Shown piece by piece: positions 1-64,000 of a DNA stretch of 64,000 bases. Source of the stretch: Fodinibius salicampi (GTDB lineage: Bacteria > Bacteroidota > Rhodothermia > Balneolales > Balneolaceae); NCBI RefSeq assembly GCF_039545095.1, contig NZ_BAABRS010000003.1, positions 1 through 64,000 on the forward strand, in the 5' to 3' direction. Within the stretch, counting starts at the first letter, position 1. Every line of letters begins with the position of its first letter. The notes beneath the pieces were generated by a model that was not told the DNA's origin, did not search any database, and saw only the letters and a list, made by a program, of their open reading frames with translations. The translations under genes and the position numbers were made by a program.

Positions 1-127
1 CGCCCCCGTAGTGCTTGGCCATCACCGTCGTGATCGCGGCCGTCAGGGTCGTCTTCCCGTGGTCTACGTGACCTATCGTTCCTATGTTTACATGCGGCTT
101 ATTCCGCTGGTATGTCTCTTTTGCCAT
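1..127 (-). CDS. tuf: Elongation factor Tu, N-terminal fragment cut by the window edge
   Basis: Only the first 42 codons are present; the gene runs out of the window at base 1. The translation starts [20 protein letters not shown] and continues into the P-loop GHVDHGKT, the GTP-binding G1 motif of translational GTPases. EF-Tu delivers aminoacyl-tRNA to the ribosomal A site. The start is the ATG at 127-125. Four tRNA genes lie directly upstream on the same strand, which is the classical tRNA-tufB arrangement, so the gene is probably co-transcribed with them and released by tRNA processing. Confidence 0.96.
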
Positions 128-188
128 GATTACAGTGTTTACAGTTAAATGTTTAACATAACATCATTTGACTTCGCAGCGCTTCGTG

Positions 189-260
<72 letters not shown>

Positions 261-286
261 TTGAGGATGCGAATCCCGTTGGGATG

Positions 287-359
287 AGCGGGCGACCGGA
301 GTCGAACCGGCAACATTCACCTTGGAAGGGTGACACTCTACCAATTGAGTTACGCCCGC
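287..359 (-). tRNA. tRNA-Gly (anticodon TCC)
   Basis: On the minus strand the acceptor stem GCGGGCG pairs with CGCCCGC. The anticodon loop CTTCCAA in a TCACC/GGTGA stem gives TCC, and the T-arm contains GGTTCGACTCC. CCA is not encoded. Second tRNA upstream of tuf. Confidence 0.95.
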
Positions 360-419
360 TTAGACCTATATAGAAATCAAAAGCAAACCCCTAACCAAAT
401 CCGGCGATGTTTACTTTAG

Positions 420-502
420 TGGGGGGAGCAGGATTCGAACCTACGAAGGCTTGCGCCAACAGATTTACAGTCTGCCCCAGTTGGCCACTTTGGTATCCCC
501 CC
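420..502 (-). tRNA. tRNA-Tyr (anticodon GTA)
   Basis: Long-variable-arm (class II) tRNA of 83 nt on the minus strand. The acceptor stem is GGGGGGA/TCCCCCC with discriminator A, the anticodon loop is CTGTAAA, and an extended variable arm precedes the T-arm GGTTCGAATCC. The position between Thr and Gly tRNAs matches the thrU-tyrU-glyT-thrT order. Confidence 0.95.
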
Positions 503-563
503 AGGAATACAACAATAAAAACAGTGCCAAAAAATGGCATCTCTTACACCCGATTTTCTTATG

Positions 564-635
564 AGCCAACGGCCGGATTCGAACCGACGACCGGCTGTTT
601 ACAAGACAGCTGCTCTACCCCTGAGCTACGTTGGC
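564..635 (-). tRNA. tRNA-Thr (anticodon TGT)
   Basis: On the minus strand the acceptor stem GCCAACG pairs with CGTTGGC, discriminator T. The anticodon loop CTTGTAA in a GCTGT/ACAGC stem gives TGT, and the T-arm contains GGTTCGAATCC. It is the first gene of the tRNA-tuf transcription unit. Confidence 0.95.
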
Positions 636-705
636 TTATCGGGTACCGACCTTGAGAGCAACCCAAGCATTTGAGCTTAGAATCCCCTCCAGTCGAAAGA
701 CTCGA

Positions 706-734
706 AAGCTAAGCACAGTTTTTATTTTTGTCAA
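706..734 (-). promoter_or_regulatory. Sigma70-like promoter of the tRNA-tuf operon
   Basis: On the minus strand TTGACA (734-729) is followed after exactly 17 nt by TAGCTT (711-706), about 70 nt upstream of the first tRNA. A consensus -35 with ideal spacing in front of a stable-RNA operon makes this credible. The -10 is only a partial match and no transcript data are available. Confidence 0.5.
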
Positions 735-795
735 CATTGATTTAATAAAAATATCTCTATTAGGCTTTAAGTTTGAATACAAATAAAATCAGCCC

Positions 796-1416
796 TTATC
801 TCTTATAATAATAGATTCCAATCCTTATAATGATGTATACTCCAATTCCTGTCAGGATGATTTTACCATACACAGAAAGATATTCACCAATAAGCCGCCA
901 ATTCTCGTGCACGATCCACCCAAAAGCCAACAAAATTCCATTCCATAAAATGGAACTGACGCCCGAACATAGTATCGTTTTGCTAATAGGGGTATTACCA
1001 AGTCCGGCAGCAAGAGAAATAACTGAACGAGTTCCCGCTAAAAATCGATTGGCCAAAACCACACCTAATCCCCACTTTTCCATCCAGCTTCTAACTTTAT
1101 GAAGGTATTCAACCGGAATAAAACGCAGAAATCTTACGCCCTTCTGTTTTCGTTCTACAACTCCTCCCCATTTATAACCAATCCAATACATTGTCATGAA
1201 ACCAATTACCGAAGCAATGGTTGTTAACAATAAAACCGGCACCAGACCTATTACAGATTCAGCCGCTAAGTATCCACCAAAAGCGACAAGCACGTCACCG
1301 GGAATGGGGGGCACTACATTCTCAATATAAGCAACTACAAAAAAAACGAGATAGATGCTTAACGGCGGCAAAACTTCAATGAACTGCACCATCTCTTGCG
1401 TAAACTGCTCAATCAT
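796..1416 (-). CDS. DedA/VTT-family membrane protein
   Basis: A 206-residue integral membrane protein of the DedA (SNARE-associated/VTT) family. Members are linked to undecaprenyl-phosphate or phospholipid flipping and to membrane-potential homeostasis. Visible family features are an N-terminal re-entrant region with [10 protein letters not shown] near residues 32-41 and, further on, the polar [16 protein letters not shown] stretch with its conserved arginines. Hydrophobic segments follow to a short basic C-terminus (YYYKR). The ATG overlaps the end of ispF by 8 nt, so it is probably translationally coupled as the last gene of queA-ispD-ispF-dedA. The transported lipid cannot be told from sequence. 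Confidence 0.9.
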
Positions 1417-1894
1417 GATGCTCGTTCTTGATTAGAAGTACAACAGCCCGGCTAGAGATACCTTCCTTGCGCCCCTCAAACCCCTTTCCTTCAGAGGTAG
1501 TAGCCTTGACCGAAATTTGATCAAACTTCACTTGCAAATCTTCTGCAATACATTCGCGTATTGACCGGATAAAAGGAGCAAGCTTAGGCTCCTCAGCCAC
1601 GACCGTTGCATCAACATTTGCAATCTTCCATCCTTCATCCTTTACCAGTTGGTGGACTCTTCTTAATAATATCCTGCTGTCAATGTCTTTAAAATCAGGA
1701 TTCGTATCCGGGAAATGTTGACCAATATCGCCGAGCGCACATGCCCCCAGCAAGGCATCACAGATCGCATGAAGAAGTACATCAGCATCTGAATATCCCA
1801 CCAAACCCTTTGAAAAAGGCACTTCCACCCCTCCCAATATTAACGGGCGTCCCTCACTAAGCCTATGTACGTCATAACCATACCCAATTCTCAT
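1409..1894 (-). CDS. ispF: 2-C-methyl-D-erythritol 2,4-cyclodiphosphate synthase
   Basis: MEP (non-mevalonate) isoprenoid pathway enzyme that cyclises CDP-methylerythritol 2-phosphate to MEcPP with loss of CMP, as a cytosolic homotrimer. The 161-residue length is typical. The zinc ligands are seen as D8 and H10 in GYDVHR and H42 in the [12 protein letters not shown] helix; the SDAD loop and the [10 protein letters not shown] substrate loop are intact. It begins 14 nt after ispD, the enzyme two steps earlier, and ends within the dedA start. Confidence 0.97.
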
Positions 1895-1908
1895 AACTAC
1901 ATCCTATT

Positions 1909-2589
1909 CTAGTCGATCATTAGTTTGGCCGTTTCGAAATCCTGTGGATAAGTTATTTTCATATTCATCCGATCTCCCTCTACTATTTTAACTTTTTGAC
2001 CCATTCTTTCAACAAGCGTTGAATCATCCGTGCCAAGAAATTTATCTTGTCTCGCTTGTTTATAAGCTTTAATTAAGACTTCTCTTTGAAATACTTGTGG
2101 CGTCTGGGTTTGCCACATTGCTGTTCGCGGAGGGGTGTTCTCAACATAATGATCTTTAGTAACATACTTAATTGTATCTGTGGCAGGAATGCCAAGCACT
2201 GCTGCACCCACCTCGAATGCAGCCTCGCAACAAGCCTCAATATGCTCCTTCTTAACAAAGGGACGGACCGCATCATGGACTATCACAAGGTCAGTCGCGA
2301 TTATTCGTGATAAGGCATTACTAATAGAATGCTGTCGCTCTTCTCCACCCTCCACGACATCGCCCTGTATTGTATCTGGAAGCAGCGATCCAAGCACCTC
2401 CCGGGTCAACTCTATATAATCTTTTGAAGTAACGACCACCACCTGCTTTAATCCTTCAAGTCCCAAAAATCGATGTATCGTCCGCTCCAATATAGAAATA
2501 CCCTTTAACTCCAAATAAGGCTTTGGAACTTCCTTTTGCATCCGCTTACCGGAGCCCGCTGCAGGTATTACAAGAGTTTTCGTTACCAC
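1909..2589 (-). CDS. ispD: 2-C-methyl-D-erythritol 4-phosphate cytidylyltransferase
   Basis: Couples CTP to methylerythritol 4-phosphate in the MEP pathway. The 226-residue protein has the nucleotidyltransferase signature AAGSGKRM (about residues 10-17, with catalytic K/R) followed by VPKPYLEL. It also has VHDAVRPFV and the C-terminal TDDSTLVERMG and ITYPQDFETAK motifs typical of IspD. Start ATG at 2589, nine bases after the queA stop, so it is in one operon with queA and ispF. The third MEP gene in the window, ispH, is unlinked at 29.4 kb. Confidence 0.97.
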   Translation of the reverse strand: MVTKTLVIPAAGSGKRMQKEVPKPYLELKGISILERTIHRFLGLEGLKQVVVVTSKDYIELTREVLGSLLPDTIQGDVVEGGEERQHSISNALSRIIATDLVIVHDAVRPFVKKEHIEACCEAAFEVGAAVLGIPATDTIKYVTKDHYVENTPPRTAMWQTQTPQVFQREVLIKAYKQARQDKFLGTDDSTLVERMGQKVKIVEGDRMNMKITYPQDFETAKLMID

Positions 2590-2598
2590 CGGACAAAC

Positions 2599-3645
2599 TT
2601 AGAGAATCAAGATTGAGTCACCGAAGCCGAAAAAACGATAATCCTCTTCCTGCGCTTCTTCATAGGCTTCCATGAGGAAATCATATCCACCGAAAGCAGC
2701 TCCGAGCATTAACATGGTAGATTCCGGACGATGGAAGTTCGTAATAACTCCCTCCGTAATTTTAAAATCATAGGGAGGATAAATAAACTTATCGGTCCAG
2801 CCGGTCCCCGGCTTGGAAATACCACTTGCCGTAATACTTGTTTCGATAGTTCGAACGGAAGTGGTGCCGCATCCCACTACCTTATTATCCTTGCTCTTCA
2901 ATGCCTTATTGATCGCATCGGAGGTTTCTTTGGAAATATTATAATTTTCAGAATCCATACGATGCTTTGTCAAATCTTCCACTTCTACCGGACGGAACGT
3001 ACCCCAGCCGATATGAAGGGTGATAGGCAGCATTTTTACTCCTTTATCTTTCAGTTTTTCAACCAGGTCTTGTGTGAAATGCATCGCAGCAAAAGGGGCA
3101 GCTACTGAACCACGCTCTTTAGCAAAGATCGTCTGGTATTGTTCCTTATCTTCCTCTCTGGGTTCGCGATCGATATAGGGTGGAAGGGGCATTTCCCCAA
3201 TATCATCCAATAACTTATAGAGCTCTTCATTGGTACCTTCATAGAGGAATCGGATAGTACGTCCCCTCGAGGTCGTGTTATCAATAACCTCTGCCATCAG
3301 GTCGGGACCAAAATAAAGTTTATTGCCGATACGTATTTTACGAGCAGGTTCAACGAGTACATCCCATAGCATATTTTCGGGAACCAGTTCACGCAACAGG
3401 AATACCTCAATATCGGCATCCGTTTTTTCTTTTTTCCCTTTTAGGCGCGCCGGAAACACCTTGGTATTATTATATATTAGTACATCACCTTCATTTAAAT
3501 ACTTATGAATATCCGAGAATTTTTCGTGCTTAATACTTTCATCCTCCCGATCCAAAACCATTAACTTTGCAGCATCACGTGGTTCAACCGGCTCTTCGGG
3601 AACGTTAAAATCGTCGGTGTCAAACTTAAAATCGGTTAGTTTCAT
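2599..3645 (-). CDS. queA: S-adenosylmethionine:tRNA ribosyltransferase-isomerase
   Basis: QueA transfers and isomerises the ribosyl part of SAM onto 7-aminomethyl-7-deazaguanine at tRNA position 34, giving epoxyqueuosine. The 348-residue length is normal. Diagnostic stretches are PEEPVEPRDAAKLMV near the N-terminus, IYNNTKVFPARLKG, HIGWGTFRPVEVEDLTKHRM and GVITNFHRPESTMLMLGAAFGG. It is the first gene of the queA-ispD-ispF-dedA unit; no function-related reason for this grouping is evident. Confidence 0.97.
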   Translation of the reverse strand: MKLTDFKFDTDDFNVPEEPVEPRDAAKLMVLDREDESIKHEKFSDIHKYLNEGDVLIYNNTKVFPARLKGKKEKTDADIEVFLLRELVPENMLWDVLVEPARKIRIGNKLYFGPDLMAEVIDNTTSRGRTIRFLYEGTNEELYKLLDDIGEMPLPPYIDREPREEDKEQYQTIFAKERGSVAAPFAAMHFTQDLVEKLKDKGVKMLPITLHIGWGTFRPVEVEDLTKHRMDSENYNISKETSDAINKALKSKDNKVVGCGTTSVRTIETSITASGISKPGTGWTDKFIYPPYDFKITEGVITNFHRPESTMLMLGAAFGGYDFLMEAYEEAQEEDYRFFGFGDSILIL

Positions 3646-3753
3646 TATCGAACTACAGCCTTTTATTTGGTTTTATTAAACCGTATTTTTATTGGATTCA
3701 AAGCTTTCAAATATACCCTATTTTCATCCGCTGAACAAGTTCGAATTTATGAC

Positions 3754-3841
3754 GGAGGTGTGCCAGAGCGGTCGAATGGGGCGGTCTCGAAAACCGTTGA
3801 ATCGTTTTTCGATTCCGGGGGTTCGAATCCCTCCACCTCCG
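3754..3841 (+). tRNA. tRNA-Ser (anticodon CGA)
   Basis: An 88-nt class II tRNA. The acceptor stem GGAGGTG pairs with CACCTCC, discriminator G, the expected serine identity base. The D-arm starts TGCCAGAGCGG, the anticodon loop is CTCGAAA, a long variable arm contains ATCGTTTTTCGAT, and the T-arm is GGTTCGAATCC. CCA is not encoded. Confidence 0.95.
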
Positions 3842-4087
3842 CAACTTTTTATAAATAGCGTATATTGGCGTTTGAGTAAATACTTTTTTCCAAAAAAAAC
3901 TACTTAATATCAAACCATAATTAATCAGTTTTATTTCCGTTATTTTTTCTGAAGAAAACTTATGGCAGCTGTTTCCTAAAAAATATTCGGAATAACACTC
4001 TTTATTGTAGAACTTTACTTTATTATACTTAAATTAGTTTCACAGGCGTTATATACGCTTTTGTATAATACTACCGGGTAACTATCA

Positions 4088-4618
4088 ATGATTATGAAAA
4101 AGACTTGGATCTTCACCTTTATAAGTACATTTGTTCTTTTATTCATTGGGATGTCTTCAGTAGCAGAAGCCCAGCTTCGTGAGGATGTTAATCGCTCTTC
4201 CGCACTCACGGGTTCGGTTATAAAACAAAATCCCAGTAAGGACGCTAATCTGGGAAATCTGTTTAATATGCAGATGGATCATTCCTATTCCATGATGTTC
4301 TCAAGTTTTGGAGGACAAATGCAAAACATGAATGCTTATACGAATACCATGCGCTTCTTCTTTTCAGAAGATCTCACTGGTCGGGTTGACTTATCGCTCT
4401 TGCACTCCCCATTCGGGAACAACAATTTTATGTCAAATAACAACGGGATGGATACCCAGTTGCTTATTCGTAATGCTGAGCTGAATTATCAAATTAATGA
4501 GAACAGTAATATCAGCATTCATTTTCAGCAGTTACCTCAAGACTATGGCTACAGTCCCTGGGGCATGGGCCCGCGATCTCGTCACTCTCTGAACTCCGGC
4601 CATTTTATTTTCGACTAG
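4088..4618 (+). CDS. Secreted protein of unknown function
   Basis: Not recognised. The 176 residues start with a classical signal peptide: basic MKK, hydrophobic core TWIFTFISTFVLLFIGMSS, cleavage likely after VAEA before QLRED. The mature part is rich in Met, Asn and Ser (MQMDHSYSMMFSSFGGQMQNMNAY), then alternates polar and hydrophobic residues as in surface beta-strands (TGRVDLSLLHSPF, LLIRNAELNYQI, NISIHFQQL). It ends shortly after a tyrosine/glycine-rich stretch. It is probably periplasmic or outer-membrane. The start may be the second ATG, two codons later. It sits 13 nt before the LytR_C gene and is likely co-transcribed with it. Confidence 0.75.
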   Translation: MIMKKTWIFTFISTFVLLFIGMSSVAEAQLREDVNRSSALTGSVIKQNPSKDANLGNLFNMQMDHSYSMMFSSFGGQMQNMNAYTNTMRFFFSEDLTGRVDLSLLHSPFGNNNFMSNNNGMDTQLLIRNAELNYQINENSNISIHFQQLPQDYGYSPWGMGPRSRHSLNSGHFIFD

Positions 4619-4631
4619 TCCAGCCTAAGGC

Positions 4632-5084
4632 ATGAGCTCAGATAGCAGAGAATCCAGTTCGTTTGTTCTAAATGCTGCCATTGGATTTCTTAGCCTACTT
4701 TTAGTACTGCTTGTTTTTGGTCTTTTTACCCGTATTGTTTATCCCCGGATAGAAAACCAACGTAATGAGATAAACACCAATCTAATTGGAGATATTATTC
4801 AGCTTGAAGTGCTAAATGGCTGTGGAGTTCCCGGTGTAGCCAATACCTTTACTTCTACACTTCGCAAAAATGGATTTGATGTAGTAGAAACAGGAAATTT
4901 CAAGAACTTTGATATGACCAATACGGTTATAATAGCACGGACCATTAATAAAGGTAACGCACTGAAAATTGCTGATGTTCTCGGCGTTGAACCTCAAAAT
5001 GTTATTGTAGAAGCATCAGAAGATTACTATCTCGATGCGACCGTTGTTATAGGATCTGATTATAAATCTTTAACACTCAACTAA
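4632..5084 (+). CDS. LytR C-terminal-domain membrane protein
   Basis: A 150-residue protein with one N-terminal transmembrane helix (about residues 16-35, AAIGFLSLLLVLLVFGLFTR) and an extracytoplasmic LytR_C-type domain. The domain core IQLEVLNGCGVPGVANTF and the closing ATVVIGSDY match the 'V-NG-G--G-A' and 'D--VILG-D' patterns of that family. In cell-wall LytR/CpsA/Psr proteins this domain is C-terminal to the catalytic domain; here it stands alone on an anchor, as often seen next to rsfS in this lineage. Its biochemical role is unknown. It precedes rsfS by 6 nt. Confidence 0.85.
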   Translation: MSSDSRESSSFVLNAAIGFLSLLLVLLVFGLFTRIVYPRIENQRNEINTNLIGDIIQLEVLNGCGVPGVANTFTSTLRKNGFDVVETGNFKNFDMTNTVIIARTINKGNALKIADVLGVEPQNVIVEASEDYYLDATVVIGSDYKSLTLN

Positions 5085-5090
5085 TTTTAT

Positions 5091-5498
5091 ATGACCAACA
5101 CCTCTTCTAAAAAAGAACAACAATTTACCAGCGTCAATGACGCCAAAACAGCCGATTCCGAAAAGCTGATTGAAGTCATAACAGAAGCAATGCTCGACCG
5201 AAAAGCAGAAGACATTATTGTACTGGATGTTCACAAACTAACTACGCTGGCAGATAAGTTTATCGTTTGCCATGCCAGTACGGATGTTCAAATCAAAGCC
5301 ATTGCTGATAATATTAATAAGGAGACGCACGAAAATCTGGGCGAAAAAGCCTGGAAAGAAGAAGGACGCGAAAGCCGGCGATGGGTTATTCTGGATTATG
5401 TAAATGTCGTTGTACATATCTTTAAAAAGGAATTGCGTGAGTATTATGCTCTCGAACGCATGTGGAATGATGCCCCGGTTCAAAGAATTGAAGAATAA
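5091..5498 (+). CDS. rsfS: Ribosomal silencing factor RsfS
   Basis: RsfS (Iojap/DUF143) binds ribosomal protein L14 and blocks 30S-50S joining when cells are starved. The 135 residues contain the family core: IIVLDVHKLTTLADKFIVCH, ASTDVQIKAIADNI, then RRWVILDYVNVVVHIF and the C-terminal EYYALERMWNDAP. The length is normal apart from a roughly 20-residue polar N-terminal extension. It lies in a tight operon after the LytR_C gene, and its 3' end overlaps the proposed start of the following lipoprotein. Confidence 0.96.
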   Translation: MTNTSSKKEQQFTSVNDAKTADSEKLIEVITEAMLDRKAEDIIVLDVHKLTTLADKFIVCHASTDVQIKAIADNINKETHENLGEKAWKEEGRESRRWVILDYVNVVVHIFKKELREYYALERMWNDAPVQRIEE

Positions 5499-5922
5499 TC
5501 CTCATTTTTCGATATCGGGCTTATTGTTAACTATTGGATTTTTTATGATCTTTGGGTGCGCTTCTTCAGATCCCAAATTAACTGATTCTTATCCCAATTT
5601 AACAGAACTGCAACAGCCCGAGGATACACCACATCAGGAAGGGAAAGTATATATTGATTCGCTGAAGCAAATTACCATTGAAAAAGAAAACGCACTTTTA
5701 ATTTCCGGCAAACTCGCCGATGGCTGTACGCATCTCCGGACCGTATCTCATCAAGAGACAAAAGATAATTCCCTTCACTTACAAGTTACTGCTTGGCGGC
5801 ACACTGACAAAATGTGCACCCAAGCACTCGTCCCCTTCTCTTATATTTATCAGGAATTAAGTAATTCCCAAATTATTCACTATTCTGATATTCTCATTAA
5901 CGGAAAAAAATATTCGATATAG
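5467..5922 (+). CDS. Putative lipoprotein, unknown function
   Basis: Not recognised. The open frame begins at 5404, but the likely start is one of the tandem ATGs at 5467/5470. This gives MMPRFKELK, a hydrophobic stretch (SGLLLTIGFFMIFG) and a lipobox ending in Cys (IFGC|ASSD). That points to a lipoprotein anchored in the inner or outer membrane. The remaining roughly 115 residues include a central GKLADGCTHLRTVSHQE and look like one small beta domain with two further cysteines (DGCTH, KMCTQ). The start lies inside the end of rsfS, so translation is probably coupled. It is followed 2 nt later by the dehydrogenase gene. Confidence 0.7.
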   Translation: MMPRFKELKNNPHFSISGLLLTIGFFMIFGCASSDPKLTDSYPNLTELQQPEDTPHQEGKVYIDSLKQITIEKENALLISGKLADGCTHLRTVSHQETKDNSLHLQVTAWRHTDKMCTQALVPFSYIYQELSNSQIIHYSDILINGKKYSI

Positions 5923-5924
5923 CG

Positions 5925-6899
5925 ATGCCTAAAAAAGTACTGGTTACTGAACCCATTGTCGATTCTGTTATCAATAAGCTCAAGGCCCACTTCTCTGTGG
6001 ATGTTGGCCAGCGTGGCGATTATAATTCAGAGGAAGCCCTTATTCGCGATATCCCTCAATACCACGCCATACTGCCCATGCTTTCCAACCCAATCACTAG
6101 CGAGGTCTTAAAGGCAGGAGAACGCCTACAAATCGTTGCCAACCATGCTGTAGGGTACAATAATATTGATGTTGATGCTGCCCATAAAGAAAATATTTAT
6201 GTAGCAAACACTCCCGATGTTCTGACTGACTCCTGTGCCGAATTTACGATCGGACTTATATTAGCAGTAAGCAGAAGGCTATTTGAAGCACAGCGCTATC
6301 TCCTCGATGGTAAATTTGATGGATGGGAACCACTCGGTTTTTTAGGCAAAGAACTCCAGAGAAGTACACTCGGTATTGTGGGGATGGGCAGAATTGGTCA
6401 GGCTGTAGCTCAAAGGGCCAAAGCATTTGGTATGGATATTATTTACCATAACCGAAGCCGATTGGCGCCAGAGACAGAAAATACCTTTGATGCCTCTTAC
6501 CGGGCTGATATAGAAAGATTAGCCGAAGAAGCCGATATTCTTACTCTTCACTGTCCGCTCACTGATGAAACCAAACATCTTGTGGATAAAGAGGTTCTTT
6601 CTTTATTGGGAGAAAAAGCAATATTGGTTAATACTTCTCGCGGTCCCGTCGTTGATGAAAAAGCTCTTGCTGAGGCCCTGCATGATGGGACCATCGGGGG
6701 AGCTGCCCTGGATGTATTTGAAGAAGAGCCCAATGTGCATCCCCGTCTCCTGGCAGCACCTAATTGCCTGTTGACCCCTCACATCGCTAGTGCCAGTCAA
6801 GAAACACGAGAAGCGATAGGCATGTTGGCTGCTGAGGCTATTATCGGGATTCTTGAGGGACAAGACCCAAATAAAATTCCTAACTTGATTCAACCTTAA
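5925..6899 (+). CDS. D-isomer 2-hydroxyacid dehydrogenase (glyoxylate/hydroxypyruvate reductase-like)
   Basis: NAD(P)-dependent oxidoreductase of the D-2-hydroxyacid dehydrogenase family, 324 residues. The Rossmann motif GIVGMGRIGQAV lies at about 150-161. The catalytic set is visible as Arg239 (NTSRGPVVDE), a Glu in DVFEEEP (about 266-268) and His286 (TPHIASAS). After the second beta strand the sequence HNRSR carries basic residues, which suggests an NADPH preference as in glyoxylate/hydroxypyruvate reductases (inference). Closest in overall look to GyaR/GhrB-type reductases rather than SerA: no ACT domain is present. It starts 2 nt after the lipoprotein gene. Confidence 0.92.
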   Translation: MPKKVLVTEPIVDSVINKLKAHFSVDVGQRGDYNSEEALIRDIPQYHAILPMLSNPITSEVLKAGERLQIVANHAVGYNNIDVDAAHKENIYVANTPDVLTDSCAEFTIGLILAVSRRLFEAQRYLLDGKFDGWEPLGFLGKELQRSTLGIVGMGRIGQAVAQRAKAFGMDIIYHNRSRLAPETENTFDASYRADIERLAEEADILTLHCPLTDETKHLVDKEVLSLLGEKAILVNTSRGPVVDEKALAEALHDGTIGGAALDVFEEEPNVHPRLLAAPNCLLTPHIASASQETREAIGMLAAEAIIGILEGQDPNKIPNLIQP

Positions 6900-6942
6900 A
6901 TTCGATTCATATTCAAATACCTGATGAATCGACCTTAGTTTT

Positions 6943-9900
6943 ATGAAGACATCTCTGGATCTATCCCGGCTTTACCGTCTTTTAGGATGGGCAATTTTAA
7001 CTCTTTTATTACTACTTCTTGCTCTCGAGGGATGGCGTTATAGTATCAAGCCATCAGACGCTAACCATCAACAAATCGTAGAACAAAGACTCACGGAATC
7101 GGCTCAGTTTTTTGAGAATAAGCAACAGCAATTGCTAAATCGATCTGAGCAGTTGGCTTCCACCCTTCAATCATTACTGCTGCAAGAACATTCGCCTCAA
7201 AATATTTACACGCATCTGGATTCATATTCCGATTTTTGGGGAATATCTTTGTACCAGAATGACCAACCTATCGTCTGGAAAGGATTTGCTCCGCCCAACC
7301 GAAATGACAATTCTTTAGAAGATCCCCTCGAACCCCAAATAACACTCTCAAAGGAAAACAATACTACTTACTGGGAGGCCTATGTCCCTTTTAATGTGCA
7401 AAGAAATGATGATGTCATCTGGTATCAGATGTTCACCAGTTATCGCATAGAACAGACCAATCCATTAGCTATTGGCTCCGCTACTGAATTTAATATCCTC
7501 CATTCAGAATCTTCGATTGATTATCCAGTAAACTTTAGCATTTTTAGTTCTCCACCTGATAGTGTAACCCAAACCCAAAAATTAAACAACATTGAGAGAG
7601 ACTCTATTGGTGTTGTTTATGCTTCTGAGGAGGATCTTCTGCAAAAAAAAGAAGAATGGAATGAAGGAAACAGTTTCTGGCGATCTCTTTTCGCCCTATT
7701 CAGTTTTGCAGTCTTCGTCATTGTCTTCTTCAAAGCCGTTGATAAAGTTAGTTGGCTTACCGGACTTCTTCTACAACTCTTTTTTATTAGTGCCGGCTGG
7801 TTTGTATTAGCTTATACTGATATTATATCAATCTGGACCCAGATGCTTGTTGAACCTGCGAATGAAGCATGGGCTAAAACTGCAGAACAGCTGGCCTATA
7901 TATTTACACAGGTATTCTTTGCCCTACTTGCTTCAATCGCTATTGCCCGAAAACTACCATTCTTCAACAGGAAGATAAAAGCCAACTCCTATCTTGCTTC
8001 TATTGGTTTAGCCACCTTTGTGGGAGCTATTAATGGCCTTAGTATACCGCTTGTTCTCAATTGGACCTATAACAATATTGTTTCTTCCGGCATCCCGCTA
8101 TTAGACCTACGCATATTACCAGAATGGAACACGGTTATTATCTATCTTATAGTTGGGCTAACACTTTTGTCATTGGGAATTCTTTTATCTTCCCTTAATC
8201 TCCTTCTTTTTCGCTCTACTCTAAATCACATCCGGTTATCAGCAACCATTGTTGTAATAGCTTTTATTATTGGTCTTTTACTAACCCAACTTTTAGTCCT
8301 CAATTTCCCCGCCCTCAATTGGATTCTCTATTCAAGTATAGCGGCCTTTGCTATTATTCTATTTATTGCAATTGGCCACGCTCAGAACATTCCAGGGATA
8401 TCGTCCCTCTCTCCGCTGCGTAACATTGTTATGGGGAGCATATTTATTGCAACCTTGGGGGTACCCATGTTTTACCAATCTTATCTCATACATATCGACG
8501 AAGAACTTTTACAAACAGCCCAAAATTATGCGCAGGAAGAAGATCCCCAGGCTAGGGAGTTAACCCGTCAGCTTTTAGTGAATCTTGAGAAAGAGTTTCA
8601 AACTATTTCCAACGAAGATATCCTTAATAATCAATCATCAATACAATCTCGGTTCACCCAAAACATTCGTGATTTCCTGGAATCGGAATGGAACACCTAT
8701 TCGTTTGACCTACAGCTGGTTAGCAGCTCTGAAGAGCTTATTGCAAACTATTCCACCAATCTAAATTCACCAAACTGGATAAATTACTTCAACATCCCTC
8801 GACTAAAAATAACTACAGAAATACAACAGATTACCAGATCCAGCATCCAGCCAATTATTCAACAGCCACAGCTCATAAACCAACAGGATTACCGGACTTT
8901 TTACAGGGGTTGGATACCCGTTTTTGGATCTTCCGAGTACCAACCGATAGCCTGGATTTTATGCTCTGTTTATAAAGAGCGCCCTCAATTTAATAAGCCA
9001 ATTCGCGCAGTAATGGCTTCATTAACGTATGAGGACTGGAATAATAACTTCTTGATGCAGAAATACGAGAATGCTCAGTTAGTGAGTGCTACCGACCAGG
9101 GTTTTACAGGATATTTCCCTAAGTACCAGCAACTAAATGAGGAAGAGCAGAAAGCTCTCGAAAGCGATTCACTTATTTATTATTACGATCAGGCTAATGA
9201 AAACACCTATCGCACATTGTTGTGGAAAGAATCAGATACTGTATCCATTAAAACCAGTTCTGCCCTGCCGGAATATCGACTTATTCTATTCTCTCTTTTC
9301 CGTTTCAGCTTTACCCTACTCATTGTAGGTTGCCTAATTACTTTTATTACTCAGCTTATTAATAAGCATCAAACTTCGTTGCTGGGAGAAAATAAGCGCT
9401 TTCAGGATCGTATCCTCGATAGTTTCTTACTGGCCACTCTAATCTTTCTAGGATTCTTAATTGCGACTTCACATTATGCTATCAAAAAGCAGAACCAAGA
9501 AATTGTTCGACAGGAATTATTTGAGAAGCTTGAGCGGCTTGCGGAGTCTATTCAATCCAGCCAGCTTATGGACAACAATTTTAGTCGCAGCCCCTCATCT
9601 TCGCTCGAATCTCTTACGACCCCGTGGAATGTGGATGCTACTTTATATACGGACCACAGCGTAGCTGAAACTACAACACCCCAAATATATCAGCAACACT
9701 TACTTCCCGATATCCTACCCTATGATATTTATCATCAAATTTCAGTCCAGCAAAAAAGGGAGGCTTATTCTTCCGTTAATTTGGCGGGACAACCTTTACT
9801 TATTGGCTACCGTTCTATTCTGGATGATGAAAATGAAACAATGGGAATTCTTGCCATCCCAACCTTTCTGGAATCGCCTAAATATGATCAGCAACTATTG

Positions 9901-10830
9901 GAAACCATAAGCTACCTTATTTTAGTTTATATCTTGGTGTTCGGCCTATTTATACTGGGTTCTGCCTTCATTTCAAAATCCTTGACGCGTTCTCTAACCT
10001 ATATACAACGCGGCCTTAATAAAATATCAGGTGGTAATTTGGATACGACTATTCCGGTTACGAGTCAGGATGAAATCGGTAATCTGGCGAAAGCTTACAA
10101 TGAGATGGTTCGCAGGCTCCGAAAGCTACAAAAAGAACTCGCCAAGGCCGAGAGAGAAGCGGCATGGAAAGAAATGGCTCAGCAGGTAGCCCACGAAATA
10201 AAAAATCCACTTACGCCCATGAAGCTAAACGTTCAACACTTGGAACGACAGCTAAAGACGGGGAAATATGAGGGAGAGGAACTTAAGGCTCACATTCAAA
10301 AAATCACGGCTAATCTTATTGAACAGATTCAATCCCTAAGCAATATCGCTTCTGATTTTTCGAAATTTTCTCAACCTATCGAAAAAGATTTTACTTCCGT
10401 CAATTTAACTTCAATTCTGGAGTCTGTTGTTCAGCTTTACCAGCATGACCAACAAATCAGTCTTTCTTTTGATGCTCCTGAAGAAGTAGTTTTGGTGAAT
10501 GGTATTGCAGATGATCTAAAACGTGTCTTTATCAATATCGTTAAAAATGCTTACGAGTCCATTGGAAATAATAAAGGCAAAATTTCCATTTCGCTTTATA
10601 GAAGTCAACAAAACGCTTTTGTTGAAATCGAAGACAATGGCAGCGGAATCCCCGAAGAGAACAGGAGTAATATCTTCGTACCCAGCTTTTCCACTAAATC
10701 CGGTGGTACAGGACTTGGATTGGCAATTTGTAAAAAAATTATTGAAGCACATGGTGGGAGCATTACATTTGCTTCTGTAGAAGGAGAAGGCACTACTTTT
10801 GTCATTAAACTGCCTCAAGTAGATTCCTGA
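6943..10830 (+). CDS. Very large NtrY-like membrane sensor histidine kinase
   Basis: 1295 residues. The order is TM helix (about 12-30); extracytoplasmic domain (33-240); a block of about eight hydrophobic helices (245-510); second extracytoplasmic region (515-780); TM helices near 785-808 and 822-845; third extracytoplasmic region (846-985); TM 988-1012; HAMP ([20 protein letters not shown] onward); and a kinase core. The phospho-acceptor is His1084 in [13 protein letters not shown], an HxxKNPLTP form shared with NtrY. The ATPase domain shows N-box [11 protein letters not shown]1 [11 protein letters not shown] and G2 [18 protein letters not shown]. No response regulator lies adjacent, so partner and signal are unknown. 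It appears complete, with no frameshift. Confidence 0.92.
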
Positions 10831-10923
10831 TTTTTCTACCCCCGATCCCCTATCTTTTCCTCCACAGTTTTTGTACCATTAGCGCTTCCACAAATATTAT
10901 TATATTTATATACAATTGAAGCT

Positions 10924-12276
10924 GTGCTCTCATTTCTAAAAACAGAGAAATATAACCTCCGCAGGGAAGCTGGACTGACGCTCAAAATCGGACTTCCGGT
11001 TATCATCGCGCAGCTCCTGCAAATGTCGATGAACTTCGTAGACACCGTTATGGCAGGTAATCTCTCTGCCCAAGACCTTGCAGCCGTGGCGGTGGGTGGA
11101 GCCGTTTTTGTACCCTTTATGATGCTGGCGGCCGGCATCCTAATGGCCGTCACTCCTGTCGTCGCCCAATTAGTGGGGGCACGGAATTTCAAGGATATCG
11201 GTATCAATGCGCGTCAGGCGCTTTGGCTCAGCCTGTTCCTGTCCATTCCGATCTTTTTCCTGATTCGTAACCTGGAGTTCGTCATGCACTTCCTGGATGT
11301 CACCCCCGCCATCATCCCAGTTGCCCAGGGATACCTCAACGCTATTTCATGGGGGGTCTTTGCCGTCTGCGGCTATATGGCCCTTCGCTTCTTTAATGAG
11401 GGATTATCGGCTACCCGCCCGGGCATGTATTTCGCCCTGTTGGGTGTTTTTGTCAATGTTATTGGAAACTATGTTTTCATGTATGGCAAGCTGGGCTTCC
11501 CCGAGCTGGGGGCACGGGGCTGTGGCTACGCCTCGTCGGTAGTGGGACTCGTGATGTTCCTGGGTATGCTCACTTTTACCATGAATTACAAGCCGTACGA
11601 GCGGTTTGATATCTTTTCCTCTTTCCGAATGCCGGACTGGCCCCATCTCAGGGAACTCCTGCGGGTAGGGGTGCCGATCGGACTCAGTTCCACGATGGAA
11701 GTCAGCATGTTTGCCTTAGTAAGCCTGCTGATGGGCTCTCTCAGCACGATCGCGGTAGCAGGGCACCAAGTCGCTATCAACTTTGCGGCCATGACATTTA
11801 TGGTGCCCTTTGGACTTTCAACAGCGATTACCACGCGGGTGGGAAATGCCATCGGCAAAGGGACAATGTATGAAGCGCGGCGACGCGGCTATATTGGTAT
11901 TTTCCTGGCAACCTTTTTCATGTGTATTACCGCCACCCTCATGTACCTTTTCCCGGACCTCATTGCTGGAATGTATACCCAGGATTCTGCCGTACAGGAA
12001 GTGGCTATCAGCCTCCTCTATATGGCCGCTATATTTCAAATATCCGATGGACTTCAAGTGAGCAGCTATGGCGCCCTCCGTGGGCTTAAGGATACTAAAA
12101 TTCCCATGGTCGTTAATTTTATCGCATACTGGATGGTTGGTCTTCCTCTGGGCTACTATCTTGGCATTGGCAGGAATATAGGTCCGCAGGGTCTTTGGAT
12201 GGGACTTATCGCCGGGCTGACTATAGCAGCTATCCTTCATAATGTTCGATTTTACAAGCTCACCACACAGCGGTAA
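10924..12276 (+). CDS. MATE-family multidrug/toxin exporter
   Basis: 450-residue, 12-helix cation-coupled efflux protein of the MATE family (NorM-like). The N-terminal half shows LTLKIGLPVIIAQLLQMSMN and FVDTVMAGNLSAQDLAAVAV, the typical MATE opening. Halfway, RVGVPIGLSSTMEVSMFA and AGHQVAINFAAMTFM mark the second pseudo-repeat, and GLRGLKDT-like GALRGLKDTKIPM is near the end. Start is a GTG at 10924; no better upstream ATG is in frame. The gene is visibly richer in G and C than the AT-rich kinase before it and the PKS operon after it, so recent acquisition or a different expression class is possible. The substrate is not predictable. Confidence 0.93.
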   Translation: MLSFLKTEKYNLRREAGLTLKIGLPVIIAQLLQMSMNFVDTVMAGNLSAQDLAAVAVGGAVFVPFMMLAAGILMAVTPVVAQLVGARNFKDIGINARQALWLSLFLSIPIFFLIRNLEFVMHFLDVTPAIIPVAQGYLNAISWGVFAVCGYMALRFFNEGLSATRPGMYFALLGVFVNVIGNYVFMYGKLGFPELGARGCGYASSVVGLVMFLGMLTFTMNYKPYERFDIFSSFRMPDWPHLRELLRVGVPIGLSSTMEVSMFALVSLLMGSLSTIAVAGHQVAINFAAMTFMVPFGLSTAITTRVGNAIGKGTMYEARRRGYIGIFLATFFMCITATLMYLFPDLIAGMYTQDSAVQEVAISLLYMAAIFQISDGLQVSSYGALRGLKDTKIPMVVNFIAYWMVGLPLGYYLGIGRNIGPQGLWMGLIAGLTIAAILHNVRFYKLTTQR

Positions 12277-12317
12277 TTTTCTAAAAAACTTACTCTCCTA
12301 TCCTTCTCTGAGTTCCT

Positions 12318-12345
12318 ATTCCAAAAGAGATTAGGATTTTGGAAT
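12318..12345 (+). repeat. 9-bp inverted repeat downstream of the MATE gene
   Basis: ATTCCAAAA (12318-12326) and TTTTGGAAT (12337-12345) are perfect inverted copies separated by 10 nt. It may be a weak terminator for the MATE transcript (GTTTTG follows) or part of the control region of the polyketide operon. Confidence 0.45.
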
Positions 12346-12361
12346 GTTTTGCGGCAACTTC

Positions 12362-12377
12362 AGGTATATGTATACCT
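12362..12377 (+). promoter_or_regulatory. Perfect 16-bp palindrome before the type III PKS operon
   Basis: AGGTATATGTATACCT is two exact 7-bp arms around TG, 33 bp upstream of the PKS start codon. Size, symmetry and position fit a dimeric repressor or activator site. No regulator is encoded nearby, and chance occurrence in AT-rich DNA cannot be excluded. Confidence 0.4.
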
Positions 12378-12409
12378 AAGCATCGTCTCATTAAATAATA
12401 GTTCAATAG

Positions 12410-13513
12410 ATGGCGGCCTATATTCACAATATCGCAACCGTTGTGCCCGAGCAATCCTATCCCCAGAGCTTTTTACGGGAGAAGATGAAAAAGTATGTTG
12501 CAACTCGTGATGCTTCCCAAAAAATTATCCACAGAATCTATTCCAAATCAGGGATTGATAAACGTCACACCATAATTAATGATTTTAATACCAAGGGGAA
12601 GCCCCCTGTCTTCTTTCAGGAAGATGGTTCTTTCTCATCCCCTTCTACCGGTATTCGTAACGATCTTTATATTAAAAAAGCCAAACCGCTTTTTGTTGAA
12701 ACTGCCCGTAAAACAATCAATCAAAATACTACGATCAGTAAATCAGATATCACTCATATTATTACCGTTTCATGCACGGGCTTCTTTGCTCCCGAACCGG
12801 GTTTTGAAATCATTAAACAATTAGGGCTTCCGCCCTCTACCGAACGGTATCATTTGGGATTCATGGGTTGTTTCGCCGCATTTCCGGCTATGAAAATGGC
12901 TCAGTCATTTTGTCAATCTCAGTCGGATGCCACGGTTCTTGTCGTCTGCCTGGAACTTTGCTCTCTCCATCTTCAATCTTCTGAAACCACCGACCAGCTT
13001 ATTTCTGCCTCCGTCTTTGCCGACGGTGCAGCCGGGATAATTATCACGGGCAGAAAACCAAATAACAAATGCTTCCAACTGAATCAGTTTTCAACTGCTA
13101 CGGCCCGTGAAACAGAGCAGGATATGGCCTGGACCATTGGCGATACGGGATTTGATATGGTATTATCGAGCTATGTACCTGAACTGATCAGATCTAATCT
13201 CCGAGATGCCACTCAACCACTTTTTGAAGACTTTAAAATCAACCGTAATGATATTTACGACTGGGCCATCCATCCGGGTGGCCGGGCGATCCTCGACAAG
13301 ATAGAAGAGGAGTTTAATCTACAGGAAAAGCAGCTTAAATATTCACGTAAAATATTGGCCAACTACGGGAATATGAGCAGTGCCACCATTCTGTTCGTGC
13401 TTGCCGAGTTACTCGCTGATCCTGAGAAAATAAACCGCTCTAAAATTCTTGCCATGGCTTTTGGTCCGGGACTAACCATTGAAAGTGCCCTGATAACAAA
13501 AATAACGAGCTGA
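12410..13513 (+). CDS. Type III polyketide synthase (chalcone/stilbene synthase family)
   Basis: 367-residue homodimeric ketosynthase that elongates an acyl-CoA starter with malonyl-CoA and cyclises the product to a resorcinol, pyrone or phloroglucinol. The catalytic triad is intact: Cys154 (LGFMGCFAAF), His288 (WAIHPGGRAI) and Asn321 (NYGNMSSAT). The N-terminal half carries SCTGFFAPEPGFEII and the C-terminus ends in AFGPGLTIESALI, the GFGPG-like motif of the family. It is the first gene of a three-gene operon with a methyltransferase (6 nt later) and an FAD monooxygenase. This gene set resembles the SrsA-SrsB-SrsC logic of bacterial phenolic-lipid synthesis (alkylresorcinol made, methylated, hydroxylated). 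Starter and product are inferred, not shown. Confidence 0.94.
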   Translation: MAAYIHNIATVVPEQSYPQSFLREKMKKYVATRDASQKIIHRIYSKSGIDKRHTIINDFNTKGKPPVFFQEDGSFSSPSTGIRNDLYIKKAKPLFVETARKTINQNTTISKSDITHIITVSCTGFFAPEPGFEIIKQLGLPPSTERYHLGFMGCFAAFPAMKMAQSFCQSQSDATVLVVCLELCSLHLQSSETTDQLISASVFADGAAGIIITGRKPNNKCFQLNQFSTATARETEQDMAWTIGDTGFDMVLSSYVPELIRSNLRDATQPLFEDFKINRNDIYDWAIHPGGRAILDKIEEEFNLQEKQLKYSRKILANYGNMSSATILFVLAELLADPEKINRSKILAMAFGPGLTIESALITKITS

Positions 13514-13519
13514 ACACGA

Positions 13520-14215
13520 ATGCCTTATTTTCTTTCATCTCGCAACAGCGAAAGCCAGGAATTGATGGATAACCCTAATTGTGATCAGATAACCCTTTAC
13601 AATACCTATAAACAGTTCCGTAAAATAAACACCCTTATTGCGCAGTGGAAGAGAGTCTATCGAAAAGAACTTCGGCCCTATCTTCAGACTAAGCCGCAAG
13701 GACATATTTTGGATATCGGATTTGGAGGTGGAGACATTCCCCTAAAGCTGGCAAAGTGGGCTGGTGAAGATCAGCTAAATATTCATATTACCGCTATAGA
13801 TACTGACGAGCGGGCTCTCAACTATGTACATCAGCTACAAGTTCCTGATAACATTACATTTATCCAGTGTTCACCATCTGATCTGATAAAAAACGGCAAT
13901 CAATATGATTTTGTGATTTCTAACCACCTCCTTCATCATATTCCTTCAGAGAAACTGCATAATATCCTATCCAAAGCTCGACAATTAAGCCGATATGGGG
14001 TTCTTTTTAATGATATTCGACGCAGCGATATTGGCTACATGCTGTTCAACATGTTTGCCCGGCCTTTTTTTCAAAATTCATATATTGTGCAGGATGGACT
14101 TACCTCTATCAAAAGAAGTTATACCTATGAAGAACTCCGAGACGTGATCCCTCCGGGTTGGAAGGTGAATAAACTTTTTCCCTATCGGCTTTTGCTAAAT
14201 TACTACCATGAATAA
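13520..14215 (+). CDS. Class I SAM-dependent methyltransferase of the polyketide operon
   Basis: 231 residues with a Rossmann-type SAM-binding core: motif I ILDIGFGGGDIPLKLA (about 66-81), acidic loop ITAIDTDERAL, and SNHLLHHIPSEKL as motif IV. Likely O- or C-methylation of the phenolic product of the type III synthase next to it. It differs from the membrane isoprenylcysteine-methyltransferase type used in the Streptomyces srs and Bacillus bps clusters, so it would be a non-homologous replacement if the pathway is the same. Its last 8 nt overlap the monooxygenase start. Confidence 0.88.
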   Translation: MPYFLSSRNSESQELMDNPNCDQITLYNTYKQFRKINTLIAQWKRVYRKELRPYLQTKPQGHILDIGFGGGDIPLKLAKWAGEDQLNIHITAIDTDERALNYVHQLQVPDNITFIQCSPSDLIKNGNQYDFVISNHLLHHIPSEKLHNILSKARQLSRYGVLFNDIRRSDIGYMLFNMFARPFFQNSYIVQDGLTSIKRSYTYEELRDVIPPGWKVNKLFPYRLLLNYYHE

Positions 14216-15374
14216 CTCCGTTTCTACATATCCTGTAGTAATTGTCGGTGGCGGACCCGTTGGACTTTTTTTAGGGATCTGCCTCGAACAAGCAGGCATA
14301 AAGTGTCGAATTCTTGAGAAACAATCAACACCAAACAATCACCCCCGGGCATTGGGCATTCACCCTCCCTCTCTCGAAATCTTTAAATCTTTAGGAATTC
14401 ACAAATTATTCATAGAAAAAGGCATAAAAATCAGGCAGGGACATGCGTTCGCGAATAGTAAGAAAATTGGATCACTTTCTTTCGAGAAATGTCCGAAGCC
14501 CTTCAATTATGTGCTTTCCCTGCCCCAAAACAAGACGGAAGAAATTCTTGAGCATCATTTGAATCAACTTAATACCAACACGTTGGTCCGTAAAGCTTCA
14601 GTCCTCGACTTTTCCAAAGAGCATAATTACCTAGAGATTATATATAAAAAAGATGGGCAATACAAAACGGTAAGAGCAAACTTCCTGGTCGGATGTGATG
14701 GAAAGGAGAGTATTGTTCGTAAGAACATGGGCGTATCATTTAAAGGGAAATCTTATCCAGATACCTATGTAATGGGTGATTTTACGGAAAATACCACTTT
14801 TGGAAATGACGCCGCTATATTTCTTTGTAAAGAAGGACTCATAGAGTCTTTCCCTCTTCCTGAAAACCGGCGCCGTTGGGTTGTAAAAACAGAGCAATAC
14901 CAATCATCAAATCATCGGCGAGTTATTGAACGGGCTGTCTCACTGCGGATAGACCACTCCCTTTCCCCTACTGACCACTTTATGCTAAGCAGTTTTGGTG
15001 TTGAAAAACGACATGCACAATCCATGTTTAAAAAAGAAATTCTTTTAGCGGGAGATGCCGCTCATATAGTTAGTCCAATCGGTGGGCAGGGCATGAATTT
15101 AGGTTGGCTGGGCGCCTGGGATCTAAGCAAATGCCTGGAACAAATAATCTTGTATCAACAACCGGCTGATACAAAATTAGAGGCCTTTGAAAATAGACGC
15201 ATAAAAGCAATGCAGAACGCCATTAACCGAAGTGAATTTAATATGTGGCTGGGCAGAAAAACACAATATCCTAAAATTAGAAATGGAGTAGTAAAAATCA
15301 TGCTTAATACCCCATTCTCCTCTCTGATGGCCCGGCTATTTACGATGCGTGGAATCCAGCGTTGGATTATATAA
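14208..15374 (+). CDS. FAD-dependent aromatic monooxygenase (PHBH fold)
   Basis: 388-residue group A flavin hydroxylase. The N-terminal dinucleotide-binding motif is VVIVGGGPVGLFLGICLEQAG-like (about residues 9-29), the DG motif is FLVGCDGKESIVRK, and the ribityl-binding GD motif is LLAGDAAHIVSPIGGQGMN. Such enzymes use NAD(P)H and O2 to hydroxylate phenols. In this operon it would oxidise the methylated resorcinol, possibly to a quinone (inference from the srs/phenolic-lipid precedent). ATG at 14208 lies inside the methyltransferase gene, so translation is coupled. It ends 8 nt before a convergent histidine kinase gene. Confidence 0.93.
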   Translation: MNNSVSTYPVVIVGGGPVGLFLGICLEQAGIKCRILEKQSTPNNHPRALGIHPPSLEIFKSLGIHKLFIEKGIKIRQGHAFANSKKIGSLSFEKCPKPFNYVLSLPQNKTEEILEHHLNQLNTNTLVRKASVLDFSKEHNYLEIIYKKDGQYKTVRANFLVGCDGKESIVRKNMGVSFKGKSYPDTYVMGDFTENTTFGNDAAIFLCKEGLIESFPLPENRRRWVVKTEQYQSSNHRRVIERAVSLRIDHSLSPTDHFMLSSFGVEKRHAQSMFKKEILLAGDAAHIVSPIGGQGMNLGWLGAWDLSKCLEQIILYQQPADTKLEAFENRRIKAMQNAINRSEFNMWLGRKTQYPKIRNGVVKIMLNTPFSSLMARLFTMRGIQRWII

Positions 15375-15382
15375 CTACTCTA

Positions 15383-16546
15383 TTATCGCGCAAATTTTAA
15401 AACACAGCGTGTTCCGCCATTATTCTCAAATTCAATAGTCCCATCTAACCGATCAGCCAGGGCTTTGACAACCCAACCTCCCATCGACTCTCCTCTATTT
15501 ACTTTGAAATTGTCTCCAATTCCTTTACCATTATCCGATACTACAATCTTGATAATGCCCTCCCCATTTTCTCTAACCCGAACATTTATTCTTCCACCCT
15601 CCATTGACGTAAAGGCATGTTTATAGGCATTGAGGATAAGCTCATTTAAAATAAGTCCGCAATTCATTGCCCGCTCAGAACCTATCACAATCGGATCCGC
15701 ATCAACATTAATAAAAATTTCTTCTTTTTTACCAGCTAAAGTATTGTTTATCTGCTGGGATAATTTTTTAAAATAAGTTCCCAGCTCAATCTTCCCTGTA
15801 GCTCCTATCTGGTAAAGCAAACTATGTACCTGGGTAATCGATTTTATACGTGAACAGGTATTTTGTAGAGCCTCAATAGCAAGCTCATCCTCTATTTTTG
15901 GCAAATCCATTTCAATTAGCGAGGTGATCGTAGAAAGGTTGTTTTTTAAGCGGTGGTGGATTTCTGTCATCAACACCTTTTGCTCTTTCAGTCGGTTATA
16001 CAAATTTTCATACTCCCTTTTCGAATCTATACCCTGAGCCAAAAAACGAGCAAGAATTTCAAGTGAATTGATAGCCTCATCAATAAAAGGTCCACTTTCC
16101 CTGTTATTTGCAAGCAATAATACTCCTACCGACCGATCGCCAATCAATAAAGGGAGGGCAGCTATATTATGGAAAGAATCGGAAACGTTGTTACTCCCAT
16201 TTAACTCCAAACTACCATATAAGTTATTGGTATAATAGGTACGTTTGTTCTCTAAAACCCATTCGGCAATAGCCCTCTGCGTAGGATAGGGCCACCCTTC
16301 ATTTATTGAATACCCATCCGTATAGGTGGTCTCAATCAGCTCTCCTGTCTGCGGATTAATTAAAAGCAGGTTTCCCACATCCGCATCCAAAATTAATTTA
16401 GAAGCGCGAATTCCCTCATTTATAATGGCCGAAAGGCTTTCACTTCGACCGATTTTATCCATGCTTTTTTGCAAGAACTGCATCCTATCTGCCGATTTCA
16501 GGTCAGGTAGGGTTACAATTTCCCCTTGCTCATCTAGTTTAAACAT
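15383..16546 (-). CDS. Soluble GAF-domain histidine kinase (HisKA_2 type)
   Basis: 387 residues, no transmembrane helix. A GAF domain covers about 25-170 (LILDADVGNLLLINPQTGEL, HNIAALPLLIGDRSVGVLLLANNRE). The dimerisation/phospho-acceptor segment is LMTEIHHRLKNNLSTITSLI, the HHRxKNNL form typical of HisKA_2/HWE-like kinases. The ATPase region has ILNELILNAYKHAF and VSDNGKGIGDNF. The G2 box is reduced (GESMGGWVVKALADRLDG), which is usual in this subfamily. No response regulator is adjacent. It converges on the polyketide operon and probably acts in a separate light, redox or ligand response. Confidence 0.9.
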   Translation of the reverse strand: MFKLDEQGEIVTLPDLKSADRMQFLQKSMDKIGRSESLSAIINEGIRASKLILDADVGNLLLINPQTGELIETTYTDGYSINEGWPYPTQRAIAEWVLENKRTYYTNNLYGSLELNGSNNVSDSFHNIAALPLLIGDRSVGVLLLANNRESGPFIDEAINSLEILARFLAQGIDSKREYENLYNRLKEQKVLMTEIHHRLKNNLSTITSLIEMDLPKIEDELAIEALQNTCSRIKSITQVHSLLYQIGATGKIELGTYFKKLSQQINNTLAGKKEEIFINVDADPIVIGSERAMNCGLILNELILNAYKHAFTSMEGGRINVRVRENGEGIIKIVVSDNGKGIGDNFKVNRGESMGGWVVKALADRLDGTIEFENNGGTRCVLKFAR

Positions 16547-16682
16547 AACTGTTTCCCCTCACAGTTTTTTCTCTATTTCCTATTTTTCATCTCTCGATTG
16601 TGAGGTACTTAACACTTTTTCAGAAAAACTAAAAGGGAATTTCACAATATTAAAAACTTATAACCAAAAGGGATGATAAAAA

Positions 16683-16709
16683 AAGCCCGGCCAAAAAAGC
16701 CGGGCTTTA
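16683..16709 (-). terminator. Rho-independent terminator of the aconitase gene
   Basis: A 10-bp stem, AAAGCCCGGC (16683-16692) and GCCGGGCTTT (16700-16709), with a 7-nt loop. Read on the minus strand it is followed by a run of T. It lies 35 nt beyond the aconitase stop. Confidence 0.9.
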
Positions 16710-16743
16710 GAAAGAGTGAATTATCTATATTATTAATGATCCC

Positions 16744-19461
16744 TTAGCCATGTTCCTTTTCAGCTCTGTGATAATCACGCAATACATAATGGAGTATCCC
16801 TCCATTGCGATAGTAATCAATCTCTACCGGTGTATCGATGCGGCATACAGCTTCAAAAGAAATAGTTTCCCCATTATCTTTTTTCGCTTCTACCGGCACC
16901 ACATCACGTGGCTGCAGATCATCTGACACATCTATACTGAATACTTCAGAACCATCCAGTCCTAACGTATCTGCAGATTCAGCCTCTTTAAACTGAAGCG
17001 GCAGAACACCCATTCCTACCAGATTTGATCGGTGGATACGCTCGTAGGAAGTGGCAATTACAGCTTCAACTCCTAACAGGATGGTGCCTTTGGCTGCCCA
17101 GTCGCGGGATGAACCCGTACCATACTGGTCTCCTGCAAGCGCGATAAGGGGAGTATCATCTTCTTTATAACGCATGGCTGCATCATAAATAGTGGTAATC
17201 TCATCGTCAGGGAAGTATTTTGTATATCCTCCCTCAGTACCCGGGGCTAACTGATTCTTAAACCGAACATTCGCGAAGGTTCCCCGTGTCATAACCCGAT
17301 CATTTCCCCGGCGCGAACCGTAGGAATTGAAGGCAGCCGGTTCCACTCCATTTTCAATCAGATATTGTCCCGCCGGAGTGTCAATGCCAATATTTCCAGC
17401 CGGAGAAATATGGTCAGTCGTAATAGAATCCCCTACCTTGACAAGTGCCCGAGCTCCCTTAATAGGAGTGATGGGATCCGGATCTTCTCCCATGCCTACA
17501 AAGAAAGGAGGCTCCTGAATATAGGTAGACTCATCTTTCCATTCATAAAGCTCTCCGCCTCCAACAGGAATTGCATCCCACTCTTCAGATTTAAAGATGT
17601 CGCCATACTGCTTCTCAAAAAGTTCAGGACGGATAGCACTATCCAGATGTTCCGCGATTTCTTCGGAGGTCGGCCAAATATCTTTGAGGTATACATCATT
17701 ACCATTCTTATCCTGACCAATAGGCTCGTGCTCTAAATCAATATCCACGGTACCAGCCAGAGCATAGGCGACCACTAGGGGTGGAGATGCCAGATAATTT
17801 GCTTTTACATAGGGATGAATACGCCCTTCAAAGTTCCGGTTTCCGGAAAGCACCCCAGCTACAATCAAATCACCTTCTTTGACAGCTGATTCCACTGCCG
17901 GCGGCAATGGACCCGAATTACCGATGCAGGTAGTGCATCCGTAGCCAACCAGGTTAAAACCCAGCTGATCCATATAATCCGTCAGCCCTGCTTCTTCAAG
18001 GTAATCTGTAACAACGCGGGAACCCGGAGCCAAAGAAGTCTTCACATAAGGCGGAACCTGAAGACCTTTTTCAAGTGCCTTCTTCGCTACAATTCCAGCA
18101 CCCAGCATTACGCTTGGATTTGAAGTATTTGTACAGGATGTAATAGCAGCAATAACCACATCTCCGTGCGTCATCTCTATTTCCTGTCCATTTTTAAACG
18201 TTCCCTTATTAGCCAGTTGCTTCTGCTCCAGATTGAAACCCATCGTAGGATCATCACTGGTAAGGCTACTTTCAAAAGTTTTCTTCATATTTGGCAACGT
18301 AATCCGATCATGCGGAAGCTTCGGCCCGGCCAGAGACGTTTCCACATCGCCCAGATCAAGCTCCAGCGTATCCGAATATTCCGGTTCCGGTGAATCAGGC
18401 GTATGGAACAATCCCTGAGCACGCATATAATTCTCAATAAGTTCGACGTGCTGCTCATCGCGACCGGTACGGCGCATGTATCGCATGGCTTCACTGTCCA
18501 TTGGGAAGAAACCCATGGTAGCCCCGTACTCGGGCGACATATTAGCAATAGTTGCGCGATCCGGAAGACTCATATTTTGGAGTCCTTCTCCATAAAATTC
18601 AACAAACTTACCGACCACTCCATGACGTCGTAACATCTGGGTAACCGTTAATGTTAAATCCGTAGCCGTAATACCTTCGCGCAGCTCACCGGTTAATTTC
18701 ATTCCTACTACTTCCGGCACAAGCATATGGATAGGCTGACCAAGCATAGCAGCTTCGGCTTCGATTCCACCTACGCCCCAGCCCAGGATACCCAGACCGT
18801 TAATCATAGTAGTATGCGAATCGGTTCCTACCAAAGTATCGGGGAATACGACGGTTGAGCCATCTTCCTCGGTACGGGTAAAGACCCCCTGTGCGAGGTA
18901 CTCTAGATTCACCTGGTGTACAATTCCACGACCCGGAGGTACCACCCGGAAATTATCAAACGCTTTCTGTCCCCATTTTAAAAACTCATAACGCTCGCGA
19001 TTACGCTCAAATTCCTTTTCCACGTTATGCATAAAGGCATACTCTTCACCAAAGGTATCTACCTGAACCGAATGGTCAATTACCAAATCGACGGGCACCT
19101 GCGGATTTATAGACTGTGGATTACCCCCCATGCGATCCATGGCCGATCGGAGTGCAGCCAAATCAACAACAGCGGGTACGCCCGTAAAGTCCTGCAGTAC
19201 TACCCGTGACGGTTTATATGGGATCTCCCCTTCCGGATTTTTAGCATTATAATTAGCCAACAGTTCAACATCTTTGTCTGTAATGACAAAATCATCGTGT
19301 TCGCGAAGTACCGACTCCAACAAAATCCGAATGGAAAATGGTAATTTGCTGATGTTTTCGTATCCGTGATCTTCCAGCTTCTTCAAGCTATATAGCTGGG
19401 CTTTGCCGGAACCGGTATCAAAAGTTTTTTTGGTATCCTGAAATTTATTTGTGGTGCTCAT
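16744..19461 (-). CDS. acnA: Aconitate hydratase, AcnA/IRP1 type
   Basis: TCA-cycle enzyme isomerising citrate and isocitrate through a [4Fe-4S] cluster. The 905-residue length fits the AcnA/IRP1 class rather than AcnB. Cluster cysteines are visible in [13 protein letters not shown] and in [14 protein letters not shown]. Other signatures are [31 protein letters not shown] and, in the swivel domain, [20 protein letters not shown] and [16 protein letters not shown]. It is monocistronic, with a 360-nt upstream gap and its own terminator. The flanking genes have no metabolic link. Confidence 0.97.
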
Positions 19462-19821
19462 CGGTTCTGAGGTATTTAGATTAATCCGTTATTTTATTCT
19501 AAAATGGTTGATTTTTGCTCTTGAAAAATTAACATTTTTATTCCAGAATATCTTGGTGAATTGTTTATTTAAGATAATTTTCTATTAAACTATTTATAAA
19601 TAAGAGAGAGGGGATCTAAAGTCTCCCTTGGAAGTAATCAATTTATGTAAATATGAGTTCAACTAATTCTATTAGTGATCCTTATTGAAGAAAAACTTTT
19701 TGTTACTGACCAACATATTGACAGTATAAGTTTTATTTAAAATTTTCTCGTTGCAAATGGATTCAAATAAGCCTATTTTGCGAAACTTCATACAAAAGCA
19801 ATTTCTAAACAAGTTTTAACC
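19462..19821 (+). promoter_or_regulatory. Divergent promoter region between acnA and rplM
   Basis: A 360-nt AT-rich gap with no credible gene. On the plus strand TTGCAA (19751-19756), 17 nt, TATTTT (19774-19779) forms a plausible promoter about 43 nt before rplM. A second possible -35, TTGACA, is at 19719-19724. No structured leader is obvious ahead of rplM. Confidence 0.35.
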
Positions 19822-20265
19822 GTGGATACTAATAGTTACAAGACCTACTCTCCTAAAGCGAGTGATATTGATAAGAAATGGGTTCTTGTTGATGCCGAGG
19901 GGCATTCTCTCGGACGCGTTGCCACCAAGGTAGCAACTTACTTGCGAGGCAAGCACAAGCCCGAATTTTCTCCGCATATGGATACTGGTGATAATGTTGT
20001 AGTTATCAATGCCGCTAAAGTTGAATTGACCGGCAATAAGCTACAACAAAAAGAATATTTTCGATATACCGGTTATCCTGGAGGAGAACGATTCACTTCC
20101 GCTGAGGATATGATGGATCATGATCCTACATTCCTTATTAAGAATGCAGTAAAAGGAATGCTACCGAAGAATAAATTGTCTAGCAAATTGATGACAAATC
20201 TTCGGATATATGCTGGTCCCGTTCATGAACAAGAAGCACAACAACCTGAAAAAATCGAGCTTTAA
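19822..20265 (+). CDS. rplM: 50S ribosomal protein L13
   Basis: Early-assembling large-subunit protein, 147 residues. Recognisable stretches are WVLVDAEGHSLGRVATKVAT, YLRGKHKPEFSPHMDTGD, VVVINAAKVELTGNK and VKGMLPKNKL. The start is GTG at 19822, giving MDTNSYKTYSPK; no ATG fits better. It is followed 6 nt later by rpsI in the universally common L13-S9 pair. Confidence 0.97.
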   Translation: MDTNSYKTYSPKASDIDKKWVLVDAEGHSLGRVATKVATYLRGKHKPEFSPHMDTGDNVVVINAAKVELTGNKLQQKEYFRYTGYPGGERFTSAEDMMDHDPTFLIKNAVKGMLPKNKLSSKLMTNLRIYAGPVHEQEAQQPEKIEL

Positions 20266-20271
20266 TTACGC

Positions 20272-20658
20272 ATGGCACAGAAAAATTTCATCGGAAGAAG
20301 AAAGACTTCTACTGCGCGGTTGTACATACAGCCGGGTTCAGGAGAATTTGTCGTAAACAAGCGATCGTTGGAGGATTACTTTTGCACCAAGGCACACCAG
20401 AATGTTGCCTCACTTCCACTTGATGTAACCGAATCGGAAGGACAATTTGACATCAAGGTAACAGTGCGTGGCGGCGGTATTACCGGACAGTCCGGTGCTA
20501 TACAGCACGCATTAGCACGAGCCCTTGACGATCACAACGAAGAATGGCATGACGTGTTAAAAGCCCATGATCTTCTTACTCGTGATGACCGCATGGTCGA
20601 GCGTAAAAAGTACGGACAGCCTGGTGCTCGCAAGAAATTCCAGTTCTCCAAGCGTTAA
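20272..20658 (+). CDS. rpsI: 30S ribosomal protein S9
   Basis: 128-residue small-subunit protein whose basic C-terminal tail reaches the P-site tRNA. Motifs are GRRKTSTARLYIQPGSG, VRGGGITGQSGAIQHALARAL and the end DRMVERKKYGQPGARKKFQF with terminal SKR. The canonical tail ends in KR, as here. It is co-transcribed with rplM. Confidence 0.97.
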   Translation: MAQKNFIGRRKTSTARLYIQPGSGEFVVNKRSLEDYFCTKAHQNVASLPLDVTESEGQFDIKVTVRGGGITGQSGAIQHALARALDDHNEEWHDVLKAHDLLTRDDRMVERKKYGQPGARKKFQFSKR

Positions 20659-20717
20659 CCTACTGCAACACGCACAACTTTCTTCTTACCAACGTAACAC
20701 TCTTTAATATCACACAT

Positions 20718-20781
20718 ACGCAGCGACTCAGTGCGCCGAGTGTCCGCCAACGTGCGGATTAGCGCCGGGTACGACCTGCGT
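20718..20781 (+). ncRNA. Structured RNA leader upstream of rpsB (candidate S2 autoregulatory element)
   Basis: In the 158-nt rpsI-rpsB gap, ACGCAG (20718-20723) pairs with CTGCGT (20776-20781). The closed region holds two hairpins: ACTC/GAGT (20726-20729 with 20738-20741) and TCCGC/GCGGA (20743-20747 with 20754-20758). That is a multi-branched junction ending 35 nt before the rpsB start. The block is conspicuously GC-rich inside AT-rich DNA and contains no ORF. GCGC in the first hairpin loop (20733-20736) could pair with GCGC at 20762-20765 as a pseudoknot. Autogenous control by S2 is inference, by analogy with other ribosomal-protein leaders. Confidence 0.55.
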
Positions 20782-20816
20782 AGAGGACTAACTCAAACAC
20801 AAATTCATATCAAATT

Positions 20817-21656
20817 ATGCCCACTACACCTGATCTAGATACCTTATTGAAATCCGGTGCCCATTTTGGACACCTTACCCGCCGATGGAATCCCAAAATG
20901 AAGGAATATATCTTCATGGAGCGAAACGGGATTCACATCATCGATCTTAAAAAAACACAGAAATTTTTCCAGGAAGCGCTGGATCAAGTTACCAGGCTTT
21001 CACGCTCTGGAAAGACGATCCTTTTTGTAGGAACTAAAAAGCAAGCACAGGATATAGTTAAAACTGAAGCTATCCGATGCGGTATGCCTTTTATTACGCA
21101 CCGCTGGCTGGGAGGCATGCTCACCAATTTTTCCACGGTTAAAAAGAGCATTTCCCGGATGGAAGAGATTGACCGTATGAGTGAAGACGGGACTTTTGAG
21201 GAGCTTACCAAGAAAGAAGCACTTATGCTTGAGCGGGAACAGGAAAAGCTGGAGCAAACGCTTGGGGGCATCGCCAATATGGGTCACTTACCCGGCGCTG
21301 TCTTTGTCGTAGATACAATTAAAGAGGATATTGCCGTAAATGAAGCGGTTAAGCTTAATATCCCGATTATTGCTATGGTTGATACCAATAGTGATCCTGA
21401 TATCCCGGATTACATTATACCCTGCAACGACGATTCGGCACGGACTATTCAATTGGTCGCCTCTGCTATAGCCGATGCTATTATTGAGGGGAATGCTGCC
21501 CGAGAAGCACAGAATGAAGAAGAACTGCTTGAAGAAGCTGCGGAAAATGCCAAAAAAGCTGAAGAAGAAGTTAAAGTAAAGAAAAAAGCTACAGGCAAAC
21601 GACGTTCCCGCCGCAAGGATAAAAAAGAAGAAGCCGCATCAGACGAAGAAGAATAG
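20817..21656 (+). CDS. rpsB: 30S ribosomal protein S2
   Basis: 279 residues, slightly long because of an acidic/basic C-terminal extension (about 225-279: [20 protein letters not shown], then [20 protein letters not shown]). The core has [61 protein letters not shown] and [19 protein letters not shown], all S2 hallmarks. The charged tail is typical of several Bacteroidota S2 proteins. It lies in an operon with tsf, 55 nt downstream, behind a structured leader. Confidence 0.97.
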
Positions 21657-21711
21657 TCGGCATCTATTATATATAAACTTTAATTACAAATTAATAAAAG
21701 CGTAACTGAAC

Positions 21712-22545
21712 ATGAGCATTTCTGCCAAGGAGGTCAAAGAACTACGTGAACAAACCGGGGCTGGCATGATGGATTGCAAAAAGGCCCTTCAAGATGCAGA
21801 TGGAGATTTTGACAAAGCAATTGAAATCCTTCGTAAAAAAGGACAAAAGCTTTCCGAAAAACGTGCCGATCGCGAAGCTAATCAGGGCCTTATCGTAACG
21901 CGTCTCAGCGATGACGGTAGCAAGGCTTCTGCCCTTGAAATAAATTGTGAAACTGACTTTGTAGCTCGTAACGAAGATTTCCAGAATCGAGCCGAGCAGT
22001 TCCTGAATCTCGCTTTTGAAAATGAGGTCGACTCTGTTGATGAACTTCTGGAGCTGGAGATTGACGGACTTTCAGTAGCTGATCACCTCAAAGACATGGT
22101 TGGGAAGATTGGTGAAAAAATTAAAATTAATCGTGTTATCTACACTGAATCTGAAGGCCAATATATTTCTTATATCCATCCCGGCAATCAACTGGGCGTT
22201 TTAGTGGAATTTGAGGGTGAAATTGATAATGAAGATATCGGTCGTGACATAGCCATGCAGGTTGCGGCTATGAATCCCCTTGCGGTAAATAGAGACGGAG
22301 TGGATAGCTCTGTTGTTGAGCAAGAACTTGATATTGCCAAAGAACAACTGCTCAATGAAGGTAAATCTGAAGAGATTGCCGAAAAAGCTGCCCAGGGAAA
22401 ACTTCGGCGATTTTACGAGGAACGTGTCTTACTGGAACAGAAATTTGTTAAAGACAACAGCAAGACTGTTAAAGCTTACCTCGAAGAAAACGGGATCCCG
22501 TTGGTGAAATCATTTCACCGGCTTCAGCTTGGCGAAGAATCGTAA
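21712..22545 (+). CDS. tsf: Elongation factor Ts
   Basis: Guanine-nucleotide exchange factor for EF-Tu, 277 residues. The N-terminal UBA-like module has VKELREQTGAGMMDCKKALQ, the core has ALEINCETDFVARNEDFQ, and later AMQVAAMNPLAV and LLEQKFVKDNSKTV mark the two core subdomains. It sits in the conserved rpsB-tsf pair and ends at a strong terminator. Confidence 0.97.
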   Translation: MSISAKEVKELREQTGAGMMDCKKALQDADGDFDKAIEILRKKGQKLSEKRADREANQGLIVTRLSDDGSKASALEINCETDFVARNEDFQNRAEQFLNLAFENEVDSVDELLELEIDGLSVADHLKDMVGKIGEKIKINRVIYTESEGQYISYIHPGNQLGVLVEFEGEIDNEDIGRDIAMQVAAMNPLAVNRDGVDSSVVEQELDIAKEQLLNEGKSEEIAEKAAQGKLRRFYEERVLLEQKFVKDNSKTVKAYLEENGIPLVKSFHRLQLGEES

Positions 22546-22559
22546 ACATATCGACTCTC

Positions 22560-22592
22560 AAAAAAGGCTACCAATTTGGTAGCCTTTTTTTT
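22560..22592 (+). terminator. Rho-independent terminator after tsf
   Basis: GGCTACCA (22566-22573), loop ATT, TGGTAGCC (22577-22584), followed by eight T. The flanking A-tract extends the stem to 13 bp. It begins 20 nt past the tsf stop. Confidence 0.93.
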
Positions 22593-22675
22593 ATGCTTAA
22601 GAGATTATAAGCTTTGATTGATTAAAGGATATATCACATCGAAACACAGAATATATAAAACAGGATCATAAAACA

Positions 22676-23401
22676 GTGGGAAAAGATTATCAGCGCATTT
22701 TACTTAAAATAAGTGGAGAAGCACTGTTAGGAGAACAGGGACATGGAATTGACGGTGATATCTTAACGCAATATGCAAATGAGATTAAAGCAGCCCATGC
22801 CGAAGGGTATGAAGTGTCGGTTGTAGTTGGAGGCGGCAATATTTTTCGAGGCGTTAAAGGAGCTACGGAAGGTATGGACCGAGTTCAGGGAGACTATATG
22901 GGTATGCTGGCTACAATGATTAATAGTATGGCCCTGCAAGATGCCCTGGAGCGCAAAGGCGTACATACCCGTCTTATGTCAGCGATCCGGATGGAAGAAG
23001 TGGCTGAACCCTATATCCGACGAAGAGCTATTCGTCACCTCGAAAAAGGGCGGGTTGTTATCTTTGGAGCAGGAACCGGCAACCCCTATTTTACGACAGA
23101 TACAGCTGCTTCGCTCCGCGCTATCGAAATTGAAGCTGATGTCATACTTAAAGGTACCCGTGTTGACGGTATCTTCGATTCCGATCCTGAAAAAAATCCC
23201 GATGCCGAAAAATTTCCCACCATCACGGGTGAAGAAGTCCTTGAAAAAAGGCTTTCCATAATGGACTTAACTGCATTTACACTTTGTCGGGAGAATGAGA
23301 CCCCAATTATTGTCTTCAACATGAATATTGTAGGGAACCTTTCAAAAGTTTTAAATGGTGAAGAAGGCGTCGGGTCAACGGTGGTTTGGGAAGATTCATA
23401 G
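22676..23401 (+). CDS. pyrH: UMP kinase
   Basis: Hexameric bacterial UMP kinase (amino-acid-kinase fold) that makes UDP for pyrimidine and peptidoglycan synthesis. 241 residues; start GTG at 22676 gives [20 protein letters not shown]. Further signatures are [50 protein letters not shown] and [18 protein letters not shown]. The order rpsB-tsf-pyrH-frr is the usual bacterial one; here a terminator after tsf separates pyrH-frr into its own unit. Confidence 0.97.
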
Positions 23402-23465
23402 ATTTCTTAAATTCATTTTTGATATTAATACAAGTAACTTAATTACTAAAAAGAGCTGACGTATT

Positions 23466-24035
23466 ATGATACCACCAGTGTTACAATCCATTATCGACGA
23501 TGCCGACAAACAAATGAAAGAGGCAGTTTCCTATTATAAAAAAGAACTATCCCGTATTCGTGCCGGAAAAGCCCAGCCTGCTTTGCTCGACGGGGTCAAA
23601 GTAGATTATTATGGGTCGAAAACTCCTCTAAACCAGCTGGCCAATGTTAGTGCACCGGAGGCACGGTTACTAACGGTACAACCTTTTGATAAATCTGCCA
23701 TGGAAGATATAGAGAAGGCTATTATGTCTGCTGGTCTTGGACTCAATCCCAATAACGATGGAAATATTATCCGTATCCCGCTTCCAATATTATCAGAAGA
23801 GCGTCGTAAAGAATTGGTTAAGCGCGTGAAGGATATTGCCGAAGATACCCGCATTTCGATTCGCAATACCCGCCGCGATGCCAATGACGAAATAAAAAAG
23901 AAGGTTGAAAAAGAATCATTGCCTGAAGATTCCAAATTTGAGTCGGAAGAAGAGATTCAATCCATAACAGACAAGCACACAGAAACAGTAGACAAACTTC
24001 TGGAAAAGAAGAAAGAAGAAATAATGACTGTTTAG
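23466..24035 (+). CDS. frr: Ribosome recycling factor
   Basis: Splits post-termination ribosomes with EF-G. 189 residues, three-helix bundle plus small domain. Motifs are ELSRIRAGKAQPALLDGVKV, YYGSKTPLNQLANVSAPEAR, GLGLNPNNDGNIIRIPLP and LTEERRKEL-like LSEERRKELVKRVK, then SIRNTRRDANDEIKK. It is 64 nt after pyrH and probably co-transcribed. Confidence 0.97.
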   Translation: MIPPVLQSIIDDADKQMKEAVSYYKKELSRIRAGKAQPALLDGVKVDYYGSKTPLNQLANVSAPEARLLTVQPFDKSAMEDIEKAIMSAGLGLNPNNDGNIIRIPLPILSEERRKELVKRVKDIAEDTRISIRNTRRDANDEIKKKVEKESLPEDSKFESEEEIQSITDKHTETVDKLLEKKKEEIMTV

Positions 24036-24212
24036 TTTAGTATATGCAATTTACTCTAATTTCATCTTTTTATACTACACGCTAGCAATAGTAGTATATT
24101 CACTATTTATAATCTAATAACGGCTACGACAATAAATTTGGGTAGTATTTAAACCGTTATAGATATAACTGTTGCCTTTAGTTTGTTACTTGTCATTCTT
24201 AGTTGATATCGA

Positions 24213-27200
24213 ATGTATATATCTGAACTGGAACTTCAGGGTTTTAAAAGTTTTGCCTATAAAACAAGTGTCTCTTTTGACAAGGGAATTACCGCTATTG
24301 TAGGACCCAACGGGTGCGGAAAATCCAATATTGTGGATGCGATGCGCTGGGTATTGGGAGAACAGCGTCCTACCCTCTTGCGCTCCTCCAGCATGTCTAG
24401 CGTTATTTTTAACGGTACGGCTCAAAAAAACGCCTTGGGAATGGCTGAGGTATCGCTGACGCTGGTTAATAACAAGGGTCTCCTCCCTACCGAATATAAC
24501 GAAGTTACGATCTCACGACGGCTGTATCGCTCCGGGGAGAGCGAGTACCTTATCAATGGGACGACGTGCCGTCTGAAGGATATTACAGAGCTCTTCATGG
24601 ATACAGGCATGAGTTCGGATGCCTATTCTGTCATTGAGTTGAAAATGGTAGAAGAAATCCTGAATGACAAAAATAACGACCGGCGTAAACTCTTTGAAGA
24701 AGCCGCTGGTATCACCCGCTATAAAGAAAAGCGCAAAAAAACCTTCCGAAAACTGGATGATACCCAAAAGGATCTCCAGCGGGTTGAAGACATTCTCTCT
24801 GAAGTCCGAAAAAAGACAAAATCTCTTGAGAAGCAGGCTGAAAAGGCTCACAAAGCTAAAAAATACAAAAAGGAGCTGGAACAGCTAGACAAGGCCCTAA
24901 ATAAGCATGAGTATACCAAAGTACAGGAAGAGCTGGAACCGCTAAAAGAACGTATTGACAATGCGGATAAGGAAAAGAAAGAAATTGTTTCGAAGACTAA
25001 AAAACTAGAGCAGGAAGAAGAATCTGCCCGCGAAGCATTAAGTGAAAAAGAGCGAAAGCAGGCCGAAGCACAGCGCCGCGTTAGCCAGCTTCATTCAAAA
25101 ATCCGGGATACGGAAACCAAGCTAGAGATTACCCGGGAAAAAATAAGTAATGAAAGAAGTGTCATTGAACAATATGACAAGGATATCGAACAGAGTGAAG
25201 AAGACTTGGAAGACTTGCGGGAGGCCTTCCAAAGTAACAAACGTAAATTAGATTCCTTTGACACTGATCTGCAAAAAGCTGAAAAAAATCTCAGCGATGC
25301 TAAGGAGCAGTACCGTGAAATACAGCGGCAGTATTCCACGGAACGCGAAGAGTTGAACAAACTAGAGAAGGAGTTTACACAAACCAATCAGTCGCTCAAC
25401 GATCTGCAAACTAAACGAATTAAAATTGAGTCTAAGCTTGAAAATGCCGAGGGAGACCTGATCCGTATCCGGGAAGAGATCGAGGATCTGGAAGATGAAA
25501 TCGCTAACTTCCGCGGGGAAAAGAAGCTCCAGGCCAAAAAATTGGAAGGCGCAATTAAGGAACGAGACCAACAACAAGAAGAGCTGTTGAAAGCCCGTCA
25601 ACGGCGTGAAGATTTAAGCCAACAGCAGGATGAGCTGAAGGATCAGATACGCCGTCAAAAAAGCAGTCTGGATTCAGTTGAATCAGAAATATCCCTCCTA
25701 CAGAATATTGCCGATTCTAATGAAGCCTTTCCTACCAGTGTTCGCTTTCTGCTGGAAGAACAGAGCGACAACTTTGAGCTCATAGAGGTAGTATCAAACC
25801 TATTTTCTACGGATGAGGAACACGCCGTTGCCCTTGAAGCGGTTCTTGGAAAAACCCTGAACTATCTGGTCGTTCAATCGCTTGAGGATGCTCGGGAAGC
25901 GGCCTCTATCCTTAAAGAGCAGGACAAAGGTCAGGCTACATTCATACCCCTCGACCAACTTTCCGATTCTTATGGAACAGAAACAAATTCTTTGGCAAAG
26001 GTCGTAAAAACAGATGACAAATTTGATACATTAAAAGAATTATTACTGGGTAATGTCCTGCTTGTTGATTCAGTTGAGGAAGCTTACAAACAAATTTCAG
26101 GCAGTAGAAATACGGGCGTTACCCTGGGTGGTGAAGTGATCACCAGTCAGCAATTTTTACAGAGCGGAAGCAAGGACAAAAACGCCGGCATCCGCGTGGG
26201 ACTGGAAGACAAGATTTCCAAACTTACTGCTAAAAGAGATAGCATTACTTCTGAGATTGAAGAATCAAATGCAAGGCTTGAAGAGCTTAAAGAAAAATAT
26301 CAGAGCATTGACCTAAATAAGATTGAGGAACAGCTCAAAGAAAAAGAGCAGCGTGCCAGAACTATTGAAAACGAAATCAATAGCTTTGAGTCTAAAATTC
26401 AGATCTATGAAAAAAATATCCGTGAATTAAAGAATCGACGGGAGACGATCATTGAGAATGAGGATGCTGCTCAAGAAGATCTGGATCAGTTGCAACCGCA
26501 ACAGAAAGAACTCCAGCAAAAGATCAAGCAGCTGCACAAACAGCAACAAGTAAAGAAAGAAACTCTTGAAGAACTGGAAGAAGAACGCTCCATTGCACAA
26601 AGCCGGTACAACGATGCTCAACTGAAGCATCAGGACCTTAAAAACAAGGTTGAAAATCATGAGCGCGATATACGAAGGGCTCAGGAAGGGATTAAAAACC
26701 TGAAAAAACGGTTGGAGATGCGTTCGGAAAAAAATGAAGAAGCTAAAAAACGTATCAAAAAATACAGTTCTTCTATCGAACAGCTTGAAGAGCAGCTGGA
26801 GACCTTAAAAGAGAAAAAACGGGAGGCTGATAAAACACTTGAACAGGCCGAAGAAGCTTCTGGCAAGCAGCGGGGACGAATTAATGAAATTGAAAAAGAA
26901 TTGAAGGAAGTCCGCCGGCGCAAAGAAGTAAATATGGAGCTGGTACATCACCTGGCAATGGCCAAGGAAAAGTTTGAAATGCAAATCGAGAACCTCTCCG
27001 ATCATATCTGGGAAACGTATGGAATACTGATGGACCAGGTTGAGGAGAAATTGCCAGAGGATACTGAGCCTGAGGAAGCCAAAAAACGGATTGGTTGGCT
27101 AAAGCAGAAACTCAATAAGATCGGTGAAGTGAATCCTTTGGCTATAGAAGAATATGAGGAGGAAAAAGAGCGTCTGGATTTTTATGAAGAACAGGTAGGT

Positions 27201-27734
27201 GATTTAAACCAAGCCGCTGAAGAGCTGCGGGAAACGATCGATAGGATTAACCAAACAGCTACCAAACGGTTTAATAATACCTTTGAAAAAATACGGGTCA
27301 ATTTTCAAAAAGTTTTCCATACACTCTTTAATGAAGATGATTATTGCGATTTGCTTATTGATGAAGAAGCAGAAGATCCACTGGAAGCTCAAATCAAGAT
27401 AAAAGCCAATCCCAAAGGCAAACGCCCCTCCTCCATCAACCAATTATCCGGAGGGGAAAAGACGCTTACTGCCATTGCGCTGCTCTTCGCTATTTACCTT
27501 GTAAAGCCTTCGCCTTTCTGCGTACTGGATGAGGTCGACGCCCCCCTTGACGACGCCAATATCGAGCGGTTTTCGGCTATGATAAAGCGTTTTAGTGAAG
27601 ACACGCAGTTCATTATCATTACTCATAACAAAAAGACGATGAGTAAAGCTGAAATGATGTACGGCGTGACAATGCCCGAGACGGGAATAAGCCGACTGGT
27701 AGGCGTCAAGCTAGATGAAGTAGCAGAGGCTTAG
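24213..27734 (+). CDS. smc: Chromosome segregation protein SMC
   Basis: 1173-residue condensin ATPase that compacts and segregates DNA. The N-terminal head has Walker A IVGPNGCGKSNIVDAMRW and VLGEQ. Two long coiled coils (about 165-500 and 680-1000) flank a hinge at about 510-670 (FSTDEEHAVALEAVLGKTLN and a GGEVI segment). The C-terminal head has the ABC signature NQLSGGEKTLTAIALLFAIY and Walker B FCVLDEVDAPLDDANIERF. The length is canonical and there is no frameshift. No scpA or scpB is adjacent. Confidence 0.97.
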   Translation: MYISELELQGFKSFAYKTSVSFDKGITAIVGPNGCGKSNIVDAMRWVLGEQRPTLLRSSSMSSVIFNGTAQKNALGMAEVSLTLVNNKGLLPTEYNEVTISRRLYRSGESEYLINGTTCRLKDITELFMDTGMSSDAYSVIELKMVEEILNDKNNDRRKLFEEAAGITRYKEKRKKTFRKLDDTQKDLQRVEDILSEVRKKTKSLEKQAEKAHKAKKYKKELEQLDKALNKHEYTKVQEELEPLKERIDNADKEKKEIVSKTKKLEQEEESAREALSEKERKQAEAQRRVSQLHSKIRDTETKLEITREKISNERSVIEQYDKDIEQSEEDLEDLREAFQSNKRKLDSFDTDLQKAEKNLSDAKEQYREIQRQYSTEREELNKLEKEFTQTNQSLNDLQTKRIKIESKLENAEGDLIRIREEIEDLEDEIANFRGEKKLQAKKLEGAIKERDQQQEELLKARQRREDLSQQQDELKDQIRRQKSSLDSVESEISLLQNIADSNEAFPTSVRFLLEEQSDNFELIEVVSNLFSTDEEHAVALEAVLGKTLNYLVVQSLEDAREAASILKEQDKGQATFIPLDQLSDSYGTETNSLAKVVKTDDKFDTLKELLLGNVLLVDSVEEAYKQISGSRNTGVTLGGEVITSQQFLQSGSKDKNAGIRVGLEDKISKLTAKRDSITSEIEESNARLEELKEKYQSIDLNKIEEQLKEKEQRARTIENEINSFESKIQIYEKNIRELKNRRETIIENEDAAQEDLDQLQPQQKELQQKIKQLHKQQQVKKETLEELEEERSIAQSRYNDAQLKHQDLKNKVENHERDIRRAQEGIKNLKKRLEMRSEKNEEAKKRIKKYSSSIEQLEEQLETLKEKKREADKTLEQAEEASGKQRGRINEIEKELKEVRRRKEVNMELVHHLAMAKEKFEMQIENLSDHIWETYGILMDQVEEKLPEDTEPEEAKKRIGWLKQKLNKIGEVNPLAIEEYEEEKERLDFYEEQVGDLNQAAEELRETIDRINQTATKRFNNTFEKIRVNFQKVFHTLFNEDDYCDLLIDEEAEDPLEAQIKIKANPKGKRPSSINQLSGGEKTLTAIALLFAIYLVKPSPFCVLDEVDAPLDDANIERFSAMIKRFSEDTQFIIITHNKKTMSKAEMMYGVTMPETGISRLVGVKLDEVAEA

Positions 27735-27836
27735 AAAAGCTGGGAACAATCAATTCTCATTTCCAGTACGTATTTAAAGAGGCAGATTATTGCCCTCCTT
27801 TCATTAATAATTAAAAATAAATTTGCAGGCGAGGTT

Positions 27837-29027
27837 ATGAAAGGGAATATATTTATTCTACTTACAACAATAATATTAACTTTTACTGGTTGTTCTGAAC
27901 TAACGAAACAATCCGACCAATTCGGTCAGTCGGGCGAAACCGCCCAGTCCAGTCAGACAGTTATCGAAAACGAGACCTTCTACCTGGCCGAGAACGGGGT
28001 CACCGTGATCTGCAGTGAGGCCGAGGTCGGCGAGCAGGGCACCGTTGACGGCGTTACCTATACCAAGCGAACTCGGGATCAGATCACCCCGGAGAACGCC
28101 GCCACCACCTGCACCAGCGGCATCACGGATATGAGCAGCCTGTTTGAAGATGCCTCATCCTTCAATGAAAATATCGACAGCTGGGATGTCAGCAGTGTCA
28201 CGAACATGAACCGCATGTTTTATAATGCCTTAGAGTTTAATCAGCCTATCGGAGAATGGGATGTCAGTAATGTTACTGACATGAGCTCCCTGTTTCATCG
28301 AGCTTTTTCCTTTGATCAGCACGTTTGCAAATGGGATGTCAGCAGCGCCACTGATATGGAGGCTATGTTTGAAAATGCCAGTGTATTCAACGATGAAATT
28401 GAGGGTTGGGACGTCAGTGGCGTAACGGACATGAGCGAGATGTTTTATAATGCCAAGAAATTTAATCAGCCTATAGGTAAGTGGGATCTCAGCAGTGTCA
28501 CAGATATGAGTGAGATGTTTGCTCATGCCAGGAACTTCAAACATGATATTACAGAATGGGACGTCAGTAATGTGACGGATATGAGCGGGATGTTTCAGTT
28601 TTTAGACCACTTCAACCAGGACATCGGCAACTGGAATGTTAGTAACGTAACCGATATGAGCGGCATGTTTCATGAAGCGAATTCCTTCAACCATGACATT
28701 GGGGACTGGGATGTCAGTAGTGTCACAAATTTGAGGGCAATGTTTTTCAGCGCCGATTCTTTCAACCAGGATATTGGCAGCTGGGACGTCAGTAGTGTCA
28801 CTAATATGGCTATTATGTTTTCAAGTGCCTCTTCTTTTAACCAGGATCTTAGCAACTGGGATGTCAGCAGTGTCACCAATATGAGATCAATGTTCCATAC
28901 AGCTTCTGAATTTAACCAGGACCTCACCGATTGGTGCGTCTCCAACATAACTACCAGGCCTGAAAAATTTTCTGATGAGAGTGCACTGCTTACAGAAAAT
29001 GAACCGGTCTGGGGCACCTGCCCGTAA
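27837..29027 (+). CDS. BspA-like leucine-rich-repeat surface lipoprotein (DUF285 repeats)
   Basis: 396 residues. The signal ends in a lipobox (LTFTGC|SEL), so it is a predicted lipoprotein. A short variable linker is followed by a conserved head ([20 protein letters not shown], then [10 protein letters not shown]). Next come about ten 25-residue repeats of the form FNxxIxxWDVSxVTDMxxMF, from about residue 109 to 360, and a capped end with paired cysteines (DWCVSNI, WGTCP). Such BspA-type repeat proteins are cell-surface adhesins or matrix-binding proteins; the ligand is unknown. The DNA for the head (about 27960-28110) is much richer in GC than the surrounding gene. RBS GAGG precedes the ATG. 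Confidence 0.88.
28162..28917 (+). repeat. 75-bp coding tandem repeats of the BspA-like gene
   Basis: About ten in-frame 75-bp units, each encoding one 25-residue repeat. The core WDVSSVTNM is written with near-identical codons (TGGGATGTCAGCAGTGTCAC and close variants), while the segments between cores have diverged. This leaves strong potential for recombinational gain or loss of units. Confidence 0.85.
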
Positions 29028-29406
29028 TAGCTTTTCGTTAAGAGACCTTTACCTATCATCTAGCAGTTATTTATATATCCTTCTCCAATCGCTACCTATC
29101 TTTTATGTATAATATTCTACAGAGGCCATTCGGCAAAGACAGGAAGGCTGACTTACCATGTAGTACTTTCCCGATTTCTACATTTACTTCAACTGATAAA
29201 TAAGAAAAAGCAATTTCAGAGTGAACTTAAGTACGTATAACTCGGGTTAAATCCCGGGCTACATTTGCATGATGTTTCGCGCTTAGCTTCTTATATTATT
29301 AACATACAAGTTTTGTGTTTCATAGCATGACACTTTTTAACCCTGAGCCTTATCCTCGGGAGTAGCATTCTATCGTAACAAATAACCAATAACGCTGAAC
29401 CAATTC
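29028..29406. other. Gene-free gap between the surface lipoprotein and ispH
   Basis: 380 nt without a credible ORF. The only structure noticed is a GC-rich imperfect palindrome, CTCGGGTTAAATCCCGGG, at about 29241-29258, followed by GCTACATTTGCATGATG. It resembles short intergenic repeat (REP-like) remnants. No clear promoter consensus was identified for ispH. Confidence 0.4.
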
Positions 29407-30660
29407 ATGGGTCGTAAAAAGTTTAATATACCTGATATTTATCAGTCTCCGATTATCCGTAAAGTCAAGGAGGCCAATAAAATTGTAGATCCCCGTAAAA
29501 AGGATCTGGCTCCTACGGTGCTCGACTTCGGATCCGTACAATTTTATATTCCCCGCCATTTTGGTTTCTGTTATGGCGTAGAAAATGCCATCGATATTGC
29601 TTATGAAACGGTAGAGCAGTACCCGGACAAAGATATTTATCTGCTCAGCGAAATGATTCATAATCCTACTGTGAATGAAGATCTGCAGGCACGGGGCGTT
29701 CAGTTCCTTTTTGAAACAGACGGTACAGAAATCATTCCCATCGAATCACTGGATGAAGATGATATTGTTATTGTTCCCGCTTTTGGAACTACGCTTGAGA
29801 TGCAGCAAAAATTAAAAAATCAGGGGATTGACCCGTACCAGTTTAATACTACCTGTCCCTTTGTCAAAAAGGTTTGGAACCGGGGCAAACAGTTGGGAAA
29901 AAAGGGATACTCGTTGGTTATTCACGGCAAACACCGCCATGAAGAAACCCGTGCCACTTTTTCGCATAGTGCTAACCACTCCCCCTGCGTTGTATTGCTC
30001 AATACAGAAGAGGCACAAATTCTGGCAGATATCCTGACGCGCGATCGCCCCAAATCAGATTTTGAAAAATATTTCGGTCATAAAAGCACGGATGGATTTG
30101 ATCCTTATACAGACATGAAACAATTCGGTGTTATTAATCAGACCACGATGCTGGCTACCGAAACGGAAGAGGTCATGCATATTCTAAAAGAGGCCGCCAT
30201 TGAACAATTTGGCGAGGCGGATATTCTCGATCACTTTGCAGATACCTCCGATACACTATGTTATGCTACTAACGAAAACCAGTCTGCGACCTTGGCATTG
30301 GCCGATACCGATGTCGATCTTTCCATAGTTGTTGGAGGTTATAACTCATCCAATACCATGCACTTGGTTGAAATATTAGAACACGCATTCCCGACTTATC
30401 ATGTACGCGATGCCGAAGAAATTGACGGTCCAGAACGTATCCGTCACTTCAACCAATGGGACAAAGAGATGAAACAAACCGAGAACTGGTTACCTAGATC
30501 CAATGGACAGCCGTTAAAAATTGGAGTCACTTCCGGTGCTTCTTGTCCTGATGTATTGGTTGATGAAGTTATTTTAAAAATTCTCTCCTATTTTGACACG
30601 GAACAAACAGTAGAAGAAGTAATCAAGCCTTTTGAAGAACAGCTCGAAGAAGTAGCGTAA
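29407..30660 (+). CDS. ispH: 4-hydroxy-3-methylbut-2-enyl diphosphate reductase, long type
   Basis: Last MEP-pathway enzyme, converting HMBPP to IPP and DMAPP with a [4Fe-4S] cluster. The three cluster cysteines lie in HFGFCYGVENAIDIAY, TTCPFVKKVWNRG and GASCPDVLVDEVI. Other sites are IHNPTVN, INQTTMLATETEEV and the VVGGYNSSNT substrate motif. At 417 residues it belongs to the long class seen in cyanobacteria, plants and some Bacteroidota, with an N-terminal extension (about 40 residues) and insertions compared with the roughly 310-residue E. coli enzyme. It is monocistronic and unlinked to ispDF. Confidence 0.95.
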   Translation: MGRKKFNIPDIYQSPIIRKVKEANKIVDPRKKDLAPTVLDFGSVQFYIPRHFGFCYGVENAIDIAYETVEQYPDKDIYLLSEMIHNPTVNEDLQARGVQFLFETDGTEIIPIESLDEDDIVIVPAFGTTLEMQQKLKNQGIDPYQFNTTCPFVKKVWNRGKQLGKKGYSLVIHGKHRHEETRATFSHSANHSPCVVLLNTEEAQILADILTRDRPKSDFEKYFGHKSTDGFDPYTDMKQFGVINQTTMLATETEEVMHILKEAAIEQFGEADILDHFADTSDTLCYATNENQSATLALADTDVDLSIVVGGYNSSNTMHLVEILEHAFPTYHVRDAEEIDGPERIRHFNQWDKEMKQTENWLPRSNGQPLKIGVTSGASCPDVLVDEVILKILSYFDTEQTVEEVIKPFEEQLEEVA

Positions 30661-30724
30661 GCTTAGCTTAGCAGATGACCATTTAGCATCTTGATGAAGT
30701 GTTTGTTTTATCTAATAACCATTC

Positions 30725-31726
30725 TCAGTCATCCAGCACCATAAAATAGGCCACTTCTTCCGGTTGGAAGGAACGTATTCGCACATACTCATTGTCTGAA
30801 ACTTGTTCTACATTGGGTCTTATATATCCGGTCGAATCTTCCAGAATTTGTTGATAGGTAAGATAGGCTTCAAATAGCTCATTATCCTGGACGTTTGCAT
30901 ATTCATCAATAGGAACCCGATACTTTACCGTAATCGTTGAGGGACTATAACTAATGCTGCGACCAGAAGGGAAATTCCGTGTATCCAAATCGACTTTACT
31001 TTCCCCCTCGGTAAATTGAACGATCTCTCCATAAAGTTGTACTTCACTATGAGATAAGCTAATTAATCTGCTATTTTTCAGGGACACCTGTTGTGTAAAA
31101 TTATTGGACATATTTTCAACGCGAAGGGTATCTGTCGGCCAAGAATTGATCTCTCCCATTACTGATTCTGCTCCGCTGATAGTTATGCTATCGGGTTCAA
31201 CAGAAGGAGTTTCTTTAAAACCAAATTGATTATCAAAAGACACATCAATGACCGGCTGAACAGGTACTTTTTTTGAAACCCGGGGCTCCAAGTCGAGCGT
31301 CAGTACGATTGGCTGAACCTTCTGCACACTGATATTGGAAAGTAGATTTAGCTGTTGTTGGACCTGTTCATAGAGATTTACTTCAGATTCATTCACATTA
31401 ATTTCTACAGCAGGAGGATTATTATAAACACTAATAAGTTTCCAGCCTTCGCCCGACAGACTCACAGTTGCAGACCGGGGCAACTCTTCGGCCAATGCCT
31501 GGCCTTCAGGCATTGAAACGGCCTCAATAGGCAAATCAATATTTAAATTATAATCCATGCTCAGGTTTACCATAAACCAAAGGCAAATAGCAAGAATAAG
31601 TGATACGACAAAAACGGCGATTCGCTCCCTTCCCATCTCGGCCATTTCTCCCTCATCCGACTTCCGGATTATATTCTCCCAGAATGCCGTCAGCTTCTCC
31701 TTATATTCTTCTACAGGTAATTCCAT
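30725..31726 (-). CDS. YbbR-domain membrane protein (CdaR-like)
   Basis: 333 residues: cytoplasmic N-terminus of about 30, one TM helix (RIAVFVVSLILAICLWFMVN), then extracytoplasmic YbbR-type beta domains. Each domain contains a characteristic run such as LPIEAVSMPEGQALAEELPR and VPVQPVIDVSFDNQFGFKE. In Firmicutes CdaR regulates the diadenylate cyclase CdaA; no cdaA lies here, so only the domain assignment is firm. It is the last gene of the recF-DUF721-ybbR unit, 46 nt after the DUF721 gene. Confidence 0.8.
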   Translation of the reverse strand: MELPVEEYKEKLTAFWENIIRKSDEGEMAEMGRERIAVFVVSLILAICLWFMVNLSMDYNLNIDLPIEAVSMPEGQALAEELPRSATVSLSGEGWKLISVYNNPPAVEINVNESEVNLYEQVQQQLNLLSNISVQKVQPIVLTLDLEPRVSKKVPVQPVIDVSFDNQFGFKETPSVEPDSITISGAESVMGEINSWPTDTLRVENMSNNFTQQVSLKNSRLISLSHSEVQLYGEIVQFTEGESKVDLDTRNFPSGRSISYSPSTITVKYRVPIDEYANVQDNELFEAYLTYQQILEDSTGYIRPNVEQVSDNEYVRIRSFQPEEVAYFMVLDD

Positions 31727-31772
31727 TATGTAAAACTATTCTCTAGCTCAGCCAGATCGTTTCTTTGTAAGG

Positions 31773-32075
31773 CTATGACCGAACTACGATTTCTTTAATG
31801 ATTTTTTCGTCTACTTTTTCATTCAACTTTTTAGCGATACTAAACCGCTTCATATGAATCTCTTGCCGCCAGGCAGGATTTTTAACGTGCACGACCAAAT
31901 TTCCGTGTTCAAAATGAATATTTTCAGTTTCATCGGCAATACGTTTTCCCACCGTTTCTTCCCAAATTGATAGAATCATACCGCGCTTCAACCGCTTACG
32001 GTGCGGATAGTCTTCAAGAAAATCCGTAAGCGCATCTTTAAGAGATTTAGGAGTATTTGATCTATATCGTGCCAT
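31773..32075 (-). CDS. DUF721 (DciA-like) protein
   Basis: 100 residues with the DUF721 pattern: LKDALTDFLEDYPHRKRLKR, then IWEETVGKRIADETENIHFE and LVVHVKNPAWRQEIHMKR. DUF721/DciA proteins load the replicative helicase DnaB in many bacteria lacking DnaC. The position directly behind recF (16 nt) and near dnaA fits that role, but function here is inferred from family and context. Confidence 0.88.
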   Translation of the reverse strand: MARYRSNTPKSLKDALTDFLEDYPHRKRLKRGMILSIWEETVGKRIADETENIHFEHGNLVVHVKNPAWRQEIHMKRFSIAKKLNEKVDEKIIKEIVVRS

Positions 32076-32091
32076 TAATATATAATAATCT

Positions 32092-33222
32092 TTATTGCAG
32101 TCTGCTAACCTCGCCTTCGGTTACTTCAAACTTCCGATTCTTTTCTCCATCAAAAGTAATATAATCATTAAAAGGAATAGGATTGGCAGCTGTTACAAAT
32201 GTTTGTCCTGCATGTTCAATAAGCGCATTCAGCAGCACTTCCGTGCGCTGGGCATCCAAATCGCCAAACACATCGTCCAACAGAAAAAGCGGCAGGTCAT
32301 CCAATTCCTCTGAAAAATACAAAAGCTGCGCAAGTTTTAAAGAAAGAGCAAATAAACGATGCTGCCCCTGAGAGCCATATTTACGCAGTTCAAAATCATC
32401 GAGATAAAATACGATTTCATCGCGATGTGGGCCCACAAGTGTCAACTCGCGCTCTATTTCATGGTCTATCTCGTCTTCCAGTTTAGCCGTATAGCGCTCC
32501 TCTATAGTCTCTGCTTTCTTAGAGGGTTCGCAAAAAGTCTGATATTCTAAATGTGGTTTGTGCCGCATCCCCGAAATAACCTCGTATTCCCGCGCTAGAA
32601 AATCCTGAAATTGATCCAGTACTTCCGTTCTTTTTGCTACAATACGCGATCCATACTCTACAAGCTGTACATTCCATGGTTCCAGATATGCCTCTAAAAC
32701 CTCGCGTCGTCCACGAAATTCCTGAAGTAATTTATTTCGTTGTTTCCGGACCTTTCGGAAATCCATTAAATCCTGTAAATAACGCGGGGATATTTGGCTG
32801 ATAAAAGAATCAATAAAAGAACGCCGCTGTTTGGGGCCTTCGCTGGTTAGTTTTTTATCACCTGGTGAAAGAACCACCACTGGTACCATCCCAATAAGAT
32901 CAGACAGCCTATCCAGTGGACTTTCATTAACAAAAATCTTTTTACCTTCACCGCGGGAATAGGAACAGCTTACATCAAAACTGGAACGGATGTTCCCTTC
33001 AAAATGCCCCTTAATCATAAAATAAGGTGCATCATAATTTACAACATAGCGATCACTATTGGCTACAAAGCTGCGACTCATGCACAGGTAATGAATGGCA
33101 TCAATAAGATTAGTTTTCCCCGCGCCGTTCTGACCTATAATCACATTCATGTGCGCTCCCCACTCAACCTGCGTGTCGGTATGATTCCGAAAGTTTTGAA
33201 GTCTTATATTGGAGATACGCAT
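32092..33222 (-). CDS. recF: DNA replication and repair protein RecF
   Basis: 376-residue SMC-like ATPase that, with RecO and RecR, loads RecA at gaps. Start MRISNIRLQNFRNHTDTQVE, Walker A IIGQNGAGKTNLIDAIHYL, the RecF-specific FIDSFISQISPRYLQDL, signature SQGQHRLFALSLKLAQLLY and Walker B LPLFLLDDVFGDLDAQR are all intact. It lies 4 kb from dnaA but on the opposite strand, with DUF721 and ybbR downstream and eno upstream. Confidence 0.97.
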   Translation of the reverse strand: MRISNIRLQNFRNHTDTQVEWGAHMNVIIGQNGAGKTNLIDAIHYLCMSRSFVANSDRYVVNYDAPYFMIKGHFEGNIRSSFDVSCSYSRGEGKKIFVNESPLDRLSDLIGMVPVVVLSPGDKKLTSEGPKQRRSFIDSFISQISPRYLQDLMDFRKVRKQRNKLLQEFRGRREVLEAYLEPWNVQLVEYGSRIVAKRTEVLDQFQDFLAREYEVISGMRHKPHLEYQTFCEPSKKAETIEERYTAKLEDEIDHEIERELTLVGPHRDEIVFYLDDFELRKYGSQGQHRLFALSLKLAQLLYFSEELDDLPLFLLDDVFGDLDAQRTEVLLNALIEHAGQTFVTAANPIPFNDYITFDGEKNRKFEVTEGEVSRLQ

Positions 33223-33277
33223 GCAGAATTATGACATAAAACGCTACATTGTGTAATTAAAGGATAGAAAGCATTAT

Positions 33278-33318
33278 GCGGATGAAACAGACTTTCTAAT
33301 ACAGATCGTTTCATCCGC
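33278..33318. repeat. 11-bp inverted repeat between eno and recF
   Basis: GCGGATGAAAC (33278-33288) and GTTTCATCCGC (33308-33318) are perfect inverted copies around a 19-nt loop, 17 nt beyond the eno stop. No T-run follows on either strand, so it is either an mRNA processing/stabilising stem or a Rho-dependent or weak terminator. Confidence 0.6.
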
Positions 33319-33335
33319 AAAGGCTATTATTTTCC

Positions 33336-34628
<1,293 letters not shown>

Positions 34629-34755
34629 CTATATTAATTTCAGTGAAATTGTGTCGAAATGTACAAGGATTTTATCTATGGATAAAGAAGAAAACGTTAT
34701 TTGATTCTGGATGACAAATATTGAATGGCTGGTATCTGTCTTCCAGCATTCGGGG

Positions 34756-35589
34756 CTACCACATGCTTCCAAAAGTAAATTTGATCTGGGGCGTCCCGAA
34801 ATATTTTTGAGCATCAAAATGCGGTCGCTGTTCACCCTCGGCATTAAATATGACAGGATTTCCGTTCTCATCATATCCATAGGGTCTGTAAGGTTCCATA
34901 AGCTGCAAACCTTCACTAAAATAGTAGAAGAAATAACCGAACTCTACCGTGGTTCGAGTTCCGAAAGAACTGCCAATATCAGCGCCTATTTTTAATTCTC
35001 CGCTATACCCCCAATGGGATTCGCCCTCACTCCATCCCGTAAAAAAATCATTGACTCTTTCTGTCGGCCTTAAAAATCCACTCCGTACCACATACGTTCG
35101 GAATCCACTTCCATCTGCGTCATTGATATAGGGATAGGTAAACGCCATGGCAGGTCCTACAGCCCCCCCCACAAAAAGGCGAAAGCTATCTTCAATCTGT
35201 CGGGCAAAGATCCGCTGCTCCATTCCAAGGAGGAACGGAAAACCAAATGCCCGCTTATATCTATTGGGTATAATTTGGTTACCGGTAAAAAAGTTTTGAA
35301 AATTTTGCTCACTTACATCTCTGATACCAGTAATAGCGGTCTGGAAAGTCAATTCTGTATAATCACCCAAGACCCGGCTATAATGTCCTCCAATTCCAAA
35401 TCCAAAATTATTTAATACCACATCGAAGCCGATGTCATTATGATAGCCCTCACTCAGAGGGGTCTTTGGTTCAGATTTCTCTATCACATCCGGCTCTTCA
35501 AGTTGTGCCTGTGCAGTATTAACAGTTATACCCAAAACGAACAGTAGTAAAACCGCTCCAATGCAATGACTTCTCTTATTCTTCTTCAT
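34756..35589 (-). CDS. Secreted, probable outer-membrane beta-barrel protein
   Basis: Not recognised beyond topology. 277 residues with a signal peptide (KKNKRSHCIGAVLLLFVLGI, cleavage probably after AQA). The mature chain has amphipathic strands (IGFDVVLNNFGFGIGGHYSR, YTELTFQTAITGIRD, TRTTVEFGYFFYYFSEGL), aromatic girdle residues and a terminal strand KFTFGSMW ending in an aromatic residue, as in outer-membrane barrels. It contains no TonB plug. It precedes eno on the same strand by 133 nt; no functional link. Confidence 0.7.
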   Translation of the reverse strand: MKKNKRSHCIGAVLLLFVLGITVNTAQAQLEEPDVIEKSEPKTPLSEGYHNDIGFDVVLNNFGFGIGGHYSRVLGDYTELTFQTAITGIRDVSEQNFQNFFTGNQIIPNRYKRAFGFPFLLGMEQRIFARQIEDSFRLFVGGAVGPAMAFTYPYINDADGSGFRTYVVRSGFLRPTERVNDFFTGWSEGESHWGYSGELKIGADIGSSFGTRTTVEFGYFFYYFSEGLQLMEPYRPYGYDENGNPVIFNAEGEQRPHFDAQKYFGTPQIKFTFGSMW

Positions 35590-35781
35590 AAAAACTGCTT
35601 CAATTTTAAAGGCTCTCTATGGCCTTCCTGAATTCAGAACTATAGTATGTTAATAATATACGTAATATTTAAATTTTGCTTAAATAATTTCATATTTATT
35701 TGCAAGTATATTTGACTATGGATTCAGAAAGGCGTTTATTCAGGCTGTTTAAGTAACTCACTAAATTGAAGTCTAAAAAAT

Positions 35782-36174
35782 ATGAGTTCAGTAAGCAAGT
35801 ATCTCGTTTTCGGGCCGGCCGATACCCTGCGACGGATGCCGACCCAACTATCCAGTAATATTGAGCCCAAGTATACATACAAGTACGATTCATCTGATCA
35901 CGATGATGAAGTTCACGTAGTTGTTTTTGAAGAGTACGAAAAACAAATTAATGCAAGTGTAACCCTTACCTGTATTATTGAATTTACCGGCAAACAAAAT
36001 CGGTTTATCCTTAAAAAAACCGGCGGCCGTATGGGATTTCGGGGTAGTTCGCTTGATGAGGAAAAACGTACTATCGATAACGAAGTGACGGATTTCATCC
36101 TCGATTTTGCCAAACGATTCGGTCTGACTGTTCAACAAGAAAAAGACCAGGAGACTGAAGAAGAGGAGTCCTAA
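35782..36174 (+). CDS. Conserved-looking small cytoplasmic protein, unknown function
   Basis: Not recognised. 130 residues without signal or TM segment. It starts MSSVSKYLVFGPADTLRRMP and has a central beta-rich stretch (DEVHVVVFEEYEKQINASVT, LTCIIEFTG). Then comes a basic turn (KKTGGRMGFRG), an amphipathic helix (EVTDFILDFAKRFGL) and a strongly acidic tail (EKDQETEEEES). The charge distribution suggests an RNA- or protein-binding accessory. It sits 18 nt before prmC in the same direction, so they are probably co-transcribed. Confidence 0.65.
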   Translation: MSSVSKYLVFGPADTLRRMPTQLSSNIEPKYTYKYDSSDHDDEVHVVVFEEYEKQINASVTLTCIIEFTGKQNRFILKKTGGRMGFRGSSLDEEKRTIDNEVTDFILDFAKRFGLTVQQEKDQETEEEES

Positions 36175-36192
36175 TTACCGTAATCCCTCTCT

Positions 36193-37068
36193 ATGAGCAA
36201 AAAGGTTAAGGAATGGACCGTTCTCTCTATGCTGGAATGGGCTACGGAATATTTTAAAGAAAAAGATATTCCTGATCCCAGACACAGTATTGAGTGGTTG
36301 TTGGCTGAAACCCTCGATATTAAACGCCTGGATCTCTATCTAAAGTATGACCGTCCACTGTCACCCGGAGAGCTGGAGAAGCTCCGACCGATGGTTAAAC
36401 GGCGTGCACAGCATGAACCTCTTCAATACATTATCGGGTTCACTGATTTTATGAATGCGCGTATTTCTGTGGATCCAAGTGTACTTATCCCTCGTATTGA
36501 AACCGAACAGCTGGTTGAGATCATACTAGACCGACACTCCAGCAGTCAAAGCCATAAAGAATCGCTAAATGTACTTGACATTGGCACCGGGTCGGGCTGT
36601 ATTCCCATCGCCTTAAAAATGGAACACCCGGACTGGGACCTTTGGGGAATAGATATTTCAGAGAAAGCTCTCCAAACAGCCCGCCAAAATGCTCAGCAAA
36701 ATGAAGTTGACATCTCTTTTAAAAAAGGCAATATACTTAAGCCGAAATCCATTCCCGTCAATGCTCAATTTGATGTCATTGTTTCTAATCCTCCTTATAT
36801 AACGCCGGACGAAAAGACAACGCTGGAACCCCAAGTATACCAGTTCGAACCGAGCGAAGCACTCTTTACAGAGGACATGGATCTGATGTATGGTAGTATC
36901 CTGGAATTTGCCCAAAAAAATCTATCTGATAATGGCAAACTCTACCTTGAACTCCATGAACACTTTGCCAAGAATATCCAGCAACTTTTTCACCGTAATA
37001 GCTGGAATACTACCCTCCTGAAAGACTATGATAAAAAGGAGCGTTTCCTGATTGTTCATCCCGAATAA
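36193..37068 (+). CDS. prmC: Release-factor glutamine methyltransferase PrmC
   Basis: SAM-dependent enzyme methylating the GGQ glutamine of RF1 and RF2. 291 residues: N-terminal helical domain (EWATEYFKEKDIPDPRHSIE, then DLYLKYDRPLSPGE), PRIETEQLV, SAM motif VLDIGTGSGCIPIALK and the catalytic NPPY in VIVSNPPYITPDE, followed by EPSEALFTEDM. No prfA is adjacent. It ends just before the dnaA upstream region. Confidence 0.95.
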   Translation: MSKKVKEWTVLSMLEWATEYFKEKDIPDPRHSIEWLLAETLDIKRLDLYLKYDRPLSPGELEKLRPMVKRRAQHEPLQYIIGFTDFMNARISVDPSVLIPRIETEQLVEIILDRHSSSQSHKESLNVLDIGTGSGCIPIALKMEHPDWDLWGIDISEKALQTARQNAQQNEVDISFKKGNILKPKSIPVNAQFDVIVSNPPYITPDEKTTLEPQVYQFEPSEALFTEDMDLMYGSILEFAQKNLSDNGKLYLELHEHFAKNIQQLFHRNSWNTTLLKDYDKKERFLIVHPE

Positions 37069-37139
37069 TTCCCTAATTAGTCAGCATTTCTTAAGGCTTT
37101 CCAAGTATTTTAAAACGAGCAAAAAAATTCACAATCACA

Positions 37140-37409
37140 TGTGGATAACTTGTTGAAAACTTTTTCACAGAGACTATTTTAGTGTTACATAAAGGTAAAA
37201 TCATTGTTAGCGTACTATTATGTACTGTCAAGCATTATTTGATAGAAAAGCTAAAAAAATGTTAATCGGTTGAGTGCCAACGGATTATACTGTTTAGAGC
37301 AATGTGGATAACTTTTGGTTTATTGTGAAATATTTTTTTGACATCTGCCTGTTAAATTACCATCTTCGTTTCACCCTAATTAGTGACAGCACTTAAGATG
37401 TGTGGATAA
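37140..37409 (+). other. DnaA-box cluster upstream of dnaA; candidate oriC or dnaA autoregulatory region
   Basis: Three exact TGTGGATAA boxes lie at 37140-37148, 37303-37311 and 37401-37409, all in one orientation. A relaxed match to TTWTNCACA in the other orientation (TTTTTCACA) is at 37161-37169. They are embedded in a 394-nt AT-rich stretch without genes between prmC and dnaA. A TTGACA at 37338-37343 may be part of the dnaA promoter. The last box lies in the dnaA 5' leader. Known biology: clusters of such boxes by dnaA mark origins or DnaA-repressed promoters; which applies cannot be decided here. Confidence 0.6.
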
Positions 37410-37462
37410 CTGCGGGGCACATTTGTACAGCAAACATTAATCATTTAGGAGGTTTTGGGACG

Positions 37463-38914
37463 TTGAGTACTCTTTCTGCCGATGCTGCATGGAAGCAGTG
37501 CCTGGAAATTATTAAGGACAATATTAGCTACCAAAAGTATAAGTCATGGTTTGAACCTATTGAGCCCGTTAAACTTGAAAATAATACACTTACCATTCAG
37601 GTGCCCAGCCAATTTTGGTACGAATGGCTTGAAGAGCATTATTATGGTATGTTGCGCTCAACATTGGCTAAAGTTCTTGGGGAAGACGGAAAGTTAGAAT
37701 ATTCCGTTGTGCTTGAAAAGTCGGAGGATGAAGCAGACAACAGGTCTGTACGTCTGCCCCAACGACCAATGCCACCGGATAATAATCAAGGTCAGGATAT
37801 GGATGGTTATGGGGAATACAGTCCCGGCAAAATTGAAAATCCTTTTGTAATACCAGGCATTCGCAAAACAAAAATAGATCCGAATCTTAATAGCAATTAT
37901 GTTTTTGACCGATATATCGAAGGTGATTGTAATCGGTTAGCCCGTTCAGCTGCAATGGCTATAGCGGAAAATCCGGGAAGTAACTCCTTTAATCCTTTTT
38001 TCATTTATGGGGGGACAGGATTAGGTAAAACGCACCTTATTCAAAGTATTGGAAATAAAGCCAAACAAGAATATGGCAATGAGCTAGCTGTACTCTATAT
38101 TTCTTCCGAGAGCTTTACCAATGAATTTGTTCAGGCTATCCGCAATAACCGGGCCAGCGAATTTACGATGTTCTACCGCCAAATTGATCTTTTAATTGTA
38201 GATGACATCCAATTCTTTAGCGGAAAGGAAAAAACACAAGAAGAGTTTTTCCATATTTTCAATGCTTTGCATCAGGATGGGAAACAGATTGTTTTAAGCA
38301 GCGACCGGGCACCCCGGGAGATTCCAGATATTGAAGAACGATTGATTTCACGATTTAGCTGGGGACTTAGCGCCGATTTACAGATTCCGGAATATGAAAC
38401 TCGTTACGCGATCCTTGAACGAAAGGCCAACGATAACGGTATTGAGCTTTCCCATGATGTGCTGGAGTTTATAGCCCATAATTTCAAATCAAATGTTCGG
38501 GATCTTGAGGGTGCTATTATTAAGCTCCTCGCATTTGCTTCTCTACAGCACGTAGACGAAATTGAGCCCCAAATGGCAAAACAGGTACTCAGGGATATGA
38601 TTAAGGAATCGCATACTACGGTCTCTATTGAACAGATCCAGGATTATGTATGCGATTACTTTGGCATTGATACCAATAAGGTGCGAGAAAAAACCCGGAA
38701 GCAGGAAATTGTGGAAGCCCGACAGATTGCGATGTATCTATCCAAACAGTTTACAGACTCCAGCCTTAAAACGATTGGACTCCATTTCGGGGGACGTGAT
38801 CACTCAACGGTCATTCATGCTATTTCAACGGTCGAAGAACGGATGCAAACCACAGCCAAACACAAGCGTATGGTTGATGAGCTATACCAGAAGATTGAAA
38901 TGGCCACTCTTTAG
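37463..38914 (+). CDS. dnaA: Chromosomal replication initiator protein DnaA
   Basis: AAA+ initiator that opens oriC. From the chosen TTG at 37463 it has 483 residues, starting MSTLSADAAWKQCLEIIKDN. An AGGAGG sits 10 nt upstream (37447-37452). The frame stays open back to a GTG at 37400, but that would put the start inside a DnaA box and add 21 residues absent from typical DnaA. Domains: I (SWFEPIEPVKLENNTLTIQV), Walker A YGGTGLGKTHLIQSIG, Walker B LLIVDDIQFFSGKEKTQEEF, sensor regions, and domain IV with the box-binding signature FGGRDHSTVIHAI. folB follows 5 nt later. Confidence 0.96.
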   Translation: MSTLSADAAWKQCLEIIKDNISYQKYKSWFEPIEPVKLENNTLTIQVPSQFWYEWLEEHYYGMLRSTLAKVLGEDGKLEYSVVLEKSEDEADNRSVRLPQRPMPPDNNQGQDMDGYGEYSPGKIENPFVIPGIRKTKIDPNLNSNYVFDRYIEGDCNRLARSAAMAIAENPGSNSFNPFFIYGGTGLGKTHLIQSIGNKAKQEYGNELAVLYISSESFTNEFVQAIRNNRASEFTMFYRQIDLLIVDDIQFFSGKEKTQEEFFHIFNALHQDGKQIVLSSDRAPREIPDIEERLISRFSWGLSADLQIPEYETRYAILERKANDNGIELSHDVLEFIAHNFKSNVRDLEGAIIKLLAFASLQHVDEIEPQMAKQVLRDMIKESHTTVSIEQIQDYVCDYFGIDTNKVREKTRKQEIVEARQIAMYLSKQFTDSSLKTIGLHFGGRDHSTVIHAISTVEERMQTTAKHKRMVDELYQKIEMATL

Positions 38915-38919
38915 CATCC

Positions 38920-39279
38920 ATGGATACCCTAACCCTTAAAAATATTCGAATAAAAGGGAAACACGGATTCTATGAGAAAGAGCGGAAAAATGGGAATGAT
39001 TTCGAAGTAGATCTTATCTTTACTGCTGATTTTCAAAAAGCAGCTGAAAGTGATCAGTTGGAAGATACGATTGATTATCAACAGGCAATAGCTATAGTGC
39101 GCGATATTATAAAAGGACCCTCCCGAAAACTAATTGAATCACTCACTAAAGAGATTGGAGATCAGCTTTTTAACCGTTTCCCTCAGATTGAACAACTTAA
39201 GGTAGCCGTTCGAAAACTGCATCCACCGGTTGGTACAGAAACAGATTACTCAGAAATCAGCATGTCATGGCAGAGGTAG
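38920..39279 (+). CDS. folB: Dihydroneopterin aldolase
   Basis: Folate-pathway enzyme, 119 residues. It opens [20 protein letters not shown], with the typical GxxGxxxxER-like catalytic loop. Then come [48 protein letters not shown] and the final [19 protein letters not shown]. It overlaps folK by 13 nt, matching the sequential reactions in tetrahydrofolate synthesis. Confidence 0.95.
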
Positions 39280-39755
39280 TCGTAGCACTAGGCTCCAATA
39301 TAGGTGATCGAAGAGAGCATCTGTCCGATGCTAAAGCATTTCTTACTGAGCTATCTCAGGCAGCAATAGTCTCTTCTTCTATCTATATTACAGAACCTGT
39401 AGGCCCTTCAAAACGTGACTTCTATAACTCGACAGTTCTTATTACCACTTCTGTAAAACCTGCAGAACTTATCAAAAAATTTAAGGAGTTTGAAGCCGGG
39501 CATGGACGTACCTCCCGCCAGCCGCGATGGAGTGCCCGCACTATTGATTTAGATATAATCACCTATGACGACTTGGTGATTCAATCGGATAGCCTTATCA
39601 TTCCCCATCCGGAATATCACCGGCGACTGTTTGTACTAAAACCACTAGAAGAAATACTCCCGGATTGGAAAGATCCCCAAACCGGTGCATTAATCAAACA
39701 GCTTATAGCCCGTGCACCGGAGATGAGAATAGAGAAAACAGACCTGCGTTGGTAG
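39267..39755 (+). CDS. folK: 2-amino-4-hydroxy-6-hydroxymethyldihydropteridine diphosphokinase
   Basis: HPPK, the step after FolB, pyrophosphorylates hydroxymethyldihydropterin. 162 residues: [37 protein letters not shown], the ATP/Mg motif [18 protein letters not shown], and [20 protein letters not shown]. Start ATG at 39267 lies inside folB. It is followed 2 nt later by the deoxynucleoside kinase. Confidence 0.96.
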
Positions 39756-39757
39756 CT

Positions 39758-40402
39758 ATGGAAAACCAATTTGATTTTATCGCAATAGAAGGCGTGATCG
39801 GAGTAGGTAAAACCTCCCTGGCAAAGTTGCTCTCCGAGCGACATAATGCCCGTCTGGTACTTGAACAGTTTAAAGACAATCCATTTCTACCCAAATTTTA
39901 TGAAGACCGTGAGCGATACGCTTTCCCGACCCAGATGGCCTTCCTGGCAAGCCGATTTCAACAACAACAGGATATGTTGAGCAAGGATTTGTTCCAGCAG
40001 ATGATTATTTCGGACTATATCTTCGAAAAGGACCGTATCTTTGCCCGGCTTAATTTAGGAGACGATGAGCTAGCACTCTATGATTCCATTTTTGACATCA
40101 TGACCGGAATTTCTGCCAAACCTGACCTGGTGATCTACCTGCAATCTTCCGTTGACCGTTTAATGCATAATATTCGTCAGCGCGACCGCGACTATGAACG
40201 ACATATTTCGCGCTCTTATCTTGAAGAACTAAGTGAAGCATATAATCACTTTTTCTACCACTACAATAAATCACCCCTGATGATCATTAACACTACAGAA
40301 GTTGATTTTGTAAATAACAAAAAACACTTAGATTATATAGACGAACAGATTTTTAATCAACCAATTCGTAGCAACACGCACATTCATATTATTCCTGATT
40401 AA
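39758..40402 (+). CDS. Deoxynucleoside kinase
   Basis: 214 residues from the ATG at 39758 (MENQFDFIAIEGVIGVGKTS); the longer open frame from 39665 overlaps folK and adds unrelated residues. P-loop IEGVIGVGKTSLAKLL, Glu/Arg substrate site region ISDYIFEKDRIFARLNL, and the lid IRQRDRDYERHISRSYLEEL match the dNK/dGK-dAK family that salvages deoxynucleosides. It is frequently fused or adjacent to folK in Bacteroidota. Substrate specificity (dA, dG or dC) is not assigned. Confidence 0.92.
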   Translation: MENQFDFIAIEGVIGVGKTSLAKLLSERHNARLVLEQFKDNPFLPKFYEDRERYAFPTQMAFLASRFQQQQDMLSKDLFQQMIISDYIFEKDRIFARLNLGDDELALYDSIFDIMTGISAKPDLVIYLQSSVDRLMHNIRQRDRDYERHISRSYLEELSEAYNHFFYHYNKSPLMIINTTEVDFVNNKKHLDYIDEQIFNQPIRSNTHIHIIPD

Positions 40403-40407
40403 TTGTA

Positions 40408-40671
40408 ATGATACGCACTCTCTTATTTTTAGTGCTGATGTATCTGCTTATCAAGATCATCAGTCGACTTTTTTTATCCCCGAAGTCTGCCAACAACTCG
40501 AAGAAAAGCTCGAGCTTTTTTTACCGGACGTTTCGTCAATTTCAGCAAAACCAACGCGACCAACAGAATCGGAATCCAAACCAAAAATCCGATAGGTTCG
40601 AAGAAATTGAGGAAGCAGAGTTTGAAGATATTACAGATGAAGACAGTTCTTCCTCCAAAAGGTCTGAATAA
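40408..40671 (+). CDS. Small DUF4834-like membrane protein
   Basis: 87 residues. One N-terminal membrane helix (MIRTLLFLVLMYLLIKIISR) is followed by a Ser/Asn/Gln-rich basic stretch (SSFFYRTFRQFQQNQRDQQN) and an acidic end (FEEIEEAEFEDITDEDSSSS). The arrangement 'helix plus short disordered charged tail ending in an acidic E-x-x-E-D motif' resembles DUF4834 proteins of Bacteroidota; function unknown. It starts 5 nt after the kinase, so it belongs to the dnaA-folBK operon. Confidence 0.65.
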   Translation: MIRTLLFLVLMYLLIKIISRLFLSPKSANNSKKSSSFFYRTFRQFQQNQRDQQNRNPNQKSDRFEEIEEAEFEDITDEDSSSSKRSE

Positions 40672-40736
40672 CGTCAGAACTTTGCTTATCTTTGAGAGAA
40701 CTTAATAAAATTTAACTTCGAAAGTGGCTACATCAC

Positions 40737-41282
40737 ATGAATTTTGAAGATCAGTTAGAAGAAGGATTATCCCTCCTCCATGAAGGAGATTATGATCATG
40801 CACTCGATATTTCACATCAACTCCAAAAAATGGAGCCAGAAACATCCGACGGTTATCATCTGGAAGGTATGGTTTTTCAGAAGCTCAACCAGTGGGAGAA
40901 AAGCATTGAAGCACTGGATAAAGCCATTAAACGCGATGAAGAAAAAAGTGGTTTTTATAATCTGCGTGGTTTCGCCCACCTGCAATTAGAAAACCTGGAA
41001 AACGCAAAAGAGGATTTCGATAAAGCAATAGATCTGGATGATTCCCCTGCCGCCCATCGAAACCTGGTACTCTATATGATTATGAGTGATCAAGGTAATG
41101 ATGCTATCAACTATCTTTTGGATCGCATTAAAAAGAATCCAAAAGATGTTGAAAACTGGATTTTAATGGGAGATCTGATGCAGCGCGCCGGACAAAGTGC
41201 CAAAGCCCGCACTTATTACGAGCAGGCAAAAAAGATGGACCCGGAAAATGAATATGTCAAAGAGCAGCTTGCTGAAATATAA
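40737..41282 (+). CDS. Tetratricopeptide-repeat protein
   Basis: 181 residues made of about five TPR units: LHEGDYDHALDISHQLQKME, LNQWEKSIEALDKAIKRD, LQLENLENAKEDFDKAIDLD, then a less regular unit, and SAKARTYYEQAKKMDPENEY. No signal peptide or enzyme domain; a protein-protein scaffold in the cytoplasm with unknown partners. It begins 65 nt after the DUF4834-like gene. It is the last host gene before the tRNA-Leu and the integrated element. Confidence 0.85.
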   Translation: MNFEDQLEEGLSLLHEGDYDHALDISHQLQKMEPETSDGYHLEGMVFQKLNQWEKSIEALDKAIKRDEEKSGFYNLRGFAHLQLENLENAKEDFDKAIDLDDSPAAHRNLVLYMIMSDQGNDAINYLLDRIKKNPKDVENWILMGDLMQRAGQSAKARTYYEQAKKMDPENEYVKEQLAEI

Positions 41283-41371
41283 TCAGCGAGTAACGAAACT
41301 TTTTTAACTATTTATACTTTCAAGTTTAGGTGAAAAAGTCCTATATTTGAAGCCTTCGAAAAATAACCCCT

Positions 41372-41456
41372 GCCCTGGTGGCGGAATTGGTAGACGCGCT
41401 GGCTTGAGGGGTCAGTTCCCATTTTGGGAGTGCTGGTTCGACTCCAGTCCAGGGCA
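41372..41456 (+). tRNA. tRNA-Leu (anticodon GAG), target of integration
   Basis: 85-nt class II tRNA: acceptor GCCCTGG/CCAGGGC, discriminator A, anticodon loop TTGAGGG in a CTGGC/GTCAG stem, long variable arm and T-arm GGTTCGACTCC. The gene is complete. Its last 14 nt lie within a 50-bp sequence repeated at 48351-48400, showing that an element has integrated here and restored the 3' end. Confidence 0.95.
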
Positions 41457-41492
41457 CCGAAACCCTTGTAAGTCTATGGCTTGCAAGGGTTT
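41443..41492 (+). repeat. attL: 50-bp direct repeat (left copy)
   Basis: Begins TCCAGTCCAGGGCACC inside the tRNA-Leu T-arm and acceptor, continues AAACCCTTGTAAGTCT, and ends TGGCTTGCAAGGGTTT. It is identical to 48351-48400 except at two positions (G/T after the first block, A/T after the second). Confidence 0.93.
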
Positions 41493-41498
41493 ATTTTT
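41460..41498 (+). terminator. Terminator of tRNA-Leu, lying inside the att repeat
   Basis: AAACCCTTGTAAG pairs with CTTGCAAGGGTTT (one G-T pair) around a 7-nt loop and is followed by ATTTTTT. It is a strong Rho-independent terminator directly behind the tRNA. Confidence 0.88.
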
Positions 41499-41500
41499 TC

Positions 41501-41525
41501 AGGTACAAATATTAGTACAAACAAA
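41501..41525 (+). repeat. GTACAAA double site just inside the left end
   Basis: AGGTACAAATATTAGTACAA followed by ACAAA: two GTACAAA words spaced 12 bp apart. The arrangement recurs in the same orientation inside the right end at 48217-48241 (22 of 25 bases identical). These are candidate recombinase or excisionase arm sites. Confidence 0.6.
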
Positions 41526-41701
41526 ATATTCTTTGTCAATCCAATTTTATTAATATTTTATAGATTATTGTAATAGGTGTTTTGCTCGAAGAGTAGTATT
41601 GATTCATTATTTTCAAACTGTAGGATAATATTATTTATAGTTATGTTTTTGTGTTATGACTATTTATTAAAAGCGCTGAAAACTAACTTTACTCCCAAAC
41701 A

Positions 41702-42421
41702 ATGGATAATTTTTTAGTTGCCAAATTTCAATTTGAAATCCGATATACATATATATTGGATTTTGAGAGCCATTATAAAAGCATTTTATCGCCCTACCTC
41801 AAATTTGCTTCTGGAATGCAAATACATGGTCAGGGAACAAGAAATGAATACATCAAATTATTATTTGAGGAAGATGGTTATAGTATTGATTGTCGGTGGG
41901 ATAGAATGGTCTTTGTGTATGAAGGTGAGATAAACAATTTAAAAAAGAACCAATCGGCACTTAATAAAATATTCTTTGAAATTTTTGATCAGATTTCCTC
42001 CCTGCAGTCATTTGGCAAAATTACAAACTATTTAATAGTCGCTAACGGTGTAAAATTAGTCGAAAATGAACATTTTGAAGAACTAGTTGAAAAATTTACT
42101 AGTCACTATCTAAGTGATTCAGCAAATGTTCACTTCGATGGTGATAACAAAGATTCAGCAATTATTGTTGAATACAACAAAGATGGAGTAGATGTAACTC
42201 AAAAGTTTGGTCCCTATAACTGTCAGAATGATATTGACAAACATGACTTATTGCCATTCAATATGGAGGAGGATACAAAACTTAAGAAAATGAATGGATT
42301 AATTATGCAGCTAAAATTTTTCGAAGAAACTGCTTTTATTAATTTCGATAAAACTACTGTATTAATAGAAGAAATGAATAATATCTTTCAAAAGTTCAAG
42401 CAAGAGACTGAAAAATTATGA
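41702..42421 (+). CDS. Element cargo protein A, unknown function
   Basis: Not recognised. 239 residues, no signal peptide or TM helix. An alpha/beta-looking N-terminal half (VAKFQFEIRYTYILDFESHY, SIDCRWDRMVFVYEGEI) is followed by a helical piece (SALNKIFFEIFDQISSLQSF), a second strand-rich half (KITNYLIVANGVKLV, VHFDGDNKDSAIIVEYNKDG) and a helical C-terminus. The duplicated strand-helix layout might be two related domains. It is the first gene of a three-gene operon; its last 4 nt (ATGA) overlap gene B, so the products are probably made together. AT-rich, like the rest of the element. Confidence 0.75.
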   Translation: MDNFLVAKFQFEIRYTYILDFESHYKSILSPYLKFASGMQIHGQGTRNEYIKLLFEEDGYSIDCRWDRMVFVYEGEINNLKKNQSALNKIFFEIFDQISSLQSFGKITNYLIVANGVKLVENEHFEELVEKFTSHYLSDSANVHFDGDNKDSAIIVEYNKDGVDVTQKFGPYNCQNDIDKHDLLPFNMEEDTKLKKMNGLIMQLKFFEETAFINFDKTTVLIEEMNNIFQKFKQETEKL

Positions 42422-42897
42422 GTAGATCTGAAATAAATACAAAAAAAATAGGTAACAAAACTCAAGAAACACCTGAAGATGATAATTTTGATTCAGAAAA
42501 TTATCCTACTTCTAAGGTTGAAAAAAATGTTTTGGATGATCAGGATAGTTTTTTTTCAAAAACATTTTTTAAAAGTACGTTTATAAATGAAAAATGGGAT
42601 GACCAATTATTTATTGATGGAGTTATAAATGCAATTGAGGATGAAGTAATCTTTGTTAATTGCTTAATGGACGAAGAAAACCAAATTTTTAAAGAAAAGG
42701 TTTTTCCCAAAGAGCTTTTGAAACACGTCCAAAATCTTGAAACTGATAAATACCTTAGAGTCAAAATAAGTTTTAAGGCAGGTTCAATGAGATACGACGT
42801 TTATGATGGTAAAGGCTTAAACATTAATCGAGAGGCTTTTGAAGCAAATCAAGTTTGGGACTCATTAAACGATTTTGAAATTGATGAACCCCAATAG
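42418..42897 (+). CDS. Element cargo protein B, unknown function
   Basis: Not recognised. 159 residues. The first 45 are polar and probably disordered (NTKKIGNKTQETPEDDNFDS). The remainder forms a small beta-rich domain (FIDGVINAIEDEVIFVNCLM, EKVFPKELLKHVQN, KYLRVKISFKAGSMRYDVYD) suggestive of an SH3/OB-like barrel with a helix insert. The C-terminus is acidic. It starts in the stop of gene A and ends 3 nt before the MBL-fold gene. It may be an adaptor between gene A and the hydrolase (inference). Confidence 0.75.
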   Translation: MSRSEINTKKIGNKTQETPEDDNFDSENYPTSKVEKNVLDDQDSFFSKTFFKSTFINEKWDDQLFIDGVINAIEDEVIFVNCLMDEENQIFKEKVFPKELLKHVQNLETDKYLRVKISFKAGSMRYDVYDGKGLNINREAFEANQVWDSLNDFEIDEPQ

Positions 42898-42900
42898 TGT

Positions 42901-43905
42901 ATGAGGATTATTTTTAAAAATGTTGGTCAAGGGGATTCAATTATCTTAGAGTGGCAGGATCAAAAAGAAGAAAAGAAAATTGGTATTGTAGATTGCAAGA
43001 AAGACTCATCATTTAATCCTGTTCTAGATCACATCAAAACCTCGAATACGAGTAGTATCAGTTTTATGATACTGAGCCATCCCCATTATGATCATTTTTC
43101 AGGTTTCCGTGAGTTACTTGATTATTGCGAATCCAATAAAATCACAATAGAAAGATTCTTATTAACCTGTTATCAAGATGTTGTTTATTTAAAATCCGCA
43201 TTGAAATCTCCTAGGTCCTTGAATGAACTTGGTAAACTTTTAGCAAAGGTTAAAGAATTTAGATGGAATAAAAACATAATTAAACATCTGACATATCTTG
43301 ATAGCGATACAAAAATATTACACTTGAATGACGAAATTACCTTAGAAACTTTATCACCTTCAACAGATGAGTTAGAATTTTTTGCGAATAAAAAATTTTC
43401 AGCCTCAGAGGAAAATCAGGATTCACAACCTTTCGGTAATTGGCTTTCAACTATTTTAAAATTAAAAGGTGATGACTGGTTAGTGTTACTTACATCTGAT
43501 GCAGAACAATCTGCTATCAAAAGAGTTGGACATGAGCACGAGAATGATAAACTAGCATCCAATCTTATACTATGTCAAGCCCCACACCATGGGTCTCTAA
43601 AGAACCACTCAAGCGAATTTTGGAGAAAACTAAAAAAGAGAGAACCTAAAGTAGCGTTTTCAGTAGGTAAAAACTCCTATAATCACCCTAATAAAAAAGT
43701 AATAAAAAAATTTCAGGATTATAGTTATGAAGTATTTGCGACAAATAGAGTCGGAGGATTAAAAAATGAATCATTAGATAACGACAACATACCAGATCGA
43801 CTTCTTATGAATATTGGTATCTATGACTCTCAAGAACAAAGAAATAAAGTTAACTCTCAAGATTTAGTGTTTAACATTACGAATGGCCTCGCAAAACCTA
43901 ACTAA
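42901..43905 (+). CDS. Metallo-beta-lactamase-fold hydrolase, ComEC-type
   Basis: 334 residues, soluble. Metal-binding HxHxDH is intact as H60-x-H62-x-D64-H65 (LSHPHYDHFSGF). The second ligand set is TSDAE with D200, and APHHGSLKNHSSEFW with H229/H230. The C-terminal VAFSVGKNSYNHPNKKV followed by YEVFATNRVGG parallels the 'S-G--N-YGHP---V---L---G--V--T---G' end of the ComEC/Rec2 nuclease-like domain. There are no transmembrane helices, so it is not a DNA-uptake channel. Likely a phosphodiesterase or nuclease acting with cargo proteins A and B. Family assignment is good; substrate and biological role are unknown. Confidence 0.88.
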   Translation: MRIIFKNVGQGDSIILEWQDQKEEKKIGIVDCKKDSSFNPVLDHIKTSNTSSISFMILSHPHYDHFSGFRELLDYCESNKITIERFLLTCYQDVVYLKSALKSPRSLNELGKLLAKVKEFRWNKNIIKHLTYLDSDTKILHLNDEITLETLSPSTDELEFFANKKFSASEENQDSQPFGNWLSTILKLKGDDWLVLLTSDAEQSAIKRVGHEHENDKLASNLILCQAPHHGSLKNHSSEFWRKLKKREPKVAFSVGKNSYNHPNKKVIKKFQDYSYEVFATNRVGGLKNESLDNDNIPDRLLMNIGIYDSQEQRNKVNSQDLVFNITNGLAKPN

Positions 43906-44092
43906 TGATGTATAAGAATTTCATTGTAATAACCTCTACAAACAACTTTATACAGTGAGTTATGGGACTATAAACAAGCCCAGGTAAGCCATTCCTTCCA
44001 ATTATAGCCCTAACCAACCATTCATAAGCTGTATAAAATTTCGGTCAAAATCCTTCATGTTCCCTCCTTTTCCGGACTGTGCACCAAAAAGA

Positions 44093-44122
44093 AAAGGAGT
44101 GCATCTCTCGACACACTCCTTT
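44093..44122. terminator. Bidirectional terminator between cargo operon and rep
   Basis: AAAGGAGTG (44093-44101) and CACTCCTTT (44114-44122), loop 12 nt, A-rich on the left and T-rich on the right. It lies between convergent genes ending at 43905 and 44162. The rest of the 255-nt gap holds no ORF. Confidence 0.8.
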
Positions 44123-44161
44123 ATTACTATTGACTGTAAAATGAATTAGATATAGTTATCC

Positions 44162-45046
44162 TTAAGAAATTGGGGAATTCTCTTCACAGTATAGCTTACT
44201 CCATAGAAAAGCTTTTATAATAAACTTTTTAGGTGCCCAAATTTCGATGCTACCGCCTTTGGCTACCTTGTCTGACATATACTTATTCTTCCGTTTAAGA
44301 TAACGGCTGAGAAGTCTCCTAAACCAAATGAGCTCTTTCCCTTCTAGCTTATCAGAAGCTATAAAATCTTCCCAACCTGTTGAAACTCCCCAATATCTCC
44401 CTTGATTTTTTAGCCTTTCCTCATCCTCTTTAGCCATATATTTTGAAACATAATAAACAACCTGTCGATACTCTTTAATCCTTTTACAATTAGTACCAGC
44501 TTTTAAATGTTTAAGATCTTTGATATCCCAATTCCGTTGAACTACTTCGAACCAATTTCGAGATGTCCATTTTTTTAATACCTCGATATTTATTTCATTT
44601 TCAAAATAGATCAACAAATGATAATGGGGAGCTCCCCTTTTTTGGGCTTCAAGCCTCCACAAATATTCAAGATTTCCAAAAGCTCTTTTTAACCTTTTAA
44701 AATAGGTATCCAAATCCCTCTTATACTCTTCTCTTTTCTCAGGATACTTTTCAGGATAAGTAAGAGTAATAAAAAAGGGATTGCTCTTATTTTCGTGATC
44801 AACACGATTTGTCTTTTTCAGTAACCGTAATTTTGACTTCCTAGAAAAATCTGTAATATCACCAGCTTCTCTAGTTGGTGGATTTTTGGGCTTAAAATGA
44901 TGGTGCTTACCGCAATGGTGTCTGTAAAATTTAAGCTGTGTTTTTTCCTTTCCAGAAAGACCACTAATATTCTCTTTGATAATACAGCTATTACCAATAA
45001 GCGTAATTTCAGCGTCCGCTAAATACCGATAATCTCGATTATGCAT
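44162..45046 (-). CDS. HUH-type rolling-circle replication initiator (Rep)
   Basis: 294 residues with the three motifs of HUH endonucleases in order: motif 1 FFITLTYP (91-98), motif 2 HYH at 141-143 within RGAPHYHLLIYF, and motif 3 VVYYVSKYMAK (196-206) with candidate nucleophiles Y199 and Y203. The two-tyrosine spacing (YxxxY) resembles phage/replication-type Reps (G2P and gpA-like). The N-terminal Cys/His cluster (YRHHCGKHHHFK, 41-52) may bind metal. It would nick a double-strand origin for replication of an excised circle. It starts 15 nt beyond the HTH gene and is probably co-transcribed. Confidence 0.82.
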   Translation of the reverse strand: MHNRDYRYLADAEITLIGNSCIIKENISGLSGKEKTQLKFYRHHCGKHHHFKPKNPPTREAGDITDFSRKSKLRLLKKTNRVDHENKSNPFFITLTYPEKYPEKREEYKRDLDTYFKRLKRAFGNLEYLWRLEAQKRGAPHYHLLIYFENEINIEVLKKWTSRNWFEVVQRNWDIKDLKHLKAGTNCKRIKEYRQVVYYVSKYMAKEDEERLKNQGRYWGVSTGWEDFIASDKLEGKELIWFRRLLSRYLKRKNKYMSDKVAKGGSIEIWAPKKFIIKAFLWSKLYCEENSPIS

Positions 45047-45061
45047 AATAGAACCCTCAGA

Positions 45062-45346
45062 TTACTCTTTAGGTTCTATCAAATTACTACGCAAATACTC
45101 CTCTATTCCCTCAGTCGGGTAAAGAATTCGATGCTTTTCCTGACTAAATGGGATCTTGTTTTTATCCCTCAGATATTGAATAGTGCGCCTAGACCAACCC
45201 GTAAGCTCCATGAGCTCATTGGTATTAATCCATTCTTTTCTTTTGGCCTTTCGTAAAAGAGAAGGAAGCTCTTTCTCCAGTAATTTTTTTACGGCAGCTT
45301 GTACTGTTTCATTCAGTTCTTCTTTGGAAGTGATGTAGGTTTCCAT
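45062..45346 (-). CDS. Small helix-turn-helix DNA-binding protein (excisionase/MerR-like)
   Basis: 94 residues. The C-terminal half has a winged-helix/MerR-like DNA-binding unit: EWINTNELMELTGWSRRTIQ followed by YLRDKNKIPFSQEKHRILYP. That is the Bacteroidota 'helix-turn-helix domain' form found beside rep and int genes on mobile elements. The N-terminus is an amphipathic helix. Likely acts as excisionase or as a repressor of its own operon. It lies directly downstream of a 7-bp inverted repeat. Confidence 0.82.
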   Translation of the reverse strand: METYITSKEELNETVQAAVKKLLEKELPSLLRKAKRKEWINTNELMELTGWSRRTIQYLRDKNKIPFSQEKHRILYPTEGIEEYLRSNLIEPKE

Positions 45347-45352
45347 AATTGA

Positions 45353-45381
45353 TGCGTTATTAGTTACAGTTGATTAACGCA
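45353..45381 (-). promoter_or_regulatory. Inverted repeat ahead of the HTH-rep genes (candidate operator)
   Basis: TGCGTTA (45353-45359) and TAACGCA (45375-45381), exact inverted copies with a 15-nt spacer, 7 nt upstream of the HTH start codon. The place and symmetry fit an autoregulatory operator. Confidence 0.4.
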
Positions 45382-45458
45382 CCAAAAAGTGAAAAAGGAA
45401 TTGAATATTTAAGAAGGGTTAACTCTTCAAAAGAAACATTAACTGTTCATTTTCCGTG

Positions 45459-46307
45459 TCAGTTCTTAAATAAAGCTTCATAAATTTCTTTGAATTTTTT
45501 CTCATGCCACTCGAAAACGAAACCTTTATCTTCATTTTCCTCATCTTTACCCCATTTTTCAAAATAATCTTCTTGTTCCAAAGCGTATTCGGTGGCTCTC
45601 TTAATTATTAATGACCCATCTTTTCTAAATAACTCTGAATCCTTTTTGTCTTTTCTATTTATTTCCAACAAGATTGTATAAATATCTCTAAAAAACTCTT
45701 CAGGTGTATTTGTACCTCTGGTCTCTTTCTTATCCAATAAGAAAGCTTCTAGCTCCCCTTTATTAATCTCAAGTTTCGGAACGCTTTTTGGATAATCTTC
45801 TGATATTAGTTTTTCTATTAAATAATTAATCGCTTTCATTTGGTGATATAACTTATCAGCTATATACCGTTTTTTATAAGCTAATGGCACTTGATACAAT
45901 AACCCTTTATTACTTTTCTGATCTGTAACTTTTAAATACTCTTTTAATTTTTCCTGGAGTCTTTCCCTATCCATTGCACCAATATTAAAATCACCAATAG
46001 TATATTTAGAAAAGGTTAATTTAGATGCAATTGAGATCTCGCTGTAAAGAGCATCTATATTTGTTTTGGAGTCTATTTCAAAATCTGGTTGCAGAATGTC
46101 ACTAATCATTTGAGAAAATAGCTCTAATTCATCTTTTAATGAATCAAGCTTATTATCAATTTCGATTCTCATCTGAGAAAGGGAAGAAAAAGCTTTCAAA
46201 ACTCCATCTTTTTCAGCCAATTCTTCATACTTATTAGCAAACTGTTCATACCACGTTTTAAAATGATATTTTTGTCCTTGAAATTGAAGAGATTGATCGT
46301 ATTCCAC
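45459..46307 (-). CDS. Element protein of unknown function, largely helical
   Basis: Not recognised. 282 residues, highly charged, predicted mostly alpha-helical with coiled-coil-like segments (MRIEIDNKLDSLKDELELFS, RERLQEKLKEYLKV, LYHQMKAINYLIEKLISEDY). It has an acidic C-terminus (EKWGKDEENEDKGF and KKFKEIYEALFKN). There is no signal peptide and no catalytic motif noticed. It lies between the repeat region (its 5' side) and the HTH-rep genes, all on one strand. Candidate roles are an accessory replication protein or a repeat-binding partition protein; both are guesses from position. Confidence 0.7.
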   Translation of the reverse strand: MEYDQSLQFQGQKYHFKTWYEQFANKYEELAEKDGVLKAFSSLSQMRIEIDNKLDSLKDELELFSQMISDILQPDFEIDSKTNIDALYSEISIASKLTFSKYTIGDFNIGAMDRERLQEKLKEYLKVTDQKSNKGLLYQVPLAYKKRYIADKLYHQMKAINYLIEKLISEDYPKSVPKLEINKGELEAFLLDKKETRGTNTPEEFFRDIYTILLEINRKDKKDSELFRKDGSLIIKRATEYALEQEDYFEKWGKDEENEDKGFVFEWHEKKFKEIYEALFKN

Positions 46308-46325
46308 TATGATTCTCTTTTGGAT

Positions 46326-46809
46326 TAATCTTATTTTGACCGGCTTTTACCGTGTTATTTTGGTGTAATATTACTTAATTTTTCCGGGCTCAAACAAAAC
46401 TGACCGAGTTTCCCAAGTAGTTATAAGTGATATACTCCTTATCAATAAAGCATTTTCCCGGTCAATTTTATTTAAAGCCGGGCTAAAGCATTTCTATTTA
46501 GAAAATCACTTCCCGTTTCATTTTATCCTTTTACCGAGTCAAAAGTAAACGCACTCGGATCTTCCGGGTTCAAATAAAACTGACCGAGCTTTCCAAGTAG
46601 AAAAAGTGATATACTCCTTATCAATAAAGCTTTTTCTCGGTCAACTTTATTTAAAGCCGTGCTTAAGTGTTTCTATTTAGAGAACCGCCTCCCGTTTCAT
46701 TTTATCCATTTTACCGAGTCAGAAGTAAATGCACTCGGTTTTTTCCGGTCAGAATTGCCTAAACAACAATCAGACGCTTTTCTATCGGTCAGATTTATTT
46801 AGACACGGA
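46326..46809. repeat. Repeat region: two 180-bp tandem copies plus seven short CGGTCA-TTTATTT motifs
   Basis: Copy 1 at 46382-46561 and copy 2 at 46562-46740 match at roughly 85-90% by eye. Within and around them a motif of about 25 bp recurs: CGGTCA, two bases, TTTATTT, then A and CCGG-like. Forward copies are near 46457, 46636, 46745 and 46785; inverted copies end near 46343, 46408 and 46588. Some copies are palindromic at their ends (CCCGG/CCGGG). Each 180-bp unit ends in a CCGAGT/ACTCGG hairpin (46533-46558, 46713-46739), the second followed by a T-run. No ORF. Candidate replication origin iterons or protein-binding array. Confidence 0.75.
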
Positions 46810-46952
46810 TTTTCAATACTATCCGTCACTTATTGAGAAGCTTTCACCAAAAATACTTTTAAAGGTTTTTGAGAACGGAAAAGTTTATTCCTAACTCAAT
46901 TTCAATTGAACCATGAATTTACAATACTAAAACGTTAACTAACTCTTGTCTG

Positions 46953-48185
46953 CTACCCATTATTAAAAAGCTTATCCATACCCTCATCTAAAAGCTCTTC
47001 ATCAAATGACTTCAAATACCGTTCAGTTGTTTTAAGTTTGCTATGGCCTAACGCTTTCGAAATTTCATATAAACCTAATCCCTGTTCTAATGCATACTGG
47101 CTGAATGAATGTCTTGATACGTGGAAACTAATATTCGCTTCTATTTCTGCTAACCCGGCTATTTTTTTTAGGTCTCGGTTAACGATTACATTCTTACTGC
47201 TAATACTTCTTTGGAGTGCTGCAGAATTACTAATTTTCTTGTCTAAAATGGGAAAAATATAATCGTTTTGTTTTGAATCATCCGAGCGATAATAGCTTAA
47301 AATTTTATCCATTTGATCATACTGCTTAATACTTTTCTGACTCCCTGTTTTTCGCATCTTATATACTAACCGGCCATCAACTAAGTTTTTCCATTTTAAT
47401 GTACACATATCACCAAATCGAATACCGGCATTATAAAAGCTGAACATAAAATAATTCCGGCTATGCCATAACTGAGATTCCTTTTCCAAATCAAGTTTTT
47501 CTATTGCTTTAATTTGAGCTAAAGAAAGCTTTGTTTTTTCTACTGGTTCTTCCTTTACCTTATTAACCATCAAAAAAGGATCATGCTTTATTTTCTTAGC
47601 TTTTAAAAGACTGTTAAACATTCCTTTTAATGTCCTTAGCTTTCTTCTTACCGTGTTAGGACTATTCCCTACCTTTTTTCCCTCTTTGTTTTTTGGTTCA
47701 GTTAATAGATAATTCTGGAATTTTTCGATCAATTCAGCATCAACTTTTGTAATTGCTCGGCTTTTGTTTCCCATAAAATCTTTTAATTGACCGAGTAATA
47801 CCTTAAACCGCTTATGCTCCCAATATCTATCCTCTTCATCTAACTCTTCCAGATATCGCTCAGCACAATTTATGAAGCTATTGTATTTATCATCCGAGAT
47901 ATGATTTTTAAGGTTGTCAGCACTTAATTTTTCAGTAAGTTTAAGTTTAGACTTCTTTTTTTCAGCCTGTAATAATTCATATTCCAGTTGATCGTTTAAT
48001 ACTTTTGATCTCGTATGAGTACCCCTTATTCTTTGGCGTTCCTTATTCCAGTGCTTAGGTAAAACTGAAATACCTGTACTTTTATACCGGGATTTACGAT
48101 TTTCAGTAATTCGCAAATAAATGGGAATTTCACCGTTTTTCTTCTTTTTTCGCTTGAACAAAACAAGGTTGATAGTAAGACTCAT
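46953..48185 (-). CDS. int: Tyrosine recombinase (integrase) of the element
   Basis: Site-specific integrase, 410 residues from the ATG at 48185; a GTG four codons upstream (48197) is the alternative. An N-terminal arm-binding region (INLVLFKRKKKKNGEIPIYL) and a SAM-like core-binding domain precede the catalytic domain. There R is seen in NAGIRFGDMCTLKW, HxxR in SFHVSRHSFSQYALE, and the second H and nucleophilic Y in LGHSKLKTTERYLKSF. This is the Bacteroidota phage/ICE integrase type. It sits next to attR and is transcribed inward. GTACAAA double sites lie upstream of it. Confidence 0.95.
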   Translation of the reverse strand: MSLTINLVLFKRKKKKNGEIPIYLRITENRKSRYKSTGISVLPKHWNKERQRIRGTHTRSKVLNDQLEYELLQAEKKKSKLKLTEKLSADNLKNHISDDKYNSFINCAERYLEELDEEDRYWEHKRFKVLLGQLKDFMGNKSRAITKVDAELIEKFQNYLLTEPKNKEGKKVGNSPNTVRRKLRTLKGMFNSLLKAKKIKHDPFLMVNKVKEEPVEKTKLSLAQIKAIEKLDLEKESQLWHSRNYFMFSFYNAGIRFGDMCTLKWKNLVDGRLVYKMRKTGSQKSIKQYDQMDKILSYYRSDDSKQNDYIFPILDKKISNSAALQRSISSKNVIVNRDLKKIAGLAEIEANISFHVSRHSFSQYALEQGLGLYEISKALGHSKLKTTERYLKSFDEELLDEGMDKLFNNG

Positions 48186-48216
48186 ATTTTCGGGCACTAA
48201 TTGGAGTTAAACAAAT

Positions 48217-48241
48217 AGGTACAAACATTGGTACAAACAAT
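48217..48241 (+). repeat. GTACAAA double site inside the right end, upstream of int
   Basis: AGGTACAAACATTGGTACAA followed by ACAAT: two GTACAAA words 12 bp apart, direct copy of 41501-41525 with three differences. It overlaps the int promoter region, so it could serve recombination and int control. Confidence 0.6.
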
Positions 48242-48350
48242 TATCGAATTTTTATTCACAAAGGGCAAGCACGAAAATACAAAAATGCCTCTTACGGGAT
48301 ATAATGGAGGAATATTCTTAGGACGAAAGAATGAAAAAACATTATTTAAG

Positions 48351-48400
48351 TCCAGTCCAGGGCACCTAAACCCTTGTAAGTCTTTGGCTTGCAAGGGTTT
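48351..48400 (+). repeat. attR: 50-bp direct repeat (right copy)
   Basis: Carries the displaced tRNA-Leu 3' end (TCCAGTCCAGGGCACC) and a second copy of the terminator hairpin followed by TTTTATTTA. It differs from the left copy at two positions. The other sequence between int and this site (48198-48350) has no gene. Confidence 0.93.
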
Positions 48401-48519
48401 TTTATTTACTTGTGAATATTTATTTCTCCCATTTTATTTTTCATTTACGATTCAAACTTCATCCCTTTTAGACCCGTGAAACAACTCTTATTTTATAGAC
48501 CTTTCAACATTACATTCCA

Positions 48520-49602
48520 ATGACCATATTCTTATTTGTATTTGGATTAGTCTTTTTAATTATCGGGGCCGAAATATTAGTTAGAGGGGCATCCCAAATT
48601 GCCCAAAGAATGGGAATACCTCCATTGATTGTCGGACTGACGGTTGTAGCCTTTGGTACCAGCGCACCGGAATTGGCGGTAAGTATAAAATCTGCCCTGT
48701 CAGCTCAGGCAGATATTGCAGTTGGCAATATCATCGGAAGTAATATTTTCAACATCCTCTTCATTCTCGGCCTGTCGGCACTGATTATACCTCTGCGTGT
48801 ATCCCAACAACTAATACGTCTTGACGTACCCCTGATGATTGGACTTTCCGCCATGGTTCTGCTCTTTTCACTGGATCACAATATCAGCCGAACTAACGGA
48901 CTTATACTGGTTATCGGCCTTGTTGCGTATCTTGTTTACTTATTTTACCAGGGACAAAAGGAAAATGCTGATACTGCTGCTGAAAAAGCCCGCGAGATAT
49001 CGGAAGTTGATGGACAAATACAAAGTAACTGGACAATAAATATTGGATTAGTACTCGGGGGACTCCTGCTGTTAGTTATAGGATCACGCTGGCTCGTTGA
49101 TAGTGCCGTTACTTTTGCCCAGTTCTTAGGAGTAAACGAGTTGATCATTGGATTGACCATTGTTTCAGCCGGTACCTCTTTACCTGAAGTAGTGACTTCA
49201 ATTATTGCCGCTGTCCGAGGCGAACGAGATATTGCAGTCGGAAATATTGTGGGAAGCAATATTTTTAATATTATGGCTGTACTCGGATTGACCAGTATTA
49301 TTGCACCGACAGGAATTGAAGTTTCAAATGCAGTTATCGGATTTGACCTGCCAATCATGATTGCGGTGGCACTAGCCAGCCTTCCCATATTTTTTACTGG
49401 GGGTATTATCAGTCGGTGGGAAGGAGGGCTATTTCTGGGTTACTATATGGCTTATACCCTATATCTTGTTTTAGCCGCAACTCACCATGCCACTTTATCT
49501 TTGTTTAGTACCGTCATGCTATACTTCGTAATTCCGATTACTTTGTTTACTATCATTACCATTGTTGTACAGCAATTGCGGAAAAATAACCAAGTTCCCT
49601 GA
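48520..49602 (+). CDS. Calcium/sodium antiporter (CaCA family, YrbG-like)
   Basis: 360-residue inner-membrane exchanger with about ten helices in two inverted halves. The two alpha-repeat signatures are GLTVVAFGTSAPELAVSI and GLTIVSAGTSLPEVVTSI, each followed by the paired AVGNIIGSNIFNI / AVGNIVGSNIFNI motif. These bind Ca2+ and Na+ in the family. It is the first host gene right of the integrated element; it has its own upstream region. Confidence 0.94.
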   Translation: MTIFLFVFGLVFLIIGAEILVRGASQIAQRMGIPPLIVGLTVVAFGTSAPELAVSIKSALSAQADIAVGNIIGSNIFNILFILGLSALIIPLRVSQQLIRLDVPLMIGLSAMVLLFSLDHNISRTNGLILVIGLVAYLVYLFYQGQKENADTAAEKAREISEVDGQIQSNWTINIGLVLGGLLLLVIGSRWLVDSAVTFAQFLGVNELIIGLTIVSAGTSLPEVVTSIIAAVRGERDIAVGNIVGSNIFNIMAVLGLTSIIAPTGIEVSNAVIGFDLPIMIAVALASLPIFFTGGIISRWEGGLFLGYYMAYTLYLVLAATHHATLSLFSTVMLYFVIPITLFTIITIVVQQLRKNNQVP

Positions 49603-49670
49603 ACGTAATTCAATACGCCATATGTAGGAAGCATGAAAACTTTAACATCAATTTCTGAAATCAAATATAT

Positions 49671-50111
49671 ATGATGCAGGAAGTCTTGTCAGGCTATGAA
49701 CTCGTATTTATAATAGATTTGGTCCTTTCCCTTGCGGCGGGTTTCATCATAGGAACGGAAAGAGAATCCAGAGGTAAGGACGCGGGGATTAGCACCCACA
49801 GCCTTGTAATTACCGGGGCTATGCTTTTTACCTTTTTATCAATGAGGGTAGACCCCTCCTCCCAATCCAGAATTGCCGCACAGGTTGTAACGGGTATTGG
49901 ATTCTTAGGAGCAGGACTTATTCTCAAAGAAGGATCAACGGTAAGAAACCTCACTACCGCCGCGAGCATATGGTTTGCGGGAGCAGTAGGTATGGCATTT
50001 GGTTTCGGATATCATATTATCGGAATAATTGCCACTATTGTTTCTGCTGTTATCCCCCGAATGGCTCACTACAGCAGAAAACGGCCGGGATCAACAAATG
50101 ACAAGGATTAG
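49671..50111 (+). CDS. MgtC/SapB-family membrane protein
   Basis: 146 residues with four to five helices. The hallmark stretch GTERESRGKDAGISTHSLVI, then AQVVTGIGFLGAGLILKEG and LTTAASIWFAGAVGMAFGFG, is typical of MgtC/SapB proteins linked to Mg2+ limitation or membrane-potential control. It lacks the extra C-terminal cytoplasmic domain of Salmonella MgtC. Two ATGs stand in tandem at the start (49671). It lies 68 nt after the antiporter; a shared ion-homeostasis role is inference. Confidence 0.9.
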   Translation: MMQEVLSGYELVFIIDLVLSLAAGFIIGTERESRGKDAGISTHSLVITGAMLFTFLSMRVDPSSQSRIAAQVVTGIGFLGAGLILKEGSTVRNLTTAASIWFAGAVGMAFGFGYHIIGIIATIVSAVIPRMAHYSRKRPGSTNDKD

Positions 50112-50299
50112 TAAATTGGTTAAATTAACCGAAATTAATAAATATTTTCTAAAACAAATGATAAGCTGATACTCTTGAATTTCGGCATAAAAAAGCTATA
50201 TATTTGACCAGCATTTAAGACGATTAGAAATTTTATAGGTTTTGCTGAATTAAACGGATCAGTTATTAACAGTAATAACTGATCGAAACCGACTCATAA

Positions 50300-50369
50300 G
50301 GCGATGTGACCGACTGGAAGGTGGGAGCTTGCAACGCTCCTTACGGTGGTTCGAATCCACCCATCGCCT
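50300..50369 (+). tRNA. tRNA-Cys (anticodon GCA)
   Basis: 70 nt. Acceptor GGCGATG pairs with CATCGCC, discriminator T, the cysteine identity base. Anticodon loop TTGCAAC in a GGAGC/GCTCC stem, T-arm GGTTCGAATCC and a short D-arm. CCA is not encoded. The rest of the 50112-50467 gap holds no gene. Confidence 0.94.
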
Positions 50370-50467
50370 CTATCTATATACATCCTGCAAACATATTATC
50401 CAGTAATATTATATAGCATGGTGTCACCGGACCAAGTCTTATATCACTCAAAATCAGTAGTCCTACT

Positions 50468-51268
50468 CTAATTGAGTTGCTTGATTTTGATGTTTTTAAA
50501 CTCCACGCCTTGCCCTTCAGCCTGGAGTCCTATATAACCTTCTGTTAGAGCTTTCCCATCAACCTTAATATCCGGATCATAACCATTTGCTACTCCGCCT
50601 CCTATCTGCGGATTTGTATATTCCAGCACTTTTTCCCCGTTTACTTTATGGATAACCAGGGAATCACCATATACAATAAGCTCTGCACGAACCCACTGAT
50701 TCCATTGATAGGTATCAGATGATGAATTGATGCAATGCCGCGGATCCATTTCTCCTTCATAAAACACTTCTGTTCCGGGAGAACACATATTGCCCGTTGG
50801 CCGGGCTTCACCCTCCTCTTCGGCTGCCAGCATCTGGTACTCTACGGAAATAGGCCAATCCTGCTCTTTCAGAATGGTATGGGGATCCTGGGAATGAAAC
50901 ATAACTCCACTGTTCCGATAGGTATAATTGGGGGCATCTTTGAGCCATTGATCGGTAAACCGGTATTCAAACTTAAGATGATAAGAAGAAAAAGGTTCTT
51001 TATAGAACAGATGCCCATATCGCCCATTAAACTCATCGTAACCATCATAATTTACCTGTATAGCTCCATCATCTGTAACCCGAAACGTGTTGGCATAATT
51101 ATCCCCCACTTCATGATGGTGAATCTTAACAATCCAATCGTTAAGATCCTTTCCATTAAAGAGTGACTGCCAATCCCCGTTCTCTGTGATTTGGCTATTT
51201 GAACCACAGGAGATAAGCCCCACACTAATGATCAATGCTAAAATGTGATATATCTTTTCCATTTTCAT
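50468..51268 (-). CDS. DUF1080 (3-keto-disaccharide hydrolase-like) lipoprotein
   Basis: 266 residues. Signal with lipobox (VGLISC|GSN). The mature part is one concanavalin-like beta-sandwich of the DUF1080 family: GDWQSLFNGKDLNDWIVKIH, SSYHLKFEYRFTD, YTYRNSGVMFHSQDP, SVEYQMLAAEEEGEARPTGN and EGYIGLQAEGQGVEFKNIKI. Members act on oxidised disaccharides or glycans outside the cytoplasm. It is transcribed away from the alpha/beta hydrolase gene; a single gene without sugar transporter neighbours. Confidence 0.9.
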   Translation of the reverse strand: MKMEKIYHILALIISVGLISCGSNSQITENGDWQSLFNGKDLNDWIVKIHHHEVGDNYANTFRVTDDGAIQVNYDGYDEFNGRYGHLFYKEPFSSYHLKFEYRFTDQWLKDAPNYTYRNSGVMFHSQDPHTILKEQDWPISVEYQMLAAEEEGEARPTGNMCSPGTEVFYEGEMDPRHCINSSSDTYQWNQWVRAELIVYGDSLVIHKVNGEKVLEYTNPQIGGGVANGYDPDIKVDGKALTEGYIGLQAEGQGVEFKNIKIKQLN

Positions 51269-51448
51269 TACAGAGTAGCTGATTAATAAATTTTTATTAG
51301 GTTGACATAAAATATGAAATTCAAAGCGATAATCTCGTTATTATCCAACTTAATATTGATCCGGCAAACCATTCTACAGGTTTACAGAAAATGAAACTCC
51401 ATATTTTTAAAAAGAATTATCGGACCAATATATCCAAAGTCTATTATC

Positions 51449-52321
51449 ATGATCAACAAACTATTCCGATATACGCTAATTACAGCCGGATTTATAATCC
51501 TTGCGTATATTGCCTCAACGGCATTTTTACTTCTTAATGAAAGTTCAATGGTTTTTAGCGGTGCATCTCTGGGAGAGCAAGGACAGCAGGTTCCTTCTCC
51601 CACCGCTGATATTCCATGGGATACCCTTCGCGTGCAAGCTGATGATGGGAAGCCCGTATTTCTATTAGAAAGCCACCTGGAAAAATCTGAAACAAGGCCT
51701 TGGGCTATTTTCTTCCACGGCAATGGTTTGCTGGTCGGTTCTTCTCCCTGTGTCCAGCGATATCAACTATTGAGAGAGGCGGGATTTAATGTCTTGGCCG
51801 TAGAGTACAGAGGCTATGGCATATCTTCCGAACTTACTCCCTCCGAAGAAGGAGTCTTTGCAGATGGCAAGGCAGGATGGAGATACCTGACCCAGAAGCT
51901 CAGCGTAAATCCAAACCAAATAGTGCTCTATGGATGGTCGCTGGGTTCTGGTGTAGCTACCCATCTCGCCTCCCGTGTTCAGCCCGCTGGTCTTATTACA
52001 GAGGGAGCCTTTACCTCTCTACCGGATGTTGCCCAGGATATCTATCCCTGGATACCGACCTTTCTTTTAATGCAAAATAGATTCAATAACCTCGCTCGGG
52101 CGAAGTCGCTTTCCCTTCCATGGCTAATGCTCCACAGCCGAAACGACAACATCATTCCATTCTCCCATGCAAAGGCACTTGCAGCTGCCGCAGAGAACGA
52201 CAATCTGATAACCCTCGGGGGAAGTCATAATACCATAGATCAGAAAAAAGCGCTCATAGCGCTTCGCAAATTTCATAACCGAATTTTCCGAAATAATCTC
52301 TCATCCATCTCGCCAAAGTAA
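51449..52321 (+). CDS. Membrane-anchored alpha/beta hydrolase
   Basis: 290 residues with an N-terminal membrane helix (YTLITAGFIILAYIASTAFL) and a serine-hydrolase domain. Oxyanion/HG region IFFHGNGLLVGSSPCV, nucleophile elbow GWSLGSG, acid in LMLHSRNDNIIPF, and histidine in LGGSHNTIDQ. It resembles the BEM46/ABHD13-like peptidase-esterase group; the natural ester or amide substrate is unknown. Confidence 0.88.
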   Translation: MINKLFRYTLITAGFIILAYIASTAFLLLNESSMVFSGASLGEQGQQVPSPTADIPWDTLRVQADDGKPVFLLESHLEKSETRPWAIFFHGNGLLVGSSPCVQRYQLLREAGFNVLAVEYRGYGISSELTPSEEGVFADGKAGWRYLTQKLSVNPNQIVLYGWSLGSGVATHLASRVQPAGLITEGAFTSLPDVAQDIYPWIPTFLLMQNRFNNLARAKSLSLPWLMLHSRNDNIIPFSHAKALAAAAENDNLITLGGSHNTIDQKKALIALRKFHNRIFRNNLSSISPK

Positions 52322-52459
52322 ACAACTCACTTACCCTCACACCTTCCTAAAGGTATTTTCGGCTCTAATAGATTAACATCAATATGCGGTTTTGCCTCCT
52401 TGCTATAATTGCTATAAAGAAGCAGTGATTTTAACAAACACCCCAAGCAGGAGGCCGTT

Positions 52460-53488
52460 ATGTTTAAAAAAATAGTTACCACTGTCTTACTTATAGGATT
52501 TTTCAGCGTGCCAGTAGCCGCTCAGTCTACATATATAGAGGTGAGCTACCAGTCATTTAAGCCGTTTATCAACTTTCAGCTTAATTTGAGTACGCAACAC
52601 AGTTACTACCAACGATCCCATCAATCGGCCTATCTCAAAGGCTACATGGATGGTGTTAATGACGCCTACTATCTCGATTATCGCTTCTATGATATGGTTT
52701 ATGATATTGATATGTATGAAGCAGGCTATCGTGACGGCTATCGCGACCGGACCCTTTTAATCCGGTTAAGGGGCCATAGATACATGCGTAATCACCATTT
52801 CTCCTACAATGACTATCATTCGCCCTATTATTCTGTTCAAATTTGGCTGGATGGACTCACCTTTGCCTTTATCCAGGCTCCCCGGCACCGATTACCTGAC
52901 CGCTGGACCTACCATGTGCATCCACGGGTAAAAAAATACCGTAACCGTATGAAGGTCAAGAGATATCACGCCCGCATTGAACGACGATACCACAAAAGGA
53001 TTAACCATCTCCGAAAAGATGCTCACAGAATGCATAAACGATATACCCAAAAGAAAGGCCGTAACTCCTATCGAAGCGGCGAAATACAGCATGTATCAAA
53101 AATAGATAAGAATCGCGCCATGCAGAAAGTTCGACGTACAGACCAAAAAGGAAGTAGGTATGGTAACATGAATACGGTTCAATCTCGCAGTCAGAACCGA
53201 AATATTAAGAACAACTCCCACAGTAAACGTAAAGCATCGCCTGCTCCACAGATTAGAACACGCAGCAGAAATGCACAGCATCAACCGCAGCGATCCAACA
53301 GGGCCAGCAAAAAGCAAGCGATTAAAAGAGGAAATAATAAGCGCCCGCAAAAATCAGTACGCTCCCGCAGCAATAACCGTGGGAGCCAAAAGAAAGCGGT
53401 TTCCAAAGGAAAGAAAAGGAGTCGAGGCGGTGATGGTGGTAACAGAAGAGGAAATCGCAGCAGAGGAAATGGCCGCGGCGGAAATTAA
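52460..53488 (+). CDS. Exported protein with a strongly basic, RGG-like C-terminal tail
   Basis: Not recognised. 342 residues. A clear signal peptide (KKIVTTVLLIGFFSVPVAAQ) is preceded by an AGGAGG site 7 nt before the ATG. The mature N-terminal part (about 25-150) is Tyr/His/Asp-rich with two related GY-DG units (LKGYMDGVNDAYYLDY and YEAGYRDGYRD). From about 155 onward the chain is extremely rich in Arg, Lys, Asn and Ser, ending in glycine/arginine repeats (GGNRRGNRSRGNGRGGN). This combination suggests a polycationic envelope or matrix protein binding nucleic acid or anionic glycans (inference). Confidence 0.8.
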   Translation: MFKKIVTTVLLIGFFSVPVAAQSTYIEVSYQSFKPFINFQLNLSTQHSYYQRSHQSAYLKGYMDGVNDAYYLDYRFYDMVYDIDMYEAGYRDGYRDRTLLIRLRGHRYMRNHHFSYNDYHSPYYSVQIWLDGLTFAFIQAPRHRLPDRWTYHVHPRVKKYRNRMKVKRYHARIERRYHKRINHLRKDAHRMHKRYTQKKGRNSYRSGEIQHVSKIDKNRAMQKVRRTDQKGSRYGNMNTVQSRSQNRNIKNNSHSKRKASPAPQIRTRSRNAQHQPQRSNRASKKQAIKRGNNKRPQKSVRSRSNNRGSQKKAVSKGKKRSRGGDGGNRRGNRSRGNGRGGN

Positions 53489-53708
53489 TAAATAGTTATA
53501 TGATGGATAATGGAGGTTGTTTATAGAAAGTAAAAAAGACAGCCTCCATTTACTTAAGGCTAAATAAATATCCTTGCATGCTACCCATCCAGACTAAAAT
53601 CTTACTTCTCTTTCAATAAAATTTCCTGCTAAAATAACAACCCACCTAAAAAATTACCACTACTGAACCATATTGGTTACATAATTTTTTCTATTGTACT
53701 CTAAATAA

Positions 53709-55235
53709 TCAAAGTGGCAAAGTTACGGTCAGCTGGTGGGTAAACACTTTAGCGCTTTCCAGGGCCAGTTCTCCATCAGGTGCAAAAATAAATTCTCCGC
53801 CCATGCTAAAGGCATTGGCTGCATTCATAGTCCAACCGCCCGTACTGGCCGTTCCCGGCTGACCTGTGCCGGTCGTAATCAACGTGGTATATTGGATGGT
53901 TATATCCCTGAAAATAGCCCCGGCTGCCAGGCTAAAAGTCCATTCTGTCCAGCTTTCCTCTTGTTCCCGGTAGGTATCTTCCACATAGTCCTTCTGTTTA
54001 AGATCGTATCGATAGGTTTTTGCCAAGATACCGGCCTCGAGCAGGGCGTGGGTTCCCTGCCATCCTACTCCCGTTTTGATCACTGAATTAATAAACTCGA
54101 AATCATTTTCAATGGTCTTTTCCCCCTTTCGGACCAATACTTCCGTTTCCTCCTGATTCCAGATATCATTTTGAGCCTCTACCCAGGTATTACTCCATAT
54201 TGGTTCTATGATAAAATCTATACCGAAAGTCACATTATCATCCGAAGTATTAGATGCTCCTAAACCAGCATTAAAAGACCAGGTATTGCCGGGATCACGC
54301 GGTATATTCATCAGTTCATAGTTGGGTATCTTCGGATGAGTTTTATAGTTGAGCGTTAGAATGCTCCCCCAATTCCAGTTACTCTCCTGTACCGGCTGAT
54401 CGTAACCAAAATGCAGCCCCCAGGTATTGGTCTTATCCATATTCTCTTCAACATTGGAGGGCTGTAGTTCAGGTATCATGATAGAGTTACACATCCAGGG
54501 TTCAATCATACAGCCGTTATTGCGCGAATAGGAATAGATAACTTCGTGCGTCATATCTGTACGGGTAAATAATGCCAGCGCTTCATAGCGTGCACCGGTG
54601 CCCGTTTCTCCATCCAGTCCCAGCCGAAGATCCATCATATATCCATCCTGATCAATACGGCGGCTGCGAGGATAGAGCATATCTACCCCACTCATGGCCC
54701 CAAGTCCGGCCCAGTGCAAACGTGCTCCCAGTGTTTGAGATTTATTTAAAGCTCGTCCGGCCTGCATCCAAAAATAATTATTGTTTGTGGATTGGTCTCT
54801 CAGGCGATTACTGCTTGTATGGGGACGACTCATCTCCTGAATGGCTATCCCCACTCCACCGAACCAATGGTTGCCGGAAGTCAACCCTCCCACAGAAAGC
54901 GTTTTAACCGCACCATTTCCATCGGTGACCTTATAAAACGCCGGGTTCATATAAACCCGGGTACCTCCAAGCCGACCAGCTTTAGCCGGATTCACAAATG
55001 AATCCGCCAACGTATCATCCAAAGCGATAGAAAGACCGCCCATGCCAACATTTACCGAAGGCTGTACCAAAAACTGATCGCCTGTAGCAACGGGAGCCGT
55101 CTTGAGTTTAATAAGCTGTGCCCGTGCATCCACAGGCCAAAGCATCAACAAAGGCACAACTGCTGCAATTATTATTAAGAATAAGTTATGAAATCCTATA
55201 TTTGAATCAATCCTGTAAGTTTTTTTATCAAACAT
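53709..55235 (-). CDS. Outer-membrane protein encoded with the FecIR-TonB receptor cassette
   Basis: 508 residues, not assigned to a named family. A signal segment (FLIIIAAVVPLLMLWPVDA, cleavage after ARAQ region) is followed by a PorV/FadL-like opening (QFLVQPSVNVGMGGLSIALD, DSFVNPAKAGRLGGTRVYMN). It continues with many amphipathic strands and a terminal strand AKVFTHQLTVTLPL. Probably an outer-membrane beta-barrel. It lies 183 nt downstream of the TonB receptor on the same strand, so may belong to the sigma-factor regulon. Confidence 0.72.
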   Translation of the reverse strand: MFDKKTYRIDSNIGFHNLFLIIIAAVVPLLMLWPVDARAQLIKLKTAPVATGDQFLVQPSVNVGMGGLSIALDDTLADSFVNPAKAGRLGGTRVYMNPAFYKVTDGNGAVKTLSVGGLTSGNHWFGGVGIAIQEMSRPHTSSNRLRDQSTNNNYFWMQAGRALNKSQTLGARLHWAGLGAMSGVDMLYPRSRRIDQDGYMMDLRLGLDGETGTGARYEALALFTRTDMTHEVIYSYSRNNGCMIEPWMCNSIMIPELQPSNVEENMDKTNTWGLHFGYDQPVQESNWNWGSILTLNYKTHPKIPNYELMNIPRDPGNTWSFNAGLGASNTSDDNVTFGIDFIIEPIWSNTWVEAQNDIWNQEETEVLVRKGEKTIENDFEFINSVIKTGVGWQGTHALLEAGILAKTYRYDLKQKDYVEDTYREQEESWTEWTFSLAAGAIFRDITIQYTTLITTGTGQPGTASTGGWTMNAANAFSMGGEFIFAPDGELALESAKVFTHQLTVTLPL

Positions 55236-55418
55236 TTGTACAAAGACCTATAATAAAAAAGTTACCCCGGCAGAGTATTAAGTAAGTAGCCGGGATGTGG
55301 ATACAAAACCACATCCCGACATGGCGTCCCTCCGGCTTATATCAGTACGCTAACAGAACGTGCGTCCATTATTTATACACCCCATTATTCGGGAATAACT
55401 ACTCTCTGGACCATTTTT

Positions 55419-58214
55419 TTAGAAATTTACCTGCAAACTAAGGGAGGGATTAAAGCCGGGCATAGTACGCTTATGGATTTCATAATCATCCGTATCTCCA
55501 ACAGGATATAAACTCCAGTCAATAGTGTTACGGCGATTTAGTACGTTAATAAGATCAAGGCGCAGTTCCGCATCCATAAAAGAGAGAGAGGGCTTATAAA
55601 CAAAGGAAAGATCAAGTTGGTGATAAGGATCAAGACGATCATCCTCTGGATGAGCAAAAGAAAAATCACCTAACTGCTGGTTGCCCTCATAAAATAAAAA
55701 GTGGTAGTAGGCCTGACGAAATCCCCAACTTCTACCCAAAACACTTTGCCACTTTGCAACAACCGAGAGCTCCGGCCACAGATGCCATAATCCCCTCAGC
55801 TGAAACCGGTGCGGCTCGTGCCACGATGCGGGTATTGAACGCCCAAACTGACTATCCAGATTAATACGATTGAAATTATAATCATATCCCAGCATCAGCT
55901 TTGCTTTGGAATCAAAGACGGCTTGGTCCAACCGAAAAGAGAAACCGGCATTTTCCATCTGCGTGGTCTCTGCGAAAGCATTGGCAGAAGTCCGGTCAAC
56001 AGCCATATCCCTCAACAAGTTTTGATAAGAAACCGTATAGGTAGTCGGCTGCCATTTATAAAAAGCTTCTATATTGAAAGTAGTATTTTCGGCTGGCTCA
56101 TAGTAAAAGGAACTACCCAAGTGCCAGGCTTCGGGTGTCTGCGAAATTTTACCATGGGACCAAACTTTAAATGAAGGTACCAGCGAAGTGGGACCCGGAT
56201 TGGTAATTTCAAATTGATTGATAAATTGGCGGTAATATCCGCCGGAAAAGCGTACCGACCAATAGCCGATATCAGAATCAGGGCGATCAAATTGTACGCT
56301 GGCCCGGGGCTCCGTATGCAGACGATCAATAGCATCTACATAGGTAAAACGACTGCCCAGGGAGAGTTTCCAGTACTCTCCGGTTCTCCATGTTCCATCC
56401 AGATAGCTACTCAAAAGCAACGTACGCTGATCGGAAATGGTAGGCAGATAAAACAGGTCGGTCAAGTTCACCTCTGACTGCACATAATCCACTTGCACAC
56501 CCGCATCTGCCTTTATATTCGGACTAAAACTATAGGTGCCATCCGTACGAAAAATAAAGTGGCTGATATTATTTTCATTCCGCTGGTTAGGTACACGATT
56601 TTGAGCTGAAGCTTCCTGAAAGTTTGCAAAAGCCATATCTGATGTAGTTCCCAATACCCCTCCGGGAATCACCGGATTATTACTGGTACCCAGCTGGTAA
56701 TGGTGACGAAACGTATTTTCACTAAAACTCAGCTGTGACTCCAGGTTGAGGCGGGGCGAGATAAACTGGCTATAACTGACCTGTCCCATAAAGTTATCCC
56801 ACTGGTATTGATCACGTGCATAAAGGTACCTCGGCATTTCCTCCAGAGCCGGAGCCTCCCTCAAAAGCTCAGTACTTACGTCATTTTCCCCGAAGTAAAA
56901 AGAGGAAGAAAGCGTTTTATAGTCATCAATTTCGTATTCAGATGCCAAATGGATATCATAAAATCGTACATTTGAAGTGTGTTCCCGGGGTTCGTACAAG
57001 GAAGCGTCATTTTCAGAATCAAGCAGAATATTGGTCATAATCGGATCCAGCTCATCCCACTGCTGAAGAGTTTGCGCCAGGTTGGGTTCCTGGTATATCT
57101 TCCAGTAGTTTGAACGTCCGGCCGCCATTACTTTAAATGAAGATGAATCGTTATCGCCGGTAAAGTTTATATCGCCCCGCACATTCAGGCTTAATGGATC
57201 TCCCTGTATCTGGCCCGAATAATTATCCCCTCCTCCCATATCGTGGCTCAAGTCTATGAGTCCCGCAATTTGGCTGCCTTCCGATGGACCATAGCCCGAT
57301 TTATGGAGCTCTATTTTACTGATGGCATAGGGACTAAAAGCACTAAACATCTGTCCGAAGCTATAGGGATTGTATACCGGGACGCCATCCAGAAGAATAC
57401 GATGGTCGCCCTGTCGGCCGCCCTGCAGGTGGAGATCCGTCATAGGAATACCATACTGTACCCCCGAAAAGAGCGACAGACTTTGAATTGCATCCTTCAT
57501 GGGGCCGGCTGTTTCCCACTCGCTGTCCGAATCAATAATTTCTCCCTTGCCGTTATTGCCCTGCGGGAGCTGAGGAAGATGTTCCTTGACGACTACCGGT
57601 TTAAAGTCCACAGGCTTGCGCTGCAGTGAAATTTCTTCTCTTCTATGCTCATCCGGTTGAATTTCTATTGTCTTGTAGACCGCCTCATATCCAACATAAC
57701 TAAAAACGATATGATAAGTCCCGGAAACAAGATCACTGAGTACAAACCGTCCACTATTTCCCGTATTTGTTCCCCCTGAAGCATCCGCCAGCATAACGGT
57801 AGCTCCGGGCAAAGGCTCCCCGGTTGAACGATCCACAATTTTCCCGCTAAGCGTACCGTAGGAAGGATCATCGCTCACATTTTTTACGATAACGATAGTA
57901 CCGGAAGAAAGAGTCACAAAATCCAGGGAGGTAGCTTCCAGCACATCCTGCAGTATTTCTGCCACGCTCTTCTCTTCTATACGGGTATAAACGCTAATAC
58001 CCTCTACGATAGCGGGATCATAAACCATATCGGTTTCGGTCCGGGAGGCAATTTCTTCCAGTACATTCGTCAGAGGTTCCCCCCTAAAAGAAAAAGAATA
58101 GGAATCCTCCTGAGGTTGTGCCTGCAGGGTTACAGAGCTGCACAACAACCCAAAAAGCAGACTTGTCCATATAAAAAAGTAACGGATTATCTTTCTTGGT
58201 GCTAATGCAGGCAT
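55419..58214 (-). CDS. TonB-dependent receptor with STN signalling domain
   Basis: 931 residues. Signal peptide, then STN/secretin-TonB short domain (about 38-95: YSFSFRGEPLTNVLEEIASR, EKSVAEILQDVLEATSLDFV). Next is a carboxypeptidase-regulatory-like domain (about 117-195, GKIVDRSTGEPLPGATVMLA), a plug (about 235-345, HLQGGRQGDHRILLDGVPVY) and a 22-strand-type barrel ending in LSLQVNF. STN-bearing receptors signal through a FecR anti-sigma factor, and fecR and fecI-like genes are directly upstream. The substrate could be a siderophore, glycan or peptide; no SusD partner is present, which argues against a classical SusCD glycan system. Confidence 0.93.
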   Translation of the reverse strand: MPALAPRKIIRYFFIWTSLLFGLLCSSVTLQAQPQEDSYSFSFRGEPLTNVLEEIASRTETDMVYDPAIVEGISVYTRIEEKSVAEILQDVLEATSLDFVTLSSGTIVIVKNVSDDPSYGTLSGKIVDRSTGEPLPGATVMLADASGGTNTGNSGRFVLSDLVSGTYHIVFSYVGYEAVYKTIEIQPDEHRREEISLQRKPVDFKPVVVKEHLPQLPQGNNGKGEIIDSDSEWETAGPMKDAIQSLSLFSGVQYGIPMTDLHLQGGRQGDHRILLDGVPVYNPYSFGQMFSAFSPYAISKIELHKSGYGPSEGSQIAGLIDLSHDMGGGDNYSGQIQGDPLSLNVRGDINFTGDNDSSSFKVMAAGRSNYWKIYQEPNLAQTLQQWDELDPIMTNILLDSENDASLYEPREHTSNVRFYDIHLASEYEIDDYKTLSSSFYFGENDVSTELLREAPALEEMPRYLYARDQYQWDNFMGQVSYSQFISPRLNLESQLSFSENTFRHHYQLGTSNNPVIPGGVLGTTSDMAFANFQEASAQNRVPNQRNENNISHFIFRTDGTYSFSPNIKADAGVQVDYVQSEVNLTDLFYLPTISDQRTLLLSSYLDGTWRTGEYWKLSLGSRFTYVDAIDRLHTEPRASVQFDRPDSDIGYWSVRFSGGYYRQFINQFEITNPGPTSLVPSFKVWSHGKISQTPEAWHLGSSFYYEPAENTTFNIEAFYKWQPTTYTVSYQNLLRDMAVDRTSANAFAETTQMENAGFSFRLDQAVFDSKAKLMLGYDYNFNRINLDSQFGRSIPASWHEPHRFQLRGLWHLWPELSVVAKWQSVLGRSWGFRQAYYHFLFYEGNQQLGDFSFAHPEDDRLDPYHQLDLSFVYKPSLSFMDAELRLDLINVLNRRNTIDWSLYPVGDTDDYEIHKRTMPGFNPSLSLQVNF

Positions 58215-58235
58215 AGCAGATAACGGCTTTCAAAA

Positions 58236-59171
58236 TTACTTAAATATACGATATCCATTGGCCGTTTCAGCATATCGTAGTCCCTTAACCCTGCAGATAT
58301 CTTTTATAATGGACTCCGCTCCTTCGGGAGTGGCATAGAATGCAGAAAGCGTATCATTAGCCATATTTAAATCCTTAAACTCGATATCTACATCAAATCG
58401 ACGTTCCAGTTCTTTAAAAATTACGGACAGTGGCTGCTGATCAAAGGCCAGCTTCCGGTCGCGCCAAGCCAAAATACGGTCTGCCTGAGCGGTTTTCGGG
58501 GCTGTAGGCTGTTCTATATTTACTGACCAACGGCTCTGTTGGTCTTGTGTCAGGATCACTGATCTGCCAGGATACTCGGAAGGATAAAAACGGACACTTC
58601 CTTCTGTCACCGTTACCTCTGTTTCGCCGGATGAAGCCTCTCCCCAGGCTCGTATATTAAATTGCGTGCCTGTCACCTCTACCGCCGATTTATTAGCATA
58701 TACTATAAATGGCTGATCACCCTGTTGAACATCAAAAAAAGCCTCCCCTTTTAATTGCAAATTCCGGTTTGTCCAGCCATAGAGCAGGTTATATTGAACT
58801 TCACTTCCGCTGTTCAGCTCGACTTCCGTACCATCTGAAAGTACAACCTTTGCTGTTTCACCATAAGGAGCGCGCTCTGTCTGGGGTATCAAAAAAAGAC
58901 CGGCTCCAAAAACAATCAAAACTAAGGCTGCTGCCGCAAACCATTTCCATTGCCCTATAAAAAAATGTTTATCATCTATACGGCGATGTACTGCAGAAAG
59001 TGCCTGTTCCACTTCTTCATCTGTTGGCAGAACTTCATCTTCATGGATTGCTTCACTCACATCCCAAACCCTTTCTATTGTTTTACGTTCCTCTTCCTCA
59101 AACTGCTTAAAAAAGTATTCAGGATCTGGGATATCACTATTTCTATTATATTGTGTACTATCTTTCATCAT
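58236..59171 (-). CDS. FecR-family anti-sigma factor
   Basis: 311 residues. An N-terminal cytoplasmic sigma-binding part (about 1-75) precedes one TM helix (WFAAAALVLIVFGAGLFLIP). The periplasmic FecR domain follows (APYGETAKVVLSDGTEVELN, NLQLKGEAFFDVQQGDQPF, VTGTQFNIRAW) and a C-terminal DUF4974-type domain (LSVIFKELERRFDVDIEFKD). It relays receptor occupancy to the ECF sigma factor. Its start overlaps the sigma gene stop by 4 nt, and the receptor starts 22 nt downstream. Confidence 0.93.
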   Translation of the reverse strand: MMKDSTQYNRNSDIPDPEYFFKQFEEEERKTIERVWDVSEAIHEDEVLPTDEEVEQALSAVHRRIDDKHFFIGQWKWFAAAALVLIVFGAGLFLIPQTERAPYGETAKVVLSDGTEVELNSGSEVQYNLLYGWTNRNLQLKGEAFFDVQQGDQPFIVYANKSAVEVTGTQFNIRAWGEASSGETEVTVTEGSVRFYPSEYPGRSVILTQDQQSRWSVNIEQPTAPKTAQADRILAWRDRKLAFDQQPLSVIFKELERRFDVDIEFKDLNMANDTLSAFYATPEGAESIIKDICRVKGLRYAETANGYRIFK

Positions 59172-59737
59172 AATTCATCTGTCTTATTTTGCTTATACTC
59201 CTCATAACGATCTCGTAACGTACTCAGAGCCGCTACAATATGATTATTCACGGTGCTGGACGACACATCCATAACACCGGCTATTTCATCATGATCCAGT
59301 CCCTCAAACCGACTGAGTTCAAAGGCCTCGCGCTGCCGGTCCGGCAGATCTTTTATCCACTCATTCATGTGTTTTTTTAGCTGACCATTATCTCCGTCAG
59401 GATGAGAAGGGTCTGTTGTTTTTAGCAATCGCTCGTCCTCCAGACCTACTTTCTCATCTGAATAGTCCCGGATATGATTCAGCGATTTATTGCGAACCAT
59501 GGTATATAGATAAGCCTTCAGGGACTGATTGGGATCGATATATTCTCTTTTCTCCCACAGGCTTACAAAGACATCCTGTACAATATCATCAGCTATAGCT
59601 TTCCGGCTGTGGTACCGACGGGCAAAACGGACAAGCCTAGGGTACATGGACCGAAACAGACGATCAAAAGCCCCTCGGTCCGACGCCAAAATCTGTTTTC
59701 CCCAAGTACGTATTTGCTTTTTCGTCGGTGTATCCAT
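59168..59737 (-). CDS. ECF sigma-70 factor, FecI-like
   Basis: 189 residues. Sigma region 2 (LVRFARRYHSRKAIADDIVQ, DVFVSLWEKREYIDP) and region 4 (LPDRQREAFELSRFEGLDHD, IAGVMDVSSSTVNNHIVAAL) are intact; regions 1 and 3 are absent, as in ECF factors. It directs transcription of the receptor gene cluster when the FecR partner permits it. It is the first gene of the sigma-FecR-receptor unit. No promoter for the sigma gene itself was identified in the AT-rich 218 nt upstream. Confidence 0.94.
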   Translation of the reverse strand: MDTPTKKQIRTWGKQILASDRGAFDRLFRSMYPRLVRFARRYHSRKAIADDIVQDVFVSLWEKREYIDPNQSLKAYLYTMVRNKSLNHIRDYSDEKVGLEDERLLKTTDPSHPDGDNGQLKKHMNEWIKDLPDRQREAFELSRFEGLDHDEIAGVMDVSSSTVNNHIVAALSTLRDRYEEYKQNKTDEL

Positions 59738-59896
59738 GTATTCGCTGTGTTAATAATACACATCAGAAGAATAGTATAACTAGTGTAAAAAAACTTTTTT
59801 ATTAATGTTTCGAAAAAAGTGAGGAAGATAATATCGATCTAACAGCTCATGGATAGGCACAATAAGTCATTCCACTTATCTTAAAGCCTCCTAAAC

Positions 59897-59928
59897 AAAA
59901 AGGCCTGTCCGTGATGAACAGGCCTTTT
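59897..59928 (-). terminator. Rho-independent terminator after the membrane pyrophosphatase gene
   Basis: An 11-bp perfect stem, AAAAGGCCTGT (59897-59907) and ACAGGCCTTTT (59918-59928), loop 10 nt. On the minus strand it is followed by TTTT-rich DNA; 28 nt beyond the stop of hppA. Confidence 0.92.
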
Positions 59929-59955
59929 ATCTTTCGTTCGACAAATAATAAGTTA

Positions 59956-61929
59956 TCAGAGGAAAAGCGGGAGCAGTGTCAGGGCTACAATACTCATCAA
60001 CTTAATAAGAATATTGAGCGAGGGACCGCTGGTATCTTTGGCAGGATCGCCAACCGTATCCCCGATTACAGAAGCGGCATGCGCCTCTGAACCTTTACCT
60101 CCGTGCTCTCCGGTCTCAATAAACTTTTTGGCATTATCCCAGGCGCCGCCTGCGTTACTGAGGGCGATACCCAGCAACATAGCCGTACCGAGTGCTCCGA
60201 TAATCATCCCACCAAGAGCTTCAGTACCAAGTACCAGTCCCACAATAATAGGTGGAATGATAATCAAGAATCCAGGTACTATCATCTGCTTTAGAGCACC
60301 GATAGTGCTGATATCCACACAACGGCGATAGTCCGGCTCGGTTTCTCCTTTCAAGATTCCCGGCATCGCCTTAAACTGGCGGCGTACCTCTTCAATCATA
60401 TCAAAAGCGGCACGGCTCACAGCCGTCATTGTCAGGCTGGTAAAGATAAAAGGCATCAGCACGCCTAAGAACACGCCGGTCAACACCTCAATATTCAAAA
60501 GGCTAATGGCATCAAGTCCTGCCCGCGTTGAAAATGCACTAAAGAACGCCAGAGCGGTTAACCCGGCACTCCCGATCGCAAAACCTTTTCCAATGGCAGC
60601 CGTCATATTCCCGGCAGCGTCCAGGGCATCGGTACGCTCACGAACCTCATCCGGAAGAGATGACATTTCGGCAATCCCCCCTGCATTGTCGGCCACCGGT
60701 CCGTAGGCATCAATAGCAAGGCTAATGCCCAAAGTTGACAGCATGGCAACGGCTGAAATTGCAATTCCATAGAAGTCAGCAAGCACATAACTCACGAATG
60801 CTACCGCAATAATCACAAGCATTGGTATGGCTGTTGACATAAATCCCAAACCAAGCCCCTCAATAATATTAGTAGCAGCCCCTGTTTCCGAGGCTTCAGC
60901 CAAACGCTTGACCGGATTAAAATGACTGCTGGTATAGTATTCTGTAGAGAGTTCTATGATAACTCCTGCCGCTAATCCGGTAAAGACCACCCAGAACATG
61001 GTAGCACTACCGAAATAGGCGTCAGACAAGAACCAGGAACCCACCAGCACCACAAATGCAGCAAAAAGAAAACTGTAGCGCAATACTTTTTGAAGAGTTT
61101 CCTCATCATTCGCCCGTACGATAAACATGCCTGCAAGAGAAGCTACAATCCCAAGCGCACCTAATGCAATAGGGAAATAGATATGTGCCTCCGTTAGCGC
61201 CAATCCGAGCGCCATAGCTGCAATCATACTACCTACATAACTACTATAAAGATCAGCACCCATACCTGCGATGTCGCCTACATTATCACCCACATTATCT
61301 GCAATGGTAGCAGGATTCCGGGGATCATCTTCGGGGATGCCTTGCTCTACTTTCCCTACGATATCAGCACCCACATCAGCAGCTTTGGTATAAATTCCAC
61401 CACCTACACGACTAAAAAGTGCGATAGTAGAAGCACCAAAACTAAATCCAAAAAGTGATAATATAATTGACTCCAACCCGATAGTACCTGTTCCAATATA
61501 CAATAAAGAGGTAAGCCCCAGAAGTCCAAGACCAACGACTGCGAGTCCCATTACGGCACCGCTTCGAAAAGCAATCTTTAAAGCATCAGCGAGGCTATTT
61601 CCTGCCGCTGCTGCTGTACGCACATTGCCTTTGGTTGCTGCACGCATTCCAATAAACCCGGCCGAAGCACTAAAAGTGGCTCCAATTGCATAGCAGACGG
61701 CCGTCCACGCTCCTACAAAGATCCATAACAGCACTACAATAATGAGCGCAAAAACTGCCAACGTACGGTATTCACGGCCTATAAATGCCATCGCACCCTC
61801 ACTGATATCGCCAGCAATTTTTTGCATTCTTTCATTTCCGGGATCAGCGTTATTAACAGAAATGTAGATGGCAAGACATGCGATCAACGCTACGATCGTC
61901 AAACCCGCACTTACAATAATGGTCGTCAT
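59956..61929 (-). CDS. hppA: Membrane-bound ion-translocating pyrophosphatase, K+-dependent type
   Basis: 657 residues, about 16 helices. Couples PPi hydrolysis to H+ and/or Na+ export. The catalytic loop [20 protein letters not shown], with its continuation [20 protein letters not shown], carries the Mg-PPi-binding aspartates. A second set lies in [15 protein letters not shown] and in [20 protein letters not shown]. The subtype marker is [10 protein letters not shown]: alanine instead of lysine after GNxT indicates the K+-dependent class, which includes the Na+-pumping enzymes. Ion specificity is therefore not settled. It is monocistronic with its own terminator. Confidence 0.96.
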
Positions 61930-62092
61930 ATTCTTTTTAGTTAATTAAACTTCTATTTTTTATTTATGGTCATTTCTGATAGGGCGCGTAATATAATAAA
62001 TCTAAGATTTGCAAAAAGAAGTTTTCTGGCTTTCAGATCTGTGGGCTATGGTTTCTTTGAATAGCTATATGCGATGAACCTAAGCTACCCAG

Positions 62093-62695
62093 CTACTTCT
62101 CATACGAAATCAATTTCAGCATGATTACATCGTAGGTGGCATGTGCACTCATTGCTGCAATTAATCCGGCATATTCAAAGAGATACCCCAGCCCAGCACT
62201 AAGTCCAAACATGATTCCCCCAAAAATAATATGTCCCGGAGATTTAAACTTGAAATAGCCATGAAGCCCCACAAAAATCACGGATGTCACCCATATCCCT
62301 AAGAGCGGTTGAATAGCACCGCGGAACAACAGTTCCTCTCCCGCGCCGGCAAAAAAAGAAAGCTGCATGCAATCAAAAGAGGTAAGGCGGCTTTGCCTGA
62401 CCATTTTGATGATATAAAAATCATCCAGCACCTTCGAAACCGCCGCTTGATTTATAGCAATCCAGATAATCGCGGATCCGATCACTCCTGAGCCTATTCC
62501 TGTTATCAGCTGGTTAATAACAGATAATCCATGACCATAAGCTTTCACCGGGCCGGTATCATGGAAAAAGTAGAAGACCAGATATGATATCCCCAGATAC
62601 ACGGCAAAAGACATCAATGAAAGTATCAACCATTCGCGGCTGGGTATACGTCCCGATGCCTCCCACTTGGTATCTTGACTTGAATCATCATCCAT
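62093..62695 (-). CDS. CPBP-family intramembrane glutamic protease
   Basis: 200 residues, six or so hydrophobic helices. The motif-1 EExxxR is seen as GAGEELLFRGAIQPLLG, and later FVGLHGYFKF provides the FxxxH-type motif 2 histidine. The last helix has YAGLIAAMSAHATYDVIM with the third-motif histidine. Members (CAAX protease/bacteriocin-processing, Rce1-like) cleave within or near the membrane; the substrate here is unknown. Isolated gene. Confidence 0.9.
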   Translation of the reverse strand: MDDDSSQDTKWEASGRIPSREWLILSLMSFAVYLGISYLVFYFFHDTGPVKAYGHGLSVINQLITGIGSGVIGSAIIWIAINQAAVSKVLDDFYIIKMVRQSRLTSFDCMQLSFFAGAGEELLFRGAIQPLLGIWVTSVIFVGLHGYFKFKSPGHIIFGGIMFGLSAGLGYLFEYAGLIAAMSAHATYDVIMLKLISYEK

Positions 62696-62768
62696 ATGAA
62701 CAATTTTGGGTCTTAATAATCATAGATCTGATATACTTTAAATGCTTAACAGGACTAGTTTATAACAT

Positions 62769-63824
62769 TTATTCCTTGCAAGCTCCGGAAGGTTTGGGAA
62801 TAGATATGCCGCCCGATACTGGATCTCCAAAATTCGGAGAACCATCACGACTCCAACTAAATGGCTGGAGATGAATAACACGCTCCCATCCCGGATCCGG
62901 ACTTATTTTAGTGTGGTAAGCAATCCAATGTTCAGTCCCGTCAGGTGAAGTTGTAAAACTCGCGTGACCAACCCCGTGTACATCTTCTGTTCCTTCAAAT
63001 ACCGGGCCCTTTTTCTCCCAGTTATCGGGATTCATGGGATCTTCGCCGATAAGTCGTAATTGTCCCAAGTTATAGGCTGGCAGCCACGACTCACTGGCCG
63101 AATAAATAATGAACAGATTATCCCCATTTTTCAATACTTGTGCTCCTTCATTGATAGCTAATTCACTGCCCGTTTCCCAAGGCTCTACGGGCGATGATAT
63201 TTTCACGCGATTGCTACTAATAGTCCATGGATTATCCATTTTAGCTATATAGAGATGTTGAGGAGTTTTATCGGTTTGCCGATTGTCTTCCCATCCTGAC
63301 CAGATCCCGTAGAGCTGTCCATTATGCTCAAGTACGGTTAAATCTATAGACCAAATATTATTTTCTTTAGTTTGGATATTATTTCCTGTATAAAGTTGTC
63401 CTTTATCAATATAGCCTCCCATAGGATCATCAGTTTCAGACACCAATACACCGCTGCGTTGATGTATAAAAGGTGGCCCGGACTTGCCCGCCGTATAATA
63501 AATGTACCACTTGCCTTGAATAAAATGCAATTCCGGGGCCCACAAATTGCTTTTATTCCAGCCGCTTTCAGGCAATTCCCATACTAATTTTTCGTCTGTT
63601 TTTATATCAGAAAGGTTTTCACTTTTTGATATATACAGTCCTCCATTCCTTGTTTCGATATAGTAATAATAGCCATCTTTCTTTGTAATCCAGGGATCTT
63701 GTCCATCCGCCACAGGATTACTTAACAGACACGGATCAATATCCTCCTCAAAGTACGTGGTCGACCCATATGCCCCCCCGGTAAAAGCTGATATCAATAA
63801 CAGTAATGTTACTATAACTTTCAT
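62769..63824 (-). CDS. Glycoside hydrolase family 43-type exported glycosidase
   Basis: 351 residues with a signal peptide (KVIVTLLLLISAFTGGAYG). Five-bladed beta-propeller features of GH43: catalytic base Asp in VADGQDPWITKKDGYYYYIE, general acid Glu in LWAPELHFIQGKWYIYYTAG, and the VHGVGHASFTTSPDGTEHWI histidine motif. Typical activities are arabinan or xylan side-chain hydrolysis (arabinofuranosidase, xylosidase, arabinanase). No carbohydrate-binding module and no transporter neighbour are present. Confidence 0.9.
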   Translation of the reverse strand: MKVIVTLLLLISAFTGGAYGSTTYFEEDIDPCLLSNPVADGQDPWITKKDGYYYYIETRNGGLYISKSENLSDIKTDEKLVWELPESGWNKSNLWAPELHFIQGKWYIYYTAGKSGPPFIHQRSGVLVSETDDPMGGYIDKGQLYTGNNIQTKENNIWSIDLTVLEHNGQLYGIWSGWEDNRQTDKTPQHLYIAKMDNPWTISSNRVKISSPVEPWETGSELAINEGAQVLKNGDNLFIIYSASESWLPAYNLGQLRLIGEDPMNPDNWEKKGPVFEGTEDVHGVGHASFTTSPDGTEHWIAYHTKISPDPGWERVIHLQPFSWSRDGSPNFGDPVSGGISIPKPSGACKE

Positions 63825-64000
63825 AAAAATAATTGTAAAATGAGTAGTTTTATTAATTTGTATTCTTCAATCACAGCGTCATATATCCTATAAAGAATTT
63901 GATAAAATCTATTTTATTACTTCGATTATAAATCTTTATTCCAAAATATCTTTAGCTTACTAAGAATAAAGGGGATATGGACGTTTACAACAAAAAAATT
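63825..64000. other. AT-rich end of the window, no gene seen
   Basis: The 176 nt upstream of the GH43 gene contain no credible coding frame, tRNA or hairpin. They probably hold the promoter of the GH43 gene, but no convincing -35/-10 pair could be singled out. Confidence 0.4.

Follow-up and report, generated by a model that had tools for sequence, protein, structure and literature searches.

A mobile three-gene operon built around a soluble ComEC-like metallo-β-lactamase-fold hydrolase, a candidate defense module of Bacteroidota

Layout of the operon and its host element

The window analyzed here comprises the first 64,000 nucleotides of a Fodinibius salicampi contig (NZ_BAABRS010000003.1) and contains an integrative element of ~7 kb that carries, at its tRNA-Leu end, an operon of 2.2 kb composed of three genes termed A, B, and MBL (Table 1). 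A and B are connected by an ATGA overlap (−4), and a gap of 3 nt separates B from MBL. Coordinates, protein lengths (239, 159, and 334 aa), overlap, and gap had been given in an earlier note made from the sequence, and all were exact on recheck. The same note had credited the operon with a terminator of its own, which was not found: no hairpin followed by a T-run was detected on the + strand between MBL and Rep, and the sole structure of this kind in that interval scores on the − strand. The element possesses a tyrosine integrase and att repeats covering the 3′ end of a tRNA gene, as is characteristic of tRNA-targeted integrative elements, and the trio is cargo at the end opposite the integrase. 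attL and attR form a 57-nt direct repeat (93% alike), and the hairpin within attL also follows tRNA-Leu(gag) in relatives devoid of this element. The GC content amounts to 30.9% for the trio, 33.4% for the remainder of the element, and 42.7% outside. In further related genomes the same TPR gene adjoins tRNA-Leu(gag) while the DNA beyond differs; at the same tRNA, beside Shedu and AbiEi, Fodinibius halophilus harbors a trio that differs considerably, its MBL being 41% identical.

Table 1. Features of the operon and of the integrative element in the window
Feature	Position	Strand	Description and evidence
Gene A	41702..42421	+	239 aa; TBP-like two-repeat fold; putative sensor; ORF call, AF2, Foldseek
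Gene B	42418..42897	+	159 aa; disordered tail and OB-fold; putative adaptor or gate
Gene MBL	42901..43905	+	334 aa; soluble ComEC-like metallo-β-lactamase-fold hydrolase; putative DNase effector
tRNA-Leu(gag)	41372..41458	+	integration target; ARAGORN; Rfam tRNA; TPR–tRNA-Leu(gag) synteny in further related genomes
attL	41443..41499		last 16 nt of tRNA-Leu(gag), followed by the terminator hairpin of the tRNA; direct repeat
Intrinsic-terminator-like hairpin	44093..44122	−	oriented for Rep
HUH rolling-circle replication initiator (Rep)	44162..45046	−	Pfam REP_ORF2-G2P 1.7e-18; phrog_3419
HTH_17 excisionase-like protein	45062..45346	−	Pfam
Element protein of unknown family	45459..46307	−	282 aa; no significant family match
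Tyrosine integrase	46953..48197	−	Pfam Phage_integrase 1.3e-17
attR	48351..48407		direct repeat partner of attL

Two kinds of repeats were observed within the element. Repeats of the AGGTACAAA type lie just inside both att sites (41501–41524 and 48217–48240), and a similar motif follows the same tRNA at another locus (L057, genome G009); the integrases of a single family of elements probably bind there. Between the gene of unknown family and the integrase, two copies of a ~180-nt direct repeat (46382–46749; 85–90% alike) may constitute the replication origin of the element or a Rep/Int binding region.

Conservation of the gene trio

A single scan of ~85,000 genomes, carried out with the MBL profile only and hence blind to A and B, yielded 19 close relatives—all from Bacteroidota/Balneolota—amid many distant ComEC-like matches. 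When profiles of A and B were applied afterwards to the loci found by MBL, B was located directly upstream of MBL at all 19 and A upstream of B at 15. Counting the window, 16 loci bear A; its reading frame overlaps that of B by 1–17 nt in 15 of them and lies 1 nt from it in the remaining one, and the spacing between B and MBL ranges from −26 to +28 nt. The three proteins diverge together (Mantel r of 0.67 for A–B, 0.77 for A–MBL, and 0.74 for B–MBL; permutation p 1e-4). Across 395 Bacteroidota genomes, matches to the A and B profiles are confined to genomes with the whole trio, which is rare and occurs in at most ~1% of the sampled Bacteroidota genomes. A–B–MBL is a conserved, translationally coupled, and co-diverging unit. 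The earlier note had suggested examining such conservation at different loci and had named two outcomes that would speak against its proposal, namely that A and B never co-occur with MBL or that they turn out to be replication or packaging proteins; the opposite was found, as the unit is mobile, is conserved across unrelated loci, sometimes adjoins known defense genes, and did not appear in viral-contig scans. The more distant matches outside Bacteroidota (L027–L047) were set aside, as they mostly represent long ComEC-like frames of up to ~1100 codons unaccompanied by A or B.

In the MBL tree, the protein of the window falls outside the group formed by its congeners, which cluster together at 100/99. 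It therefore seems likely from this phylogeny that the window trio was acquired by transfer rather than by descent. Scans of viral contigs with A, with MBL, and with two MBL alignments uncovered no relative, which makes a phage origin or a role in phage counter-defense unlikely; a search for A in plasmids and phages was likewise negative.

Association with tRNA genes and cassette arrays

The trio is located 3′ of a tRNA gene at seven of 21 loci, at a distance of 53–244 nt in five of them (the window, L010, L011, L015, and L052) and of 0.8–1.5 kb in L018 and L014. Assuming ~45 tRNAs in 4 Mb, we estimate that a tRNA would be encountered within 250 nt by chance at ~0.3% per locus. The boundaries of several inserts are marked by repeats. 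Flanked by a 24-nt repeat, the L011 insert comprises the integrase, HTH, and Rep genes together with the trio and tRNA-Met, a gene content much like that of the window element. In L052, a 63-nt tRNA-Thr repeat encloses an insert consisting of the trio alone, and in L016 the trio shares an insert with a methyl-directed restriction gene between copies of a 55-nt repeat. In Lewinella (L021/L093), the trio constitutes one cassette of 2.4 kb between two attC-like repeats. The array to which it belongs holds at least 25 attC-like repeats, 19 of them pairable into sites of 112–116 nt; 25 exact and three one-mismatch copies contrast with none in the control. The listed cassette ORFs all read in one direction, and other cassettes encode an ATPase resembling the OLD family (6p74, 2.7e-10) and a protein resembling metacaspases (1e-6). 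This appears to be a little-known chromosomal integron-like array in Bacteroidota. A true integron integrase serving the array was considered and dropped, since the best match falls below the cut-off and control genomes match too. The trio moves as a package, either carried within integrative elements or by itself in a cassette.

Named defense genes adjoin the trio at some loci, comprising SduA (Shedu), AbiEi, a type I methyltransferase, a methyl-directed restriction endonuclease, and MzaB/C; at most loci no named defense gene lies next door, neighbors having been counted by family only.

Predicted properties of the encoded proteins

The earlier assignment of A and B to no recognized family held, as neither window protein yielded a match in Pfam, PADLOC, or NCBIfam. 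When 44 A, B, and look-alike sequences were searched, none matched any PADLOC model and only isolated weak matches to Pfam/NCBIfam emerged, among them a MazE-like one in a single member (E 0.006). Judged by these comparisons, A and B would represent two undescribed protein families. With no model of A or B in PADLOC or NCBIfam, the operon is overlooked by defense catalogues.

The AlphaFold (AF2) model of A (pLDDT 90.8) displays a repeated beta-alpha-beta(3–4)-alpha layout. Foldseek searches against the PDB place TATA-binding proteins first (E 1e-3, probability 0.96, low TM of ~0.3), and viral TBP-like models were also matched. With moderate confidence, A is predicted to adopt a TBP-like two-repeat fold, a type of fold rarely reported in bacteria. 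For B, AlphaFold predicts a disordered segment (1–45), a five-strand barrel (~62–130), and a C-terminal helix (138–151); the barrel matches the OB-folds of S1, cold-shock, Stn1/Ten1, and RPA proteins, so that B is probably an OB-fold protein, as called from its fold.

MBL was described from the outset as ComEC-like with intact metal ligands, and an alignment of 20 homologues bears this out. The ligand set of MBL-fold metal-dependent nucleases (HxHxDH, D, H) is present, with H60-x-H62-x-D64-H65, D200, and H229/H230 invariant and only H262 missing in 4 of the 20. The alignment also contains a variable insertion at ~155–178; gating insertions with cleavage-site isoleucines are a feature of MBL nuclease–protease pairs. 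Matches in the PDB are limited to ComEC/Rec2 nuclease domains (best 9ic4, 1.2e-16) and those in PADLOC to defense MBLs, the closest defense models being LmuA (5.5e-17), RTasMBL (7e-17), and Avs1a (1.5e-9).

The four loci lacking A form one MBL clade (100/98) and carry other genes in its place. Two of them encode an unrelated protein of ~217 aa and one possesses tandem B genes, while the fourth (L019, Flavobacterium kayseriense) combines a GHKL ATPase with a receiver-B (REC-B) fusion, in which the B part was identified by hhalign (E 5e-12) and the receiver-like domain was read by eye. Since A is swapped while B and MBL stay, B–MBL forms a constant core whose input side is exchanged; the operon thereby offers a series of sensor swaps on one core. 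In L019 (4053–7969), the GHKL ATPase, the fusion protein, and MBL are flanked by a DNA methyltransferase on one side and by MzaB/MzaC on the other, possibly reflecting a two-component-like control of the MBL nuclease inside a restriction-type system.

Relationship to known systems

Related MBLs of Hachiman (HamM) and AVAST (Avs1a) are defense DNases that are kept inactive by loops until a trypsin-like protease cuts them (PMC12799240). The pro-nucleases of such nuclease–protease systems (HamM, Avs1a, LmuA-associated; Tuck et al. 2025, PMC12799240) are, like the MBL described here, soluble ComEC-like proteins encoded beside sensor genes. In contrast to these systems, the trio features two new partner families and is devoid of a trypsin-like or caspase protease, a helicase, a STAND NTPase, and an SMC protein; Pfam, PADLOC, NCBIfam, and PHROG-type searches detected no protease family among the operon genes. 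Cleavage by a protease is the known switch of MBL nucleases, which recur among immune effectors; the operon would present a protease-free case.

The SMC-like LmuB and the LmuC partners of Lamassu (LmuA/LmuB/LmuC) are absent and none of the Lamassu models fits A or B, MBL reaches 37 bits against the 420-bit cut-off of Avs1a with no protease or STAND NTPase partner of type 1 AVAST (Avs1) in the operon, and no reverse transcriptase, as expected for DRT with RTasMBL, occurs among the operon or element proteins. The 6A-MBL anti-phage system (NCBIfam NF058524) is matched by MBL at 2.1e-7 and 30.4 bits, far under the curated 220-bit cut-off, and its partners find no match in A and B. Similarly, MBL matches PDC-M48B of the PADLOC candidate PDC-M48 at 1.2e-16, whereas neither A nor B fits any model in PADLOC. 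A literature search for the A–B–MBL gene combination, 6A-MBL, and PDC-M48 returned nothing. The nearest solved relatives of MBL, the C-terminal nuclease domains of ComEC/Rec2, differ from it in several ways: MBL is soluble, lacks a channel domain, has extra internal insertions and a C-terminal tail, and bears an HxHxDH motif where the ComEC chain that it matches has HxDxDH. The defense cassettes of sedentary chromosomal integrons (Darracq 2025, cited in PMC12409362) resemble the Lewinella trio in that the latter is likewise one cassette of an attC-like array; unlike them, the trio usually resides in tRNA-targeted elements.

Possible function of the operon

Most probably, the trio is a previously undescribed system of defense against phages or plasmids, a defensive activity that we infer. 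We moderately favor a self-contained, horizontally moving three-gene module, in which A serves as sensor, B as adaptor or gate, and MBL as DNase effector. MBL would be a DNase that depends on metal and is kept inactive inside the cell, and B, its constant partner, would act as adaptor or gate and possibly bind single-stranded nucleic acid. As a replaceable sensor, A would respond to a structure of the invader and, via B, release or deliver the nuclease; once released, MBL would destroy the DNA of the invader or kill the infected cell. Because no protease is encoded in the trio, control by assembly is proposed, in place of the cleavage that activates HamM and Avs1a. The division of labor suggested in the earlier note—MBL as effector, A and B as sensor and adaptor—fits the predicted folds and the swaps of A, the activities themselves being predicted ones. 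Its broader proposal of an accessory or defense module stands as far as the mobile, conserved unit and its occasional location beside known defense genes are concerned, and is conjectural as to the defensive outcome.

Other explanations have to be weighed. Cassette arrays frequently contain toxin–antitoxin genes, and the cargo position, the small self-contained operon, and the tRNA sites would also suit a toxin–antitoxin or element-exclusion system, in which a toxic MBL is neutralized by A and/or B and serves to retain the element or to exclude competing plasmids or elements. We consider this unlikely, however, since three co-diverging genes, swapped sensors, and REC/GHKL coupling resemble signal-triggered systems and the MazE-like match is restricted to one member. 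MBL-fold enzymes act on many substrates, non-DNA ones included, and no homologue of MBL outside the ComEC domain has been solved. Nevertheless, a non-nuclease hydrolase that serves in housekeeping or signaling, as a phosphodiesterase of nucleotides, cyclic nucleotides, or lipids, is quite improbable in view of the exclusive matches to ComEC/Rec2 nuclease domains and defense MBLs and because the trio is mobile and scattered over few genomes (at most ~1% of the Bacteroidota sampled). Highly improbable, finally, is a helper in replication or maintenance, with OB-fold B and nuclease MBL processing single-stranded intermediates of the HUH Rep: although OB-folds bind ssDNA and the elements of the window, L011, and L016 also hold Rep-like genes, the trio units of L052 and L021 occur without Rep or integrase, and no Rep is seen at most of the remaining loci.

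The defense module may, more tentatively and with slightly less than even confidence, be extended to an undescribed family of mobile immune systems, in which a ComEC-type MBL is placed under non-proteolytic OB-fold control and spread by tRNA-integrating elements and integron-like cassettes. Its interchangeable sensors would then include the TBP-like, DNA-binding protein A, the GHKL-ATPase/receiver pair, and the unrelated 217-aa protein.

Related arrangements

A second layout of two unknown genes and an MBL, of the same size and order, was observed in L053 (7280–9653, −) and on the Adhaeribacter plasmid L066 (2697–5047, +). Although the MBL of L053 is homologous to that of the trio (1.2e-21), A′ and B′ have no detectable homology to A and B, and both loci were kept as look-alikes instead of family members. 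An Acetobacter locus (L068) was rejected as well, as it shares only a small barrel region with B′ of L053 and contains no MBL. In Flagellimonas pelagia (L010, 4258–5559), a second, different ComEC-like MBL matching the LmuA model (2.1e-17) is encoded directly upstream of the trio. The large attC-like array of Lewinella sp. IMCC34191 stretches over L093 (reverse complement, 1826–11870), L092 (22–18695), and L095 and includes multi-gene cassettes, several of them defense-like, such as those with the OLD-like ATPase and with the metacaspase-like protein, whose partner looks TIR-like by eye.
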